Below, in pieces: positions 1-64,000 of a DNA stretch of 64,000 bases. Below the pieces are notes generated by a model, which saw only the letters and a list, made by a program, of their open reading frames with translations, had not been told where the DNA came from and searched no databases. The stretch's first letter is position 1. Each line of letters starts with the position of its first letter. Source of the stretch: Hydrogenimonas urashimensis (GTDB lineage: Bacteria; Campylobacterota; Campylobacteria; Campylobacterales; Hydrogenimonadaceae); NCBI RefSeq assembly GCF_016593255.1, contig NZ_AP023212.1, positions 124,001-188,000 on the forward strand, given 5' to 3'. The translations under genes were made by a program, and so were the position numbers.

Positions 1-61
1 AGCGTGATCGGAGGCAAACCGTTTTTCACCCTGCCATGCCTGCCATCTGTAAGCTATTAGT

Positions 62-69
62 GGTATAAT
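62..69 (+). promoter_or_regulatory. Extended -10 promoter for the DUF2018-hemA operon
   Basis: TATAAT lies at 64-69 with a TGG just before it, an extended -10 element, 46 bases upstream of the first start codon. No good -35 box is seen, as is usual for this group. Bases 1-60 before it may hold the tail of an upstream gene (an open frame ends in TAG at 58-60), but it is too short to assign. Confidence 0.55.
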
Positions 70-114
70 AATGGCTTTTAAGACCGGATCGAAACACAAT
101 TCATAGGGGGAAAC

Positions 115-396
115 ATGTTATTCGAAGATGAAGAGGATATCTTTACGGGCGGATCGCCGAAGAGAAAATTTTTCGACATTGTCTACCATGCCAACCGCAA
201 TCTCGTGGAAAACGAGATCGACAAGCTGGTGATGCGTCTGTGTATCGTGGAGTCGATGCTCGAAGAGAAAATCGGCGAAGAGGCCCTCGAGAACGAAGTG
301 CGGCGGCACTCGGCACTTCCGTCCGAAGAGCTCGAGGATTGCATGGCAAGCAAATACATCGGATTGACGGCGGACATTCTGACGCAGAATGAGTAG
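115..396 (+). CDS. DUF2018 family protein (HP0242-like)
   Basis: This 93-residue protein is an all-helical member of DUF2018, a family essentially confined to Campylobacterota. Conserved positions recalled from Helicobacter pylori HP0242 are present: an early IF-G motif, D-I-x-x-H-A near residue 21-26, the E-x-x-x-L-x-x-x-L helix, and the terminal ILTQNE. HP0242 is known structurally as an intertwined, pseudo-knotted homodimer with no assigned function. A purine-rich AGGGGG Shine-Dalgarno sits 5 bases before the ATG. It opens the operon that leads into polyprenyl synthase and hemA, and its stop overlaps the next start by 8 bases, so the two are probably translationally coupled. Function unknown. 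Confidence 0.88.
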   Translation: MLFEDEEDIFTGGSPKRKFFDIVYHANRNLVENEIDKLVMRLCIVESMLEEKIGEEALENEVRRHSALPSEELEDCMASKYIGLTADILTQNE

Positions 397-826
397 GGCC
401 GTCGCCGTTTTGCTGTTCGTTTCGTCTCTGCTGTTGGGAGCGGGGGCGAACGATCCCAACGAGGCATGGAGCCATTACGATACGTTTGCTTTGAAAAAAG
501 ATCAGGTTCAGCATGTCCGGATAGATGCGAACGAAAAGAGTCATCGGCTTGCGTTCAGGTGGACACTTTACAAAAACGGCGGACTTGTCATGCATGTCGA
601 TTACGACGGGCACAGGTTTCAGCCGCTGCTCTACACCGGCTACAAACGCAACGCCTTTCGCATCGATCTTTTCTCAAGGCCGAACGACGCCACGCCAATG
701 CAGTTGGAAACACCTTTCGCGCTGTTGATTTTCACGGCTTTCGATCCCCGAAAGCGGGAAGCTCACATCGATATGAAGATCAGAAGCGACGAAGCGAGTG
801 AAGTATTTTATGTAAAAGGGAAGTAG
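389..826 (+). CDS. Secreted protein of unknown function
   Basis: A 145-residue protein with an N-terminal signal peptide (MSRAVAVLLFVSSLLLGAGA, probably cleaved near residue 20), so it should act in the periplasm. The mature part is rich in beta-type alternation and aromatic residues, with no cysteines, membrane spans or motif that I recognise. It overlaps the DUF2018 gene by 8 bases and ends 5 bases before the polyprenyl synthase start, which ties it to that operon. The context (isoprenoid and haem synthesis) does not define a role. A conserved lineage-specific periplasmic protein is the most that can be said. Confidence 0.75.
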   Translation: MSRAVAVLLFVSSLLLGAGANDPNEAWSHYDTFALKKDQVQHVRIDANEKSHRLAFRWTLYKNGGLVMHVDYDGHRFQPLLYTGYKRNAFRIDLFSRPNDATPMQLETPFALLIFTAFDPRKREAHIDMKIRSDEASEVFYVKGK

Positions 827-831
827 AGACG

Positions 832-1728
832 ATGCTTGAAGCTGTTGAATCGAAGATGCGCGAATACATCGCCGAGCTGGAAAACGACGAGGTGGCGAAA
901 CTTTTCGAAGCGCTGCCGCATGGGAAGCGTCTTCGCGCGAAACTGGTGCTGAAAGTGGCGAAAAGTGACGACAGAGCCGTCGTGCTGGCCGCGGTTATCG
1001 AAATGATCCATGCGGCGAGCCTGCTTCATGACGATGTGATCGATGATGCGATGACGCGCCGCGGCGTGCCTTCGATGAACGCGACCGAAGGGAGCAAGCA
1101 GGCGATCATGATGGGAGACATCCTCTATTCCAAAGGATTCGAGGAGCTGACGGCATTCGAGAGGAAAATCGCCTCCACCGTGGCCCGCGCCGTAACGCAA
1201 CTGAGCATCGGGGAGCTTATGGATGTGCGCCTTTCGGATCGCTTCAACCCCGACGTGGCCGCCTATATGCGGATGATTTATCAGAAGACGGCGGCGCTGA
1301 TTGAGGCGACCGCCGCATCGGCGGCATTGCTGGCCGGAAAAGATGAAAAAATCTACGGCATTTACGGCAAAAATCTCGGCATCGCCTTTCAGATCATCGA
1401 CGACATTCTCGACATCACCCAGACGTCCGAACGGCTCGGCAAGCCGGCGATGCACGATTTCGAAGAGGGCAAAACGACACTTCCTTATATCTACCTCTAC
1501 GAATCTCTCGACGAAACGGCGAAAGAGCGTCTTGTTTCCCTCCATCGAAAGCCGCTCACGGATGAAGAGAGAGCGTGGATTACAGGTATGATGGAAGAGA
1601 CCGGGGCGCTGCGCAGGGCCTATCTCTACGCCAAAGAGCTGGGAGAGGAGGCGGTCGCGCTCATGGAAGGGGAGGGCGAAACCTCACTGGCCGAGATCGT
1701 CACGGCGATGATCGAAAGGGAGTTTTGA
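832..1728 (+). CDS. Polyprenyl diphosphate synthase (trans-isoprenyl)
   Basis: This 298-residue enzyme extends allylic diphosphates with isopentenyl diphosphate, probably making the long side chain of menaquinone or a farnesyl/octaprenyl precursor. The first Asp-rich motif is DDVIDD at about residues 67-72, followed by the R-R-G of the basic patch. The second is DDILD at about 190-194, both Mg-diphosphate binding. Length fits the family. Product chain length cannot be read from sequence alone, so ispA versus ispB is left open. The stop shares bases with the hemA start (TGATG), and the menaquinone decarboxylase lies 9 kb downstream. Confidence 0.9.
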   Translation: MLEAVESKMREYIAELENDEVAKLFEALPHGKRLRAKLVLKVAKSDDRAVVLAAVIEMIHAASLLHDDVIDDAMTRRGVPSMNATEGSKQAIMMGDILYSKGFEELTAFERKIASTVARAVTQLSIGELMDVRLSDRFNPDVAAYMRMIYQKTAALIEATAASAALLAGKDEKIYGIYGKNLGIAFQIIDDILDITQTSERLGKPAMHDFEEGKTTLPYIYLYESLDETAKERLVSLHRKPLTDEERAWITGMMEETGALRRAYLYAKELGEEAVALMEGEGETSLAEIVTAMIEREF

Positions 1729-3035
1729 TGCAGTATCTCGTCGTGAGCTATTCCCACAAAAATACCGATATCGTCGTTCGGGAGAAGCTGGCTTTTTCGG
1801 ACGCGGAAGAGAAACACCGGGCACTCCGTTCCGTTCTCGATGTTCACGGGGTTAACGAGGCGATTCTTCTTTCTACGTGCAACAGGGTCGAATTCATCGT
1901 CAGCACATCGAACCCTTCCGCTGCGCTCGATGCCATATTCATGGTTTTGCACCACCACAGCGCTCTTTCTGTCGAGGAGTTGGAAGGACGGGCCGACGTC
2001 TACGAGGATGAAGGAGCGGTGCACCATATCTTCGCTGTTGCTTCTTCGCTCGATTCACTGGTGGTGGGGGAGACGCAGATTGCAGGGCAGCTCAAAGATG
2101 CCTTCCGCTTCGCCTACGAAAACGGCTACTGTTCGCAGAAACTGGCGCGCGTCATCCACTTCGCCTTCAAATGTGCCGCCGAGGTGCGCAACTCCACCGA
2201 TATCTCCAAGAGCCCCGTGTCGGTGGCGGGAGCTGCGGTCACACAGGCCAAAGAGGTCATGGGAGGCAACCTGGGCGGTTTCACGGGGCTGGTCGTGGGA
2301 GCGGGAGAGATGAGCCGTATCGTGGCGCAGCATCTGGTGGCCAACGGCTGCAACGTCATCATCTTCAACCGTTCGATGGAGCGAGCCAAGGCGATCGCCG
2401 AAGAGGTGGGCGAACGTATCGACGTGGAACCGTTCCACGCACTGCCGGAATATATCAACCGTTACCGTCTTCTTTTTACGGCAACAGGCGCGTCCCATGC
2501 CGTGATTACCGATGAGATGGTGCAGCCGGCGACATTCGAGCGCCACTGGTTCGACCTGGCGGTTCCCCGCGATGTGGATGTCATAAGCGGCAAAAACGTC
2601 AACGTCTACGCCGTCGACGATCTTCAGCAGATCGTCGATACCAATCTTTCGATGCGCCGGGAACAGGCACGAAAAGCCTACGAGATCGTCGGGCGCTACA
2701 CGATGGAGTTTTTCAGGTGGCTGCAATCGATGATGATCGATCCGCTCATCAAGGAGATCCGTCTCAAGGCCAAAAAGTCGGCATTGGCGGAGGTGGAACG
2801 CGCCGTAAAGAAGGGATTCATCACGCCGGAGTCGCGTGAAAACGTGGAACGTCTCGTCCACAACGCTTTCAAGAAGTTTCTCCACGACCCGACCGTGCGC
2901 CTGCGTGCCGTGGCCGACCAGCCGCGCGCCGATACGATAATCGAAGCGATCAAGTATATATTCGATACCGACGCCGAGGTGAAGATGGGCGACAAGTACA
3001 AGTGCGAGTTTATTATGAAGGACGACATAAAATAG
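1728..3035 (+). CDS. hemA: Glutamyl-tRNA reductase
   Basis: HemA reduces glutamyl-tRNA(Glu) with NADPH to glutamate-1-semialdehyde, the first committed step of C5-pathway tetrapyrrole synthesis in the cytoplasm. The catalytic cysteine is Cys51 in the conserved STCNRVE motif. An NADPH-binding segment GLVVGAGEMSR lies near residue 190 and a C-terminal helical dimerisation domain follows. The start chosen is the ATG at 1728, preceded by AAAGGGAG and overlapping the previous stop. It gives 435 residues beginning MQYLVVSYSHK, the usual N-terminus. An in-frame extension upstream to 1575 would run back through the polyprenyl synthase and is not believed. hemC lies three genes downstream. Confidence 0.95.
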   Translation: MQYLVVSYSHKNTDIVVREKLAFSDAEEKHRALRSVLDVHGVNEAILLSTCNRVEFIVSTSNPSAALDAIFMVLHHHSALSVEELEGRADVYEDEGAVHHIFAVASSLDSLVVGETQIAGQLKDAFRFAYENGYCSQKLARVIHFAFKCAAEVRNSTDISKSPVSVAGAAVTQAKEVMGGNLGGFTGLVVGAGEMSRIVAQHLVANGCNVIIFNRSMERAKAIAEEVGERIDVEPFHALPEYINRYRLLFTATGASHAVITDEMVQPATFERHWFDLAVPRDVDVISGKNVNVYAVDDLQQIVDTNLSMRREQARKAYEIVGRYTMEFFRWLQSMMIDPLIKEIRLKAKKSALAEVERAVKKGFITPESRENVERLVHNAFKKFLHDPTVRLRAVADQPRADTIIEAIKYIFDTDAEVKMGDKYKCEFIMKDDIK

Positions 3036-3104
3036 TGAAGACTGACAAGTGAAAAGAGATTGAATTTTTAACAACCAATACACCCATGACAAAAAGGTAA
3101 GAAC

Positions 3105-4868
3105 GTGCGATTTTCCAAAATGTTGATTCCAACCCTCAAAGAGGCGCCCAAGGATGCGGTGCTGCCCAGCCATATCTACCTCGTGCGCGGCGGATTCATC
3201 CATCAGGTGGCCAGCGGCATCTACGATTTTCTGCCACTGGGCAAAAAGGTGCTCGACAAAGTGCGGACCATCGTCAAGGAGGAGCTCGACGCGGCAGGCT
3301 CTCAGGAGGTCCAGCTCGGGTTCGTCACGCCGGCGGAGCTGTGGAAGAAGAGCGGCCGTTACGAAAAGTATGGAGCGGAACTGCTCCGTTTTGAAGACCG
3401 CAAAGGCAACGAATTCGTTCTGGGACCGACCCACGAGGAGATGATGGTCGAACTCGCCAAGCAGTTCGTCAGCAGCTACAAGCAGCTGCCGCTGAACCTC
3501 TATCAGATCAATCTCAAGTTCCGCGACGAGGCACGACCGCGTTTCGGTCTGATGCGCGGGCGTGAATTCATTATGAAAGACGGTTACAGTTTCCATGCCG
3601 ACCGTGAGGACATGATACGCGAATTCAATCTGATGGAAGCGACCTACCGCAAAATTTTCACCCGCATGGGGCTCGATTTCCGGGTCGTCGAAGCCGACAG
3701 CGGTGCCATCGGAGGCGAGGGAAGCAAAGAGTTCATGGTGCTCGCCGACAGCGGAGAGGATACGATCGTCGTCTGCGAAGGGTGCGAATACGCTGCCAAC
3801 ATCGAAGCGGCGAAACGCAAAAGGCCCGAAACCGAAGCGGAAGCACCGGAAGCCGACCTGAACAAGTTCCATACGCCGGGGATCACTACGATCGAGGATC
3901 TGTCGCGATTTTTCTACGTCGATCCCCATTATCTTGTCAAAACGGTAGCCAAAAAGGCGATTTATGACGAAGGCAGAAGTGAAATCGTCCTCTTTTTCCT
4001 GCGTGGAAATGATGAACTCCAGGAGGTCAAGGCGGCCAACGCCGTCGGTGCGAACGAACTGGTCGATGCATCCGAGGAGGAGCTCGAGGCGGTCGGACTC
4101 GTACCCGGATACATGGGGCCGGTTGATCTGATCCGCAACGTCGGCGCGATGGAGGGGGCACCGCCCTACCATGAAGAGAGAGCGCATCTAAATGTCCGAA
4201 TGGTTTTCGACGAAGGGCTGAAAGATGCAAAAAACATGATCTGCGGGGCCAACGAGAAAGATTACCACATCGTCGGAGCCGATCTGAGTGTTTTGAAGGA
4301 TCTGGAGTTCACCGACCTGGCACAGACACAGGAAGGGGACGCCTGCGTGAAATGCGGCGGAAAACTCTCCTACACCAAAGGGATCGAAGTGGGGCATATC
4401 TTCCAGCTCGGCACCCGCTACTCCGAGCCGCTCGGTGCCACATTCCTCGATCAAAACGGCAAGGCGCGCCCTTTCGTGATGGGGACTTACGGCATCGGTG
4501 TCAGCCGCCTGCTCGCTGCGGTCATTGAACAACACCACGATGAAAGAGGCTCCATCTGGCCTCTTTCCGTGGCCCCTTTCGAAGCGGTCGTAATCGTCGG
4601 CAACATCAAGGATGAGGCACAGAAAGAGACGGGTGAAACGATCTACCGGCAGCTTCTTGATGCCGGTGTGGATGTGCTGCTTGATGATCGGGCGGAGCGG
4701 TTCGGCTTCAAAATGAAAGATTTCGAACTGATCGGTTTCCCCTACGCCATCGTGGTGGGAAAGAGACTTGCCGACGGCATGGTCGAACTGGTCAATCGGC
4801 AGTCGCTTGAAAAAAGGGAGCTTCCCGTGGAAGAAGCGGTACGGCAGCTGGTGGAAACGATCCGATGA
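3105..4868 (+). CDS. proS: Prolyl-tRNA synthetase
   Basis: A class II aminoacyl-tRNA synthetase of 587 residues that charges tRNA-Pro. The GTG start gives [15 protein letters not shown], the standard N-terminus of bacterial-type ProS. Motif 2 is visible as the [17 protein letters not shown] stretch and motif 3 as GTYGIGVSR near residue 465. The 170-190-residue insertion between motifs 2 and 3 is the editing (INS) domain that clears Ala-tRNA-Pro. The anticodon-binding domain follows from about residue 485. A 69-base gap separates it from hemA, but it stays in the same run of genes; its stop overlaps fxsA by 4 bases. Confidence 0.95.
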
Positions 4869-5293
4869 TCTATTTTCTGCTCTATCTCTTTCTGGAGATA
4901 CTGGTTTCGGTCGAAATTTCTTCCGCCATCGGCCCCTTCTGGACCTTTGTGGAGGTGATTGTCAGCGCCATCGCCGGTTTGCTTCTGTTAACGAACTTCC
5001 GTTATACTTTTTTCGAAATCCTGCGGGCGATGACGGAAGGGGATATCACCCCCGAAACGTTCCAGAACCAGAATATGGCGGCACTTATCGGTGCACTGTT
5101 GCTGATCGTTCCCGGATTTTTGACCGATATCGTCGGCGTGCTGCTGCAGTTTGGCGTCTTTACCAATCTGCTGGCCTCGAAACTCGCCCGTAAAAAGCGC
5201 ACGAAAAGCCATATAGATACCAATCCATTAGATGAAGGAGAAACGGATGTCATCGATGTTGAAATCATTGAGCATCATGATGATCGCAGGTAG
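4865..5293 (+). CDS. fxsA: FxsA family membrane protein
   Basis: A 142-residue inner membrane protein with about three to four hydrophobic segments (residues 1-22, 24-42, 75-100) and a charged, acidic C-terminal tail. The pattern [10 protein letters not shown]-x-x-G near residues 79-95 is the FxsA signature. In E. coli FxsA affects exclusion of phage T7 by the F plasmid; the general cellular role is unknown. It overlaps proS by 4 bases (ATGA), and the next gene starts inside its 3' end. Confidence 0.88.
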
Positions 5294-6092
5294 TCTCGCC
5301 TTTGCGGGCGGTGACGGCGATGTGATCCATTATGTCAAAAGAAAGCTGAGCAGAAATCCACAGGTGAAGATCAACGACGCCAGAATCGACGACAAACTGC
5401 CGATTCCCGGTATCAAAGGATGGTCGGCCTATGTGGTCTCTCTCGACATCAATCTGACGCGCGGCAAGGAGACGCGACGGATCAAATTTGACGATATTCT
5501 GTTTGTCAGCAAAGATCTCATCACGTCGGAACTTGTCGACAGGAAGACGGGCCGCGACGTGCGCTCGATGATTCAGCCGAAAATGCCGAAAGATATCTAC
5601 AGCAAGGATCATCTGCTCTACGGCAATCCCGATGCAAAACACAAGATTGTGCTCTTTTCCGATCCCCTGTGCCCCTTCTGCCGCATGTCGGTGCCCGATA
5701 TACTCAAAGCGGCCAGAAAGCATCCCGACGCCATTGCGCTCTACTATTACCATCTCCCCCTGACCACTATCCATCCGGCATCCGAAACGCTGGTGCGAGT
5801 GATGGAACTGGCGCAGAAGGAGGGGCGCATGGATATCGTCGAGAAGATGTACAAAATCTCCGTGGATCCCGAACTCAAGGATGAAAAGAAGATTCTCGAA
5901 ATCGTCAAGAAAGAGGCGGGCTACACGGTAACGCCGAAGCAGATTCATCAGGGCTGGATCGACAGGAAACTGAATCGGGACCGTATGATGTCCCGGAAAC
6001 TTCTGGTGACAGGAACCCCGACCGTTTTCGCCGACGGCAAAAAAGATGTCACGCGTGAAAAATACAAAACATTCATACAAAAGAAGAAGTAG
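5247..6092 (+). CDS. Periplasmic DsbC/DsbG-like thiol:disulfide protein
   Basis: A 281-residue thioredoxin-fold protein with a signal peptide ([22 protein letters not shown]) and a C-x-x-C active site CPFC at about residues 142-145. A later GTPTVF motif has the expected cis-proline. Domain order, an N-terminal non-thioredoxin part then a thioredoxin domain with a helical insert, matches DsbC/DsbG-type isomerases rather than plain DsbA. The ATG at 5247 is preferred over 5232 because GAAGGAG stands 6 bases before it. The gene overlaps fxsA by 47 bases in another frame. It probably handles disulfides in exported proteins or cytochrome maturation; the exact substrate is unknown. Confidence 0.85.
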   Translation: MSSMLKSLSIMMIAGSLAFAGGDGDVIHYVKRKLSRNPQVKINDARIDDKLPIPGIKGWSAYVVSLDINLTRGKETRRIKFDDILFVSKDLITSELVDRKTGRDVRSMIQPKMPKDIYSKDHLLYGNPDAKHKIVLFSDPLCPFCRMSVPDILKAARKHPDAIALYYYHLPLTTIHPASETLVRVMELAQKEGRMDIVEKMYKISVDPELKDEKKILEIVKKEAGYTVTPKQIHQGWIDRKLNRDRMMSRKLLVTGTPTVFADGKKDVTREKYKTFIQKKK

Positions 6093-6094
6093 TC

Positions 6095-7051
6095 ATGGAT
6101 AAACTGATTATCGCCACACGGGGAAGCCAGCTTGCGATGTGGCAGGCCGAATATGTCAAGGCACAGCTGCTGAAGAGCTTTCCGAATATGGTCATCGAGT
6201 TCGCCGTCGTCACGGCGACGGGCGACAAAATTTTGGACAAGCCCCTGGCCCTAATCGGCGGAAAGGGGCTCTTTACCAAAGAGATTGAAGATGCGATGTT
6301 GGCCGGCAGGGCGCATCTTGCCGTTCACAGTCTCAAGGATGTGCCCACCGAACTGCCCGAGGGACTGCGCCTTGCGGCCATTACCAAGCGCGACGATACC
6401 AGGGATGTCTTTCTCTCCCACACCTACAGAACCATCGACGACCTTCCCCACGGGGCCGTCGTCGGTACGACCAGCCTGCGCCGTCAGATGCAGCTGCGCG
6501 CGATCCGGCCGGATTTGACCATCAAAAATCTTCGCGGCAATGTCAATACCCGACTGAGAAAACTGGCGGAGGGGCAGTATGACGCCATCATTCTCGCCTA
6601 TGTCGGGATGAAGCGCCTGGGCCTTCTTGAAAGCGTTCCCTATCACGACCCCATCAGCGAGGATGTGATGATTCCCCCGTCGGGCCAGGCGTCATTGGGC
6701 ATCGAGATTATCGACGATCCCGAGGTGGCGAAAATCGCCGAAACCCTCAACGACCCCGATTCGCAACTGGCCGCGAAAATCGAGCGCGATTTCGTGGCGC
6801 GGCTGGAAGGAAGCTGCCAGGTGCCCATCGCCGTCAATGCCAAAGTCAACGAAAAAAACGTTCTGGGCAGGGCGATGGTAGGCCTTCCCGACGGTACCGA
6901 AATTTTGCAGGAGACTCTGGAATTGCCCAGAGAGGAAGCGGAGGAGATGGGTCTCAAAATGGCCGATATCATGATCGAAAATGGCGCCAAGGAGTTGTTG
7001 GCCCGCGCCGAGGCGATGGCGTTCAAAGAGGAACGCTGCGAGCGCTTCTGA
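6095..7051 (+). CDS. hemC: Hydroxymethylbilane synthase (porphobilinogen deaminase)
   Basis: HemC joins four porphobilinogen units into hydroxymethylbilane, the linear tetrapyrrole precursor of haem and sirohaem. The 318-residue protein begins with IATRGSQLAMWQA. It carries the KDVPTELPEGL segment near residue 80-90, the arginine-rich GTTSLRRQMQLR substrate-binding stretch, LRGNVNTRLRKL, and the cofactor cysteine in EGSCQVP near residue 245. It starts two bases after the preceding stop and ends the hemA-containing gene run. A hairpin follows at 7061-7083. Confidence 0.95.
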   Translation: MDKLIIATRGSQLAMWQAEYVKAQLLKSFPNMVIEFAVVTATGDKILDKPLALIGGKGLFTKEIEDAMLAGRAHLAVHSLKDVPTELPEGLRLAAITKRDDTRDVFLSHTYRTIDDLPHGAVVGTTSLRRQMQLRAIRPDLTIKNLRGNVNTRLRKLAEGQYDAIILAYVGMKRLGLLESVPYHDPISEDVMIPPSGQASLGIEIIDDPEVAKIAETLNDPDSQLAAKIERDFVARLEGSCQVPIAVNAKVNEKNVLGRAMVGLPDGTEILQETLELPREEAEEMGLKMADIMIENGAKELLARAEAMAFKEERCERF

Positions 7052-7060
7052 CCTCTGCCG

Positions 7061-7097
7061 CATGGCGCCGCTTTGGCGTCATGGCCCCTTTCTATTT
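7061..7097 (+). terminator. Hairpin after hemC, possible terminator
   Basis: CATGGCGCC (7061-7069) pairs with GGCGTCATG (7075-7083) through one G-U, around a short loop. A C/T-rich stretch that includes TTTCTATTTTTG follows. It stands directly after hemC at the operon end. The U tract is displaced from the stem, so strength is uncertain. Confidence 0.5.
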
Positions 7098-7350
7098 TTG
7101 TACTTCTTGCCTTTTGCTATCTCCACTTTTTTCCCGGTTCCCGATAAAATTGGCATCGGTGCCGCGAAATCCGTAGACAGGGGCGCGATTTGCCCCCGGG
7201 AGCGCGATCGTTCAAACCCCGATGCTTGCGGGAGAGCACAACGCTGATGTTGGCACGCCAATCGAGTCGGGACGGTTTTGCCTCCGAATCTCTTTATGTG
7301 CATATACTATATTAGTATACAAATTATGATTAATATCCATATAGAATACT
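7098..7350. other. Gene-free stretch between hemC and the next operon
   Basis: No coding frame of credible length is seen. The first 180 bases are G+C rich and contain a tRNA-sized pairing (7153-7225) that fails as a tRNA. The last 90 bases are sharply AT rich and lead into the promoter at 7356-7363. Confidence 0.5.
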
Positions 7351-7355
7351 ATTAT

Positions 7356-7363
7356 GGTATAAT
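7356..7363 (+). promoter_or_regulatory. Extended -10 promoter for the 7381-8000 gene pair
   Basis: TGG followed by TATAAT at 7358-7363, in a strongly AT-rich 60-base tract, 17 bases before the ATG. The leader would be about 10 bases and carries AGGAGG at 7371-7376. Confidence 0.6.
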
Positions 7364-7380
7364 ACACAAAAGGAGGGCGG

Positions 7381-7578
7381 ATGAAGATCAAAAAGATGGA
7401 ACTGGCGCGCAGGTTGAATTTGCGGTACGCCACACTGCTGGAGTGGGAAAAGAAGAGGCCGGAAGTCTACCGCCGACTGGTGCTTTCCTACGAATATGAA
7501 AAAGTGATCGAAGAGATATCCCAAAGACTTGCGGATACCCAGTCACTGATCGAAACGGTTCGAAAGGAGAAATCGTGA
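7381..7578 (+). CDS. Small helix-turn-helix-like protein
   Basis: A 65-residue, charged, all-helical protein. Residues 5-24 (KMELARRLNLRYATLLEWEK) read like a helix-turn-helix of the phage-regulator or MerR N-terminal kind: a polar helix, a tight turn at the NLR, then a recognition-type helix with a tryptophan. The remainder is a likely coiled coil (YEYEKVIEEISQRLADTQ). A perfect AGGAGG precedes the ATG by 4 bases. It overlaps the next gene by 4 bases, so they form a two-gene operon. DNA binding is inferred from pattern only; the target is unknown. Confidence 0.7.
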   Translation: MKIKKMELARRLNLRYATLLEWEKKRPEVYRRLVLSYEYEKVIEEISQRLADTQSLIETVRKEKS

Positions 7579-8000
7579 AAAAGAGAAATGTTTCTGTCGC
7601 CAAAAAAGATGATCCGATCTACAAAGAGCCTTTGCAGATCGAAAATGCAACGGTCGCTTCCAAGAAGGTGCCCAAAGGGAAGAAAAAACGTAACAAAGAG
7701 AAAAAGAGAAAGAGAAAAAGCGAAGAAACCATCACTTTTTCGATTACGAAAGAGGAAGAGGCGGAGTTTCAGGAGATGCTCGAACAGCAGAATGGGGCGA
7801 CCCTGAAGATCGCAGAAGAGTCGAAGATCGTCGATGAAAAATTGACATCGTATCTGGAAAAAATCATGGATGCGGAGAATGTGTGGCCGCAGAGTATCGG
7901 ATATTATGAATTGATCGGCTTTTTGAGTGACATCAAGCACCACAATGCACAGATCCGTCGGGAAAACGAAATACTGCTGGAAACATTCGGCCTGTCCTAA
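7575..8000 (+). CDS. Lysine-rich basic protein of unknown function
   Basis: A 141-residue protein starting with a GTG inside the previous stop. Residues 30-50 are an extremely basic tract of lysine and arginine, the kind of tail that binds nucleic acid. The rest is acidic and helical (EEEAEFQEMLEQQ, YLEKIMDAENVWPQSIGYYELIGFLSDIKHHN). No family is recognised. Coupling to the helix-turn-helix-like gene upstream suggests that the pair works together on DNA or RNA, which is inference. Confidence 0.7.
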   Translation: MKKRNVSVAKKDDPIYKEPLQIENATVASKKVPKGKKKRNKEKKRKRKSEETITFSITKEEEAEFQEMLEQQNGATLKIAEESKIVDEKLTSYLEKIMDAENVWPQSIGYYELIGFLSDIKHHNAQIRRENEILLETFGLS

Positions 8001-8130
8001 ACGAAACCAAGATCCGTTAAACGGAGTTTTCAGCTCGTTGTGGCTATGATAACGTCAGTGTGCCGTCACGGCTCTTGAGAGGCGGAATGTTTCGCGATGG
8101 ATCAATGCAACAAAAAGAAAGGGGTGTGCT

Positions 8131-10533
8131 ATGGCCACGGAACCTTTGGGTATCGATACGATCGATCACCGGTGCGACCCGGATATCTTTGGATTTGAGA
8201 CAACAAAAGATGTCGAAGCGGCATTCGCCCCGATAGGGCAGGAGCGGGCGATACGGTCGCTGGAGTTCGAACCCGTTTCGGCCGCCAACCGCTACAATGT
8301 CTATGTCATGGGCCCGGGCGGGCTCGGGAAACACGAATTTGTTGAAAAGATTCTGCAGGAGAAGGCCCGGTCGAAAAAGACCCCCCGCGATATCTGCTAT
8401 GTCAACAATTTCGATGAGCCCAACAAACCCGTCGCAGTCGAATTGGAGCCCGGACTTGCCAAAACTTTCAGAAGCGATATCGAAAAACTTGTCGAAAATC
8501 TGAAAAATGCCATTCCCGCCGCTTTCGAGAGCGACGCCTATCATGCCCAGCGGAAAAGGATCGACGAGCGGTTCAAAAACCGAAGCGAAGAGGTCTACAA
8601 GAGCATCGAAGAGGAGGCCAAATCGATGGGCATGGCGATGCTCAGGACTCCCGCCGGTATCGTGTTCGTCCCCCACAAAGAGAATGGCGAACTGATGAAT
8701 CCCAAAGAGTTCCAGGCGCTTCCCCCCGAAGTGCGTGAAGAGATGGAACGCCGTGTGGATCTGCTCAACGAGCATTTGGGGGAGGCAACGCGGGAACTGA
8801 TGCTGTTTCGCAAAGAGCTTTTCGAAAAGATCAAAGAGCTCAACATAGAGACGACGAAAATGGTAGCCGGCGATATGATCGAGACGATCAAAAAGCGCTA
8901 TGAAGCGTATGAAAAAGTACAGAGTTATCTGGAAGCTTTTGAAAAGGATGTCGTGGAGAATGTCCAGGACTTTCTTTTCAAAGAGGAGCAGATGGCGGGT
9001 GTGCCGCAGCCGTTCGTTCCCCTCTTCCGTCCCTCTTTCACCCGGTACGAAGTCAATATCCTCGTCTCTCACGACATGAAAAAGGGCGCCCCGGTCATCT
9101 ATGAAGACAATCCCTCCTACGAAAATATCGTGGGACGCATCGAGCATATCGCGCAGATGGGCACACTCATCACCGACTTCACGCTGATCAGGCCCGGATC
9201 GCTCCACAAAGCCAGGGGCGGGTATCTGATCATCGATGCCCGGAAGATACTGGTCGAACCTTTCGCCTGGGAGACGCTGAAAAGGGCACTGATGTCGGAA
9301 AAGATCAAGATCGTTCCGAAAGAGAGGATGATCGGGCTCATCAGCACGTTGACACTGGAGCCGGAACCGGTGCCTCTTGACATCAAGGTGGTGCTCGTGG
9401 GCAGTCGGCTGCTCTACTACCTGCTGTACAATCTCGACCCCGATTTCAAGGGTCTTTTCAATATAAACGCCGATTTCGACGAGATTTACGACAGAGACGA
9501 CGAGTCTTTGCGGCTCTACGCGTCGCTGATCGCTTCGATCGCCAGAAAAGGGCGCCTGAACCCGCTGACGAAAAGAGGTGTGGCCCGGACCATCGACTAC
9601 AGCTCCCGCCTGGCCGAAGATGCCAGGAAACTCTCGCTTGAAATCAAGAAAATCACCAATATGCTGGAACAGGCCGACTATTTCGCCCGAAAGAGAGGGA
9701 GCGAAGTGATCGATGACATCGACATCGACACGGCGATCGAGGAGATCGAATACCGCAGCGGCCGGATCAAAGAGCGGATTCTTGAAGAGTTCGAGCGGGG
9801 GATCGTGAAGATCGATATCGAGGGGGCGAAAAGGGGCCAGGTCAACGGTCTTAGCGTCATCGATCTGGGTGAGATCTTCTATGGCAAGCCTGTTAGGATC
9901 ACGGCGGTCGCCCGTATGGGCAAGGGCGAAGTGATCGATATCGAAAAAGAGTCGGAACTGGGGGGTAAGATTTTTTCCAAGAGCATCATGATCGTGACCG
10001 GCTTTCTCAAAGGCCGTTACGTGCCGGATATGCCCCTGACACTCACCGCCTCCTTGGTATTCGAACAGAGCTACAGCGGGGTGGAAGGAGACAGTGCCTC
10101 CCTTGCCGAGACCTGTGCGCTCCTCTCGGCGATCGCGCAGGTGCCGATCAGACAGAACATCGCGATCACCGGTTCCATGAGCCAGAAGGGCGACGCCCAG
10201 GCGATCGGAGGTGTCAACGAGAAGATCGAGGGATTTTTCGAAGTGTGCAAACTCAAAGGGCTGACAGGAGATCAGGGGGTCATCATACCCAAATCGAACA
10301 TCGATCATCTGATGCTCAAAAAAGAGGTGCTCGACGCGATCGGGAGGGGAGAGTTCCACCTCTATGCCGTCGAAAACATCGACGAGGCGATCGAAATTTT
10401 AACCAACCTGCCGGCCGGTAAAAGGGGCGATGACGGAAAGTTTTCCAAAGGGAGTGTCAACCGCCTCGTGGAGGATAAACTGACGGAGTTTGCAAAAAAA
10501 GCCAAAGAGATCATGCGCGGAAGCACCAAATAA
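8131..10533 (+). CDS. Lon-like ATP-dependent protease (AAA_32/LonB-LID type)
   Basis: An 800-residue cytoplasmic protease of the S16 family. The N-terminal AAA part has a Walker A GPGGLGK near residue 62 and a Walker B-like GGYLIID around residue 367. The C-terminal Lon domain carries the Ser-Lys dyad: Ser655 in EGDSASL and Lys698 in NEKIEGFF. Architecture and length match the YcbZ/LonH-type Lon protease family proteins, not classical Lon, because the N-terminal Lon substrate domain is missing and a helical lid domain interrupts the ATPase. Substrates are not known. A 130-base gap precedes it; the menaquinone decarboxylase follows after 22 bases. Confidence 0.9.
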   Translation: MATEPLGIDTIDHRCDPDIFGFETTKDVEAAFAPIGQERAIRSLEFEPVSAANRYNVYVMGPGGLGKHEFVEKILQEKARSKKTPRDICYVNNFDEPNKPVAVELEPGLAKTFRSDIEKLVENLKNAIPAAFESDAYHAQRKRIDERFKNRSEEVYKSIEEEAKSMGMAMLRTPAGIVFVPHKENGELMNPKEFQALPPEVREEMERRVDLLNEHLGEATRELMLFRKELFEKIKELNIETTKMVAGDMIETIKKRYEAYEKVQSYLEAFEKDVVENVQDFLFKEEQMAGVPQPFVPLFRPSFTRYEVNILVSHDMKKGAPVIYEDNPSYENIVGRIEHIAQMGTLITDFTLIRPGSLHKARGGYLIIDARKILVEPFAWETLKRALMSEKIKIVPKERMIGLISTLTLEPEPVPLDIKVVLVGSRLLYYLLYNLDPDFKGLFNINADFDEIYDRDDESLRLYASLIASIARKGRLNPLTKRGVARTIDYSSRLAEDARKLSLEIKKITNMLEQADYFARKRGSEVIDDIDIDTAIEEIEYRSGRIKERILEEFERGIVKIDIEGAKRGQVNGLSVIDLGEIFYGKPVRITAVARMGKGEVIDIEKESELGGKIFSKSIMIVTGFLKGRYVPDMPLTLTASLVFEQSYSGVEGDSASLAETCALLSAIAQVPIRQNIAITGSMSQKGDAQAIGGVNEKIEGFFEVCKLKGLTGDQGVIIPKSNIDHLMLKKEVLDAIGRGEFHLYAVENIDEAIEILTNLPAGKRGDDGKFSKGSVNRLVEDKLTEFAKKAKEIMRGSTK

Positions 10534-10555
10534 CCATCGAAAGGAAAGAGATACC

Positions 10556-12379
10556 ATGGCGAATCTGCAGGCTTGGCTGGAGAGGCTGAAAAACGAAGGC
10601 GATCTGAAAATCATCGATGAACCGGTCGATGTCGATCTGGAGATGGCGCATATCGCGTATGCGGAGGTCAAAAAAACCGATTCCAAAGTCTTGCTTTTCA
10701 CCAAACCGGTCAACAGGAAAAAAGGAATCGAATATCCGATGCCCGTGGTCATGAACATGTTCGCCGATTTTGGCGTAACCGAAAAGATCTTCGGCCGCCA
10801 TCCCGATGCCATCGCCGCGGAAATCGAAGAGCTTCTGCACATGAAACCGCCGCAGGGTTTCAGGGAAAAACTCTCGCTCATTCCCAAACTTTTCGCTCTC
10901 AAAAACGTCTTTCCCAAGCGTATGAAGCAAAAAGGTCTCTGCCAGCAGATCGTCAAAACCGGCCCCGAGGCGGATCTGGACGAACTCCCGATCCTCAAGA
11001 CATGGAGCGAAGATGGCGGCCCCTTCATCACGATGGGGCAGGTCTATACCCGTTCGCTGGACGGCAAGATGCAGAATCTCGGAATGTACCGACTGCAACA
11101 GTATTCAAAAAACCGCCTCGGCATGCACTGGCAGATTCACAAGGATGCCAGCCACTTCTTCGATCAGTACAAAGAGGCGGGCAAAAAGATGCCAGTCACC
11201 GTCGCGATCGGCGGCGACCCGCTCTATATCTGGTGCGGCCAGGCACCGCTCCCCCACGGCATGTTCGAGCTTCTTCTGTATGGCTTCGTGCGCAACGAGA
11301 ATGCGCGGCTAATCAAGTCCATTACCAACGATATCTGGATACCCGAAGATGTCGATATCGTCATCGAAGGGGAGGTCGACCCCGCCGAAACACAGATCGA
11401 GGGACCTTTCGGCGACCATACCGGCTACTACACCCTCAAAGAGCCGTACCCTGTCATGACGGTTACGGCGGTCACGATGAAAGAGAATCCCATCTATCAG
11501 GCCACGGTCGTCGGTAAGCCGCCGCTGGAGGACAAATATATGGGATGGGGCACCGAGCGCATCTTTCTGCCGCTGCTAAAGACCACCACTCCCGATCTGA
11601 TCGACTACCATATGCCCGAAAATGGGGTGTTCCACAATCTTATACTGGCACAGATGGAGACACATTACAAAGGGCATGCCAAACAGTTCATGCACGCCTT
11701 CTGGGGGGTGGGACAGATGAGCTTTGTCAAGCATGCCGTTTTCGTCGGGAAGGATGCGCCGAAACTGACCGACTACGAAACCGTCACCGATTACATACTC
11801 AACCGCGTCGCCCCCGAAAAGGTGCTCATCACCGAAGGGATCGTCGACGCCCTCGACCACTCCAGTCCCGAAGCGCTGGTTGGCGGCAAGCTGGGGCTCG
11901 ACTGCACCGGTGAAGAGGTGGCCAACGGTGTCGACGAACCCATCGACGACGAAAGGCTTCTTGAGGCACTCCGGACCATCGATCCCAACATCGTGGCGAT
12001 CAGACAGTATGCCACCCATACCAAAAACCCCGTTACGGTCATCGCCTACCGGAAAGAGCGGTGTGTCCAGTCGCTTTTCGACGATATCGAAGGACTCCAC
12101 CGGCACATCAGAATCGTCGCGGTGGTCGATGCCGAAGCGAACGATGTCGACAACCCCTACATGCTCGTCTGGCGCATCGCCAACAACATTGACGCCCAGC
12201 GCGATGTCCGGCTGAAACCCTTCATCATGCTCGATGCGACCAACAAAAACGAACTCGACGGCTATGGGAGAGAATGGCCCGGAGATGTCTACTGCGATCC
12301 GGAGGTGCTGAAATCACTGCAGGAGCGGGGACTGCTCGACATCGATGATGCTTTTGCTAAGAAATTTCAGCTGATATAA
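10556..12379 (+). CDS. UbiD-family menaquinone biosynthesis decarboxylase
   Basis: This 607-residue enzyme belongs to the prenylated-FMN UbiD decarboxylases, in the subgroup used late in the futalosine menaquinone pathway of Campylobacterota (MqnL-type). Typical UbiD stretches are present: MGQVYTRSLDGKMQNLGMYRLQ around residue 160, KNRLGMHWQIHKD, and GPFGDHTGYYTLKEPYPV near 280, which belongs to the metal and cofactor region. The ATG at 10556 follows AAGGAAAGAG and is preferred to an in-frame start at 10490 inside the protease gene. It works with a UbiX prenyltransferase, which is not in this window. It converges on the lipoprotein gene with only 12 bases between stops. Confidence 0.9.
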   Translation: MANLQAWLERLKNEGDLKIIDEPVDVDLEMAHIAYAEVKKTDSKVLLFTKPVNRKKGIEYPMPVVMNMFADFGVTEKIFGRHPDAIAAEIEELLHMKPPQGFREKLSLIPKLFALKNVFPKRMKQKGLCQQIVKTGPEADLDELPILKTWSEDGGPFITMGQVYTRSLDGKMQNLGMYRLQQYSKNRLGMHWQIHKDASHFFDQYKEAGKKMPVTVAIGGDPLYIWCGQAPLPHGMFELLLYGFVRNENARLIKSITNDIWIPEDVDIVIEGEVDPAETQIEGPFGDHTGYYTLKEPYPVMTVTAVTMKENPIYQATVVGKPPLEDKYMGWGTERIFLPLLKTTTPDLIDYHMPENGVFHNLILAQMETHYKGHAKQFMHAFWGVGQMSFVKHAVFVGKDAPKLTDYETVTDYILNRVAPEKVLITEGIVDALDHSSPEALVGGKLGLDCTGEEVANGVDEPIDDERLLEALRTIDPNIVAIRQYATHTKNPVTVIAYRKERCVQSLFDDIEGLHRHIRIVAVVDAEANDVDNPYMLVWRIANNIDAQRDVRLKPFIMLDATNKNELDGYGREWPGDVYCDPEVLKSLQERGLLDIDDAFAKKFQLI

Positions 12380-12391
12380 CCGCTCTCCCTG

Positions 12392-12979
12392 CTACGGTCG
12401 GATGGTTGCCACCCAGCCGACCAGATCTTTCGTGATGGCATCCAACGCTTCGTTGAACGCTTTGACACCGCCTTCGGCATCGTCAGTCGGCGCAGGCGTT
12501 TCGGCCGTGAAAATTCTTGAGACACTCTTTTTGTCGCTGTGAAAAGTCGCAAGAAGACGGACAGTGGCAGTGGATGGACCCTTTGAGGAAAAATCCTGGC
12601 AGAAGGCGAGCAGTTGAATCTGCAGCATGGCTTCGGGCCGAAGGGACGAAAGGCCGTCGGATACGGTTTGGGCGATATTCGCCTCTTTAAAAGCCGTCAG
12701 CAGTTTGTTCTGCAGCATTGTGCCCACCGTGTCGTACCAGATGCTGTAGGCGTAGGGCTGAAGCCGGTAGTTTTTCGTCAGGTAGTAGATGTTCCGCGTG
12801 GCGGTCGTTCGGCCGTTTTGTTTGACGAGAATCTCCAAGGTGCGCCAGACGGGTTTTTCAAGGGCCCTTTTTTCCAGACCCGGCGTTTCGGGTGCAATGG
12901 TGTAGCTCTGTGCGGGGGGAACCTCTTTGACGGCACATCCGCCGAGCAGCAGGAGAATAAGGGGTATGAAAAATTTCAT
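12392..12979 (-). CDS. ABC transporter auxiliary lipoprotein (Mla/Pqi-type)
   Basis: A 195-residue lipoprotein: signal peptide ending in the lipobox LLLGGC (Cys15), then a mature domain of the ABC-type transport auxiliary family (PqiC/DUF330-like), with the marker opening P-x-Q-x-Y-x-I near residues 22-27. It probably sits on the inner face of the outer membrane and passes or receives lipids from the MCE protein. It is the last gene of the four-gene minus-strand operon and overlaps the MCE gene by 4 bases. Confidence 0.85.
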   Translation of the reverse strand: MKFFIPLILLLLGGCAVKEVPPAQSYTIAPETPGLEKRALEKPVWRTLEILVKQNGRTTATRNIYYLTKNYRLQPYAYSIWYDTVGTMLQNKLLTAFKEANIAQTVSDGLSSLRPEAMLQIQLLAFCQDFSSKGPSTATVRLLATFHSDKKSVSRIFTAETPAPTDDAEGGVKAFNEALDAITKDLVGWVATIRP

Positions 12980-13950
12980 CGATTGCTCCTTTCGCCGGGT
13001 CCAAGAAGGGGGCGGGACTCTTTGAAGAGGAGGTCCCTCGGGCTCTGGCGGAGTTGCCCGATTTCCTCCTCAAGCTCATACAGAAGCGACTGGGTCGTTT
13101 CCAAAAGGGCGTCGGCACGGGTGATGGTGGGGTTGAGCATGCTTTGAAAATCGAATTGGCCCTCGTCGAGATGTCGCGTGAAGGTATCGCTCATCCGCCT
13201 GAATGCCTCGGCACTTTCCTGGATGGCACGCATGGTACGGTTGCCGTCGTCCGTAAGCTTCAAAGCGGCCGCTTTGACGGCATCGGAGGCTTCATAGAGT
13301 TTTTCGAGTCTTTCCGATGCATCGGCGAGATTCTGCAGGAGACGCCGGATGTTTCGGGTGTTCCTTTCGCTGATAAGACTTTTGAGCCGGCGGGTCGAGG
13401 CGTCGAGATTGGCGACAATGCCGTTGAGGTGTTCGATGGTATCTTCGCTCAGTATTTTGTTGATGCGTTCGAAGGCGTCCGCCATATTGACCGCCACTTT
13501 GGGCAGGGCGTCGCCCAGTTTGGTCAAGGCGGAGGGTTTGGAAGGTATGATGGGAATTCTGCCTTTTTCCATCTCAATCGGTTTCGCTCCCGCCCGTCCT
13601 CCGCTGATGTCGACATAGGCGATACCGGTGACCCCTTCGAGTTTGAGCTGGGTGTACATTCCCTCGCGCACGACGAAATCGGCCGGAAGGCGGAGCGTGA
13701 GGCGGATGCGTGTCGGATCGTTGGAGTTGATGTGGATGTCGCTCACCTTGCCGATTTCGACTCCCATGAATTTAACAGCCCCGTTTTTGGGAAGCCCCGA
13801 AACCGATTCGAACATGTAGGTATAGTAATCCCTGTAAATCTTTTTCCGCTCGCTGAATTTGCCCATCCACAGGGCGAAAAAGACCGCCCCGGCGGCCAAC
13901 AGCAGAACGAAGAGACCGACAAGGGTGTAACTGGGTCTGCTTTCCATCAC
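12976..13950 (-). CDS. mlaD: MCE-domain protein, MlaD-like
   Basis: A 324-residue periplasmic protein anchored by one N-terminal membrane helix (residues 8-29). The single MCE domain spans roughly residues 38-115, including VSGLPKNGAVKFMGVEIGKVSDI and the LKLEGVTGIAYVDISGG stretch that lines the lipid pore. A long helical, coiled-coil C-terminus (residues 150-320) is expected to form a hexameric tunnel extension. It binds phospholipid in an Mla-type retrograde or anterograde system with the permease and ATPase upstream. Overlaps both neighbours by 4 bases. Confidence 0.9.
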   Translation of the reverse strand: MMESRPSYTLVGLFVLLLAAGAVFFALWMGKFSERKKIYRDYYTYMFESVSGLPKNGAVKFMGVEIGKVSDIHINSNDPTRIRLTLRLPADFVVREGMYTQLKLEGVTGIAYVDISGGRAGAKPIEMEKGRIPIIPSKPSALTKLGDALPKVAVNMADAFERINKILSEDTIEHLNGIVANLDASTRRLKSLISERNTRNIRRLLQNLADASERLEKLYEASDAVKAAALKLTDDGNRTMRAIQESAEAFRRMSDTFTRHLDEGQFDFQSMLNPTITRADALLETTQSLLYELEEEIGQLRQSPRDLLFKESRPLLGPGERSNR

Positions 13951-14753
13951 GACTCCTCTGTTGCATTGGAATATATCGGCATTTTTTCATGCAGCATCGC
14001 TTCGATACGGACTCTGGCCCGGTTTCCGCCGAAGAAGCGGTGTATGAAAGGGTGGCCGCTTTTGAGAATTTCCGTCAGCTTTCCTTCGGCCACGACCTTG
14101 TGGTCGGCCAGAACCGCCATGCGGTCGACGACGTTGAAAATGGTGTCGATATCGTGGGTGACCATGACGATTGTCAATCCCAGCAGTTTGCGAAGTTCGG
14201 TGATGAGGTTGTCGAACGCTTCGGCGCTCACGGGGTCCAGGCCCGAAGTGGGTTCATCCAGAAACAGAAGTTTCGGGTCCATGACCAGGGCCCGGGCAAG
14301 ACCCGCCCGTTTGATCATCCCGCCACTGAGTTCTGCGGGGTAGAGTTTTCCGACATCCGGTGCCAATCCCACCATCTCGAGCTTCGAGAGCACGATCTTT
14401 TCGATCAAAGATTCCGAAAGCGTGGTGTATTCACGCAGCCAGACGGCGATATTGTCGGCGACGGTCAGCGAGGTGAAGAGCGCGCCGAACTGGAAGAGGA
14501 CTCCCCATGAGGCGCGGAGCCTGTGGGCGTCGGCATCGGATATGTTGAGTACATCATAGCCCAGCACTTTCACCTGCCCGGCAGTGGGCCGCAGTAGCAT
14601 GATCATCTCCCGCAGCAGTGTCGTCTTGCCCGAACCACTGCCGCCCAGCAGGCCGTAAATCTCCCCTTCGTAGACGGTGATGTTCACGTCGTCGTGTACC
14701 ACCTTTTCGCCGAAGCGGGTACGGATATGACGCATTTCTATTAGAGGCTTCAT
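13947..14753 (-). CDS. mlaF: ABC transporter ATP-binding protein, MlaF-like
   Basis: A 268-residue ATPase with Walker A GGSGSGKTTL (about residues 37-46), Q-loop region, signature AELSGGMIKRAGLARAL, Walker B LLFLDEPTSGLD and the H-loop VMVTHD. The SGGM signature variant followed by a C-terminal extension is usual for the MlaF/Mkl subfamily that drives MCE lipid transporters. It couples ATP hydrolysis to the MlaE-type permease encoded next to it. Overlaps both neighbours by 4 bases in one operon. Confidence 0.93.
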   Translation of the reverse strand: MKPLIEMRHIRTRFGEKVVHDDVNITVYEGEIYGLLGGSGSGKTTLLREMIMLLRPTAGQVKVLGYDVLNISDADAHRLRASWGVLFQFGALFTSLTVADNIAVWLREYTTLSESLIEKIVLSKLEMVGLAPDVGKLYPAELSGGMIKRAGLARALVMDPKLLFLDEPTSGLDPVSAEAFDNLITELRKLLGLTIVMVTHDIDTIFNVVDRMAVLADHKVVAEGKLTEILKSGHPFIHRFFGGNRARVRIEAMLHEKMPIYSNATEES

Positions 14754-15886
14754 ATGCCAAGCTCCGTGAAAATGACCGAAAAGAGGGCATCGACCGCGAC
14801 GACAAGAAAGATGGCGTTGACGACGCTCATGGTGGTGTAGCGGCCGATGCTTTCGGTGGTTCCGGAGACTTCAAAACCCCGAAAACAGCCGATGGCGGCG
14901 ATGATGAAAGCGAAAAAGGGGGCTTTGAAAATGCCGACGATGTAGTGTTTGACATCCACGGCATTCTGGAGACGGTCGAGAAACTGCACCGAATTGATGC
15001 CCAGCTGCGATTTGGCGATGATCATCCCGGCATAGATACTGATGATATCGGCGAAAAAGATAAGCAGCGGGAGCGCGACGATCATGGCGAAGATGCGGGG
15101 CAGGACGACGAAACGGAAAATCTCGAACCCCATCGTCTTCATCGCGTCGATCTCTTCGGTGATCTTCATCACCCCGATCTGCGCCGTGTAGGCCGAGCCG
15201 CTGCGTCCCGCGACGATGATGGCGGTGATGAGCGGTGCCAGTTCCCGCGGAATGGAGATGCCGATCATGTCGACGATAAAGATGTTGGCGCCGTATTTTT
15301 CCAGTTGTACGGCACTCTGGTAAGCCACGACGATTCCGACCAGAAAGGAGCTGAGCGCCACGATGGGCAGGGCTGTCACCCCCGCTTTGTAGATGTTGGA
15401 GGAGGTCTCCTTGAAGCGGATGGACGAAGGATGAAGGATGCTTCTGAATATGGCCGCCGATGTTTCGCCCAGAAAGTTGAGAAAACGAATGAAATCCATG
15501 ACAACGGTGACGGCGCTTGCGCCGACACGGTTCAGGAAATCGGAAAACAGAACAAAGGCTCTTGTTTCGGCTTTGGGAACAGGACGGCTGTAGCGTTTGA
15601 CCAACCGGTACATGCGGCAGAACTCTCTGGGGACGCGGCGTACTTCGAGCGGGAGAGTTTTGCCGAGTTCTTCGCGGATGGCGATGAAAAATATCATACC
15701 CCCCGTATCGACACTGCGAACGCCCGAAAGGTCGAAAACGACGCGTTTTGACTTTCTGATGCGGGGCAGCAGCGCACGGTAGGAGGCTTCGATTTCGTCG
15801 AGCCGGTCGATTCGCCACTCTCCCGACAATCTGACGAGAGTGCAATCCTCTGTGTTTTCGAGTTGGAAAAAAGTTTCACTGTCCAT
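14750..15886 (-). CDS. mlaE: MlaE-type permease fused to an N-terminal STAS domain
   Basis: A 378-residue inner membrane permease. The first 110 residues form a STAS-like domain (FDLSGVRSVDTGGMIFF is its core strand-helix), the job done by separate MlaB in E. coli. Five or so membrane spans follow, with the MlaE hallmark SFLVGIVVAYQSAVQLEKYGA and RELAPLITAIIVAGRSGSAYTAQIG. I chose the ATG at 15886 over an in-frame TTG at 15904, as neither has a clear Shine-Dalgarno and ATG is more usual. It is the first gene of the mla operon, so the promoter should lie in 15890-16060. Confidence 0.9.
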   Translation of the reverse strand: MDSETFFQLENTEDCTLVRLSGEWRIDRLDEIEASYRALLPRIRKSKRVVFDLSGVRSVDTGGMIFFIAIREELGKTLPLEVRRVPREFCRMYRLVKRYSRPVPKAETRAFVLFSDFLNRVGASAVTVVMDFIRFLNFLGETSAAIFRSILHPSSIRFKETSSNIYKAGVTALPIVALSSFLVGIVVAYQSAVQLEKYGANIFIVDMIGISIPRELAPLITAIIVAGRSGSAYTAQIGVMKITEEIDAMKTMGFEIFRFVVLPRIFAMIVALPLLIFFADIISIYAGMIIAKSQLGINSVQFLDRLQNAVDVKHYIVGIFKAPFFAFIIAAIGCFRGFEVSGTTESIGRYTTMSVVNAIFLVVAVDALFSVIFTELGI

Positions 15887-16088
15887 ACCGATGATTTTAG
15901 CCAAGCCGATATTAAAGGGATGTTACGCAATGGCGGGTGACGGAAAAGAGGAAGGGTGCTTTGTCGCATCTTGTTTTCTCCTCCCACAATACCCGGTCAC
16001 TCTCTGCCGACCCCGATGGCTCTAAACCTGATTTTAATCAACGAAAAGATAGAATAAATAAAATTTTTTGGATTTTTTGGAGAATTTA

Positions 16089-16337
16089 TTGAGAGTCGAT
16101 AAATATTTGAGCAGTGTCAATCTCGTCAAGCGGCGTACGATCGCCCAGGATATGGTAAAAAGCGGGGTCGTTTTCATCAACGGGGTGCAGGCGAAGCCGA
16201 GCAAAGAGGTAAAGGTGGGCGACACGATCGAAATTCGCTATCTCAAAGGAGCGAGACGGTACAAAGTGCTCAAGATACCGACGACCAAATCGATTCCAAA
16301 AAGTGCGAAAGATGACTATGTCCAGGAGCTTGCATGA
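16089..16337 (+). CDS. S4-domain RNA-binding protein
   Basis: An 82-residue protein made almost entirely of an S4 fold: RVDKYLSSVNLVKRRTIAQDMVKSG, then VFINGVQAKPSKEVKVGD. It resembles the small HslR/RqcP-type S4 proteins that bind stalled 50S subunits or tRNA-nascent chain complexes. The start is taken as the TTG at 16089, six bases after GGAG and matching the usual start at the R-V-D-K motif. A TTG further up (16068) lacks a ribosome site. It overlaps trpD by 4 bases. Confidence 0.82.
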   Translation: MRVDKYLSSVNLVKRRTIAQDMVKSGVVFINGVQAKPSKEVKVGDTIEIRYLKGARRYKVLKIPTTKSIPKSAKDDYVQELA

Positions 16338-17317
16338 CATACGACGAAGCCAAGACGGTATTCGAACGCCTTTTCCTCGGATTGATGGACGAAGAGGAAG
16401 CGAAAAAGATTCTGATAGAGATGGCCGAGCGTGGTGAGACCACTGACGAGATTGCGGCGGCGGCGGAGGTGATGCGGGCCCATTCGGTGAAGCTGCCGGT
16501 TCCCGAGGATCTTCGGATCAAACTGATCGACAACTGCGGCACGGGTGGCGACAAGAGCGGCACTTTCAACATTTCGTCGACTGTCTCGCTTCTTCTGGCC
16601 GGGGCGGGATGCTACGTGGCCAAACACGGCAACCGCTCCATCACCAGCAGATCGGGAAGTGCCGACATGCTCGAGGCGCTGGGCATCAGGCTCGATCTCT
16701 CTCCCGAAAAGCAGGTGCAGATGCTGCAGGAGTGCGGTTTTACCTTCATCTTCGCCATCTATCACCATCCGGCGATGAAGTTCGTCATGCCGATTCGCAA
16801 ATCGATCTCTCACCGAACCATTTTCAACATATTGGGACCTCTCAGCAATCCGGCCGGTGTGCAAAAGCAGTTCATCGGTGTTTTCGACCCCGCTTTCGTA
16901 CCCAAAATCGCCAAAGCGCTCAAGAGGCTCGGCTCGAAACGGGCGATGGTCGTCAGCAGTCGGGACGGTCTGGATGAAATTTCGCTCGGGGCGCCGACGG
17001 ATACCGCATTTTTGGATCAGGGGCATCTGGAACTGCGCACCATCGATCCTGTCGAGTACGGCATCGGCCATGCGCCGCTGGAAGCCGTTGCGGGGGGAGA
17101 CGCGCAGGAGAACGCGCGAACAGCACGGGAGATTCTCACGGGCAAGTTGCAGGGGCCCAAACGGGATATCGTGCTGATCAACGCGGCAGGAGCGCTCGTC
17201 GTGGACGGCAAAGCGCGCGATATCGGCGAAGGATTGGCTCTGGCCAGAGAAACCATCGATTCAGGAAGGGCCGCCGAGGCGCTCGAGAAGATCATCCGGG
17301 TCTCCAACGCTTTATGA
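16334..17317 (+). CDS. trpD: Anthranilate phosphoribosyltransferase
   Basis: TrpD moves the phosphoribosyl group of PRPP to anthranilate, the second step of tryptophan synthesis. The 327-residue protein has the PRPP-binding glycine loop DNCGTGGDKSGTFNIST-like (about residues 58-74), the KHGNRS motif near residue 98 and a metal-binding Asp-Glu pair (SRDGLDE near residue 215). It stands alone rather than in a trp operon, squeezed between an S4 gene and tsaE with 4-base overlaps at both ends. Confidence 0.93.
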   Translation: MTYDEAKTVFERLFLGLMDEEEAKKILIEMAERGETTDEIAAAAEVMRAHSVKLPVPEDLRIKLIDNCGTGGDKSGTFNISSTVSLLLAGAGCYVAKHGNRSITSRSGSADMLEALGIRLDLSPEKQVQMLQECGFTFIFAIYHHPAMKFVMPIRKSISHRTIFNILGPLSNPAGVQKQFIGVFDPAFVPKIAKALKRLGSKRAMVVSSRDGLDEISLGAPTDTAFLDQGHLELRTIDPVEYGIGHAPLEAVAGGDAQENARTAREILTGKLQGPKRDIVLINAAGALVVDGKARDIGEGLALARETIDSGRAAEALEKIIRVSNAL

Positions 17318-17739
17318 AAGAAGCGGAAGTCATAGAAGCGCCGCTGGAGAAGATCGACAGCGTCGCCCGAAAGATCGCAAAGAGGCTTCCAGAGCATGCG
17401 ATCGTGTTTTTGCGGGGTGATCTCGCCGCTGGAAAGACGACGCTTGTCAGGGCGCTTGCCAAAATAAGGGGGTACGGGGAGGCGGTCACCTCTCCGACCT
17501 TTTCGATCCAGCAGATATACGGAAAAGATCTTTTCCACTACGACCTCTATCAGTGCCCTAACGAGAAATTTCTCGCCATGGGGCTTCTGGAGAGTCTGGA
17601 AGAGCCGGGATGGCACCTGATCGAGTGGGGAGACGAAAATCTGGAAAACTATTTGAAAGCGCACGGTTTCAGTACGGTCGTCATAGAGATCGAACCGACG
17701 GAGAGCGGACGCCGATACAGGATAAGCGCCGATGCATAG
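17314..17739 (+). CDS. tsaE: tRNA threonylcarbamoyladenosine biosynthesis ATPase TsaE
   Basis: A 141-residue P-loop ATPase that helps TsaB/TsaD form threonylcarbamoyl-A37 on ANN-decoding tRNAs. The Walker A is GDLAAGKTTL near residue 36, followed by the family-specific TSPTFSIQQIY and FHYDLYQ motifs, and a later IEWGD. Length is typical. It overlaps trpD by 4 and lptB by 8 bases, so all are likely on one transcript. Confidence 0.92.
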   Translation: MKEAEVIEAPLEKIDSVARKIAKRLPEHAIVFLRGDLAAGKTTLVRALAKIRGYGEAVTSPTFSIQQIYGKDLFHYDLYQCPNEKFLAMGLLESLEEPGWHLIEWGDENLENYLKAHGFSTVVIEIEPTESGRRYRISADA

Positions 17740-18454
17740 ACTCAAAACGGAAAATCTTGTCAAAACCATCAAAAAACAGATGATCGTCCGGGGAATCTCG
17801 CTCGAATTGCAGACCGGGCAGGTGGTGGGGCTGCTGGGCCCCAACGGGGCGGGAAAGACGACGACGTTTTACATGATATGCGGACTGATTCCCGTCAGCG
17901 AAGGAAAGGTCTTCATCGACGACGCCGATGTGACCAAAGAGCCGTTGCATGCCAGGGCGCGGAGGGGTATCGGTTATCTTCCCCAGGAATCCAGTATTTT
18001 CAAGGAACTGACGGTGGAAGAGAACCTGCTGATCGCAGCGGAAGCGGCGAAGCTCGACAAGGAGAGTGCCGCCAAACGCATCGAAAGCCTGTTGGAACTT
18101 TTCAACATCGAGCCGATACGAAACCGCAAGGGCATCCGTCTCAGCGGCGGTGAAAGACGCCGGACAGAGATCGCGCGGGCTCTTGTTAACAAGCCGAAAT
18201 TCCTGCTTCTGGACGAACCTTTCGCCGGTGTCGATCCTATCGCCGTCATCGACATTCAGAATGTGATCCGTCAACTGCTTGAGCTCGATATCGGTGTGCT
18301 CATTACCGACCACAACGTCCGGGAGACGCTCGGCATCTGCCACAGGGCCTATGTCATGTACGAAGGGACACTGATGGCGGAAGGAAGCGCAAAGGAGATC
18401 GCCAGCCATCCCGAAGTCATCAAACACTATCTGGGAGAGCATTTCACTCTATGA
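17732..18454 (+). CDS. lptB: LPS export ABC transporter ATP-binding protein LptB
   Basis: A 240-residue cytoplasmic ATPase that powers LptFG extraction of lipopolysaccharide to the periplasmic Lpt bridge. Seen are Walker A GPNGAGKTTTFYMICGL, the signature LSGGERRRTEIARAL, Walker B FLLLDEPFAGVDPIAV and the H-loop ITDHNVRETL; the F-A-G-V-D-P-I and E-R-R-R-T/x-E-I-A patterns are LptB hallmarks. It overlaps rpoN by 4 bases; lptB-rpoN adjacency is a widely conserved bacterial arrangement. Confidence 0.95.
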   Translation: MHRLKTENLVKTIKKQMIVRGISLELQTGQVVGLLGPNGAGKTTTFYMICGLIPVSEGKVFIDDADVTKEPLHARARRGIGYLPQESSIFKELTVEENLLIAAEAAKLDKESAAKRIESLLELFNIEPIRNRKGIRLSGGERRRTEIARALVNKPKFLLLDEPFAGVDPIAVIDIQNVIRQLLELDIGVLITDHNVRETLGICHRAYVMYEGTLMAEGSAKEIASHPEVIKHYLGEHFTL

Positions 18455-19710
18455 AACTGCGCCAGACACAGAGTGCCGGCTTAAAGACGAAGCTTTCGAG
18501 CACTTTGCGCAGCTGGCTGCCGATTCTCCAGTCGGGCCTGGAAGAGCTGGAAGATCAGCTCAGGGCCTACGAAGAGGAGAACCCCTGCATGGAGGTCCGC
18601 TCGGGTTTCGAAGAGCAGTTTTCGGCCAAATTCGGCAAACATGTACTCCACAGCCGTGAGCGTTCCGGCAGTGCCGAGGCGATCGAAGCACTGACCATCC
18701 ACGAAAAATCCCTCTACGAACGTCTCTACGAACAGATCGGCGCCCCGCTTTTTCCCACGCCCCGGAGTGAAGCGATCGCCTTTGCGATCATCGAAGAGAT
18801 CTCCGCGGAGGGGTATTTCGAAGGGAGTGTGGCATCGATAGCCCGCCGCCTGGCTGTTTCGCCCCAAGAGGTTGAAAAGATACGGCAGCGATTTGCTTAC
18901 CTCTCACCTTCGGGTGTCGGAGCGCGAGATACTGCCGAAGCGATGCTTTTTCAGCTTCGTCAGAGCGAAGTGACCGAGCCTCTCTATTCGCTGGTGGCGC
19001 GAATGCTGGAAGACTTCGAAAATCTCGCACGGTTCAAGGAGAACCCGCTCTATTCGGAAGCGATCGGAGTGATACGCCGATTCAAAAATCCTCCGGCCAT
19101 CGAAACGATGGAGGCCTCGCCGCCGGCCATACCCGATCTCATCATTGTCCGAAACGACGAGAACATCGAAGTGAAAATCAATGACGACTTCTATCCGGAC
19201 ATTCTGGTCCACGGCGGCGATCTCGACCACCGTTTCCTCCGGAAAAAGATGAAAGAGGCGAGGGATCTTTTCGATGCGCTTCAGATGCGCAAGGCGACAC
19301 TCTACAAGATAGGGCTGATGATCGTCGAATTCCAGTACGATTTTTTTCGGGGAGGTGACATCCGTCCGATGAAACTTAAGGATATCGCCGAAGAGTTCGA
19401 CCACAATCCCTCTACCATATCCCGTGCCATCGCCAACAAATATCTGATGTGCGACCGCGGCATATTCCCGATGAAGGCGTTTTTCACTGCCGGACTCGAC
19501 GAAGATGTGAGCAACGCCTCGATCAAGAGGTTTATTGCCGAAACGATTGCCTCAGAGGATAGAGACAAACCCCTGAGCGACCAGAAGCTTCTTGAGTTGA
19601 TCGAAGAGAAATTCGGTGTCAAGATGGTGCGAAGAACGGTGACAAAATACCGGAAACAGATGAAGATAGGCGGATCGAGTGAACGCAAACGATTTTACAG
19701 ACTTGCGTGA
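18451..19710 (+). CDS. rpoN: RNA polymerase sigma-54 factor
   Basis: A 419-residue sigma-54. Region I (residues 1-50) begins KLRQTQSAGLKTKLSSTLRSWLPILQSGLEELED, with the Gln- and Leu-rich activator-sensing pattern. The central core-binding part follows, with the EEISAEGYFEG helix. The C-terminal RpoN box is RRTVTKYRKQMKI at about residues 396-408, next to the basic tail. In Campylobacterota sigma-54 drives middle flagellar genes, and in free-living species often nitrogen genes. Slightly shorter than enteric RpoN (477), as usual here. Its 3' end overlaps the next gene by 32 bases. Confidence 0.93.
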   Translation: MKLRQTQSAGLKTKLSSTLRSWLPILQSGLEELEDQLRAYEEENPCMEVRSGFEEQFSAKFGKHVLHSRERSGSAEAIEALTIHEKSLYERLYEQIGAPLFPTPRSEAIAFAIIEEISAEGYFEGSVASIARRLAVSPQEVEKIRQRFAYLSPSGVGARDTAEAMLFQLRQSEVTEPLYSLVARMLEDFENLARFKENPLYSEAIGVIRRFKNPPAIETMEASPPAIPDLIIVRNDENIEVKINDDFYPDILVHGGDLDHRFLRKKMKEARDLFDALQMRKATLYKIGLMIVEFQYDFFRGGDIRPMKLKDIAEEFDHNPSTISRAIANKYLMCDRGIFPMKAFFTAGLDEDVSNASIKRFIAETIASEDRDKPLSDQKLLELIEEKFGVKMVRRTVTKYRKQMKIGGSSERKRFYRLA

Positions 19711-20437
19711 GCGGCTCGATGCGGAGGTTCACAGGCGCGAGTGTGCCCTGGAGCTTTCCTCCAAGCGCCCCGATCCGCTGATGGTGGCCAGGGATCTCGA
19801 CGACGACCGTGCGATCCTGCTCTGCGCGCTTTTTGGGTACGGCAATGCCGGAAGGATCGTCACATTTCTTCGTTCCCTGGATTTTTCGCTGCTCGATGCC
19901 GACGAAAGAGAAATACGAAAGGGCCTTGAGCACCGCTACCGTTTCCAGTCGCCGGAAGATGTCGTACAGATCTTTCTGACCCTGCGGCGGGCGGGGCACG
20001 GCGCGATGGAAGAGATTTTCATGGAAGGGTACCGTCGGAACCATGCCGTTATCGACGGCGTTTTTGAACTTATCGAGTATTTCGGACGACTCAACGGATG
20101 GAACAGCCGGGGATACCGTTTTCTCACAAGCACCGTTCCCGCCGACGGGCGGCCGCGGAGTGCCTATAAACGGTGGATGATGTTTCTGCGATGGATGGTG
20201 AGGAAGGAGGCACTGGATCTGGGGCGATGGCGGGGAGTCGACACGGCGGACCTGATCATGCCTCTGGACACCCATACCTTCCGCGTGAGCCGGCGCCTTG
20301 GGCTGCTGAAGCGAAAAAGCTGTGACTGGAAGGCCGCCGTCGAATTGACCCGGTCGCTGAAACGCTTCTGCCCGGAAGATCCCGTCAGATACGATTTCGC
20401 CCTCTACAGGATCGGGCAGGAAAAAGCGGAATTATAA
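19679..20437 (+). CDS. TIGR02757 family protein (DUF2400)
   Basis: A 252-residue protein of the TIGR02757 family, found in many Campylobacterota and Bacteroidetes; function unknown. The DDDRAILLCALFGYGNAGRI and GRPRSAYKRWMMFLRWMVRKEALDLG stretches are family markers. The helical layout and the final C-P-x-D-P segment suggest a distant helix-hairpin-helix/DNA-glycosylase-like fold, but no catalytic residues can be assigned. The GTG start lies inside rpoN (32-base overlap); no better start is present further downstream before conserved sequence begins. Confidence 0.8.
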   Translation: MNANDFTDLRERLDAEVHRRECALELSSKRPDPLMVARDLDDDRAILLCALFGYGNAGRIVTFLRSLDFSLLDADEREIRKGLEHRYRFQSPEDVVQIFLTLRRAGHGAMEEIFMEGYRRNHAVIDGVFELIEYFGRLNGWNSRGYRFLTSTVPADGRPRSAYKRWMMFLRWMVRKEALDLGRWRGVDTADLIMPLDTHTFRVSRRLGLLKRKSCDWKAAVELTRSLKRFCPEDPVRYDFALYRIGQEKAEL

Positions 20438-20506
20438 GGCCTGTATTAAAGCCTGATTAATGGACGTTATGCTAAAATCGCACAAATCTATGACAAAGGA
20501 AGATGA

Positions 20507-21190
20507 ATGGAAGGTCGTATTTTCACCTTTTTGGGTGTGATTTCCGAAAATCACTCCTATCTGTTCGCGTCCCACTTCATTTTGGCGGCCATTCTTGTAC
20601 TGCTGGTGGCAAAAATGGCGACGAAATCGCTCAAGCTTGTTCCGACAGGTACGCAAAACGTGATGGAAGCCTACCTGCAGGGTATCGTTGCGATGGGTCG
20701 CGATGTCATCGGTGAGAGCAATGCACGTAAATACCTGCCGCTCGTTGCGACGATAGGTTTGATCGTTTTCTTTTCCAACCTTATGGAGATCATTCCCGGT
20801 TTCGAACCGCCGTCGGGCAATATCAACATGACCTTGACGCTGGCGCTCATCGTATTCATCTACTACAACTTCGAAGGCATCAGGAAAAACGGACTCGTCC
20901 ATTATTTCGCGCATTTCGCCGGTCCTGTGAAATGGCTTGCGCCTCTGATGTTTCCGATCGAAATCGTTTCTCATATTTCCCGCATCATTTCCCTCTCGTT
21001 CCGACTTTTCGGAAATATCAAGGGAGACGACCTTTTTGTCATGGTACTCCTTCTGCTCGTTCCCTGGATTGCGCCGATTCCAGGATTCATGCTCATGGCG
21101 TTTTCAGCCATATTGCAGACATTCATCTTCATGATCCTCACCTACGTCTATCTGGCGGGTGCAGTCATGCTCGAAGAGGAAACCCTCTGA
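20507..21190 (+). CDS. atpB: ATP synthase F0 subunit a
   Basis: Subunit a forms the proton half-channels of the F0 motor. The 227-residue protein has five to six membrane spans. The essential arginine lies in the [15 protein letters not shown] segment (about residue 168). The family N-terminus [20 protein letters not shown] is that of Campylobacterota. As in this phylum, atpB stands apart from the rest of the atp genes. It has its own leader with AAAGGAAG before the ATG and a TGC-TAAAAT -10-like box at 20470-20478. Confidence 0.95.
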
Positions 21191-21203
21191 TCGGGTATTC
21201 TGT

Positions 21204-21494
21204 TTGAAACGGACAATCGCCGAAACTCTCGTCAGTTTTCTCCTGGGCGCCGCCTGGGCGGTTGTTCTGCTGGGCGCCCTTTTTCTCTTCTGGTCATTTC
21301 TTCCTTTCGGTATTTTTATCGCCATCATGGCCGGCATCGTCGGATCGCTGTTCGGACTTCTGTGCGTGGTGCTTCTGGAAGTGGCGGCACTGCAGTTTGA
21401 CAAGTATCGGGAACTGAAACATCAGACCCGCCTGCTGGAGCAGATCAGCGCCACTTTGAACCGGAGCGATGATTCTTCGTTACGCCATCACTGA
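21204..21494 (+). CDS. Small two-span membrane protein
   Basis: A 96-residue protein with two hydrophobic segments (about residues 9-35 and 38-62) linked by a tight turn, then a charged helical tail (FDKYRELKHQTRLLEQISATLNR). The TTG at 21204 is taken as start; an in-frame GTG-like reading further upstream lies inside atpB. No family is recognised. The position between atpB and thiE, overlapping thiE by 26 bases, suggests co-expression only. Confidence 0.65.
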   Translation: MKRTIAETLVSFLLGAAWAVVLLGALFLFWSFLPFGIFIAIMAGIVGSLFGLLCVVLLEVAALQFDKYRELKHQTRLLEQISATLNRSDDSSLRHH

Positions 21495-22026
21495 TCCGGC
21501 GTACTACACTTCCGACCCGGCAGAACTGCGTCGCAGGGTACGCACAATGCTCGCACAACACGGTGCCCACATGGTCTGCCTCCGCGACAAAGAGTGCCAT
21601 GACTATCATCTCCTCGCCGAAGCCTTTCTTTCCCTGAAACCGGAATTTCCCGGCACGAAATTTCTGCTGCATACCGACTTCGCCCTGGCCGAGAGGCTGG
21701 AGGCTGATGGTGTGCATCTGCCTTCCGGCCGTATCGACGATGTCACGGAAGTGAAAAAGAGGGGGCTGTGGTGCATTGTCAGTACCCATACCCCCGAAGA
21801 GATTACCCTGTGTGAAAAGAAAGGAGCCGATGCCGTAACCTACAGCCCGATTTTTGCGACCCCCGGCAAAGGGGAGCCCAAGGGTTTAGAGAAGTTAAAA
21901 GAAATTAAAGATAAAATATCTCTCAAACTCTTTGCCCTTGGCGGCATCGTGTCGATAGAACAGGTCAAGGCCGTCGAAAGAGCCGGAGCCGACGGGTTTG
22001 CGTCGATACGCTATTTCGTCGAATGA
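21469..22026 (+). CDS. thiE: Thiamine phosphate synthase family protein
   Basis: A 185-residue TIM-barrel protein of the ThiE/TenI family, which couples HMP-PP and the thiazole phosphate into thiamine phosphate. Seen are VCLRDKE (substrate-binding region), ADGVHLPSG near residue 82, the [16 protein letters not shown] loop near residue 125-140 (the family has Y-x-P-x-F-x-T-x-x-K) and the FALGGI phosphate-binding strand. It is some 20-25 residues shorter than E. coli ThiE, so a TenI-like or minimal ThiE is possible. Confidence 0.85.
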
Positions 22027-22042
22027 AGGAAAAAAACAGATC

Positions 22043-23479
22043 ATGAGCGCTTTTGAAGTCGTCATCGGACTGGAAATACATGTCCAACTCAATACCAAAA
22101 CGAAAATATTCTGCAACTGTGCCACCAGTTTCGCCGACCGTCAGAACATCCACACCTGTCCAGTGTGTCTTGGACTGCCGGGGGCTTTGCCGGTGCTGAA
22201 CAAAGAGGCCGTCAAAAAGGCGATGATGTTCGGCTACGCCATCGAAGCGACGGTGCACAGAAAGTCGATTTTCAATCGCAAGAACTATTTTTATCCCGAC
22301 CTGCCGAAAGGGTATCAGATCAGCCAGTTCGAGGTACCCATCGTCGAGAACGGCCATCTGATGATCGATTTTGACGACGGAAGCCAGAAACGCATCGGCA
22401 TCACCCGTGCCCACCTCGAAGAGGATGCGGGCAAAAACATCCATGAAGGCAGGCACTCTCTTGTCGATCTGAACCGCGCCGGCACGCCGCTTCTTGAGAT
22501 CGTCAGCGAGCCGGACATGCGAAGTGCCGACGAAGCCGTCCGCTATCTGAAAAAACTTCATGCCATCGTCCGCTATCTCGGCATCAGCGACGCCAATATG
22601 CAGGAGGGTTCCTTCCGCTGCGATGTCAATGTCTCGATCCGTCCGAAAGGGGACGAAAAGCTTTACACCCGTGTCGAAATCAAAAACATGAACAGTTTCC
22701 GTTTTATCCACCAGGCCATTGGCTACGAGGTAGAACGCCAGATCGAAGCGTGGGAAGACGGTGTCTACGACGAAGAGGTGTGGCAGGAGACCCGCCTTTT
22801 CGACCCGGACAAGGGAGAGACCCGTTCGATGCGCGGGAAAGAGGAGAGTGCCGATTACCGCTATTTCCCCGAGCCGGATCTGCTGCCGGTCATCCTTGAC
22901 GAAGAGATGATCGAAGAGGCGAAACAGATTCCCGAAATGCCGGATGAAAAACGGGCGAGATATGTCAAGGATTTTGGTCTTCGCGAATACGATGCGGCGG
23001 TCATAACTTCGGAAGTCGAAATGGCACGCTATTTCGAAACGATGGTAGAGGAGGGCGCCGATCCGAAAGAGGCGGCGAAGTGGCTGACGATCGAACTGCA
23101 GGGCAGGCTCAAGGGCGTGGCGGCACTCGAATCCTCACCTGTGACGGCCAAACAGTTGGCGGCGATTGTCAAACGCATCGCCGACGGTACCATCAGCGGC
23201 AAAGCAGGCAAAGAGGTGCTCGACTATCTTTTCGAACACGAAGGAGCAGATGTGGATGAGGCAATCGAAAAACTCGGCCTCAAACAGGTGAGCGACGACA
23301 ACGCCATCCTGGCGCTCATCGACGATGTGCTCGCCGCCAATGCCGAGAAGGTGGAGGAGTACAAAGGGGGCAAGGAGAAGCTCTTCGGCTTCTTCGTCGG
23401 GCAGGTGATGAAAGCATCCAAAGGGTCGGCCAATCCCGGCAAAGTGAACCAGCTGCTTAAAGAGCGTTTGAACCGTTGA
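22043..23479 (+). CDS. gatB: Aspartyl/glutamyl-tRNA amidotransferase subunit B
   Basis: GatB is the kinase/transamidase subunit of GatCAB, which turns Glu-tRNA-Gln (and Asp-tRNA-Asn) into the cognate amide forms; most Campylobacterota lack the direct synthetases. The 478-residue protein starts [15 protein letters not shown], carries the zinc-type cysteines (CNC and CPVC near residues 22-43), the [10 protein letters not shown] motif and the C-terminal YqeY/helical tail that binds tRNA. The start at 22043 is 17 bases after the thiE stop and matches family N-termini. Confidence 0.95.
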
Positions 23480-25071
23480 AACAGCTCTTCGTAAAATATC
23501 TCGTCTCCTTCTCCTATCTGCTGGAGAGCTCTTCGCGCTACAAGCGCGTGAAGAGATTTTTTGACAATCTTCTCAACAACGACGATTACCCCTACAAAAA
23601 ATATTTCGACATTTTCATGGTATTCATCATCCTCTCAAGTGTCACCATCCTCGTCGTGGATGTGCGCGAACATGTGGCCTACTGGCTGGAGTGGTACGAT
23701 TATTACATTGTAACTATCATTTTCATCATCGAATATGAACTGCGCCTCTGGGTACACGGGGATATGCACAAAATCATCATCGCGCACTACGAAGAGGCGG
23801 AATTTTTCGAAAAGCCCTTTTCTTTGAAAAAGGTCTTTTCCGAAATTTTCGCCCAGAAATGGGAATTTGTCACTTCCCTGCCCGCTATCATCGACCTGGT
23901 CGCGATTCTTCCCAGCTACCGGGAAATCCGGGTTTTGCGGGTTTTCGTACTTTTCCGTGCTTTCAAGATGCTTCGCTACTCCAGGAGTCTGTTGCAGTTT
24001 TTCGACATTCTCCGTAGCAAGAAGGTTGAACTCTACGCCCTTTTTCTGCTGCTCGCATTTTTCACGCTGATCGCTTCGATGATGATCTATGTTTTCGAAG
24101 GGGCGGGGCAGAATCCCAATATCAATTCGCTTTTTGACGCCATCTACTGGGCCGTCGTCACCGTCACGACCGTTGGTTACGGCGACATCACTCCTGTAAC
24201 TCACGAGGGGCGCTTCATTTCGATTCTGGTCATTATCACGGGTCTTGGGGCTATCACCTTCCTGACATCGATCATCGTTTCCGCCTTTGGTGAGAAACTG
24301 CCCGAAATCAAACAGACACGGGTTCTGAACCAGGTGGCGAAAGTCAAAGATCTCAATCTGGTATGCGGATACGGAAAGATCGGCCAGATCGTATCGCAGA
24401 AACTCAAAGCCCGCGGCGAGAAGATTCTGGTTATCGAAAACGATCCCCAGAAGGTCGAAAGGGCGGAACTTGACGGCCACAGAGTACTGCAGGCGGATGC
24501 CACCAAAAGCGCCACGCTGCTGCAGCTGAAGCTGTGCGACAATGTCAAGTCGATCATCGCGGTCACGCATAATGACATCATCAACGTTTTCATCACGATC
24601 AACGCACGAAGTCTTTGCAAGAGTGTGGAAATCATAGCGCGCTGCAGCGAGAAGAGTGTCGCCACGAAACTTAAACTTGCCGGCGCGAATCACCTGATCA
24701 TGCCCGAAGAGATTGCCGGGCTCCTCGGGGCCGTTTATATCGGCCAGCCGGTCGCATTCGACGCGCTGCAGGCGATACTGACCCGCAAGAAATCGGCACG
24801 CATCGACGAAGTGGAGGTGAAGCGCGGTTCCTTCCTGGACGGCAAAAAAGTTGGGGATTTCGATTTTACCGGTTCACGGCTGGTGCTTTTGGCGGTGCTC
24901 AAACCTCTCAAACCGGATGAAAAGATGAGTCACTACGTACTCTTCAACCCTCCGGAGGAGACGCAGCTGCACGCCCATGACATTCTCGTCGTCATGGGCT
25001 ACAATGTCAGTATCGCCGATTTCAAGGAAAGGATGCTCGAGAGTGTTCGATACAAAAAAAGATCAGCGTGA
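23476..25071 (+). CDS. Voltage-gated-type K+ channel with cytoplasmic RCK (TrkA-N/TrkA-C) domain
   Basis: A 531-residue inner membrane channel. Six membrane spans are visible. S4 has regularly spaced basic residues ([22 protein letters not shown], residues ~150-172). The selectivity filter TVGYGD is at about residues 232-237. An RCK module follows: a Rossmann NAD(H)-binding [16 protein letters not shown] (residues ~296-311) and a TrkA-C domain ([16 protein letters not shown] on). It should release or admit K+ in response to voltage and a cytoplasmic ligand. The TTG start overlaps the gatB stop; the next gene encodes a second RCK. Confidence 0.9.
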
Positions 25072-25780
25072 AATCGTGCTGTTCGGCTACGGGAAGCTGG
25101 GTCACCGAGTCTACGAGATGCTCTCGACCTATTTCTCCAAAATTACCGTGGTGGAGCAGAGTGACATACTGACGCAGGATGCCAAAGACCACGGCATCGT
25201 CAAATCCTTCACGGTCGACTTCAAGCATGACCAGGAGCTTATGGACCTGGGGCTGGAGGGGAAGATTCTCTTCTGTGCGATGGACGAAATGGCGATGAAC
25301 ATCTTCCTGGTGCTTTCACTCAAAAGCATGACGCAAAACGCCACGATCATCTCCATCTCTACTTCGGCGGAGAATACGAGAAAACTCAAATTCATCGGGG
25401 CCGACAAAGTGATCGACATCTACGAAGCGAGCGCCAACCGCATTGTCGACATCATTACCCGTCCAGCGGTAACGCGGGTTCTCGATGAGATCATTTTCAT
25501 CGACAACGGCATCAGTCTCGAAGAGATCGAGATACCGCCGAACTCTTTCCTGGAAGGAAAATATGTGCATGACATCGATTTCAAGGCGATGGATCTGATT
25601 TTGGTCGGAATTACGGACAAGGAGATGGGAGACGATTTCATCTTCGTCTCACGCGGTATCGATCACAAGTTCGATGCGGGAGATATCCTGGTCCTGCTTG
25701 GCGAGAGCCCGGCGCTTGATGCGTTTTACAAAAAGCTGACGGAATCCCGCCAGACTTCAACAGAATCGAAAAGAGGTTGA
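25043..25780 (+). CDS. Soluble TrkA-N/TrkA-C (RCK) protein paired with the channel
   Basis: A 245-residue cytoplasmic protein: a Rossmann-type TrkA-N domain opening with IVLFGYGKLGHRVYEML and a C-terminal TrkA-C domain (EEIEIPPNSFLEGKYVHDIDFKAMDLILVGI). It has no membrane segment. Its reading frame starts (GTG 25043) inside the channel gene and is clearly paralogous to the channel's own RCK half. Prokaryotic RCK channels assemble rings of eight RCK domains, four attached and four free, so this may be the free subunit. That stoichiometry is known for MthK-type channels; applying it here is inference. Confidence 0.82.
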   Translation: MFDTKKDQREIVLFGYGKLGHRVYEMLSTYFSKITVVEQSDILTQDAKDHGIVKSFTVDFKHDQELMDLGLEGKILFCAMDEMAMNIFLVLSLKSMTQNATIISISTSAENTRKLKFIGADKVIDIYEASANRIVDIITRPAVTRVLDEIIFIDNGISLEEIEIPPNSFLEGKYVHDIDFKAMDLILVGITDKEMGDDFIFVSRGIDHKFDAGDILVLLGESPALDAFYKKLTESRQTSTESKRG

Positions 25781-25781
25781 G

Positions 25782-26684
25782 ATGAAAAAAGTAGCGGTCG
25801 TCGGAGCGGGAAAATGGGGACAGGCGCTTGCCCATGCGTTGAGTCAGAAATGCGATGTGGTCATCACATCCAGAAGGCCGCGCGACCTTCCGAATTTTGT
25901 TTCACTCGAGATGGCGATGGCGCGGGATTTCGTCGTCATCGCCATTTCCGCCCAGGCGATACGGGGGTGGCTCGAAGAGCACCGTGTATTCAGGGATTCC
26001 CACCATCTGCTCATCGCATCGAAGGGAATCGACGCGAAAACCGGCGCGTTCATGAACGAGATTTTCGAGGAGTATCTTTCGCCCGCCCAGCTCAGCTACC
26101 TTACGGGACCCTCCTTTGCCAAAGAGGTGATGCAATCTCTGCCCACGGCACTGGTGGTCAACAGCCGCAACCGTATGATCGCCCAGGAGTGGAGCGAACT
26201 TTTTCCCGATTTCATAAAAACCTATACCAGTACCGATGTCGTCGGTGCGGAAGTGGGCGGAGCCTACAAGAACGTCATCGCCATCGCGGCCGGAATCTGC
26301 GAAGGTCTGCAGCTGGGTGAAAATGCCAAGGCGGCTCTCGTTTCCCGGGGGCTCGTGGAGATGGCGCGCTTCGGGACCTATTTCGGTGCCAAAGAGGAGA
26401 CTTTCCTTTCCCTCAGCGGGGCGGGCGATCTCTTTTTGACGGCCAACAGCCGACTTTCACGAAATTTCCGTGTCGGTCTGGGGCTGGCGCAGAAAAAGAG
26501 CCTTGATGAAATTCTAAAAGAGCTTGGCGAAGTGGCGGAAGGCGTCGGTACCGCCCATGCACTTCACAAAATTTCCATCAATAACGACATCTATCTGCCG
26601 ATCGCCAACGAAGTCTACGAAATTTTGCACGGCAAGAGCGTCAAAGAGAGTCTGAAAGATCTACTATCGCACAGGAGGAACTGA
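25782..26684 (+). CDS. gpsA: Glycerol-3-phosphate dehydrogenase [NAD(P)+]
   Basis: GpsA makes sn-glycerol-3-phosphate from DHAP for phospholipid synthesis. The 300-residue cytoplasmic enzyme has the nucleotide loop VVGAGKWGQALA (residues 5-16), the KGIDAKTG motif, TGPSFAKEV, the catalytic lysine in GGAYKNVIAIAAG (about residue 166) and the LSGAGDLFLT segment. Slightly short of the usual 330 residues. It starts one base after the RCK gene stop. Confidence 0.94.
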   Translation: MKKVAVVGAGKWGQALAHALSQKCDVVITSRRPRDLPNFVSLEMAMARDFVVIAISAQAIRGWLEEHRVFRDSHHLLIASKGIDAKTGAFMNEIFEEYLSPAQLSYLTGPSFAKEVMQSLPTALVVNSRNRMIAQEWSELFPDFIKTYTSTDVVGAEVGGAYKNVIAIAAGICEGLQLGENAKAALVSRGLVEMARFGTYFGAKEETFLSLSGAGDLFLTANSRLSRNFRVGLGLAQKKSLDEILKELGEVAEGVGTAHALHKISINNDIYLPIANEVYEILHGKSVKESLKDLLSHRRN

Positions 26685-26685
26685 T

Positions 26686-27918
26686 ATGCAGAACTATCTC
26701 AAAGAGGCCAAAACCTCCGCGTCGGTGCTGGCTACACTGAGTGGCGAGGTGAAAAACCGTGTCCTGCATTCGATTGCGGATGCCCTTGAAGCCAACGACG
26801 TATTTATTATCGAACACAACAGGTACGATATGGAGGAGGGGAGGCGGAACAACCTCTCCTCCGCCCTGATGGACCGTCTTTTCCTGAACGAGAAGCGCAT
26901 CGCCGAGATGGCGCAGGCGGTCAGGGATATCGCATCTCTCAAAGAGCCGGTGGGACGGATACTCGACGGATGGGTTACCGACAACGGTCTGCGAATTGAG
27001 AAGGTCAGCATTCCCATCGGTGTCATCGGCATCATCTACGAGTCGCGTCCCAATGTCACGAGCGATGCGGCGGCGCTCTGTTTCAAAAGCGGCAACGTTG
27101 CGATCCTCAAAGGCGGAAAAGAGGCGCAGCGGAGCAACGAGGCGATCGCGAAAATCATCCAGAATGTCCTTGAAGAGGAGGGGCTTCCGCGTTCCTTGAT
27201 CAGTCTGCTTCCCGATGCCAGCCGCGAAGGTGTGGCGAAACTGATCAAAATGGACAAGTACGTCGATCTGATCATTCCGCGCGGGGGTGAAGCGTTGATC
27301 CGTTTCGTCAATGAAAATGCGACGGTGCCTGTTGTCAAGCATGACAAAGGGCTCTGTCACACCTACATCCATGCCGACGCCGATTTTAAGGAGGCGGTGA
27401 AGATCGCGGTCAACGCCAAATGCCAGCGTCCGGGTGTCTGCAATGCGATGGAGACGCTGATCGTCGATGCGGCCATCGCCCCGAAGATTCTTCCGGAGCT
27501 CAAAGAGGCGTTCGATGCGGAATCGACCCGGCTGCTCGGGGACGATGCGACACGTGCCGTCATCGATGTCGCTCCCGCGACGGAAGAGGATTACGATACG
27601 GAGTATCTGGCCAACACCCTTTCGATCCGAGTGGTCAACGGTGTGGACGAGGCGATCGCCCATATCCGTCGCTACGGTTCGGGACACTCCGAAGCGATTC
27701 TGACCAACAATCACCGGGCCGCCGAAAAATTTCTCAACGAAGTGGACGCTGCCTGCGTCTACGTCAACGCGTCGACCCGTTTTACCGACGGAGGCGCCTT
27801 CGGTTTCGGCGCGGAGGTTGGCATCAGTACCAACAAACTCCATGCGAGAGGGCCGATGGGCATCAACGATCTGACTACTTACAAGTACAAAATCTACGGA
27901 GAGGGACAGATTCGCTGA
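26686..27918 (+). CDS. proA: Gamma-glutamyl phosphate reductase
   Basis: ProA reduces glutamyl-5-phosphate to glutamate-5-semialdehyde in proline synthesis. The 410-residue aldehyde-dehydrogenase-fold enzyme shows the family block VSIPIGVIGIIYESRPNVTSDAAALCFKSGNVAILKGGKEA (its central part), and the catalytic cysteine in KCQRPGVCNAMETL (about residue 252). The C-terminus has GPMGINDLTTYKYK. It starts directly after gpsA with AGGAGG before the ATG. Confidence 0.95.
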   Translation: MQNYLKEAKTSASVLATLSGEVKNRVLHSIADALEANDVFIIEHNRYDMEEGRRNNLSSALMDRLFLNEKRIAEMAQAVRDIASLKEPVGRILDGWVTDNGLRIEKVSIPIGVIGIIYESRPNVTSDAAALCFKSGNVAILKGGKEAQRSNEAIAKIIQNVLEEEGLPRSLISLLPDASREGVAKLIKMDKYVDLIIPRGGEALIRFVNENATVPVVKHDKGLCHTYIHADADFKEAVKIAVNAKCQRPGVCNAMETLIVDAAIAPKILPELKEAFDAESTRLLGDDATRAVIDVAPATEEDYDTEYLANTLSIRVVNGVDEAIAHIRRYGSGHSEAILTNNHRAAEKFLNEVDAACVYVNASTRFTDGGAFGFGAEVGISTNKLHARGPMGINDLTTYKYKIYGEGQIR

Positions 27919-27921
27919 AAG

Positions 27922-28497
27922 ATGGCCGAGACCGTTTTGGATATCCGCAACCTCACCTTCGGTTATACGAAAAAAAAACTGCTCTATAAAAATTTCTCCC
28001 TTTCGCTGAAAGTGGGGGAAATTGTCACGATTCTCGGCCCGAGCGGGAGCGGGAAGAGCACGTTGTTCGAACTGATCGCCGGCAATCTCAAACCTATGAC
28101 AGGGAAGATCGAAAAAGCCCCTTTTTCCCAGGTTTTTCAAGACCCCTACAGCTCTTTTCATCCCACCTATACCGTCGAAAACCAGATCGCGGATGTCGCC
28201 GATCTGCAGGGCATCGAATCGCTGTGCCGCCAGATAGGATTCGATTATGCCCTGCTTCGGAAGTATCCCCATGAACTTTCGGGCGGGCAGCTTCAGCGTG
28301 CGTCCATTCTACGCTCGCTTTTGATGAAACCCAAACTGCTTCTTGCCGACGAGCCGACGTCCGCTCTGGATAATCTGATTCAGCTTGATGTGATGAAACT
28401 TCTTTTGAAGACACTGGAGAGAGTCGGTATTCTGATGATTACGCATGACCGCGATCTGGCGAAATGGTGCAGTGACCGCATCATCGAACTTGCATAA
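27922..28497 (+). CDS. Orphan ABC transporter ATP-binding protein (short)
   Basis: A 191-residue ATPase with Walker A GPSGSGKSTLFELIAG, Q-loop QVFQDPYSSFHP, signature ELSGGQLQRASILRSL, Walker B LLLADEPTSALD and H-loop MITHDRDLAKW. The Q-D-P-Y-S-S-x-x-P sequence is typical of oligopeptide/nickel (Dpp/Opp/Nik) ATPases, but the protein lacks their C-terminal extension and no permease gene is adjacent. The partner is therefore unknown. It starts three bases after proA. Confidence 0.82.
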   Translation: MAETVLDIRNLTFGYTKKKLLYKNFSLSLKVGEIVTILGPSGSGKSTLFELIAGNLKPMTGKIEKAPFSQVFQDPYSSFHPTYTVENQIADVADLQGIESLCRQIGFDYALLRKYPHELSGGQLQRASILRSLLMKPKLLLADEPTSALDNLIQLDVMKLLLKTLERVGILMITHDRDLAKWCSDRIIELA

Positions 28498-28516
28498 TTT
28501 TTTTGTATAATAGTTT

Positions 28517-29473
28517 ATGAAGTCGCTACTCTTTTTTCTTCTTTTCGCCTATGCATTGATAGGGCAGGATATTACTCCATCCGCAGTTTTCTCGGTCAGA
28601 GGCTATGTCAACGATTTTGTTGTTTCCGACGGAAAACTCTTTGTCGCAACCGACAGAGGCACCGTCGATATTTTCGATTTGAAAAAGATGGCGCTGGTTT
28701 ATCAAATTGTCTTGAACCCAACCGAAGACGGATGGGGAGAGAGGGTCCCTGTGAGGATTTTGAGCGTCGATGTTCAGGACCGTCGCATTCTTGTTACAGG
28801 TATCGTGAAAGATGGCTTTCGGGCTGTGTGGCTCTTTGAAAACCTGAGACTCAAGCCGATTGTGGATGCAAAAGAGAAATTGATGCTCAAGGAGGCACAC
28901 TTCGCCGATGACGGCCACATCGTAATGGGGACGTTCAGTTCCGAATTGATCCGATATTCCCTGCAGGAGAGAGCGCCCCTGTATCGCAGACAGCTCAACG
29001 ATACGGCGATCGGAGATATGGCGATGAGCCTGGACCGGCGCTTTGTCGTAACGTCCGATGAGAGCGGCGCCGTACGTGTCGTGTGCGCGAAGACGGGAAA
29101 AGTGGTGCGTGAGCTTCCATCAAAACATCTGGACAATGTCTTTCATGTCGCTGCAGGCAAAGATGTGATAGTAACGGGGGGAAACGACAGGCGGGTCTGT
29201 ATCTTCGGGAAAAAGCGAAATTATGTGATTCGTACCGACTTTCCCGTCTATTGCGTAGGCGTGAGTCCGGAAGGGAAAACAGGTGTCTATCTCAAAGGCG
29301 ACGATCAAATCCTGCAGCTTTTTGATATCGAAACGGGCAAAGAGACGGACCGCCTTGTCGGCCATAAGGCTCTCGTCAATCAAATCCGCTTTCTGGATGA
29401 AACGACGCTGCTCAGTTCCGAGAAGGGGCCGTATGTCTACTTATGGAAAATCAAAAGCGCTAACCCACGGTAA
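28517..29473 (+). CDS. Exported WD40-like beta-propeller protein
   Basis: A 318-residue protein with a signal peptide (MKSLLFFLLFAYALIGQ) and repeated blades that contain S-x-D/L-x-x-x-T-G and G-x-V-x-I-F-D-L-type strands (GTVDIFDL, GAVRVVCAKTGK, DQILQLFDIETGK, YVYLWKI), giving about six to seven propeller blades. It resembles the NapL-type WD40 proteins of Campylobacterota nitrate reductase clusters, but no nap genes are adjacent, so the link is only family resemblance. Oddly, TATAAT at 28506-28511 ends 5 bases before the ATG, and no Shine-Dalgarno is present. Confidence 0.78.
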   Translation: MKSLLFFLLFAYALIGQDITPSAVFSVRGYVNDFVVSDGKLFVATDRGTVDIFDLKKMALVYQIVLNPTEDGWGERVPVRILSVDVQDRRILVTGIVKDGFRAVWLFENLRLKPIVDAKEKLMLKEAHFADDGHIVMGTFSSELIRYSLQERAPLYRRQLNDTAIGDMAMSLDRRFVVTSDESGAVRVVCAKTGKVVRELPSKHLDNVFHVAAGKDVIVTGGNDRRVCIFGKKRNYVIRTDFPVYCVGVSPEGKTGVYLKGDDQILQLFDIETGKETDRLVGHKALVNQIRFLDETTLLSSEKGPYVYLWKIKSANPR

Positions 29474-29627
29474 ACAGACCATCCCATTCATCATCCCATG
29501 GCTTGCTCCTTTCTGCATCCCGTTTGTTACAATATCGCAACTGCCGCATCATTGCCAAAATGAGCCGGGCAGCAGATGAAATGGCGACCCGAAAGCGTCA
29601 AACAGGAAAATTCCAAGGAGGTCTCTT

Positions 29628-29831
29628 ATGGAAAAGATGACGGACGAGGCGTTGGAAAAGAGTATCGAAGCTCTAAGAAGGGCCTACAGGAAAGAAAAAG
29701 AGAAAATGGAATGGACGGACAACGATTTTGAGGCTTCGATGGTAGCCGAAGAGATGGAGCGTCTCAAAACGAAAATCAAACGTCTAAGAGGCATTCTGAA
29801 AGAAAGAAAAGAGAAGCAGAGGCCTGCTTAG
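29628..29831 (+). CDS. Small charged coiled-coil protein
   Basis: A 67-residue, strongly charged, wholly helical protein (EEMERLKTKIKRLRGILKERKEK), ending in a basic tail. An excellent AAGGAGG at 29615-29621 supports translation from the ATG at 29628. No family is recognised. It ends two bases before the eIF2B-like gene, so the two may share a transcript. The 29474-29627 gap upstream probably holds its promoter (TACAAT at 29528-29533). Confidence 0.7.
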   Translation: MEKMTDEALEKSIEALRRAYRKEKEKMEWTDNDFEASMVAEEMERLKTKIKRLRGILKERKEKQRPA

Positions 29832-29833
29832 CC

Positions 29834-30721
29834 ATGGCCGAGCGTATTGATGCGCATATCGCCGAGATTCGCAACGATTCCGTTCACGGCGCTACTTTTC
29901 TGACAAAAAAAGCGCTTGCGGCGATTCGGGAAGCGGCGGTGGCGGGATCGCAGGAGAAGACGTTGCGAAAAGCGGCGCTGCAGATCGCGGCCGCACGGCC
30001 CATGATGGCATCTTTGTTCAATGTCGCCAACGGGCTGTTGTTTCAGCTCGACGAAGATGCCGGCAGGGATGCCGTGATCGCCTATTGCGACGCTTTTGCC
30101 GAATCGATGGATCGCGCCGCCGCCTCCGTTTTGGAGTCCGGCATCGAAAGGATCGCCGGTGCCCGAACCGTTTTGACCCACTCCTACAGTTCGCTGGTGT
30201 GTGAAACATTGCTTGCGGCCGCCGGACGGGGAGAGAGATTCCGTGTCGTATGCACGGAGTCTCGGCCCGGAAACGAAGGCGTGGCGCTTGCCGAAAGAGT
30301 GTGCAAAGCGGGGATCGAGACATCGCTGGCCATCGACGCATCCGCGGGTTTTATGATGCAGCGGATCGATCTCGTACTTCTCGGAGCGGATGGCGTCGGC
30401 CGATTCGGCCTCGTTCACAAAATGGGAACCTATCCGATCGCGCTTGCCGCCCGCGAGAGCCAGGTGCCGTTCGTGTCGCTCGCAACCTCGGAAAAATTCT
30501 GGCCCGCAGAGGTTAGATACGTTTCGGAACCGTCGAAACCTTCCGATGAAATCGGAGGCAAAAACGTCTGTTTCGATGCGATCAATCTCTATTTCGACGT
30601 GACGCCGCTTCGGCTTGTCGATACGGTAGTGACGGAAGAGAGCGCATTGGAAGCCGGAGGGATCCTCGATCTATGCGGCTCGAAGCCTCTGCATCCGCTG
30701 TTGAAAAAATCAGTGGGTTGA
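29834..30721 (+). CDS. eIF-2B/ribose-1,5-bisphosphate isomerase-like protein
   Basis: A 295-residue protein of the eIF-2B alpha/beta/delta, MtnA and ribose-1,5-bisphosphate isomerase superfamily. Hallmarks are TESRPGNEG (phosphate-sugar binding, about residues 140-148), LLGADGVGRFG near residue 187, and VHKMGTYPIALAARESQVPF near 197-216; the N-terminal half is helical. The short form without the MtnA N-terminal extension is closer to the archaeal R15P isomerase/regulatory eIF2B-like proteins than to methylthioribose-1-phosphate isomerase. It neighbours NAD salvage genes, and its stop overlaps that of pncB by 12 bases. The substrate is not decided by sequence. Confidence 0.8.
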   Translation: MAERIDAHIAEIRNDSVHGATFLTKKALAAIREAAVAGSQEKTLRKAALQIAAARPMMASLFNVANGLLFQLDEDAGRDAVIAYCDAFAESMDRAAASVLESGIERIAGARTVLTHSYSSLVCETLLAAAGRGERFRVVCTESRPGNEGVALAERVCKAGIETSLAIDASAGFMMQRIDLVLLGADGVGRFGLVHKMGTYPIALAARESQVPFVSLATSEKFWPAEVRYVSEPSKPSDEIGGKNVCFDAINLYFDVTPLRLVDTVVTEESALEAGGILDLCGSKPLHPLLKKSVG

Positions 30722-32050
30722 TTTTTCCATAGCTTCCAGCAGAGCGGAGAGTTTTTCACTGATCGCCGGCTTGAACCGTTCTTTGGATTCAAGCACTTTG
30801 AGCTCTTCCGGAAGCTGTTCGAAATTTCGCAGGGTTTGGTCGCGTATGACCTCAAGAGAGGGAATCGGTACGATCGTTTTGCCGCCGCTCATGCAGTGGC
30901 GCAGGAGGGGCGTGCCCCGCATATCTTCGTTATGAAGAGCGATCGTGTCTTTGTGGATCTTTCCGTCCCGATACTCTCTGAAAATCTGTTTTTTTGCCGG
31001 AAGCGTAAGTTTGCCCGGGCTGAATTTCATTTTCGGACGGCCCTCATATTCGACCAGTTTGTAGGCGCAGTCAAGATACGGGCTGTCCGCAGAAACGACC
31101 AGTTCCGTGCCTACACCCCATGCGTCGATCGGGGCGCCCCGCTCCAAAAGATCTTTGATCTTGTATTCGTTGAGGCCGCCGCTTACCAAAACCATCGCAT
31201 CGTTGTATCCCGCATCGTCCAGGATTTTTCGGGCCGCTTTCGAGAGTGTCAGAATATCTCCGCTGTCGAGTCTCACGCCTTTGAACGTTTTCATTCCCAG
31301 TTTCCGGACGGTCTTGACGGCATCTCTTACCCCCTCGATCGTGTCGAACGTATCGACCAGCAGAATGGTGTTGTCGGGGTAACTTCGGGCGAAGTGTTCG
31401 AACGCGCTCTCCTCTGTGTCGTGGGCGAGAATGAAGGAGTGTGCCATCGTCCCGAAAATCGGCAGGCCGAACTCTTTACCCGCCAGGACATTCGAGGTTC
31501 CGATGAATCCGCCGATATACGCGCTTCGGGCCGCTTTCATTCCGGCATCGGTGCCATGGGCACGTCTGAGGCCGAAATCGACCAGTCCGGTCCCTTTGGC
31601 CACACTGTGGCATCGCAAAGCCTTCGTGGCCACGAGAATGGAGATCTGCATCGTGTTGATCAGAAAAGTTTCGATAATCTGCGCTTCGATCAGAGGTGCT
31701 TCGACGCGAACGAAAGGTTCGTTTTCAAAGAGAATCTCCCCTTCTTCGACGGCGTAGACGTCGCCGGTGAAACGGAAGGTGGTGAGGTAGTCCAGAAAGT
31801 CGCTGCTGAATCTGCCCGTTTGTCGCAGAAAGTCGATCTCTTCCGGTTCAAAACGCAGCGATTCGAGATAGTACAGAAGCTGTTCAAGGCCGGCACTTAC
31901 CAGGTAGGATCGTTTCTTTGTGTGCCGCGCAAAAAAATCGAAAACGGCCCTGCCGTTCATCCGATGGTCGAAGTAGGCCTGCGCCATCGTCAACTCGTAC
32001 AGATCGGTCAATAGACTCATGTTTTTTTCGTCGACGAATCCAAATTTCAT
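30710..32050 (-). CDS. pncB: Nicotinate phosphoribosyltransferase
   Basis: This enzyme makes nicotinate mononucleotide from nicotinate and PRPP in the Preiss-Handler NAD salvage route. Family blocks are LLTDLYELTMAQAYF at the N-terminus, DFGLRRAHGTDAGMKAARSAYIGGFIGTSN, GTMAHSFILAHDTEESAF and VRLDSGDI. The start is uncertain: ATGs lie at 32062, 32050 and 32020. The first would leave a leader of only a few bases after the proposed -10, so 32050 is chosen; the conserved part begins at 32020. It is divergent from nicotinamidase, the preceding enzyme of the same pathway. Confidence 0.92.
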   Translation of the reverse strand: MKFGFVDEKNMSLLTDLYELTMAQAYFDHRMNGRAVFDFFARHTKKRSYLVSAGLEQLLYYLESLRFEPEEIDFLRQTGRFSSDFLDYLTTFRFTGDVYAVEEGEILFENEPFVRVEAPLIEAQIIETFLINTMQISILVATKALRCHSVAKGTGLVDFGLRRAHGTDAGMKAARSAYIGGFIGTSNVLAGKEFGLPIFGTMAHSFILAHDTEESAFEHFARSYPDNTILLVDTFDTIEGVRDAVKTVRKLGMKTFKGVRLDSGDILTLSKAARKILDDAGYNDAMVLVSGGLNEYKIKDLLERGAPIDAWGVGTELVVSADSPYLDCAYKLVEYEGRPKMKFSPGKLTLPAKKQIFREYRDGKIHKDTIALHNEDMRGTPLLRHCMSGGKTIVPIPSLEVIRDQTLRNFEQLPEELKVLESKERFKPAISEKLSALLEAMEKSTH

Positions 32051-32072
32051 GCCAAGTTCCATAGTTTTTCAT

Positions 32073-32086
32073 ATATTGTACAATAT
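32073..32086. promoter_or_regulatory. Symmetric 14-base dyad with two overlapping -10 boxes
   Basis: ATATTGTACAATAT is a perfect palindrome midway between divergent pncB and pncA. Because it is symmetric it supplies TACAAT on both strands (32079-32084 plus, 32080-32075 minus), suitably placed as -10 boxes for both genes. It could be a bidirectional promoter, an operator, or both. Confidence 0.5.
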
Positions 32087-32117
32087 CGGGATGAACCATC
32101 ACGAAAAAGGAGAAAAC

Positions 32118-32702
32118 ATGCGGATCAGAATCACCGAAACGGATGCTCTGATCGTCGTGGACATGCAAAAGGATTTCATGCCCGGCGGGGCGCTGCCCGT
32201 GCCGGGAGCGGATACCATCGTTCCCGTTGTCAACAAATATGTGGAGCGATTTGCGCAGACGGGCAATCCTGTCTACCTTACAAGGGACTGGCATCCCGAC
32301 AATCACATCTCGTTTTCCTCCAACGGCGGTGTATGGCCAAAGCATTGTCGGCAGCATACGGAAGGGGCGGCCTTTGCGAAAGGGCTTGCCATTCCTTCGG
32401 ACAACCGTTTCATCGTCTCCAAGGGGGTTTCGGAAGATTTCGATGCCTATTCGGGTTTTCAGGGGACGATTCTTGAATCGCTGCTTCGTGAGAGGGGTGT
32501 CAAGCGGGTGTTCGTCTGCGGAGTGGCGACCGACTACTGCGTCAAACACACGGTGCTGGGGGCGGAAAATCTCGGTTTTCGCACGGTGCTTCTTGAAGAT
32601 GCCCTCAGGGGCGTGGATGTCAAGCCGGGCGATTCTGCCCGGGCCGTCGATGCGATGCTTGAGCGGGGCAGCGTACTTTGCACATTTGAGGATCTGGTCT
32701 AA
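32118..32702 (+). CDS. pncA: Nicotinamidase / isochorismatase family hydrolase
   Basis: A 194-residue enzyme converting nicotinamide to nicotinate. The catalytic triad is visible: Asp in VVDMQKDFMPGG (about residue 14), Lys in VSKGVSEDFDAYSGF (about residue 99) and Cys in GVATDYCVKHT (about residue 142). The metal site is in TRDWHPDNHISF. The start at 32118 follows AAAAAGGAGAAAAC; upstream in-frame ATGs fall inside the divergent pncB region. Its product is the substrate of pncB. Confidence 0.93.
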   Translation: MRIRITETDALIVVDMQKDFMPGGALPVPGADTIVPVVNKYVERFAQTGNPVYLTRDWHPDNHISFSSNGGVWPKHCRQHTEGAAFAKGLAIPSDNRFIVSKGVSEDFDAYSGFQGTILESLLRERGVKRVFVCGVATDYCVKHTVLGAENLGFRTVLLEDALRGVDVKPGDSARAVDAMLERGSVLCTFEDLV

Positions 32703-32707
32703 TCGTA

Positions 32708-33415
32708 TCAGCGGCTGATGGCGTGGGCTTCGTATTCGCTTTCGATGGTCTCCTGCATCTGCCTGTGAAGCCTTTCGTACCAGTCCTTGGGAGCGTTGGC
32801 GACATCGATGGAGGGGAGGAATATCACTTTCAGATCACCTCCTGTGGACGTTTTTTCATGCTCGTTGACGACACTCTTGCTTCCCAGAATCACCACGGGC
32901 TGGACGCGCAGTCCGAATTTTTCCGCGATGAATTTTGCCCCCTCCTTGAATGGAAGAAGCTTCTGGTCTTTCGAGCGGGTCCCCTCCGGAAAGATGGCGA
33001 CGGGTCGGTGCATCACCTCCAGTGACTCCTTGACATCCTTCATCAGCTTGATGAGTCCCCGGCGATCTTCCCTGTCGATGCCGATCATTTCCGCGCCGCT
33101 GAGCAGTTTGCCGAACCAGGGAACTTCGAAAAGCTCCTTTTTCGCGACCCATCGGAGGTTTTTGTCCAGAAGCGCTTCAAGGGTGATGATGTCGACGATG
33201 CCCTGGTGGTTGATCAGATAAAGCTGCGCCTTCTCGTCCGGCCGGCCTGCGACTTCGACTCCCGCCCCCAGTAAAAAGAGCATCACTTTGTTCCAGAAGT
33301 GCAGGATGGAACCTTTTCTCTCGGGAAAAAGTCCGAGCAGGAGGATCATGATCGATACGACGACAGAAATGACAAGAGCGGAGTAGTAGAATCTAATTCG
33401 AGCAAAGATCTTCAT
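32708..33415 (-). CDS. plsC: 1-acyl-sn-glycerol-3-phosphate acyltransferase
   Basis: A 235-residue membrane-associated acyltransferase that forms phosphatidic acid from lysophosphatidate. The catalytic H-x4-D box is NHQGIVDI (about residue 72) and the second block is FPEGTRSKDQ (about residue 146). One or two N-terminal hydrophobic segments anchor it. It is the last gene of the ctpA-pur operon and overlaps its upstream neighbour by 23 bases. GpsA elsewhere in the window feeds the same pathway. Confidence 0.92.
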   Translation of the reverse strand: MKIFARIRFYYSALVISVVVSIMILLLGLFPERKGSILHFWNKVMLFLLGAGVEVAGRPDEKAQLYLINHQGIVDIITLEALLDKNLRWVAKKELFEVPWFGKLLSGAEMIGIDREDRRGLIKLMKDVKESLEVMHRPVAIFPEGTRSKDQKLLPFKEGAKFIAEKFGLRVQPVVILGSKSVVNEHEKTSTGGDLKVIFLPSIDVANAPKDWYERLHRQMQETIESEYEAHAISR

Positions 33416-34547
33416 TTTTCACCCATCCTATGCGGTTGTTTGGCAACTGTATTTTCGTGTAGCTGGCATTTCGGTTCATCTCTTTGGCCGTCGTCTTTTC
33501 ATAGAGCCTCATGAAAGGTGTGCTCTTTTCGGTCGGCAGGAGATAGACGGTCGATTCCGCTTTGATGCAGACATTTTTAAGAGGTATCAGATAGGTCAGC
33601 AGGTAGGCGGAAGCGAGTACTATGAGGATCGGGTAGCCCCATCCCCTGTGTCGAAGCCAGAGTATGAGCCATATCAGTATCAAAACGACTGTCGCGGCGA
33701 TTTTGAACTTGGTGAATTCACTGGCCTGCGGGTCGAGGTTGGTCTGGGTGCTGACACTGCTGCGCTTGACGATAATGGGCACATGAAATTTCTCGTATCG
33801 ATTCTTTTTCAGATTGAAATAGCTGAAAACGACCTGTTCGACACCGAGGGGATAGACTCCGTAGTAAAGAAGCGTCGTGGCGTTCAGATCGCCCTCGTAG
33901 GAGTCGATTCCCTGCATCATGCTGTCGGGCAGCCTGAAATCGTCGTAGTTGCCGTATTCTATGAGAAGCTGCAATGCGAGAATGTTGCTGTTTTCATCGT
34001 AGGAGGAAGCCTGGTAATTGATCAGCTCCATCCGGTTGGCGAGCAGGCCGCTGAACTCTCTGGGCGGATTGAGCCTGACGGCCGTCAGTGTGATGCTCTC
34101 CGTACGGTATTCGCGGTTTCCGTCTGCGTATCTTACAATGAAGGCGGGCAGCTGAATCGTCGGCCCGGTCGCTTTGAAGAAGTAGGTGAGATGGTTGATG
34201 GCCCGGGCGGGGATATCGTCGTGCTTTCTGACGACGGAGACATTTTTCCCCCCTTTGAGCTCGACGATATATGGACGGTATTTGTCAAGAGAGGTGATCT
34301 TGATGGTGACGGGAAAAATCTGTCCCACGTAGATTTTCTTCGGTACCTCTTCGATCGTAAGATAGATCATCCGTTCCGTCTGCTCTTCGATGCTCTCTTC
34401 GTCGCCGCCCAGGCTCTTTTCCGGCACGACGGCGGGTGTTTCGAGGGCAGGGGGTTCGTCGAAAACAGACGGTTCCTCGTCGATGGTGGTGAAAGCGAAA
34501 AGCTGTAGCCATCCCACCACAAGAAGGAGAAGAATCCGAAACATCAC
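33393..34547 (-). CDS. BatD-like membrane protein with C-terminal SH3-like segment
   Basis: A 384-residue protein with a signal peptide, a periplasmic beta-rich region (residues ~60-260) containing IYVGQIFPVTIKITSL, the sort of opening seen in BatD/oxygen-tolerance proteins, two membrane helices (about 278-296 and 303-320) and a C-terminal periplasmic tail (VYLLPTEKSTPFMRLYEK ... IQLPNNRIGWVKNEDL) that looks like an SH3 domain. An acidic linker follows the signal peptide. Function unknown; it probably senses or scaffolds in the envelope. It abuts purQ with no gap. Confidence 0.72.
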   Translation of the reverse strand: MMFRILLLLVVGWLQLFAFTTIDEEPSVFDEPPALETPAVVPEKSLGGDEESIEEQTERMIYLTIEEVPKKIYVGQIFPVTIKITSLDKYRPYIVELKGGKNVSVVRKHDDIPARAINHLTYFFKATGPTIQLPAFIVRYADGNREYRTESITLTAVRLNPPREFSGLLANRMELINYQASSYDENSNILALQLLIEYGNYDDFRLPDSMMQGIDSYEGDLNATTLLYYGVYPLGVEQVVFSYFNLKKNRYEKFHVPIIVKRSSVSTQTNLDPQASEFTKFKIAATVVLILIWLILWLRHRGWGYPILIVLASAYLLTYLIPLKNVCIKAESTVYLLPTEKSTPFMRLYEKTTAKEMNRNASYTKIQLPNNRIGWVKNEDLCSN

Positions 34548-35219
34548 TTAAAGGATAAACCCTTCCAGCATTCTGACACCGTCGGCGGATCCGAGAATAG
34601 GCTCCATGGCCCTTTCTGGATGGGGCATCAGGCCAAAAACATTTTTCGTTTCGTTGCAGATGCCGGCGATATTGTCGATCGAGCCGTTCGGATTGTCGGG
34701 GTTGCCGTTTTCATCACAGTACGTAAGCAGTACCTGTCCGTTGTCATAGAGTCTTTTGAGGCGTTCTTCGTCGATGTAGTAGTTGCCTTCGGCGTGAGCG
34801 ATGGGGATATTGAGTGTTTCGCCCTCGCGGCAGTGTCTGAGGAAGCGATTGTCACTGTTTTCAATTTTGAGATACTGATGTTTCGAGACGAAGTGAAGAT
34901 TTTCGTTGCGTTTCATCGCGCCGGGCAGCAGATGGCTTTCAAGAAGTATCTGGAACCCGTTGCAGATGCCAAGCACATATCCACCGTTGTCGGCATAGGC
35001 TTTCACAGCTTTCATAACGGGACTGAATCGTGCGATGGCGCCGCTTCGCAGATAATCGCCATAGCTGAATCCGCCGGGAACGACGACGAGATCGGTGTTG
35101 GCGGGAATCACATCCTCTTCGTGCCAAACGATCTTCACCTCCTGGTCCAGACGCTCGAATGCGTAACGGGTGTCGTACTCGCAGTTGGTGCCGGGGAACT
35201 GCAGAACCGTGACGTTCAT
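34548..35219 (-). CDS. purQ: Phosphoribosylformylglycinamidine synthase, glutaminase subunit PurQ
   Basis: PurQ supplies ammonia from glutamine to PurL in the fourth step of purine synthesis. The 223-residue class I amidotransferase starts MNVTVLQFPGTNCE, has the nucleophile cysteine in LGICNGFQ (about residue 85) and the HAEGNYY and MPHPERAME segments with the catalytic His and Glu. The ATG at 35219 matches the family and overlaps the purS stop by 4 bases. Its partner purL is 19 kb away at 53987. Confidence 0.94.
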   Translation of the reverse strand: MNVTVLQFPGTNCEYDTRYAFERLDQEVKIVWHEEDVIPANTDLVVVPGGFSYGDYLRSGAIARFSPVMKAVKAYADNGGYVLGICNGFQILLESHLLPGAMKRNENLHFVSKHQYLKIENSDNRFLRHCREGETLNIPIAHAEGNYYIDEERLKRLYDNGQVLLTYCDENGNPDNPNGSIDNIAGICNETKNVFGLMPHPERAMEPILGSADGVRMLEGFIL

Positions 35220-35458
35220 TGCACAATCTCGATGCTGTAATCTTCGATGACGGTATTGGCCAGCAGCGTTTCGCACATCTTCTCCACCTCTTTCTGGGCG
35301 TCGTGCATCGAGTCGGCCTCAAGGTCGAGAACGATCTGTTTGCCTACACGGACATCGGAGACGTTGCCAAATCCCAGCGAACCGAGAGCGTGGTGGACCG
35401 CTTTGCCCTGCGGGTCGAGAACACCTTCTTTGAGATAGACGTTGACGATGGCTTTCAT
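35216..35458 (-). CDS. purS: Phosphoribosylformylglycinamidine synthase subunit PurS
   Basis: An 80-residue protein that bridges PurQ and PurL in the three-subunit FGAM synthase. MKAIVNVYLKEGVLDPQGKAVHHALGSLG is the PurS signature; the GF-x-x-V-x-D-V-R-x-G-K block follows. The start at 35458 is family-typical; upstream in-frame codons run through an intergenic dyad. Located between purC and purQ on the minus strand. Confidence 0.94.
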   Translation of the reverse strand: MKAIVNVYLKEGVLDPQGKAVHHALGSLGFGNVSDVRVGKQIVLDLEADSMHDAQKEVEKMCETLLANTVIEDYSIEIVQ

Positions 35459-35505
35459 GTAAATCCTTTTATTGGTGAATGGTGACGAGCGGATGGTGGA
35501 CACCC

Positions 35506-35525
35506 GAGGGTGAGCGCTCACCCTC
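35506..35525. repeat. Perfect 20-base palindrome between purC and purS
   Basis: GAGGGTGAGC followed by its exact complement GCTCACCCTC. As RNA it would be an 8-pair stem with a GCGC loop. It lies in the only sizeable gap (135 bases) of the ctpA-purC-purS-purQ run. There is no U tract, so it is not a classic terminator; it could be an operator or mRNA stability element. Confidence 0.6.
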
Positions 35526-35593
35526 CTTGCCGTTTGGCGACAGAGATGAACGAAGCCGTTTTCCGCAGCGTTTCACTCTTCGTATTTCGCTTT

Positions 35594-36307
35594 TCACCGT
35601 GAAAGAATACGTTTCAGTACTTCTTCGTAGGCGACCTTCAGGCCGCCCAGCCCTTGGCGGAACCTGTCTTTGTCGAGCTTCTCACCTGATTCCATATCCC
35701 AGAACCGGCAGCTGTCGGGGCTGATCTCGTCAGCAAGAAGTATTTTCCCCTCGCTGTCGTATCCGAACTCGACTTTGAAATCGACCAGATTGAGACCCTT
35801 TTTCGCGAAAAAGGCTTTGAGGATCGTATTGATTTCGCGCCCCAGCCGTTTGAGCTCCTCCAGGTCCCCTTCGTTCCTGACCAGGTCGAGGATGATGCAG
35901 TGCTCGTCGTTGATGAGCGGATCACCCAGTTCGTCGCATTTGTAGTAGAACTCCACCAGGGAGAAAGGAAGCTGTGTGCCGTCGGGAATGCCGAGCCGTT
36001 TGGTGAGACTGCCGGTGGCGATGTTGCGTACCACCACCTCGATCAGGATGATGTCCACTTTTTTGACGAGCATGTGGTTGTCGTCGGGGGTATCGACGTA
36101 ATGGGTCGGGATGCCGGCATTTTCAAGGAGTTTGAAAAGCTCGGTACTGATTTTGTTGTTCAGTGCCCCTTTCCCAGCCTCCAGGCCGTACTTTTCTCCA
36201 TTGAAAGCGGTCAGGTCATCTTTGAATTCGGCGATCAGGAGGTTCGGATCCTCTGTCGTAAAAAGATGTTTGGCCTTGCCCTCGTAGAGCAGCTCTTTCT
36301 TTGTCAT
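35594..36307 (-). CDS. purC: SAICAR synthetase
   Basis: PurC ligates aspartate to CAIR in purine synthesis. The 237-residue enzyme starts [14 protein letters not shown], and has the [29 protein letters not shown] and [31 protein letters not shown] blocks that define the family. It overlaps ctpA by 4 bases, and is separated from purS by 135 bases that contain a 20-base palindrome. Confidence 0.95.
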
Positions 36308-37626
36308 TTCCTCTCCTGTGTGATGATCAGAGCGCGCAGGATATCAACACCCTCTTTGAGCTGGTTGTCGTTGTAGAGATCCTCTTTCGTGATGATTTTC
36401 TCTTTTTTGAGCGCCTTTTTTTCGGAAGCTTTCTTCTCTTTGCCGTTGCCGTCGATCTTTTCGAGTTCGCTTTTGAGATGTTTTTTGAGCTCGGATTCCT
36501 TGATTGAGAAGTGGTCTTCTTCCACCGTCACTTTCCCGAAAGGCACGACAATGTCCGGCGTGACGCCAACCGCCTGTATGGTCCGTCCGCTGGGAAGATA
36601 GTACCTTGCGATCGTCAGGCGCAGCGCCTCGGTCTTGTTGATGGGCAGGATGATCTGTACGCTTCCTTTTCCGAATGTCTTCTCGCCTACGAGGACGGCA
36701 CGGTGGTGGTCCTGCAGGGAACCGCTGACGATTTCGCTCGCACTCGCGCTGCCGCCATTGACGAGTACGACGATCGGAATCTTTTTGTAGGTTCCTTTCG
36801 CCGTCGCTTTGAAGACTTCGTTTTCGTCTTTGACGCGTCCTTTTTGGGAAACGATGACGCCCTTGTCGACAAAAAGATCGACCATGCCGACCGCCTGGTC
36901 CAGAAGTCCTCCCGGATTGTTGCGCAGGTCAATGATGAGCCCTTTGGCGCTCGGGTTTTCGACCAGCGCTTTTTTGACATCGTTGACCACTTTTTTGTCG
37001 AAGGAGACGACCCGCACATAGAGAATGTCGTTGCCGATTTTTTTGGTATAAACCGACTGGATTTTGATGATGTCGCGGATAATCGTGACGACGATTGGCT
37101 TGGGTTCGTTTTTGCGGACGATGGTGAGGACGATTTTCGTTTTCGGTTTGCCACGCATCAAAGAGACCGCTTCGTCGAGCGTCATGTTCAGGGTCGATTT
37201 GTCATTGATTTTGAGAATGATGTCTCCCGCTTTGAGGCCCGCCCGATAGGCCGGCGTGCCTTCAAGAGGCGCAATGACCGTCAGCGCACCGTCGCGCATG
37301 CCGACGGTCACACCCAGCCCGCCGAACTCGCCGCTGGTCTGGATTTTCATCTCTTTGAAACTCTTTTCGTCGAGGAAGGAGGAGTGGGCATCGAGATTGG
37401 CCATGAGCCCTTTGATCGCTTTGTTGATGATATCGTTGATCGTCAGGTCATCCACGTAGTACTTTTCGACCGTTCCGATGACCTGGGTGAATTTCGTCAG
37501 GGCTTCGAGTTTCGAAACCTCTTTTTTCTCTTTGCCTTTCGCAAAGAGAGCGGGGGATGTGACAAGTGTCAGTGCTGCGGCGGTTGAGAGAAAGCCGGCA
37601 GCGATAAAACCTCTTTTTTTCTTCAT
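36304..37626 (-). CDS. ctpA: S41 family carboxy-terminal processing protease
   Basis: A 440-residue periplasmic protease with an N-terminal signal/anchor (residues 8-29). It has a PDZ domain ([39 protein letters not shown] as its core) and a catalytic domain with the serine in [15 protein letters not shown] and the lysine 25 residues on in [10 protein letters not shown]. The last 60 residues are a lysine/glutamate-rich tail, unusual in being very highly charged. It may process lipoproteins or outer-membrane proteins. First gene of the pur operon on the minus strand; its promoter faces the clpB promoter across 300 bases. Confidence 0.93.
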
Positions 37627-37771
37627 TTTGTATGATCCATTGCTAACGATAAAATTTGTGGTTGATATTATATTGGTTTGTCTCTGAAATGTTGATAAAT
37701 AAAATTTTCGCCCCCAAAATGTTCATGATAGCGGGAAGTTTAGAAACATTCAATGATTCAAGATCAAAAAA

Positions 37772-37802
37772 CTTGACACAATAAGACTAAAGTAGTTATA
37801 AT
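37772..37802 (+). promoter_or_regulatory. clpB promoter overlapped by an HspR-type (HAIR-like) repeat
   Basis: TTGACA (37773-37778) and TATAAT (37797-37802) are both full consensus, 18 bases apart. CTTGACA-N7-ACTAAAG at 37772-37792 matches the HAIR consensus CTTGAGT-N7-ACTCAAG at 11 of 14 positions and overlaps the -35 box and spacer, where a repressor would block polymerase. The rest of the 37627-37926 gap is AT rich with no gene. Confidence 0.7.
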
Positions 37803-37926
37803 ACGGCATATTCCATCGAACATCAGAGAGTTTCTGTGCGACTTAAGTTGCAGTAAAGTTTACAGGGATGCGCTAATATATCCGCAAAAGAAGCCTCTCT
37901 GCGACAGAGAAAAAAAGGAGTTGCCA

Positions 37927-40503
<2,577 letters not shown>

Positions 40504-40517
40504 TCTTCCAATTCCGC

Positions 40518-40561
40518 GGAGGCCGGCCAATCCGGTCTCCAAGCTTCTTCTTTCTCTTTTT
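40518..40561 (+). terminator. Rho-independent terminator after clpB
   Basis: GGAGGCCGG (40518-40526) pairs with CCGGTCTCC (40532-40540), nine pairs with one G-U, loop of five, followed by a pyrimidine-rich run ending in CTTTTT. It sits 15 bases after the clpB stop. Confidence 0.75.
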
Positions 40562-40735
40562 GGGCACTTGTGCGAAACTTCATAGACTCCAGCAGAGATT
40601 TTTCCGGTCGAGATGTTACGACAAAGCCAAATCCGAAGCCCGAGCGTATCTGGATCGAAAGATCTGGCAAAATTTCACTTTCTTTGATGTAAAATAGGAT
40701 CAAAGAGGCAACATCGGAATGTTTCAAGGTGACCA

Positions 40736-41476
40736 ATGAAAAAGGCAGCGTGTGTCATTGTCATTCTACTGCTGGCGGCACTCAGCGGCTATCTCTACCA
40801 CCGACTCCATAAAATAAAGATGCAGAGTTTGGAGCGTTCGGAAGATACGCAGACGCTGCAGTATCTCAACGAGAGCCTCCAATCGCAGAACAGAAAATTG
40901 AAGCGGAAAAACAGAATGCTCCGTGCGAAACTGAAACGGCAGAAAGAGGCGGTCGGACGGTTTCGTGCGGCATTCAAAGCCAGAAGCCGGCAGTGGATAG
41001 AGACGCGTCTGACAGGTGTGGAGGCGCAGAGCGCCCCCTTTGCAGGGATGCCCGCCGTAGCGGCGCTGACGCTTGCCGATGTCCGGACCTATTGCGAAGA
41101 TGCCGATTCGATGCGGAAACTTGAGGAGCTCTTTTTCGGGTTCAGCGCGGAAGGGGAGTCCCCCGACGAAATCTGCACGCCGGACCTGAACGAAACGGCC
41201 CGGAAAATTAAAAAAGACGCGACAGCGGCGCTGAAACGCTATCTTCTGATTGACCCCCGAAACGAAGAGGAGGTCGCCTCCTACTGGAAGGAGGAGATGA
41301 GCGACGGACTCGCTGCGGTCGGTGAAGAGGACGGGCGGATCCGACGCTACACGTTGAAGATGTACGAAGAGCTTTTCGACGAACTGAACGTAAGTTCGGC
41401 TGTAAGGCGATCTTTGGATGAAACTTTCAATTATTGGAAGTATGTGTTCGGAATGAGAGTCGGGCAGTCGCAATGA
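40736..41476 (+). CDS. Membrane-anchored coiled-coil protein, unknown
   Basis: A 246-residue protein with one N-terminal membrane helix (residues 4-20), a very basic coiled coil (residues 30-85, LKRKNRMLRAKLKRQKEA), then an acidic helical domain (residues 100-240, EEEVASYWKEEMSDGL). Two cysteines (CEDADS, EICTPD). No family recognised. Whether it faces cytoplasm or periplasm is unclear. The last 50 bases overlap the 3' end of the opposite-strand ABC ATPase gene. A TGTAAAAT -10-like box lies about 40 bases upstream. Confidence 0.65.
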   Translation: MKKAACVIVILLLAALSGYLYHRLHKIKMQSLERSEDTQTLQYLNESLQSQNRKLKRKNRMLRAKLKRQKEAVGRFRAAFKARSRQWIETRLTGVEAQSAPFAGMPAVAALTLADVRTYCEDADSMRKLEELFFGFSAEGESPDEICTPDLNETARKIKKDATAALKRYLLIDPRNEEEVASYWKEEMSDGLAAVGEEDGRIRRYTLKMYEELFDELNVSSAVRRSLDETFNYWKYVFGMRVGQSQ

Positions 41477-42086
41477 TCTTCGCCTCCTTTTCTTGATGGG
41501 TGACATAAAGGAGTGTGAACCCGAGTCTCTCCTGCAGTTGCACGATCTCTTGGGCGAGGCGGTGGGAGAGGGCGGTGTCGAGGCTCGAGAGGGGCTCGTC
41601 CATCAGCAGAATTTCGGGTTCGAGGATCAAGGCCCTGGCGAGGGCGACCCGCTGCTGTTCGCCCCCGGAGAGTTCGGAGGGCTTTTGGGGACCGTATCCG
41701 GCCAATCCCACGCGCCGAAGCATCGCGTCGACCCGCTCTTTCCGCTCCTTTTTTTCAACCCCCCGTATTTTCAGGCCGAAACCCACATTCTCTTCCACAC
41801 TCATGTGGGGCCAGAGCGCAAGATCCTGAAACACCATACCCAAGTGGCGCTTTTCCGGCGGTACGAGAATCTTTCCGTCGATGGCAACGGGCCGTCCCTT
41901 CAGCAGGATCGCACCCTTTTCAGGGGCGCAGAAACCGGCTATAAGACGCAGAAGCGTCGTTTTGCCGGAGCCGGATGGTCCAAGAATCACAAGTCTTTGG
42001 CGCTCCCTCACATCCAGGGAAAAATCTTCGAAGAGTCTCCTGCCGCGATAGCGGAAGGTGACATTTTTGAGCTGTATCATGCTCAT
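41427..42086 (-). CDS. ABC transporter ATP-binding protein, FbpC/iron-type, C-terminally short
   Basis: A 219-residue ATPase with Walker A GPSGSGKTTLLRLIAG, Q-loop MVFQDLALWPHMSVEENV, signature LSGGEQQRVALARAL, Walker B ILLMDEPLSSLD and H-loop YVTHQEKEA. It resembles FbpC/PotA ATPases but stops about 20 residues after the H-loop, without the regulatory C-terminal domain. Its last 50 bases run antisense to the 3' end of the preceding gene. The ATG at 42086 overlaps the permease stop by 4 bases. Third gene of an iron-type transporter operon. Confidence 0.85.
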   Translation of the reverse strand: MSMIQLKNVTFRYRGRRLFEDFSLDVRERQRLVILGPSGSGKTTLLRLIAGFCAPEKGAILLKGRPVAIDGKILVPPEKRHLGMVFQDLALWPHMSVEENVGFGLKIRGVEKKERKERVDAMLRRVGLAGYGPQKPSELSGGEQQRVALARALILEPEILLMDEPLSSLDTALSHRLAQEIVQLQERLGFTLLYVTHQEKEAKIIATARLSFRTHTSNN

Positions 42087-43627
42087 CGGATACCCTTTCG
42101 CACAAAAAACCACCCCCATGTGGCGGCTGCCGGCAGCACGATGGCGGCGGCCATCAGAAGGGAAAGGGTTGCGATGGTATCAGGTCTGCCGTTGGCCATC
42201 AGTGTAAAGATACGCACGGGAAGGGTCTCTTTCCCCGGAGGATAGAGGATCATCGTCATGGCGGTGTCGCGAAAGATGAAGAGATAGGCGACGATCCACG
42301 CACCGGCGATTCCGTCGGCTGCCAGCGGCGAAACCACATGGAGTATCCGCTGGAACCATCCCGCGCCCGCCATCTGTGCCGCCTCCTCCATCGAGGGGGG
42401 AATCATCGAAATTTTCGCCATGCAGATACGGCTGGTCAAGGCGGTATATTTCGCGAGATAGCCAAGAAGCAAAATAAGGGGCGTGGTGTAGACGATGCCG
42501 GTGATGGGACGGTTCCAGAAAACAACCAGCGCGATGCCGACCACCGTTCCTGGCAGCGCAAACAGAAAAAGTGTGGCCGGATCGAGCATTCGGACAGGGC
42601 GGTATGGGCTTTTGAGGGAGAAATATCCCGTAAAGAAGCCGACGAAAGTGAGAACGAAGGCTCCGCCAAAAGCGTAGAGCAGACTGCGCAGCAGCGCATC
42701 ATCGCTTTGTGTCAGCGCCAAAGCGAGCGGTCCGGTGCCGCCGCCTTGGTGTATCAGGGCGAAAAAAGGAAGGAAGAGAAATACCGAAACAAAGAGAACA
42801 AGAATGGCGGAGATGATTATTTTCGCTTTTGGGCCCAGGGCAATGCGAAGAAACTCCTCTTCCGCGGCGATATAGGAAGGGGCCGCCGTCCGTTCCCGAA
42901 GGTAGCGGTTTTCCAGCAGAATCAGCAGCAGTGCGAAAATGACCAGGGAAAGCCCCGCAGCCGTGGCGCTTGAGATATCGTAGAAGGCGGCGAAACGGGT
43001 GAAACTCTCCACGGCGTAGACATCGTAGCGAAAATACATCGGCACACTGAATTCTCCGAGTGTAAGAAGAAAGACGAGCAGAGCGGCCAAAAGAAGTCCG
43101 TGGCGTATGGAAGGAAGAGTGATGTAGCGCAAAACGGCGGGCCAGCCAGCGGCGAGCCGCCCCGCCTCTTCCAGGTGGGGATGGATGGTGCGCAGATAGA
43201 GTGCGGTCAGCAGCACCGGAAGGGAAAGATAGACGCAAAAAAGAACGAAGGCGGTACCGGTAAGACCGAAGAGCCACGAGGAAGGAAGGTGCAGATAGGT
43301 AAAAAGAGCGTCCCACGCCACAGCGAGAATATAGGGAGGCATCAGCAGGGGGACGAGAAACAGAAAAGTGAAAAAATGGCGCATCGGAAGATCGGTTTTG
43401 CCAAGCACCAGCCCCAGTGGCACGCCCACAGACATCGTCGATGCCGTCACGAGAAAAGCGAGGGTGAGACTGTTGTGCATCTGTGCGAGAGCTTGGGACG
43501 AGAAGAGAATCGCCATCAGGGGTGAGGCGGTGCTTCCGGTCGTAAAGGTTTGATAGAGCATGAGTGCGACCGGAAGAATTCCTGCCAGCAGAAGTATGGC
43601 GCCCACAAGACCCAGAAAAAACGGCAT
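42083..43627 (-). CDS. Iron(III)-type ABC transporter permease (FbpB-like)
   Basis: A 514-residue inner membrane permease with about twelve spans, formed by two homologous halves as in FbpB/ThiP. Each half carries an EAA-type loop that contacts the ATPase: PHLEEAGRLAAGWPAVLRYITLPSIRHG in the first and PPSMEEAAQMAGAGWFQRILHVVSPLAADGIAGAW in the second (only their cores matter: E-E-A and E-E-A-A). It starts one base from the substrate-binding gene upstream and overlaps the ATPase by 4 bases. Confidence 0.9.
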   Translation of the reverse strand: MPFFLGLVGAILLLAGILPVALMLYQTFTTGSTASPLMAILFSSQALAQMHNSLTLAFLVTASTMSVGVPLGLVLGKTDLPMRHFFTFLFLVPLLMPPYILAVAWDALFTYLHLPSSWLFGLTGTAFVLFCVYLSLPVLLTALYLRTIHPHLEEAGRLAAGWPAVLRYITLPSIRHGLLLAALLVFLLTLGEFSVPMYFRYDVYAVESFTRFAAFYDISSATAAGLSLVIFALLLILLENRYLRERTAAPSYIAAEEEFLRIALGPKAKIIISAILVLFVSVFLFLPFFALIHQGGGTGPLALALTQSDDALLRSLLYAFGGAFVLTFVGFFTGYFSLKSPYRPVRMLDPATLFLFALPGTVVGIALVVFWNRPITGIVYTTPLILLLGYLAKYTALTSRICMAKISMIPPSMEEAAQMAGAGWFQRILHVVSPLAADGIAGAWIVAYLFIFRDTAMTMILYPPGKETLPVRIFTLMANGRPDTIATLSLLMAAAIVLPAAATWGWFFVRKGIR

Positions 43628-43628
43628 G

Positions 43629-44663
43629 CTACTCCGTGGTCCAGCGTTTCAGGTAGGGTTGAAGTTCCATCAGCTTTTTTGCGACCTTTCCGTAATCGAC
43701 CTCCATGATCCGAATGGCGTCGATTGGCCTGAGTTCCCTGGGCACGCTCACCCCGGGATGGAGGGGAATCTGGGCACAATCGGCGAAAGCGAGCCGCCGT
43801 TCGGTCTCTTTTGAGAGCAGGTAGTCGATAAGCCGTTTCGCCTCTTTCGGATGGGGGGCGTTTTTGATGAGAACGGCGGCGTTGGGCACGATGAAACATC
43901 CCGGCTGTTTCGGCTTCTGATCTGGATAGACCATCGTCACGGGCTTGCCCTGGCGAATACGGTTGACGGCGTCGTCACTGTCGACGAGGGCGAAGGCATA
44001 GCGTCCCTCCGCGACAAAATCGGCGCTTTCGCCATTGCTCGTCGTCACTGTCACGTCGTTGTGTTTCATGCCGCGCATAAAGGCATCGGCCCTGTCTTCG
44101 CCCCAGTAGACGAAGAGCGCGGCGATATGGGCCGTCGTGGTTCCAAAGAGAGGATTGGCGATGACACTCCTTCCTTTCCATCGGCTTTGGGTATAGGCTT
44201 CGATACTCTCTGGCTTTTTTTTGACACTGTTGTGAACGATGAGCACGCGCGCCCTGGCCGAAAATCCGGTCCAGTACCCTTCGGAATCTTTGAAAACAGA
44301 GGGTATCCCTTCGGCGTTGGGCGAAATATAGGGGGCCGATATCCCCTTTTGCTTGAGAACTTCCGCGCGGATCGGTTCGTTGGCCCAGTAGACATCCGCC
44401 CTGGGATTGGACTTTTCGGCGATCAGCCGGTTCATGACGCCCGTGCTTTTGGCTTCCTCGGTATCATAAAGCGCTTTGACTTCGATGCCTGTCTCTTTTT
44501 CGAACGCCTTGAGTATGGGTTCTGAAAAGACCCTGTCTTCGGAAACGTACACCACCACGACCGCTCTGTTTTTCTCCTTTTCCGTGTCCTTGCCCGTGTA
44601 CCAGTAGATCAGCAAAGCCACGGCCAGCACGATCAGGCCGATGATGAGTTCCTTTTTTTTCAT
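43629..44663 (-). CDS. Iron(III)-type ABC transporter substrate-binding protein (FbpA-like)
   Basis: A 344-residue binding protein with an N-terminal hydrophobic segment (residues 5-22) that lacks a clear signal-peptidase site, so it may stay membrane anchored. Blocks typical of FbpA-like proteins are VVVYVSEDRVFSEPILKAFEKETGIEVK, NPRADVYWANEPIRAEVLKQKG and GIPSVFKDSEGYWTGFSARARV. GGAGAGCGGGG precedes the ATG at 44663. First gene of the three-gene operon; a Fur-box-like site about 65 bases upstream suggests iron regulation. Substrate inferred from family. Confidence 0.87.
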   Translation of the reverse strand: MKKKELIIGLIVLAVALLIYWYTGKDTEKEKNRAVVVVYVSEDRVFSEPILKAFEKETGIEVKALYDTEEAKSTGVMNRLIAEKSNPRADVYWANEPIRAEVLKQKGISAPYISPNAEGIPSVFKDSEGYWTGFSARARVLIVHNSVKKKPESIEAYTQSRWKGRSVIANPLFGTTTAHIAALFVYWGEDRADAFMRGMKHNDVTVTTSNGESADFVAEGRYAFALVDSDDAVNRIRQGKPVTMVYPDQKPKQPGCFIVPNAAVLIKNAPHPKEAKRLIDYLLSKETERRLAFADCAQIPLHPGVSVPRELRPIDAIRIMEVDYGKVAKKLMELQPYLKRWTTE

Positions 44664-44727
44664 CCCCGCTCTCCTTTTCGGCACCCGGGTATGCGAATGC
44701 CGCGGATGGAACTTCTTTTTCCTTACT

Positions 44728-44746
44728 TATAATGATAACAAATTCG
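44728..44746. promoter_or_regulatory. Fur-box-like site
   Basis: ATAATGATAA at 44729-44738 equals ten consecutive bases of the classic Fur consensus GATAATGATAATCATTATC; the right half is poorly kept. It lies between the minus-strand iron transporter operon and the plus-strand gene at 44853, and overlaps TATAAT (44728-44733). Confidence 0.45.
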
Positions 44747-44852
44747 CAGATGCCGGTCTGAAAAAACGAAACCGGCGTAAACGGAAATTTTCAGCTCTTT
44801 GATGCTACCATTTTCATTCATGGAAAATCTGGCGCAAACAGGGGATGAAAAC

Positions 44853-45173
44853 GTGAAGCCGGGAATAAAAATCGCAAATCTATTGTTATTGTGGGGATGG
44901 CTGCTTTCAAGTGCCTACGGGATGGATTCGGACAAGACCAAGCACGCCGTGGCCGGCACGCTTATCTATGGCGCCTGCGTCGGCATCGGCAGCGCGACCG
45001 ATACGGAGTGGCTCAACTACAAAACCTGTCTGCTGCCGGTCTTCGTGGCGGCGGCGGGAAAAGAGGCGTACGATGCGGCAACGGACGGCGATGCCGAGTG
45101 GGCCGATGCAGGGGCCACCGTCGCTTTTCCCCTGATGATCGCGGGAGTCACGTTCCTCGTCTACGAATGGTAG
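44853..45173 (+). CDS. Exported YfiM/DUF2279-like small protein
   Basis: A 106-residue protein with a signal peptide (KPGIKIANLLLLWGWLLSSAYG) and the pattern D-K-x-K-H-A near residue 29, G-K-E-A-Y-D near 73 and a final W-x-D-A-G-A-T segment, which recalls the YfiM/VanZ-like families with conserved His, Lys-Glu-Asp and Asp. Three weakly hydrophobic stretches follow. I chose the GTG at 44853, preceded by GGGGATG, because it starts right at the signal peptide; ATGs at 44799, 44802 and 44820 are in frame. Role unknown, envelope likely. Confidence 0.65.
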   Translation: MKPGIKIANLLLLWGWLLSSAYGMDSDKTKHAVAGTLIYGACVGIGSATDTEWLNYKTCLLPVFVAAAGKEAYDAATDGDAEWADAGATVAFPLMIAGVTFLVYEW

Positions 45174-45273
45174 GGCTTCTGTCGTTGAAGGATGATCGAC
45201 TTCATCATTCTAATCTCCTATTAAGCGAAGTTTAATTAAAATTACGGGCTAAATTTTATAGAAGGACAGATAG

Positions 45274-45408
45274 ATGAAACGAACCTATCAACCGCATAAC
45301 ACCCCGCGCAAAAGAACACACGGTTTCCGTGCACGCATGAAAACGAAGAACGGCCGCAAAATCATCAACGCACGCCGTGCCAAAGGTCGTAAGCGATTGG
45401 CGGTTTAA
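45274..45408 (+). CDS. rpmH: 50S ribosomal protein L34
   Basis: The 44-residue L34 protein ([19 protein letters not shown] and the basic [18 protein letters not shown] tail). It is a late-assembly component of the large subunit. GAAGGACAG precedes the ATG. It opens the conserved rpmH-rnpA-yidD-yidC-jag-mnmE cluster. Its last 13 bases overlap the proposed rnpA start. Confidence 0.97.
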
Positions 45409-45734
45409 TCCACTTCGAATCCCTCAAGCGTTCCGCCGACTTCAACAGGGTCTACAAAACCGACAAACGCTGGCATGACAGGGCGTTTGTCCTTTTTGCG
45501 GTGCCGAATGCGAAGGGATGCAGGGTTGGCTTTGTCGCAAGCAAGAAAATCGGCAATGCTGTCAAAAGAGCCCGGGCCAAACGGAGGCTTCGGGCTCTCT
45601 TTTTGAAAATGGCACCGCTTCTGAAAAACGGCGAGTATGTGATGGTGGCCAAACCTCCGGTACTCGATACCCCTTTCAGTGAACTTGAAAAAGCTTTCAG
45701 GCGGGCCATCAAACGATTGGAAATCGGGCAATGA
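45396..45734 (+). CDS. rnpA: Ribonuclease P protein component, non-canonical start
   Basis: RnpA is the protein cofactor of the RNase P ribozyme that matures tRNA 5' ends. Conserved sequence begins right after rpm[22 protein letters not shown], then [10 protein letters not shown] and the RNR-like block [26 protein letters not shown]. The frame is closed by TAA at 45390-45392, and no ATG, GTG or TTG occurs before a GTG at 45501, which would delete about a third of the protein. Near-cognate starts are ATT at 45396 (AAAGG nine bases upstream) or ATC at 45408. The feature is drawn from the ATT, giving about 112 residues, the usual length. Confidence 0.85.
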
Positions 45735-45743
45735 GGCTATGAG

Positions 45744-46085
45744 ATGATCAGAGAGGCACTATCGGGATCTTTGAAGTTCTACCAGAAGTACCTGACACTT
45801 CTTGGGTTTGGAAGCTGCCGATATTACCCGACCTGTTCCGAATATGCCAAATGGCAGATCGAAACCAATCCGAACATTTTGAAAGCACTTTTTTCTTCCA
45901 CCCTCAGGATTCTTCGATGCAACCAGTTTTTTGACGGTGGCATCGATTATCCGAAAATCTCCTGTAAACATTTTTCACCGACTCGTCTGCAAGGTCCGCT
46001 GCCCGAAATCAAATTCTGGTACGTACCTGAACGGAATGGATGCAGAGTTATAAAAAATACTTTTTCGAAAGGCCCATCGTGTTAG
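45744..46085 (+). CDS. yidD: Membrane protein insertion efficiency factor YidD
   Basis: A 113-residue amphipathic membrane-associated protein that helps YidC-dependent insertion. GSCRYYPTCSEYA near residues 24-36, with its conserved cysteines, and the later LRCNQFFDGGIDYP are family markers. C-terminal third is longer than the minimal family (about 80 residues). Lies between rnpA and yidC, as in most bacteria. Confidence 0.94.
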   Translation: MIREALSGSLKFYQKYLTLLGFGSCRYYPTCSEYAKWQIETNPNILKALFSSTLRILRCNQFFDGGIDYPKISCKHFSPTRLQGPLPEIKFWYVPERNGCRVIKNTFSKGPSC

Positions 46086-46090
46086 AAAAT

Positions 46091-47683
46091 ATGAATACCC
46101 AGACACGTGTCGTTATAGCGACCGTGCTTTCCCTGCTCGTTTTCATCGGCTATGACTACTTTTTCATGCCCAAACCGGCGCATCTGGCAGAGCGAAACAG
46201 AACGGTACAAAGTGCCCAGGCGGGGGAAAGCCGGGGGACTCAGGCAGCGCCTGCTGCAAAAAGTGCGGCACCGGCGGAAGAGAAGCCGAAGGCGGCTGCT
46301 CAGGAAGCGCCGGCCGGCAGCGCTCTTGGCCGTGTCATCGCAACGGTCGAGACTTCCAACGCGACCATCGAATTCGATGCGCTCGGGCGGATTTCACAGG
46401 TCTATCTGAAAGATATCCAGTACAGAACCGAAGAGGGAGAAGAACTCAAACTCTTCAACTCGCCCAAAATTCCAAAGCCTTTGGAGATTCGTTTCAGCGA
46501 CCCGGCGCTCAACGCGCTCGCTTTCAAAACGCCCTATACCGTTTCTGCCCCGAAACTGGATGTCAGCGGAGAAAAGCCTGAAACGATCACGTTCACGCAG
46601 AATCTTGACGGATTCATCGTTAAGAAGACAATCACGATCTTTCCCGATCACCACTACGATATCGACGTCAAGCTCAGCCGTCCCGTCTCCTACTTCATTT
46701 CACCCGGTGTCCGCCCCGATCTGCGCATCGACAATTATACGGTCCATGGCGCCATGGTCGAGGAGTCCGACGGAACGTTGACATTCATCAAGGATGGGGA
46801 CGCAAAAGGGACGGAGGCTTTCCGAAAAGCGCGTATCGCCGTCGCGTTCGATCGTTATTACGCAACATCCTTCTATGATTTCGAAAATGGTCTGAACGTG
46901 GTCGTCAACAAAGATGCGGAAGAAAATCCCGTTCTTTTCATCAAGGAAGAGGGCGATTCTGCGACACTGCATGGGTATATTGGACCAAAAGAGTACAAGA
47001 TTCTCCACGCCATCCATCCGGAGCTGACGAAAATCATCGAGTTCGGCTGGTTCACATTCATCGCCACCCCGATGTTCAAGGTGTTGATGTGGCTGCACAG
47101 CTTCATTCCGAACTGGGGATGGACTATTGTTCTTCTGACACTTTTGATCCGCATTATTCTTTATCCGCTGACCTACAAAGGCATGGTTTCGATGCATCGG
47201 CTCAAACAGTTGCAGCCGAAAATCAAGGAGATCCAGGCGAAATACAAGGGTGACCCGCAGAAGATGAATGCCCACATGATGGAGCTTTACAAAAAACACA
47301 AAGCCAACCCGCTGGGCGGATGTCTTCCGATGATTCTGCAGATTCCTGTCTTCTTCGCGATCTACCGCGTCCTGCTCAACGCCATCGAGCTCAAAGGCGC
47401 GCCGTGGATTCTGTGGATCCAGGACCTTTCGGTCATGGACCCCTACTATGTTCTACCGGTTCTGATGGGAGCGTCGATGTGGCTCCATCAGCGTGTCACA
47501 CCGAGCAATTTCACCGATCCGATGCAGGAGAAGATCTTCAAATGGCTGCCGGTTGTCTTTACCTTCTTCTTCGTCACATTCCCGGCCGGTCTGGTCCTCT
47601 ACTGGCTGACCAACAATATTTTCTCGGTGGCTCAGCAATTGATGATCAACCGCATGCTTGAGAAACATCCAAAGGCGGAGTGA
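46091..47683 (+). CDS. yidC: Membrane protein insertase YidC
   Basis: A 530-residue inner membrane insertase. N-terminal anchor (residues 5-25), an alanine/glutamate-rich linker, a large periplasmic beta-sandwich domain (residues ~85-320) and the conserved five-helix core with LTLLIRIILYPLTYKGMVSMHRLKQLQPKIKEIQAKY holding the hydrophilic-groove arginine. The ATG at 46091 is chosen over in-frame upstream codons because it sits 5 bases after yidD and starts with the typical NTQTRVVIATVLS. Confidence 0.95.
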   Translation: MNTQTRVVIATVLSLLVFIGYDYFFMPKPAHLAERNRTVQSAQAGESRGTQAAPAAKSAAPAEEKPKAAAQEAPAGSALGRVIATVETSNATIEFDALGRISQVYLKDIQYRTEEGEELKLFNSPKIPKPLEIRFSDPALNALAFKTPYTVSAPKLDVSGEKPETITFTQNLDGFIVKKTITIFPDHHYDIDVKLSRPVSYFISPGVRPDLRIDNYTVHGAMVEESDGTLTFIKDGDAKGTEAFRKARIAVAFDRYYATSFYDFENGLNVVVNKDAEENPVLFIKEEGDSATLHGYIGPKEYKILHAIHPELTKIIEFGWFTFIATPMFKVLMWLHSFIPNWGWTIVLLTLLIRIILYPLTYKGMVSMHRLKQLQPKIKEIQAKYKGDPQKMNAHMMELYKKHKANPLGGCLPMILQIPVFFAIYRVLLNAIELKGAPWILWIQDLSVMDPYYVLPVLMGASMWLHQRVTPSNFTDPMQEKIFKWLPVVFTFFFVTFPAGLVLYWLTNNIFSVAQQLMINRMLEKHPKAE

Positions 47684-48588
47684 TGAAACGTTTCGAAGCA
47701 TCGACCCTGGAAGAGGCATACGCTGCGGCTGCCAAGGAGTTCTCCTGCTCCGTTACCGAGCTGGATATTCAGGTCGTCCAGAATCCTTCGAGGGGATTTC
47801 TGGGCTTCGGACGAAAACCGGCCATCATCGTGGCAAACGCCGTCAACAGAAAAAAGGGTTCGGCCAAACCCAGGAAAGAGAAGATGCCATCGAAAGGGGC
47901 CGAACCGGTTGAAGAAAAGAGAAAAAAGAGGGAGAACGAAAACGTTCATGCAGCAGAAGACAACGAGAGTCCCGCTGAGCACGCCGAAGTCTCCAAGGAG
48001 CCTGTTGAAGAGTTCAAAACAGAGACTCCGCAGGTCACGGAAGAAAAGAAGCTCGAAAACCGCGATTTCATAAAGAAGAGCAATGACGCCATTTTCGGAA
48101 ATTTCTACACGGAAACTCCCGACATCGCGACAGTCGCGGCCGAGATCGAAAACGAGATCAATGCACTCTTTTCTCACGCATGCTTCGACATCGAGACGAT
48201 CCGGGTCTCACCCTACGACGATGAGACGGTTCTGATCGCTTTCAAAGGCAACGATGCCGCCCTGCTGATCGGAAAGGAGGGGTATCGCTACAAGGCGCTC
48301 GCCCACCTGCTGTACAACTGGATCCACAGTAAATACGGCTTCAAGGTACGGCTGGAAATCGCCGAATTTCTCCAGAATCAGGAGATGATGATCGAGAACT
48401 ATCTGCAACCGATTATCGAGCGCGTCGAAAACGAGGGGCGCGGCCAGACCAAAGTGCTCGACGGTATTCTCGTACAGATCGCCCTCAAACGTCTCAGAGA
48501 CCGCTTCCCCGACAAGTATGTGGCAGTACGTACCAACCGCGAAGGCGGCCGATATATCATCATTAACGAGTTCATGGAGAGAAAATGA
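47683..48588 (+). CDS. jag: Jag/KhpB-like RNA-binding protein (Jag-N, KH, R3H)
   Basis: A 301-residue cytoplasmic RNA-binding protein. Jag-N domain at residues 1-50 (KRFEASTLEEAYAAAAKEF, then RGFLGFGRKPA), an acidic/basic low-complexity linker, a KH domain (residues ~145-225, LLIGKEGYRYKALAHLL with the G-K-E-G loop) and a C-terminal R3H-type segment (LKRLRDRFPDKYVAVRTNREGGRY). It binds many transcripts and 16S rRNA in other bacteria. Start overlaps the yidC stop (TGATG). Confidence 0.9.
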   Translation: MKRFEASTLEEAYAAAAKEFSCSVTELDIQVVQNPSRGFLGFGRKPAIIVANAVNRKKGSAKPRKEKMPSKGAEPVEEKRKKRENENVHAAEDNESPAEHAEVSKEPVEEFKTETPQVTEEKKLENRDFIKKSNDAIFGNFYTETPDIATVAAEIENEINALFSHACFDIETIRVSPYDDETVLIAFKGNDAALLIGKEGYRYKALAHLLYNWIHSKYGFKVRLEIAEFLQNQEMMIENYLQPIIERVENEGRGQTKVLDGILVQIALKRLRDRFPDKYVAVRTNREGGRYIIINEFMERK

Positions 48589-49928
48589 GCGACACCATAG
48601 CCGCCGTCGCCACCGCCAGCGGGGTGGGGTCGGTCGCTATCGTTCGTCTCAGCGGAGAAGAGGCTCTGCGGATTGCCCGTAAGCTTACGAAAAAAGAGAC
48701 ATTCATTCCCCGCCACGCCCACCTGTGCAACCTCTACAACCAAAATGACGAACTGATCGACGAGGCGATCGTCATCTGGTTCAAGGCGCCCCACAGCTTC
48801 ACGACAGAAGATGTGGTGGAGTTTCAGTGCCACGGCGGCTCGGTCGTCGCCGAGGAGATTCTGCGGAGCGTGATCGCCCACGGGGCGAGACTCGCCGAGC
48901 CCGGAGAGTTCACCCGGCGCGCTTTCATCGGTGGACGCATTGACCTGACGGAAGCGGAAGCGATCGCGAAACTGATCGAAGCCCGAAGCGAGGATGCGGC
49001 GAAAATTCTGGCCCGACAGATGAAAGGGGAGCTCAAGCGTTTTGTCGAAGAGATACGCGACAGGCTCCTGCGCGCTGTCGCCTACGCCGAGGTGACGATC
49101 GATTATGCCGAAGAGGATCTTCCCGTCGATATGGTAGACAGCATGTTGCACCAGCTCGAGACGATCGAAAAGCAGATCGCGACCATCGTCGCATCGAGCG
49201 AGAGAAGGCGCGGGTTGATAGAAGGTTTCAGGGTGGCCATTATCGGCAAACCCAATGTGGGGAAAAGTTCGCTGCTCAATGCGATGCTCAATTACGAGCG
49301 GGCCATCGTCAGCGAGATTGCCGGGACGACGCGGGACACGATCGAGGAAGAGCTTCGTATCGGAACCCATCTGGTGCGCATCGTCGATACGGCTGGTATT
49401 CGCGAATCGACAGACACGATCGAGAAGATCGGCATCGAACGCTCAGTCGCCGCTATCGAGCAGAGCGATATCGTCATCGCGATGTTCGACATGAGCCGTC
49501 CCTGGGACGACGAGGATGAGCAGATACTCTCTCTGATCCGGCGGTACAGCGAAAGCAGAGAGATCATCGTCGTACTCAACAAAATCGATCTGCCCAAAAA
49601 ACTGCGGACAGAAAAGCTCGAAACCTTCCATCCGCTTCGCCTGGGACGGGAGACGAAGGGCGAAGAGATCATCGAAGCGCTTGAAAAGCGGCTCACGCAG
49701 ATGGCGCAGGGCGACGAAGTGCTGCTGATTTCGTCGCGGCAGATCAAGGCGGTCAAGAGGGCGAAGAAGGCGATTTCCGAAGCCAAAGAGCCGCTTGTCG
49801 AGGGAGAACTCGAGCTTTTCACCTATCATCTGAACGAAGCGATCACAGCAATCAGCTCTATCTCCAAACCAGTGGATTTTAACGATATTATGGATAAAAT
49901 GTTCGGGGAATTCTGTCTGGGAAAATAG
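48585..49928 (+). CDS. mnmE: tRNA modification GTPase MnmE
   Basis: MnmE with MnmG installs (carboxymethyl)aminomethyl at U34 of several tRNAs. The 447-residue protein has the N-terminal tetrahydrofolate-binding domain (DTIAAVATASGVGSVAIVRLSG), a helical domain, an inserted G domain with GKPNVGKSSLLNAML, the IAGTTRDTIEEEL switch and DTAGIRE, NKID, and the terminal C-x-G-K (CLGK) that carries the catalytic cysteine. Overlaps jag by 4 bases; last gene of the cluster. Confidence 0.96.
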   Translation: MSDTIAAVATASGVGSVAIVRLSGEEALRIARKLTKKETFIPRHAHLCNLYNQNDELIDEAIVIWFKAPHSFTTEDVVEFQCHGGSVVAEEILRSVIAHGARLAEPGEFTRRAFIGGRIDLTEAEAIAKLIEARSEDAAKILARQMKGELKRFVEEIRDRLLRAVAYAEVTIDYAEEDLPVDMVDSMLHQLETIEKQIATIVASSERRRGLIEGFRVAIIGKPNVGKSSLLNAMLNYERAIVSEIAGTTRDTIEEELRIGTHLVRIVDTAGIRESTDTIEKIGIERSVAAIEQSDIVIAMFDMSRPWDDEDEQILSLIRRYSESREIIVVLNKIDLPKKLRTEKLETFHPLRLGRETKGEEIIEALEKRLTQMAQGDEVLLISSRQIKAVKRAKKAISEAKEPLVEGELELFTYHLNEAITAISSISKPVDFNDIMDKMFGEFCLGK

Positions 49929-49959
49929 ATCCTTACAGCCTCCAATGCGCTAAAAATCG

Positions 49960-49975
49960 ATCGACAAATGTCGAT
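49960..49975. repeat. 16-base dyad upstream of glmS
   Basis: ATCGACA, two A residues, then TGTCGAT: seven perfect pairs. It lies 50 bases before the glmS start in an otherwise AT-rich leader. It has no loop long enough for a good RNA hairpin, so a DNA operator is more likely. Confidence 0.45.
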
Positions 49976-50025
49976 ATTTACGTTAGTCCAAATTTTTGAA
50001 ACATTTTAAAAAGGAAAGATTTTTT

Positions 50026-51825
50026 ATGTGTGGAATTGTTGGATATTTAGGAAAAAGAGAGATCAAAAGCCAGCTTATCGATGGTCTTCGTGAACTGGAG
50101 TACCGGGGGTACGATTCTGCCGGCATCGCTGTCATGCAGCAGGGCAGCATCCAGTCCTTCAAGGCTGTCGGCAAACTGACCAATCTTGACGAAAAGACGA
50201 AAAATTTTCAGACAAAAGGGCAGGGGGTCGGCATAGGCCATACCCGGTGGGCGACCCATGGCAAACCGACCGAACTCAATGCCCACCCCCACATGGGCGA
50301 GTACAGCTACGTCGTCCACAACGGAATTATCGAAAACTATCGGGAAATCAAGGAGATGCTCGAAAATGAAGGAGTCCATTTCCTGAGTCAGACCGACACC
50401 GAAGTGATCGTCCACCTTTTCGAACATGAGGCAAAACGCCACGACGATCTTTTCGAGGCTTTCAAAGCCACGATCGACCGGCTCGACGGGGCTTACGCCG
50501 TGCTGCTGGTGTCGCAGAAGGCGCCCGATACGATCTTTTTCGCCAGGAATGGATCGCCGATGATCATCGGGAAAAACGCCCACGGAGAGGTCTTTTTCGC
50601 CTCTTCCGACGCGCCGCTGATCGGAGAGGCCGAAGAGGTGGCCTACATGGAAGACGGCACGATCGGCTATGCAACGTCCGGGAAGATCCATGTCGAACCC
50701 GAACCGCTTCAGTTCGTTCCCCTCGCCGGCGACAAGATGACGGCCCAGAAAGGGGGCTACCGCTTCTTCATGGAGAAGGAGATCTACGAGCAGTACCAGG
50801 TGGTGAGCGATGCGATGATCGGCCGGGTGCTGGATGACGATATTGTCTTCGAAGAGCTGGACGATGCGTTTCTCGAAGGCATCTCGCGGATTAAAATCTG
50901 CGCCTGCGGAACCAGTTACCACGCCGCGCTGACATCCAGCTACCTTTTCGAACGCCAGGCGAAAATGCCTGTCAACGTGGAGATCGCCAGCGAATTCCGC
51001 TACAAAGATCCGCTGCTGACGGAGGATACGCTTTTTATCGTCATCAGTCAGAGCGGGGAGACGGCCGATACCCTCGAAGCGCTCAAAATGGCCAAAGAGG
51101 CGGGGCTCAAGACGCTTGCCATCTGCAATGTCGACAACTCATCCATCGTTCGTCTCGCCGACGCGACGATTCTGACCCGCGCTGGTATCGAAAAAGGGGT
51201 CGCGAGTACCAAGGCTTTCGCCACCCAGGTGATGGTGCTCTGGATGCTGACACTCTTTTTCGCCAAGAAACGGGGAACCATGAGCGACGATGCGATCCGA
51301 AACGAACTGCTCTACATGAGCTATGTGCCGAAAGATCTTAAAAAATCTCTGGAAGTGCACGAAAAATGCAAACGTCTCTCCAAACGCTACCTGCACGGCC
51401 ATGGCTTCTTTTTCATCGGCCGGGACATCTTCTACCCACTGGCGCTTGAAGGGGCGCTGAAACTCAAGGAGATCAGCTACCTGCATGCCGAAGGGTATCC
51501 GGCGGGAGAGATGAAGCACGGACCCATCGCCCTGGCCGACGCGGAACTCTTTACGATCGCCCTGATGCCCAAAACGATGCTCTACGACAAAACCAAGAGC
51601 AACGTCGAAGAGCTTAGCGCACGCGATTCGACGATTCTGTCCATCTCTCCGGAGATGTTCGACCTGGCGGACGATTTTATTCTGACCCATCCCCACAAAC
51701 ATCCGATGCTCGAATTTTTCGAAATGATGGTCGTCGAACAGCTGTTGGCGATGGAAATAGCCATCCGCATGGGCAACGATGTGGACATGCCCCGAAACCT
51801 TGCAAAGAGTGTCACCGTTGAGTAG
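50026..51825 (+). CDS. glmS: Glutamine-fructose-6-phosphate aminotransferase (isomerizing)
   Basis: GlmS makes glucosamine-6-phosphate for peptidoglycan and LPS. The 599-residue enzyme starts MCGIVGYLG, so Cys2 becomes the N-terminal nucleophile once Met is removed. The glutaminase domain (1-~235) has RWATHGKP and NGIIENY. Two SIS domains follow (CGTSYHAAL; SQSGETADTLEAL), and the C-terminus ends in PRNLAKSVTVE as always. Start fixed by this N-terminus; AAAAGGAAAG precedes it. No glmS ribozyme-like leader is apparent in the 97-base gap. Confidence 0.97.
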   Translation: MCGIVGYLGKREIKSQLIDGLRELEYRGYDSAGIAVMQQGSIQSFKAVGKLTNLDEKTKNFQTKGQGVGIGHTRWATHGKPTELNAHPHMGEYSYVVHNGIIENYREIKEMLENEGVHFLSQTDTEVIVHLFEHEAKRHDDLFEAFKATIDRLDGAYAVLLVSQKAPDTIFFARNGSPMIIGKNAHGEVFFASSDAPLIGEAEEVAYMEDGTIGYATSGKIHVEPEPLQFVPLAGDKMTAQKGGYRFFMEKEIYEQYQVVSDAMIGRVLDDDIVFEELDDAFLEGISRIKICACGTSYHAALTSSYLFERQAKMPVNVEIASEFRYKDPLLTEDTLFIVISQSGETADTLEALKMAKEAGLKTLAICNVDNSSIVRLADATILTRAGIEKGVASTKAFATQVMVLWMLTLFFAKKRGTMSDDAIRNELLYMSYVPKDLKKSLEVHEKCKRLSKRYLHGHGFFFIGRDIFYPLALEGALKLKEISYLHAEGYPAGEMKHGPIALADAELFTIALMPKTMLYDKTKSNVEELSARDSTILSISPEMFDLADDFILTHPHKHPMLEFFEMMVVEQLLAMEIAIRMGNDVDMPRNLAKSVTVE

Positions 51826-52426
51826 ATGGATTATTCTGGCCATCGTCGCCATCGCCGTCATCGTGCTGTGGCGCCTGAGCCTGAAGACTCCCGCAGCCAT
51901 CTCTTTTACACAAAGAGGCATGCTGCTGCAAAACGGCGAATGCCGTCTGCATCTGCCCATGGAGAAAATCGAATCCGAAAATTTCCAGGCCGATGCGCTC
52001 TTGGTAGAGAGAACCGTTGCGACATTCCCCAACGGATACAGGGTCGTGGATGAGAAGGTTTCGATGCCGGAAAACTACACTTTCGGAAAAGCTGTCTCGG
52101 CCATGGTACGGGCCGTTTTTGGCATGAAGCATCTTGAAAGCGTTGCGGAAAACAGAAAAATGGTCGTCTACGAGGGAGTGCTTCAAGACGGCAGAACAAT
52201 GAAAGTTTTGGCCGTTTTCAAAGGAAAAAAAGATTTGGAACTCCTCTACCCCCTCAACGAATCCTTCTTTTTGACGATTAAAAGATGTCTGATCGACGGC
52301 AAGGCCGCCAAGGAACCGACCATCGTGAACCATGTCATCGATGAATCGGAAGATTCGCTGATTCCGTATGCCAAGTGGGATCAGAAGCTTTTCGACCTTG
52401 ATATACTGATCAATAAAGATATGTAA
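51818..52426 (+). CDS. Membrane-anchored protein of unknown function
   Basis: A 202-residue protein with one N-terminal membrane helix (SRWIILAIVAIAVIVLWRL) and a soluble, mixed beta/alpha periplasmic or cytoplasmic domain with no cysteine motif or known signature. The TTG at 51818, overlapping the glmS stop, is chosen because the membrane helix starts immediately; longer in-frame reading falls wholly inside glmS. It is probably co-transcribed with glmS. No function can be offered. Confidence 0.65.
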   Translation: MSRWIILAIVAIAVIVLWRLSLKTPAAISFTQRGMLLQNGECRLHLPMEKIESENFQADALLVERTVATFPNGYRVVDEKVSMPENYTFGKAVSAMVRAVFGMKHLESVAENRKMVVYEGVLQDGRTMKVLAVFKGKKDLELLYPLNESFFLTIKRCLIDGKAAKEPTIVNHVIDESEDSLIPYAKWDQKLFDLDILINKDM

Positions 52427-52500
52427 CAGTTTCTCAGTTGCCTTCGAGTATAATGTGTAATATGAGTTAAAAAAGTCAAAACGATTGGAGGTGATGTCGT

Positions 52501-53166
52501 TTGATCCTTGCCCAATATGCCATTTTCGGCACGCTTGTCGCCGGGCTCCTCGCTCTGCTTTATTATCAATACAAAAAAATCAAAAAGCTCCAGACAGAGA
52601 ATCAAAAAGTCGCATATCAGCTCAAAGAGTGCCGAAGTCTCGATGAAGTGACCGGCGCCTACAACTACGCCTTTTTCGTCAAAATGGGAAACATCCAGGT
52701 CAAGCTGGCGCGACGGAAGAAGTGGCCCATCAGCATGCTGCTGGTCGATATCGTGGAGCTTGAAAAGATCAATGTTCGACGCAGCTACGCCGTGGGAAAT
52801 GCGGTGCTGCAACACCTCTACAACACGATCAAAGCGTGCATACGTGAAAGTGACATTATCGGACGATTCGGAGGATCGGGCTTTTTCATTCTGCTCAACG
52901 ACTGTGCGGAAGACGATCTTCCCAATGTCATTGTGCAGATTCAACAGTGCGTCAATACATCTTCATGTGTAGACCACAATATAGAAATTCCCTACAAAAT
53001 ACGTTTCGGCGGTGTGACAATGCACGGCAAACATATCTATCTCAATACGATGTTGAGTGCTGTGGAAGAGGCCCTTCACGGTGCAAAACTGCGAAACTGT
53101 ACCTACGCCATCGCCGATCATACGGGAAGCGTCATAAAATCCGATGCGAAACAGGAAATGGGGTAA
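52501..53166 (+). CDS. Membrane-anchored degenerate GGDEF-domain protein
   Basis: A 221-residue protein: one N-terminal membrane helix (residues 3-22), a short coiled coil (KKIKKLQTENQKVAYQLKE), then a GGDEF-like domain that begins DEVTGAYNYAFFVKMG and reaches RFGGSGFFILL, where active cyclases have R-x-G-G-D/E-E-F. Acidic residues needed for metal and catalysis are replaced by Ser-Gly, so synthesis of cyclic di-GMP is unlikely. It may bind nucleotide or act as a partner. GGAGGT at 52487-52492 precedes the TTG start; TATAAT stands at 52449-52454. Confidence 0.8.
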   Translation: MILAQYAIFGTLVAGLLALLYYQYKKIKKLQTENQKVAYQLKECRSLDEVTGAYNYAFFVKMGNIQVKLARRKKWPISMLLVDIVELEKINVRRSYAVGNAVLQHLYNTIKACIRESDIIGRFGGSGFFILLNDCAEDDLPNVIVQIQQCVNTSSCVDHNIEIPYKIRFGGVTMHGKHIYLNTMLSAVEEALHGAKLRNCTYAIADHTGSVIKSDAKQEMG

Positions 53167-53195
53167 AAAGAGGAGGAGGCGCGAATACCGCCTCC
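53165..53195 (-). terminator. Rho-independent terminator of the cold-shock gene
   Basis: On the minus strand GGAGGCG pairs with CGCCTCC (53195-53189 with 53181-53175), a seven-base loop between, then TCCTCTTTTT. It follows the cold-shock stop by 7 bases, and also lies just after the GGDEF gene on the plus strand. Confidence 0.75.
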
Positions 53196-53201
53196 GGAAG
53201 A

Positions 53202-53507
<306 letters not shown>

Positions 53508-53550
53508 TCACACACAAAGACGAGAATCGAAATCATCTTTCTTGAAAAGC

Positions 53551-53596
53551 AGTATAGCGGAATGTTCCGACAATAGCAAGCTTTTTGGAATATTCC
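53551..53596 (-). promoter_or_regulatory. Cold-shock gene promoter with two GGAATRTTCC dyads
   Basis: On the minus strand TTGCTA (53579-53574) and TATACT (53556-53551) are spaced by exactly 17 bases. The dyad GGAATGTTCC (53559-53568) fills the spacer, and a second, GGAATATTCC (53587-53596), lies just upstream of the -35 box. The predicted leader to the ATG is about 125 bases. Confidence 0.6.
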
Positions 53597-53986
53597 ACCG
53601 GCAATCTTTTTATCGACCAAAAATCGAGCCTTTTTTCAACGTTCATTTGTGAAACCATATGGATGCGGTTGCGCAGGCACAACGGTTGCATGCGCAGACG
53701 TCCCTATGGCCGCACCGTATGCTCTCGGGCTGAGCGATGACGATATTGTAATGTAGCGGTCGGCAATGACCATGTTGTAATTAAAATGGGTGGTTGCCGC
53801 CCGCCTGGGTGTCCAAACACCTGAGAGAGTTTCGAAGTGCTTTTCCACGCCCAGGAAGCATCTGGCTGCGAAGACGATGGTCTGGAGTTTGGAGAAGACT
53901 TATGTCAGAGAGAGTGGATTTAACGCTTTTTCAAGCACTCTTTGACTATAATCCCAACAATTACATTTTACTGCAAGGGTACCCGA
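53597..53986. other. 390-base stretch before purL with no credible gene
   Basis: Short frames exist on both strands but none resembles a protein. It contains overlapping hairpin options at 53804-53855 (GGTGT/ACACC against CCTGGG/CCCAGG) and TATAAT at 53947-53952, the probable purL -10 box, about 35 bases before the start. Confidence 0.45.
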
Positions 53987-56197
53987 ATGCAACAGGATAT
54001 TGCCGAAATATTGAAGGCGCACAAACTCTCCCAGGAGGATTACGACCATATCAAGAAAATCCTCGGACGGCTTCCCAACATCGTGGAAATCGGCATCTTC
54101 AGTGCCATGTGGAGCGAACACTGCAGCTACAAATCGAGCAAGAAGTATCTGCGGGGTTTTCCCACCGAAGCGCCGTGGGTCATCCAGGGGCCGGGCGAGA
54201 ACGCGGGTGTCATCGATATCGGCGACGGGTACGCGGCTGTCTTCAAAATGGAGAGCCACAACCACCCGAGTTTCATCGAACCCTACCAGGGGGCGGCGAC
54301 GGGTGTCGGCGGGATTTTGCGCGACGTCTTCACGATGGGGGCGCGTCCCGTGGCCAACCTGAACGCCCTGCGTTTCGGGCGTGTCCGTGGCGACGACGCA
54401 TCGGCGGCCTACCAGCGCCACCTGGTGCGGGGCGTCGTGGCGGGCATCGGCGGTTACGGCAACTGCATGGGGGTTCCCACCGTCGGCGGTGAAACCTTCT
54501 TCGACGACAGTTACAACGGCAACATCCTGGTTAACGCCTTTACGCTGGGCATCGCCAAAGCGGACGAAATCTTCTACGGCAAAGCCGAAGGTATCGGCAA
54601 CCCGGTTATCTATGTCGGCTCCAAAACGGGCCGCGACGGCCTGGGCGGGGCGGTGATGAGCTCGGACAGCTTCACCGAAGAGTCCAAAAGTCTGCGCCCC
54701 ACCGTCCAGGTGGGCGACCCCTTCACCGAAAAACTGCTGCTCGAAGCGTGCCTGGAGCTTTTCAAAACCGACTATGTCGTCGGCATCCAGGACATGGGCG
54801 CGGCGGGCCTTACCTCCAGCTCCTTCGAGATGGCGGGCCGAAGCGGCAGCGGTATGCGGATGGACCTGGACAAAGTCCCCATGCGCGAAGAAGGAATGAC
54901 CCCCTACGAGCTGATGCTCAGCGAATCCCAGGAGCGGATGCTCATCTGCGCCCGCAAGGGAACGGAAGATAAGATCATCGAAATTTTCAACAAATGGGAC
55001 CTCGACTGCGCCGTCATCGGCGAAGTGACCGACACGGGCCGCATGGAGCTTTACTGGCACGGCGAAAAGGTGGCCGACGTGCCGGTCGACCCGGTGAGCG
55101 AAGAGGCGCCCGTGCTCGACCGTCCCGTCAAACGCCCCGCCTATCTCGACGAGATCGCCGACATCGACATCGACCGTTTCGACCTGCCTTCCAACCAGGA
55201 AGCTTTTGAAACCCTCGTCAAATCGATCGAAGTGGTGGACAAAGCGTGGGTCTACGAGCAGTACGACTCGATGGTGCAGACCAACACTGTCAAAAAAGGG
55301 GGCGACCTGGACGGCTCGGTCATCCGCGTCAAGGAGAACGGCCGCGCCATCGCCATGAGCAGCGACTGCAACCCCCGCTACTGCTACATCGACCCCAAAG
55401 GCGGCGCCGCGGCGGCGGTGATGGAGTCGGGCCGCAACGTGGTCATGACCGGTGCCAAGCCTCTGGCCATCACCGACTGCCTCAACTACGGCAACCCCGA
55501 AAACCCCGAAGTGATGTGGCAGTTCGCCCAGGGGTGCGAAGGCATCAAGGAAGCGTGCGCGAAACTGAACACCCCCGTCACCGGCGGCAACGTCTCTTTG
55601 TACAACGAAACCAACGGCGTCAGCGTCTTCCCCACCCCCACTATCGGCATGGTCGGCCTCAATGACGATCAGCACAAAGTGCTCCCCTCCTGCTTCCAGA
55701 AAGAGGGCAACCGACTCCTGCTCCTCGGCGAAACCCGTAAAGAGTTCGGCGGAAGTCTCTACCTCAAAGAGCTCTTCAAAACCGTCGGCGGCAAACTCCC
55801 CGCCATCGACTACGACAAAGAGCTGGCGCTGTGGGACCTGATAATCGAGGCCAACAAAGAGGGACTCCTTAAAGCTGCCAAAGACCTGAATGTCGGAGGC
55901 CTCGCCATCGCCGTCGCCAAGATGGCCGCTGTCGGCGGCATGGGCGCTGAAGTCGAAGCCGACCTTGGTGAAAACGTCAACATCTTCAGCGAAAGCCTCT
56001 CCCGCGCCCTGTTGGAAGTCGCACCCGAGCATGCCGAAGCGGTCACCAAAATGGCTGAAGCACGTGGGCTTGCCTGCCAGGTTATCGGTACTGTGGGTGG
56101 GGACAGCGTGAAAATCAACGATGTTCACATGCCTATGAGGCAGCTGGATGATCTCTATTCCAATACATTTAAAAGAATTATCGAGCAGGATATCTAA
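53987..56197 (+). CDS. purL: Phosphoribosylformylglycinamidine synthase subunit PurL
   Basis: PurL carries the ATP-dependent synthase site of FGAM synthase, working with PurS and PurQ from 34548-35458. The 736-residue protein has [51 protein letters not shown], and [14 protein letters not shown] near the start, with the second ATP-site half around [17 protein letters not shown]. The 736-residue length is that of the small PurL. The ATG at 53987 is family-typical. It is strikingly G+C rich: the rows at 54361 and 55381 each contain 43 G or C in 60. Confidence 0.95.
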
Positions 56198-56234
56198 GCG
56201 ACATGGAATCTCAACGGTTTTAATATGTTCCGAG

Positions 56235-56281
56235 CGGTGGTAAGGATATAATAAAAATACGGTGGGATATCGCTACCACCG
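56235..56281 (+). other. Long imperfect hairpin downstream of purL
   Basis: CGGTGGTA (56235-56242) pairs with TACCACCG (56274-56281); after a two-base mismatch GATAT (56245-56249) pairs with ATATC (56267-56271). Thirteen pairs, loop of 17. It follows purL by 38 bases; a pyrimidine-rich stretch follows but no true U run, so it may be a weak terminator or an operator. Confidence 0.5.
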
Positions 56282-56422
56282 GACCTCCCTCTTTCCTCTC
56301 TATTTATAGGGCCAAATTAGCGACGGCAACTGTATTCTGCGTTCAAAGAAATAGAATAGTATTGACTATTATACGATAAACATATATAATCGTTCAATAT
56401 ATTAAACTATAATGGATCGAAG

Positions 56423-57625
56423 ATGGAAGTATTTGAAAGCCTCCGAAAGGTCTCCTACCATAAGTTGAAGCAGAAGCTTCCAGAGTATCGTCGATTTTTG
56501 TATCGGAACATACTCGAGAGCGATAGCCGCATCGTCGGTATCTATGGCGCTCGCGGCGTGGGGAAGACGACGCTGATGCTGCAGGTGGCGCAGACGCTCG
56601 ATTATGCTCCCGACGAATTGCTCTATCTCTCGTGCGATCATCCGCTTTTTACGGAGGTGTCGCTCTATGCTTTCGTCGAGTATTTTTATGAGCATGGTGG
56701 AAAGTGTATCCTGATCGATGAGATACACGAGGCGAAGAATTTCGAGCGGGAGATGAAAGCCGTTTATGATTTTCTAAAGATCAAAGTGATCTTTTCCGGT
56801 TCATCGGCCGTGAAAATCACCAACGCATCCTTCGCCAGGCGTTATGCGATGTTTCATCTGCCGGCGCTCTCCCTGCGGGAGTATATGGAGATGGCGTTGA
56901 AGATGAGCTTCGACGCCTATCCTCTTGAAAAGATTCTGCAAAAGCATACCGTGATCGCGGATGCTGTCAACAGAGAGCTTGGTGAGCGGAAAATATTGAA
57001 GCTCTACAGAGATTATCTCGATCACGGGGCCTATCCCTACTATTTCGACGATCCCGAGAGCTACTACCAAAAAATGGTCGACAGTATCAATACGGCGCTC
57101 TATACGGATATCGCACTCCTGTATGGAGTCCCCGCCGAGAAAGTCACTCTGCTCAAAAAGCTCCTGCTGACCATCTGTGTATCGAAGCCTCTGGAGCTCT
57201 CCATAGAAAAACTCTCCAAAAGGGTCGGTGTCTCCAAGGCGACACTCTACAAATATATCGATTATCTGCACCGTGCCGAGCTTTTGAAGCATATCACCCA
57301 CGAAGCGAAACGGTTCAAGTCGATGCAAAAACCGGACAAGCTCTATCTGGCGCATCCGAATCTTTTCAATGCTCTGTGCAAACAGAGCGATATCGGCACA
57401 CTCAGAGAGACGTTTTTTGCTTTCTCTCTTTCGTATGGGCATTCCATCCATTATCTCGACAGAGGCGATTTTCTCATTGATGAGAACATCACATTCGAGA
57501 TCGGCGGCAGAAATAAATCCTTCGAACAGATTAAAGAAGTTCATAACGCTTTTGTAGCGGCGGATGATATCGAGATAGGATTCAAAAACAGAATACCGTT
57601 GTGGCTGTTTGGGTTTCTGTATTGA
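56423..57625 (+). CDS. AAA ATPase, AAA_14/DUF4143 type
   Basis: A 400-residue protein of the widespread AAA_14-DUF4143 family. Walker A GARGVGKTTLMLQVAQ (residues ~43-58), Walker B CILIDEIHEAKNFE near residue 100, sensor VIFSGSSAVKI near 124. The C-terminal part has a winged-helix-like segment (LSKRVGVSKATLYKYIDYLHRAELL) and an endonuclease-like fold often called DUF4143. Biological role unknown; such genes are typically solitary and move between genomes. An AT-rich leader precedes it with no sharp Shine-Dalgarno; the following gene lies in foreign-looking DNA. Confidence 0.85.
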   Translation: MEVFESLRKVSYHKLKQKLPEYRRFLYRNILESDSRIVGIYGARGVGKTTLMLQVAQTLDYAPDELLYLSCDHPLFTEVSLYAFVEYFYEHGGKCILIDEIHEAKNFEREMKAVYDFLKIKVIFSGSSAVKITNASFARRYAMFHLPALSLREYMEMALKMSFDAYPLEKILQKHTVIADAVNRELGERKILKLYRDYLDHGAYPYYFDDPESYYQKMVDSINTALYTDIALLYGVPAEKVTLLKKLLLTICVSKPLELSIEKLSKRVGVSKATLYKYIDYLHRAELLKHITHEAKRFKSMQKPDKLYLAHPNLFNALCKQSDIGTLRETFFAFSLSYGHSIHYLDRGDFLIDENITFEIGGRNKSFEQIKEVHNAFVAADDIEIGFKNRIPLWLFGFLY

Positions 57626-57938
57626 GGGCGCCTCCTGCGCTAAGGGTATTGGGCATGGAGATTCGCTTCGCAAATCGGCATGAGGTATGAAAAAGTATCT
57701 CACCTTCTCACCCTCTCGCCAGCCGTGAAGCGGCGATCTTACCTTCTTACCTCCCGCTGAAGCACTTCAAACACTTGATGTGAAAAGTGCTTAATGAAGG
57801 TCAGGTGATCACAACCAGCAGTGAGCGGTGAGTGGTATAATAAAAAGAATAAGCCATTAAGAACAAACTTAAAAAGGTTGATAATAAAATAAATCTAACA
57901 ATCCGCTTAGTTCAAACGTTATAAGTAGATAATGAAAA
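57626..57938. repeat. Gene-free boundary stretch with repeats
   Basis: No credible gene. It holds the hairpin AAGCACTT/AAGTGCTT (57760-57767 with 57785-57792), a copy of the GGTCAGGTG repeat (57799-57807) that recurs inverted at 58891-58899, a TATAAT near 57837, and a TAAC...GTTATAAG pair (57896-57925) that resembles collapsed integron-type recombination cores. Confidence 0.5.
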
Positions 57939-58343
57939 ATGGAAAATAAAAAAATAAACATTCAAAGCACAATAGTATATATAGTTATCGCTGGAATCTT
58001 TGGTTTGCTTGGTGCGATTATTCCACCGTATTTCTTAGGTGAACTGAAACAACAACCGGATTATTATCCCTTTTTATATTGGGTTATTGAAAATAGTCAT
58101 GCAACGACTGGAATATTATGGTTTTTTGTAGGTATTTTTTTGGGCTACAAACAACCAAAAATATGGTTCATTTGGGGAATAGCGGTAATGAGTTTATTCC
58201 CTATTCTTACAATTTATGAAGTAATCATATACCCTAAATCCCACAATCTTTTACCCTTTGAAATTATTATGTATGCTATATTAAGCGTTATTCCGTTTTT
58301 GGGGTCTTTAACCGGAATGATAATTAAAAATTTAAGAAAATAA
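57939..58343 (+). CDS. Four-span membrane protein in a low-G+C module
   Basis: A 134-residue protein with four hydrophobic segments (about residues 10-30, 44-64, 72-92 and 104-128) and short charged loops; no motif recognised. Base composition is far from the neighbours: the row at 58141 has 23 G or C in 60, with A/T-ending codons. No Shine-Dalgarno is evident. It is the first of two genes between a GTTATAAG core-like sequence and an attC-like structure, so it may be part of a gene cassette. A terminator follows it. Confidence 0.7.
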   Translation: MENKKINIQSTIVYIVIAGIFGLLGAIIPPYFLGELKQQPDYYPFLYWVIENSHATTGILWFFVGIFLGYKQPKIWFIWGIAVMSLFPILTIYEVIIYPKSHNLLPFEIIMYAILSVIPFLGSLTGMIIKNLRK

Positions 58344-58364
58344 AATCATTTATAATCAAGCACT

Positions 58365-58394
58365 TCAGCGGATGATAACGTGCCGCTGATTTTT
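58365..58394 (+). terminator. Rho-independent terminator inside the low-G+C module
   Basis: TCAGCGG (58365-58371) pairs perfectly with CCGCTGA (58383-58389), loop of 11, followed by TTTTT. It follows the four-span membrane protein gene by 21 bases. Confidence 0.7.
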
Positions 58395-58411
58395 GTAATA
58401 GATAAAAATAA

Positions 58412-58786
58412 ATGAAAAAAATGAAGAAATTAAAAAAACTTTTACTAATAATAGCTCTACCGCTATTACTGGCGGCATGTGGTAAACCCTATGGTCAAAA
58501 TATAGAAATAAAAAATATCAAAACTAAAGAAACGGTCATTCTTAATAAAAAGTCCTCTAAGGGTAACATTTACGGCATAAGAATAAAAATTTCAGGACAA
58601 ATTGAAGGTGAATCAAAAATTTCTCTTATCCAGAATAATAAAGAATACAAAACAAATAAATTAAAAGATAACTTTTCGTTCATTTGGAATTGTGATTGGT
58701 ATTCAGACAGTGCCAAAATTATCTATGAACCAGTTAATGCTAAAAATGGAAAAGTGTTTATAGAATATAAATTTAAAGACATGTAG
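58412..58786 (+). CDS. Small lipoprotein in a low-G+C module
   Basis: A 124-residue lipoprotein: lysine-rich N-terminus, hydrophobic core and lipobox LLLAAC with Cys22, then a short beta-rich domain (IYGIRIKISGQIEGESKISLIQNNKEYKT has Ig-like alternation). No family recognised. Strongly AT rich: the row at 58501 holds 13 G or C in 60. It ends 7 bases before the attC-like structure, the arrangement seen in integron cassettes. Function unknown; envelope location likely. Confidence 0.72.
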   Translation: MKKMKKLKKLLLIIALPLLLAACGKPYGQNIEIKNIKTKETVILNKKSSKGNIYGIRIKISGQIEGESKISLIQNNKEYKTNKLKDNFSFIWNCDWYSDSAKIIYEPVNAKNGKVFIEYKFKDM

Positions 58787-58792
58787 AGCCCA

Positions 58793-58860
58793 GATAACAA
58801 AACAATGCACCTGACCTTTTTCCACCGCGCTCCAAAAGGCAGGTGATTTCTATGTTATGC
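58793..58860 (+). repeat. attC-like integron recombination site (candidate)
   Basis: ATAACA (58794-58799) pairs with TGTTAT (58853-58858) as R boxes. Unpaired spacers follow (58800-58803 and 58849-58852). An L-box stem AAT/ATT and CACCTG/CAGGTG has one extrahelical base (G58807), then a second (A58814). CC-TTTT pairs with AAAA-GG, and a 13-base loop closes it. Both bulges sit on the 5' arm and are seven apart, as expected for attC. The 3' core is GTTATGC. Confidence 0.6.
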
Positions 58861-58877
58861 TTTTAAAAATTCATGAT

Positions 58878-58917
58878 AATATTGTTGCCACCTGACCCCT
58901 AGGGCCTGACCCCGGAG
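58878..58917. repeat. GGGGTCA-type repeat ends
   Basis: AATATTGTTGCCACCTGACCCC (58878-58899) matches the right end of the element at 62464-62485 at 17 of 22 positions. A second CCTGACCCC follows at 58905-58913. The sequence is inverted relative to the copy at 57799. Confidence 0.55.
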
Positions 58918-58956
58918 GAGAAGCCCTCTTCTATACGGTCCCGCGGTTGCGAGGTT

Positions 58957-60321
58957 TTACGAGAAAAATCCGAGATTGCGCTGATGGAAGCTCCCGAGAT
59001 TGGGGAAGATCGCATCGAGATCACTCTCCGATACCCCCATCCATGCCGCCAGGGTGGCGAGATAACTCTCCATGGCGATGGTCGGCACCAGACGGTCGTG
59101 CCAGGCATCGGGTGAGTCGGGCTCTATGCGCGGCATGGTGCCGTAGATCGCTCCACCCTTGACCGCACCGCCCATCACGAAAGCGTGCGATCCCCAGCCG
59201 TGGTCGGTTCCCGCACCGTTGGGACTGAGAGAGCGGCCGAAGTCGGAGACGGTAAAGGTCGTCACCTGCTCGGACAATCCCATCTCGTCGAGTGCATTCT
59301 GGAATTCACCAAGTGATTGGCTCAGGTAGCCTGCCTGATGTTCGTTGTCACTGTCGTGGGTGTCCCAACCGTGATGATTGACGAAGAAAATCTGTCGTTT
59401 CGGAGTGCCGGGGAAGTTCTCTTTCACCGAGAGAATCTTGGCGGCGATCTCGAGCTGTTTGCCCAGCGGCTTACCCACTTCATGGACCCCGGTATCGAAC
59501 TCCAGCTCTTTGACTCCGTCAAAAAGTCCGTTAAGCGTCTCGGGACGGTTGAGCTCGACCACACGTCTGGAAGCGAAAACTTTCATCAGTTTATGGCGGG
59601 CAGCCATTTTGGATTCGTAGATGTCCTGATAGACATTGCCCAGATCGCTTCCGCCCGATTCAGGCCCGAAACCGTAACTGCGCATCGTATCACCCGGAAT
59701 CTCCGCGTCGGCAAACTGCACCGCCTCGTGCCGGCCGCCGTTTTGCAGCAGGGTATTGACATCGGCGGCATTGATATTGGCATAGGCCGCTGCCGTATCA
59801 CCGGGATCGTAGAGCCAATCCGCCGCCCGTGCCGCCCAGCCGCTGCGACTGCCGCCGGTGGCGTCTCCTAGCATCCATTGGTTGCGCTGGGTATTGTGGG
59901 CGAAGAGTTCAAAGGGAATCGCTTTGCTTCCCTCTTCGACCTCTTGAGCGGTGACCGGCTCGACAAGGGTGCCGACATTGGCGATGACGGCGAGTTTCCC
60001 GTCTTGGAAGAGCTTCTGCATATCACCCATGTTCTCACGCATGCCGTATTCACCGGTGAGAGACAGAAGAGACTCTTTGGCCAGGGCAATGTTTTTGCGT
60101 ACAGCCTTGTAGGCGTCATATTTTTCATCCAGGGGTGCTATCATGTTGCACACATCCGCTCCCCCTTCAAGAAGCACACAGACGATGGCTTTGTAGTCCC
60201 TGCCGTCATCAGCCGCTTCGAGCCGTTCGAATGCTCCCAGCAGTGACATCAGTGCCGGGATGCCTGCCGAGGTCGCAAGTGCCTGTTTGAGAAAGTCTCT
60301 GCGTTTGGTATTGGTTCCCAT
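58957..60321 (-). CDS. DUF1501 family protein with Tat signal
   Basis: A 454-residue exported protein. The N-terminus has a twin-arginine motif TKRRDFLKQALATSAG, so it is exported folded. The body is DUF1501, a sulfatase/alkaline-phosphatase-like fold: VCVLLEGGADVCNMI near residue 48, QIFFVNHHGWDTHDSDNEHQ near residue 316, FTVSDFGRSLSPNGAGTDHGWGSHAFVMGG near 356. The DFGR-x-x-x-x-N-G-x-G-T-D-H-G-W-G block is the family signature. Its start is 9 bases after the DUF1800 stop, in the usual pair. The actual role of the pair is not known. Confidence 0.9.
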   Translation of the reverse strand: MGTNTKRRDFLKQALATSAGIPALMSLLGAFERLEAADDGRDYKAIVCVLLEGGADVCNMIAPLDEKYDAYKAVRKNIALAKESLLSLTGEYGMRENMGDMQKLFQDGKLAVIANVGTLVEPVTAQEVEEGSKAIPFELFAHNTQRNQWMLGDATGGSRSGWAARAADWLYDPGDTAAAYANINAADVNTLLQNGGRHEAVQFADAEIPGDTMRSYGFGPESGGSDLGNVYQDIYESKMAARHKLMKVFASRRVVELNRPETLNGLFDGVKELEFDTGVHEVGKPLGKQLEIAAKILSVKENFPGTPKRQIFFVNHHGWDTHDSDNEHQAGYLSQSLGEFQNALDEMGLSEQVTTFTVSDFGRSLSPNGAGTDHGWGSHAFVMGGAVKGGAIYGTMPRIEPDSPDAWHDRLVPTIAMESYLATLAAWMGVSESDLDAIFPNLGSFHQRNLGFFS

Positions 60322-60330
60322 CTTTACTCC

Positions 60331-62046
60331 TTAACGCTGCAGCGCATAGTCGGGGGATGTCATCACCAGCCCGATCGTCAGGCGTGTCAGATTCTCATCG
60401 CTCAGACCGGAATGGTTCTGCATGTATCTTTTGATGGCGGAGCGGGTGTTTTGGCTGAGATTTCCACCGGTCAAAATCAGATCGAGACGGTCGAGCAGAG
60501 CATCATGCTTTTTACTGTGTACCAGCTCTTTTTCTTGCTCGAACTGAAGCGCTGCCGTGATATGGAAGGTCCGGTAGACAAAGCCGTTTTTCGTAATGAG
60601 CCCCATCAGCACATCATCGATTCCCTGTTTGCCGTACAGTTCCAGCTCGGGTGCGGCGAGATTGCGTTTTTTGAGCGCTGCCGGTGCGTCATCGGGAGCG
60701 AAATAGTTAAAGACCGTCAGGGCTTCCAGCGGCCCCTCCTGCTTCATCATCCCCGTTCCGTGGAAATTGAACGATTTGTAGCGATAGAGGACGTCATCTC
60801 CCTGGGTGAGATTGTTCTCAGCGTTTTGGGCATGAAAGGCGCGCCACAGGTGGGTGATGTAGAGCATCGGTTCTCTAAATTTCCCGAAGTGTTCGGGATC
60901 GTTCTCTTTTCCGTGCAGTGCCTCTTCATCGAGCAGAATCGCTTTGACCACCGCTTTGAGATCCCCGCGGACTCCGCGACCGTTGTCGGCGAACACCCGG
61001 GCGACCCGCTCGACATAGGCCGGCGAAGGGTTGGAGGTGACCAGCCTTTGGATAAGCTGCCGGGAGATGAAGGGGGCTGTATTGGGATGTTCGAAAAGCA
61101 GATGCAGGGCCGTATTGATATCGGTTTTGGTATCTCCGCCTGCAGGAATGATCTTTCGGGCGTGCAGTATCCTCTTCTCACCGGTGTCGTGATAGGTTTC
61201 GAATGCGGCCATCGGAGAGGTCCGGGCATGGTAACTGTCGAAACAGGCCTCTGTCTCGAAGTGTCCGTTGTCGTCACTGAGACCGGTGAAGACTCTTGCC
61301 ATCTCCCGGATATCGTCCTGCGTATAGGTGGCGATCCGTCTGCCTCCGATGGTTTTGTATGTTCCATCCATATTGAGTTCATACAGCCCGATGGTAAAAA
61401 GCTGCATCACCTCTCTGGCGTAGTTCTCATCCGGGTGGCTTCCCACGGAAGGATCGGCTTTGGCGTTGCCGAGATAGCTGAGATATCGGCCCATCGCCGG
61501 GTGGTAGGTCACCTCCCGAAGCAGTGTTTCGAAATTGCCGAAGGCATTCTTTACCAGCACATCGTAGTAGGACATCCGCGCATCCGGATAGGTCAGCAGA
61601 GGGCCGTTGCGGGAGATGACGAGTACCTCGCTGAGTGCGAAGGCCACCCGCTGGCGGAGCTGATCCTCTCCATAAACGGCGATATCCCACCACGCATCCC
61701 GCTGCAGGTCCCCCAGTGCATCGCTGTAGGTTTTCCAGTCTTCGCGGTGGAGACTGAGATCGGGCACACGGCCGACCCCCTTGGCATGGGCATGCGCCCA
61801 GGCGACGTGGTAAGTGGGGGCTTTGGCAAACTGAGCCTCCAGCCACGCTTCGTAATCTCCACCGGAGACAAGATCGTCGATCTCTTCCCTTGTCGCACCG
61901 AATGTAGCGCGTGAGAGAAAAGCCGAAGCTTCCTCGGCAGAAGCGACTCTGTACGTTACAGGATTTACATGTGTATGGCTATTTCCTTCCGATCCGCAAC
62001 CGGCAAATGAAAGTATGAGCATATACAAAACAAGCAACCATTTCAT
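60331..62046 (-). CDS. DUF1800 family lipoprotein
   Basis: A 571-residue lipoprotein, with lipobox SFAGC (Cys17). DUF1800 features: EEASAFLSRATFGATREEIDDLV, the long helical middle, HPAMGRYLSYLGNAK near residue 191, PDENYAREVMQLFTIGLYELN, and ISRQLIQRLVTSNPSPAYVERVARVF. DUF1800 and DUF1501 genes occur side by side across many phyla, usually exported; function is unknown. It is the first gene of the pair on the minus strand. The 62047-62250 gap upstream should hold the promoter. Confidence 0.9.
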   Translation of the reverse strand: MKWLLVLYMLILSFAGCGSEGNSHTHVNPVTYRVASAEEASAFLSRATFGATREEIDDLVSGGDYEAWLEAQFAKAPTYHVAWAHAHAKGVGRVPDLSLHREDWKTYSDALGDLQRDAWWDIAVYGEDQLRQRVAFALSEVLVISRNGPLLTYPDARMSYYDVLVKNAFGNFETLLREVTYHPAMGRYLSYLGNAKADPSVGSHPDENYAREVMQLFTIGLYELNMDGTYKTIGGRRIATYTQDDIREMARVFTGLSDDNGHFETEACFDSYHARTSPMAAFETYHDTGEKRILHARKIIPAGGDTKTDINTALHLLFEHPNTAPFISRQLIQRLVTSNPSPAYVERVARVFADNGRGVRGDLKAVVKAILLDEEALHGKENDPEHFGKFREPMLYITHLWRAFHAQNAENNLTQGDDVLYRYKSFNFHGTGMMKQEGPLEALTVFNYFAPDDAPAALKKRNLAAPELELYGKQGIDDVLMGLITKNGFVYRTFHITAALQFEQEKELVHSKKHDALLDRLDLILTGGNLSQNTRSAIKRYMQNHSGLSDENLTRLTIGLVMTSPDYALQR

Positions 62047-62255
62047 ATTGTAATCCTTGAATATCAGACCATATCACTATACCGTCACTTTGTTAATCAA
62101 TTGTTGCTTGATGTACAATATTTGTTATGTTGCGATTTTGTTCCGGTAAAAGAGGGATATGAGGATAACAATATTACAAGACAATCAGCGAAAAACTCTG
62201 AAATACCAATAAGTCGATAAAAGCTCTTCTCGAAGATCCGGTATACCAGGGTTTA
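62047..62255. other. AT-rich gap upstream of the DUF1800 gene
   Basis: No gene of credible length on either strand. It should hold the DUF1800 promoter (minus strand), but no box matches well enough to call. It ends at the left terminus of the element at 62256. Confidence 0.4.
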
Positions 62256-62485
62256 GGGGTCAGACGATAATAATAACAAAGCCCGAAACACTCATGAATC
62301 CGATCTTATCAGTTACTGTGAAATTATGTAACGAATCGAAACGTACTGCCCAGCGAAGAATATGGTTTGTTTATTACCGTGTATATTTAAGAAAGTTTAA
62401 TGGTATACTCGTATCGGAAAGAGATACGATAAGAAGATAGAAGAACGATAGTGAGCAAAAGGAGTTATTGTTATCACTTGACCCC
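62256..62485. mobile_element. 230-base MITE-like element with 22-base terminal inverted repeats
   Basis: The left end (62256-62277, GGGGTCAGACGATAATAATA...) and the reverse complement of the right end (62464-62485) agree at 18 of 22 positions. The interior has no gene, but a perfect seven-pair hairpin TCGTATC/GATACGA (62409-62415, 62423-62429). No clear target duplication is seen. The right end abuts the truncated transposase. Confidence 0.55.
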
Positions 62486-62913
62486 TTTCTTCCCAGGGAT
62501 TCGAGAACATCAAGTCGATTCCCGGTATCGGTGATGTGACCGCCATTACATTGTTGCACCTGTTCATGCACTATGAGGATACCGACCAGGCGCAAATCGT
62601 CTCTTTGGCCGGCTTGGACCCTATCGAAAAAAATTCTGGAACATCGGTGCGTGGACGAACGAAAATTTCCAAAGCCGGAAGCAGAATATATCGCAGTGCT
62701 TTATTTATGAGTGCGATGGTGGCTATTCGTTACAACGATAGAATGAAAATATTTTATAATCGTCTCAAATCATGCGGCAAACATACGACTGCCGCTCAGG
62801 TAGCTGTGATGAGAAAGTTGCTGATCATCGCCCATTCACATTATAAAAATAATGAAACATACAAGACACAGACTGATAAATGGGCATCTGGGCAAGGATG
62901 TGAAGCAGCCTGA
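62482..62913 (+). pseudogene. IS110-family transposase, 5'-truncated remnant
   Basis: About 140 codons of the C-terminal Transposase_20 (IS116/IS110/IS902) domain: FENIKSIPGIGDVTA with the helix-hairpin-helix, SLAGLDPIEKNSGTSVRGRTKISKAGSRIYRSALFMSAM, and a final helical part to the stop at 62911. The N-terminal RuvC-like DEDD catalytic domain is missing: the frame is closed by TGA at 62479-62481, right where the inverted-repeat element ends. It cannot be active. IS110 elements use a bridge RNA from flanking non-coding sequence; none can be recognised in what remains. Confidence 0.85.
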
Positions 62914-63027
62914 TTTAAGGAAGACTGCTTTATGGTCGGAAAGTCGTTGTAAAATGTAAAGGTTCTTCAAGATTTTTAGAAGGTTTTAAGGTGGCGACTG
63001 ATCCTTATGCTCTTAAAGGAACAAAGT

Positions 63028-64000
63028 GTGAGAAAAACAAATGTATCATTAAAAAATTCCGATAAATATATTTGTGATAATATAAAAAGAATTAAACCAG
63101 ATGATATTGATTTCTACTCAAGCAATATTTTTAAAGGTTTAAGAGATTTTACAGAAAATGTGGTTGTAAAATTATCAGGGGAAGAGTATTATAGTCATGA
63201 TATTTTTAATAATGTTAAAGGTAAAGTTTTTTCCAATGGTAAATATAAATTTTTAAAAGATTTTCATCAATTACTTCAAAAATCAATGTCTCATTATACA
63301 GAAGTCGGCGAGAATGCAACAAGGTTGATATTTAAATATTACGAATATCTACTAAAGATTAAAACACTTATGAAAAACGAATTTGATTTAGACTTATTAA
63401 GTGGATTGGAAATAATTGAAGATTTTATAAATGAAGATAAAGATTTAAAAGAATACTATGAAAAAATAGCCAATGTAATTAGTACACCTACTATTTTTAG
63501 AAAATCCTTGGATTATAGTGATGTTTATTATGTTGATCGAGTGAAACCATTTTTTATTAATCAAAAGATTTTTTATGAAGTAACTTTTAGAATAGCAAAT
63601 GATTTTACAAGCAAATTTGATAGAATGATTGCTTTTACAAATATAGAATTAATATCAAATTATGCTTTAAAATTTGCAATAGTTGAAAATACCATAGAGC
63701 TGTATGACAAAATAATCCCTATTAAAATTATAACAGATTATGAAGTATCTATTAGGCCTTGTGAATTTAAAAATCTATCACAAATAATCTTTGGTAGATA
63801 CAACAATTTCTCAAGAAATAATGAATATAAAAACTTAATGCGGTATATGAAAAATAATAATTTAAATTTATTAGATATTATTTATTTAAGTGAAGAAAAA
63901 TATATACAATTTAAAATAGATTTAGCAAATAATGCAAAAACATCAAATATAAGAGATTTGTTGGATAAGTATAGAGAAATTGTACTACCTAAGCTTCCGG
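63028..64000 (+). CDS. Large AT-rich gene of unknown function, runs off the window
   Basis: An open frame of 324 codons with no stop up to the end. GTG at 63028 follows AAAGGA by 7 bases and is preferred; an in-frame ATG lies at 63007. The protein is helical, rich in Lys, Asn, Ile, Tyr and Phe, with no signal peptide. Motif-like stretches: FYSSNIFKGLRDFTENVVVKL near residues 32-52, HYTEVGENATRLIFKYYEYLLKIK near 90-113, a probable beta-rich middle. The row at 63841 has only 8 G or C in 60. No family is firmly recognised; it could be the N-terminus of a multi-domain defence-type protein, which is speculation. Confidence 0.7.
   Translation, partial: MRKTNVSLKNSDKYICDNIKRIKPDDIDFYSSNIFKGLRDFTENVVVKLSGEEYYSHDIFNNVKGKVFSNGKYKFLKDFHQLLQKSMSHYTEVGENATRLIFKYYEYLLKIKTLMKNEFDLDLLSGLEIIEDFINEDKDLKEYYEKIANVISTPTIFRKSLDYSDVYYVDRVKPFFINQKIFYEVTFRIANDFTSKFDRMIAFTNIELISNYALKFAIVENTIELYDKIIPIKIITDYEVSIRPCEFKNLSQIIFGRYNNFSRNNEYKNLMRYMKNNNLNLLDIIYLSEEKYIQFKIDLANNAKTSNIRDLLDKYREIVLPKLP

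Follow-up and report, generated by a model that had tools for sequence, protein, structure and literature searches.

The window, which is the whole 64,000-nucleotide stretch of Hydrogenimonas urashimensis DNA analysed here, covers most of a gene interval that in this genome (G000) runs purL, AAA/DUF4143 ATPase, ORF1, ORF2, attC, DUF1501, DUF1800, IS110-type fragment, helicase and purH. The purL gene (53942-56197, + strand) is the upstream anchor of an integron locus in the sister genome G074, to whose copy it is 87.6% identical in nucleotides, and the DUF1501 gene (58957-60321, - strand), which was recognised by Pfam and is 84% identical to G074 over 480 bp, is the downstream anchor. The AAA/DUF4143 ATPase (56423-57625, + strand) matches Pfam AAA_14 (2.7e-25) and the PADLOC candidate PDC-S01 (1.3e-30); it lies between purL and the cassette remains and is not an established cassette gene. 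ORF1 (57939-58343, + strand) encodes a hydrophobic membrane protein of 134 amino acids and ORF2 (58412-58786, + strand) a lipoprotein of 124 amino acids with the lipobox LAAC, which agrees with the original prediction of a membrane protein and a lipoprotein in a low-G+C two-gene module. The G+C content is 0.28-0.33 across both genes, against 0.54-0.64 in purL and DUF1501, and is otherwise mostly 45-64% in the region. Neither ORF has a convincing relative in the genomes, viral contigs or plasmids searched, and two matches with E just under 1e-3, to other families, are weak; the gene content is therefore no proof that the cassette was mobile. Integron cassette genes that have no known relatives are common.

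Downstream, most relatives of the DUF1800 protein are from metagenome bins of Sulfurovum, Nitratifractor, Hydrogenimonas and other Campylobacterales, with some from gammaproteobacterial bins. The IS110-family transposase fragment lies at 62536-62913 (Transposase_20, 7.1e-15), and some IS110 relatives target attC sites. The helicase, of 918 amino acids and 22-24% G+C, occupies positions 11007-13763 of locus L060, with its beginning in the window (63008-64000), and matches the candidate defence family PDC-S53 with an E of 0. REP-like repeats around GGGGTCAGGTGATAACAATAACA are found near attC sites in three genomes, at 58880-58915 and 62250-62275 in the window, at about 6560-6670 in locus L039 and at about 5400 in L070, and in the genome G145 one of them is followed by what resembles a gene for a REP-associated transposase.

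The attC site occupies 58792-58860 on the + strand and is formed by the R'' box AGATAAC (58792-58798), a stem-loop (58808-58845) and the R' box GTTATGC (58854-58860). It had been placed at 58793-58860; the end of this interval stands, and the start falls at 58792 because the R'' box is AGATAAC. In the DNA fold the R-box pair GATAAC/GTTATG makes five Watson-Crick pairs, with a terminal sixth also drawn, the central spacer is unpaired, and the stems AAT/ATT and CACCTG/CAGGTG are followed by CCTTTT/AAAAGG. The order after R'' is therefore a spacer, AAT, an extrahelical G, CACCTG, an extrahelical A, CCTTTT, the loop, AAAAGG, CAGGTG, ATT, a second spacer and R' GTTATGC. The extrahelical bases, G58807 and A58814, are seven positions apart and are both on the 5' (R''-L'') arm. 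The fold thus bears out the claim that these 68 bases adopt the attC layout of paired R boxes, spacer, bulged L stem and loop, with both bulges on the same arm and the second seven positions on.

The top strand folds at -11.4 kcal/mol, where shuffled sequences average -4.9 (z -3.6), and the bottom strand at -11.5 kcal/mol, where they average -6.0 (z -2.9); none of 200 shuffles does as well on either strand, so the bottom-strand comparison that had been proposed favours the site. Across all 64 kb of the window, a structural scan returns this site and one weaker site that is not attC-like, and an Rfam search gives no matching family. The 3' core GTTATGC is present as predicted; compared with the strict GTTRRRY type it has T for R at the fifth base, as do many relatives. 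The base before GTT is C in all 58 aligned relatives (CGTTA) and T in the window site (TGTTA), and the absence of this C leaves the 3' core one base short.

These 58 attC sites, from arrays that adjoin intI in related genomes, were aligned to build a covariance model, R1, whose E-values are rough, being only roughly calibrated. R1 matches three places in the genome, at 255,265-255,332 (46 bits, E 1.2e-5), at the window attC (30 bits, genome-wide E 0.028) and at 57893-57924, so the suggested covariance-model test does find the site, at a rough E of 0.03. The model tracks integrons, with matches in 26 of the 28 intI-positive genomes that contributed no training site and in 63 of about 351 others, a split that was tallied from two lists, the intI search covering 397 genomes and the R1 search 394. 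The first extrahelical column of the alignment is G in 56 of 58 sites and C in the other two, and G58807 takes that model position, while A58814 falls on a conserved A. The original prediction had cautioned that the L-box bulge is G on the top strand where the best-known sites have C; G is the norm of the phylum, and the caveat is thus no argument against an attC site.

It is very improbable that the hairpin is no attC at all and represents a chance structure, or one of terminator or REP type, beside horizontally acquired AT-rich genes. REP-like GGGGTCAGGTG repeats do lie at most 60 bp away, with a core that by eye resembles the stem CACCTGACC, and the R1 score alone is modest, but the R boxes, the spacer and both extrahelical bases are all correctly placed, and a sibling of the site sits in an array that has an attI. 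A terminator reading of the hairpin is rejected on a terminator scan, which finds none at the site. The stretch 58792-58860 is a genuine attC site, a reading that is based on the R1 match, on the sibling sites of the genome and on the integron at the same locus in sister genomes.

The core GTTATAAG at 57918-57925, which had been proposed as the upstream end of a cassette of about 936 bases with both genes, coincides with a probable attC vestige at 57893-57924 (+ strand). The vestige keeps both attC ends, TCTAACAATCC...TTCAAACGTTATAA, with R' GTTATAA at 57918-57924, and has lost its hairpin, no fold being found for 57893-57924. R1 gives it 19 bits over the full model and a genome-wide E of 5, which by arithmetic becomes about 3e-4 when scaled down to one strand of the 314-bp gap. 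Among neighbouring pairs in related arrays, 41 of 47 have an R'' box that mirrors the cassette start at 7/7 positions; by this rule AGATAAC predicts the start GTTATCT, which the candidate core GTTATAA matches at five of seven positions. The proposed cassette is thus favoured by the vestige at its upstream core and disfavoured by the incomplete mirror, and an intact 936-base cassette is weakly supported and not established. The cassette ends may have drifted, or ORF1 and ORF2 may once have been separate cassettes with a decayed attC between them. The gap between the two ORFs contains a hairpin, TCAGCGG...CCGCTGA (58364-58390, + strand), with a fold of -7.1 kcal/mol that is not significant (z -1.4) and a negative terminator scan; it possibly derives from an attC that belonged to ORF1, or is a terminator-like element. 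A decayed attC read between the ORFs as TTATAATC...GTAATAG is suggestive, but was not accepted, its fold not being significant.

The search for further attC sites and an intI gene, which had been suggested as a check, reveals a second integron remnant at 253.7-259.4 kb of the same contig (G000:C1; positions 13700-19350 of locus L077), with at least five attC-like sites and a truncated intI. This intI, reduced to some 58 codons at 253.7 kb, is the sole copy of the genome, and no complete intI is found above the TIGR02249 cut-off. The intI piece of the remnant is followed by an attI core and by two ORFs, of 213 and 132 amino acids, each with an attC, that of the second being the 46-bit site; a transposase comes next, then a second attI-like core and three ORFs, each of which is followed by an attC-like site. 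The two attI-like cores, at L077:14103 and L077:16616, flank the transposase, and the copies of the core in this genome, CAATAAATAGTT, were read from the extracted locus sequence. The remnant lies between what we take to be nspC and another gene of the carboxynorspermidine pathway. Its cassette genes include TIR-like and trypsin-like proteins that match PADLOC candidate defence families. The first attC of the remnant (AGAACAAAGCGCTCCACCTGACCGCTATTCCGCTGCGCTCCATAGCGGCAGGTGAGCTTTGTCGTTATAT) has CACCTGACC, GCGCTCC and GGCAGGTGA in common with the window attC, and the stem CACCTGACC...GGCAGGTG occurs in only two places, the window and the 254-kb remnant, among 18 genomes of the same genus, the reversed control giving 0. 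A similar site with one stem change is present in G145.

The purL locus was compared with those of sister genomes. In the purL tree, this genome and G074 are sisters with a support of 1.0, while the placement of G145 beside them is weakly supported (0.305). In G074, intI, which has one TAA stop, begins right after purL and is followed by an attI core, a cassette ORF of 201 amino acids and an attC with R'' GAGCTAAC, the mirror of the cassette start GTTAGCTC, and then by a 423-aa gene, a DUF1501 fragment, two more attC sites and purH. In G145, purL is followed by an apparent intI end, an attI core and cassettes with attC sites. The attI core AATAAATAGTT, which is present twice at the 254-kb remnant, is absent from the window, where no attI or intI relic is found from purL to 57893.

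Alternatively, an integrase encoded elsewhere in the genome, such as that of the integron at the nspC locus, could have inserted a real attC cassette here in a single event, at a secondary (non-attI) site, in which case the site would not derive from a purL integron. This history would suit the absence of attI and intI relics at the purL locus of the window, and the other remnant, 71 kb away, carries the sibling hairpin. It is nonetheless unlikely, since integron parts adjoin purL in both G074 and G145, the G074 cassettes sit between purL and the same DUF1501 gene, and the vestige at 57893-57924 points to at least two sites here. Because G074 and G145 carry integron parts at purL, the window attC is best read as the distal, last legible attC of a decayed chromosomal integron between purL and purH, which we consider quite probable. 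In favour of this reading are the order purL...attC-DUF1501...purH, which G074 and the present genome share, the fragmentary sole intI and the sibling attC in the 254-kb remnant. The site, the synteny and the lack of a complete intI are observations; the ancestral integron at this purL locus and the use of the - strand in recombination are inferred. Points against it are the modest E of 0.03, the missing C before GTT, the R'' box that does not mirror the upstream core, the lack of attI or intI relics between purL and 57893, the AAA/DUF4143 gene in that interval and the weak placement of G145.

In the presence of an active integrase, the - strand of the site would once have folded into the hairpin and been recognised through its extrahelical bases, and cutting at G/TT of GTTATGC would have led to insertion or excision of the gene or genes to the left of the site. 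Recombination of the folded attC strand is an established mechanism (PMC2727003), and by analogy with the canonical case the - strand would be the recombining one. During decay the complete intI would have been lost from the genome, the attI from the locus and the hairpin from the upstream attC, and ORF1 and ORF2 may be one old cassette, or two that became one when the attC between them decayed. With this decay the two ORFs are most likely locked in place, and the window attC would be immobile since the genome retains no complete intI.

The window site is like a single attC without integrase, or a CALIN, in having a legible attC and cassette-like genes and no adjacent integrase, and such sites are known to arise through rearrangement or when intI is lost beyond recognition (PMC8618304). 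CALIN calling needs at least two close attC sites and no intI; counting just the attC sites that have a hairpin, the window, with one, falls short of this threshold, and the hairpin-less vestige lies 0.9 kb upstream. A second, larger remnant is at another locus. With the chromosomal integrons of Campylobacterota (for example the G074 purL locus and L039) it shares the interval, the attC architecture and the order of cassette genes followed by a + strand attC, and it differs from them by having no intI or attI and by the lost hairpin of its upstream attC. It also has the R''-L''-L'-R' layout, the extrahelical bases on one arm and the G/TT cut site of class 1 integron and Vibrio attC sites (aadA, VCR); in those classic sites the first extrahelical base on the bottom strand is G, whereas in the window it is C.

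Of 397 genomes of the phylum, which fall into 68 genera, 43 genomes from 21 genera encode an integron integrase (TIGR02249 at E 1e-40 or better), and R1 finds attC-like matches in 102 of 394 genomes, so Campylobacterota carry integrons widely. The statement that integrons are little described in this phylum holds in part: a review includes Campylobacterota among the integron-bearing phyla (PMC8618304), and a literature search found no work dedicated to their integrons. Of 30 intI loci from across the phylum (L009-L038), 25 have the attI core AATAAATAGTT upstream of intI and two others have it with one mismatch at the same place; the remaining three belong to the shortest loci and apparently stop short of its expected position. 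A limited literature search yielded no account of such a phylum-wide attI core.

Since the integron integrase of the genome is already broken, the locus is an ordinary but informative relic and not a new system; as a remnant of a known kind of element its novelty is low, and the comparative setting is what makes it instructive. A dying integron is seen at one site in different stages, with an intI that has one stop in G074, an intI nearly deleted in G145, and neither intI nor attI in the present genome. We suggest, as a tentative and rather doubtful extension, that cassettes may become permanently fixed after integrase loss when an attC loses its hairpin and keeps just its R''-L'' and L'-R' ends, the state seen at 57893-57924, and that integrons of the phylum with the shared attI core may repeatedly have fallen silent by this route at fixed chromosomal sites, purL and nspC among them. 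An attI core that is conserved across the phylum could guide annotation of these integrons.
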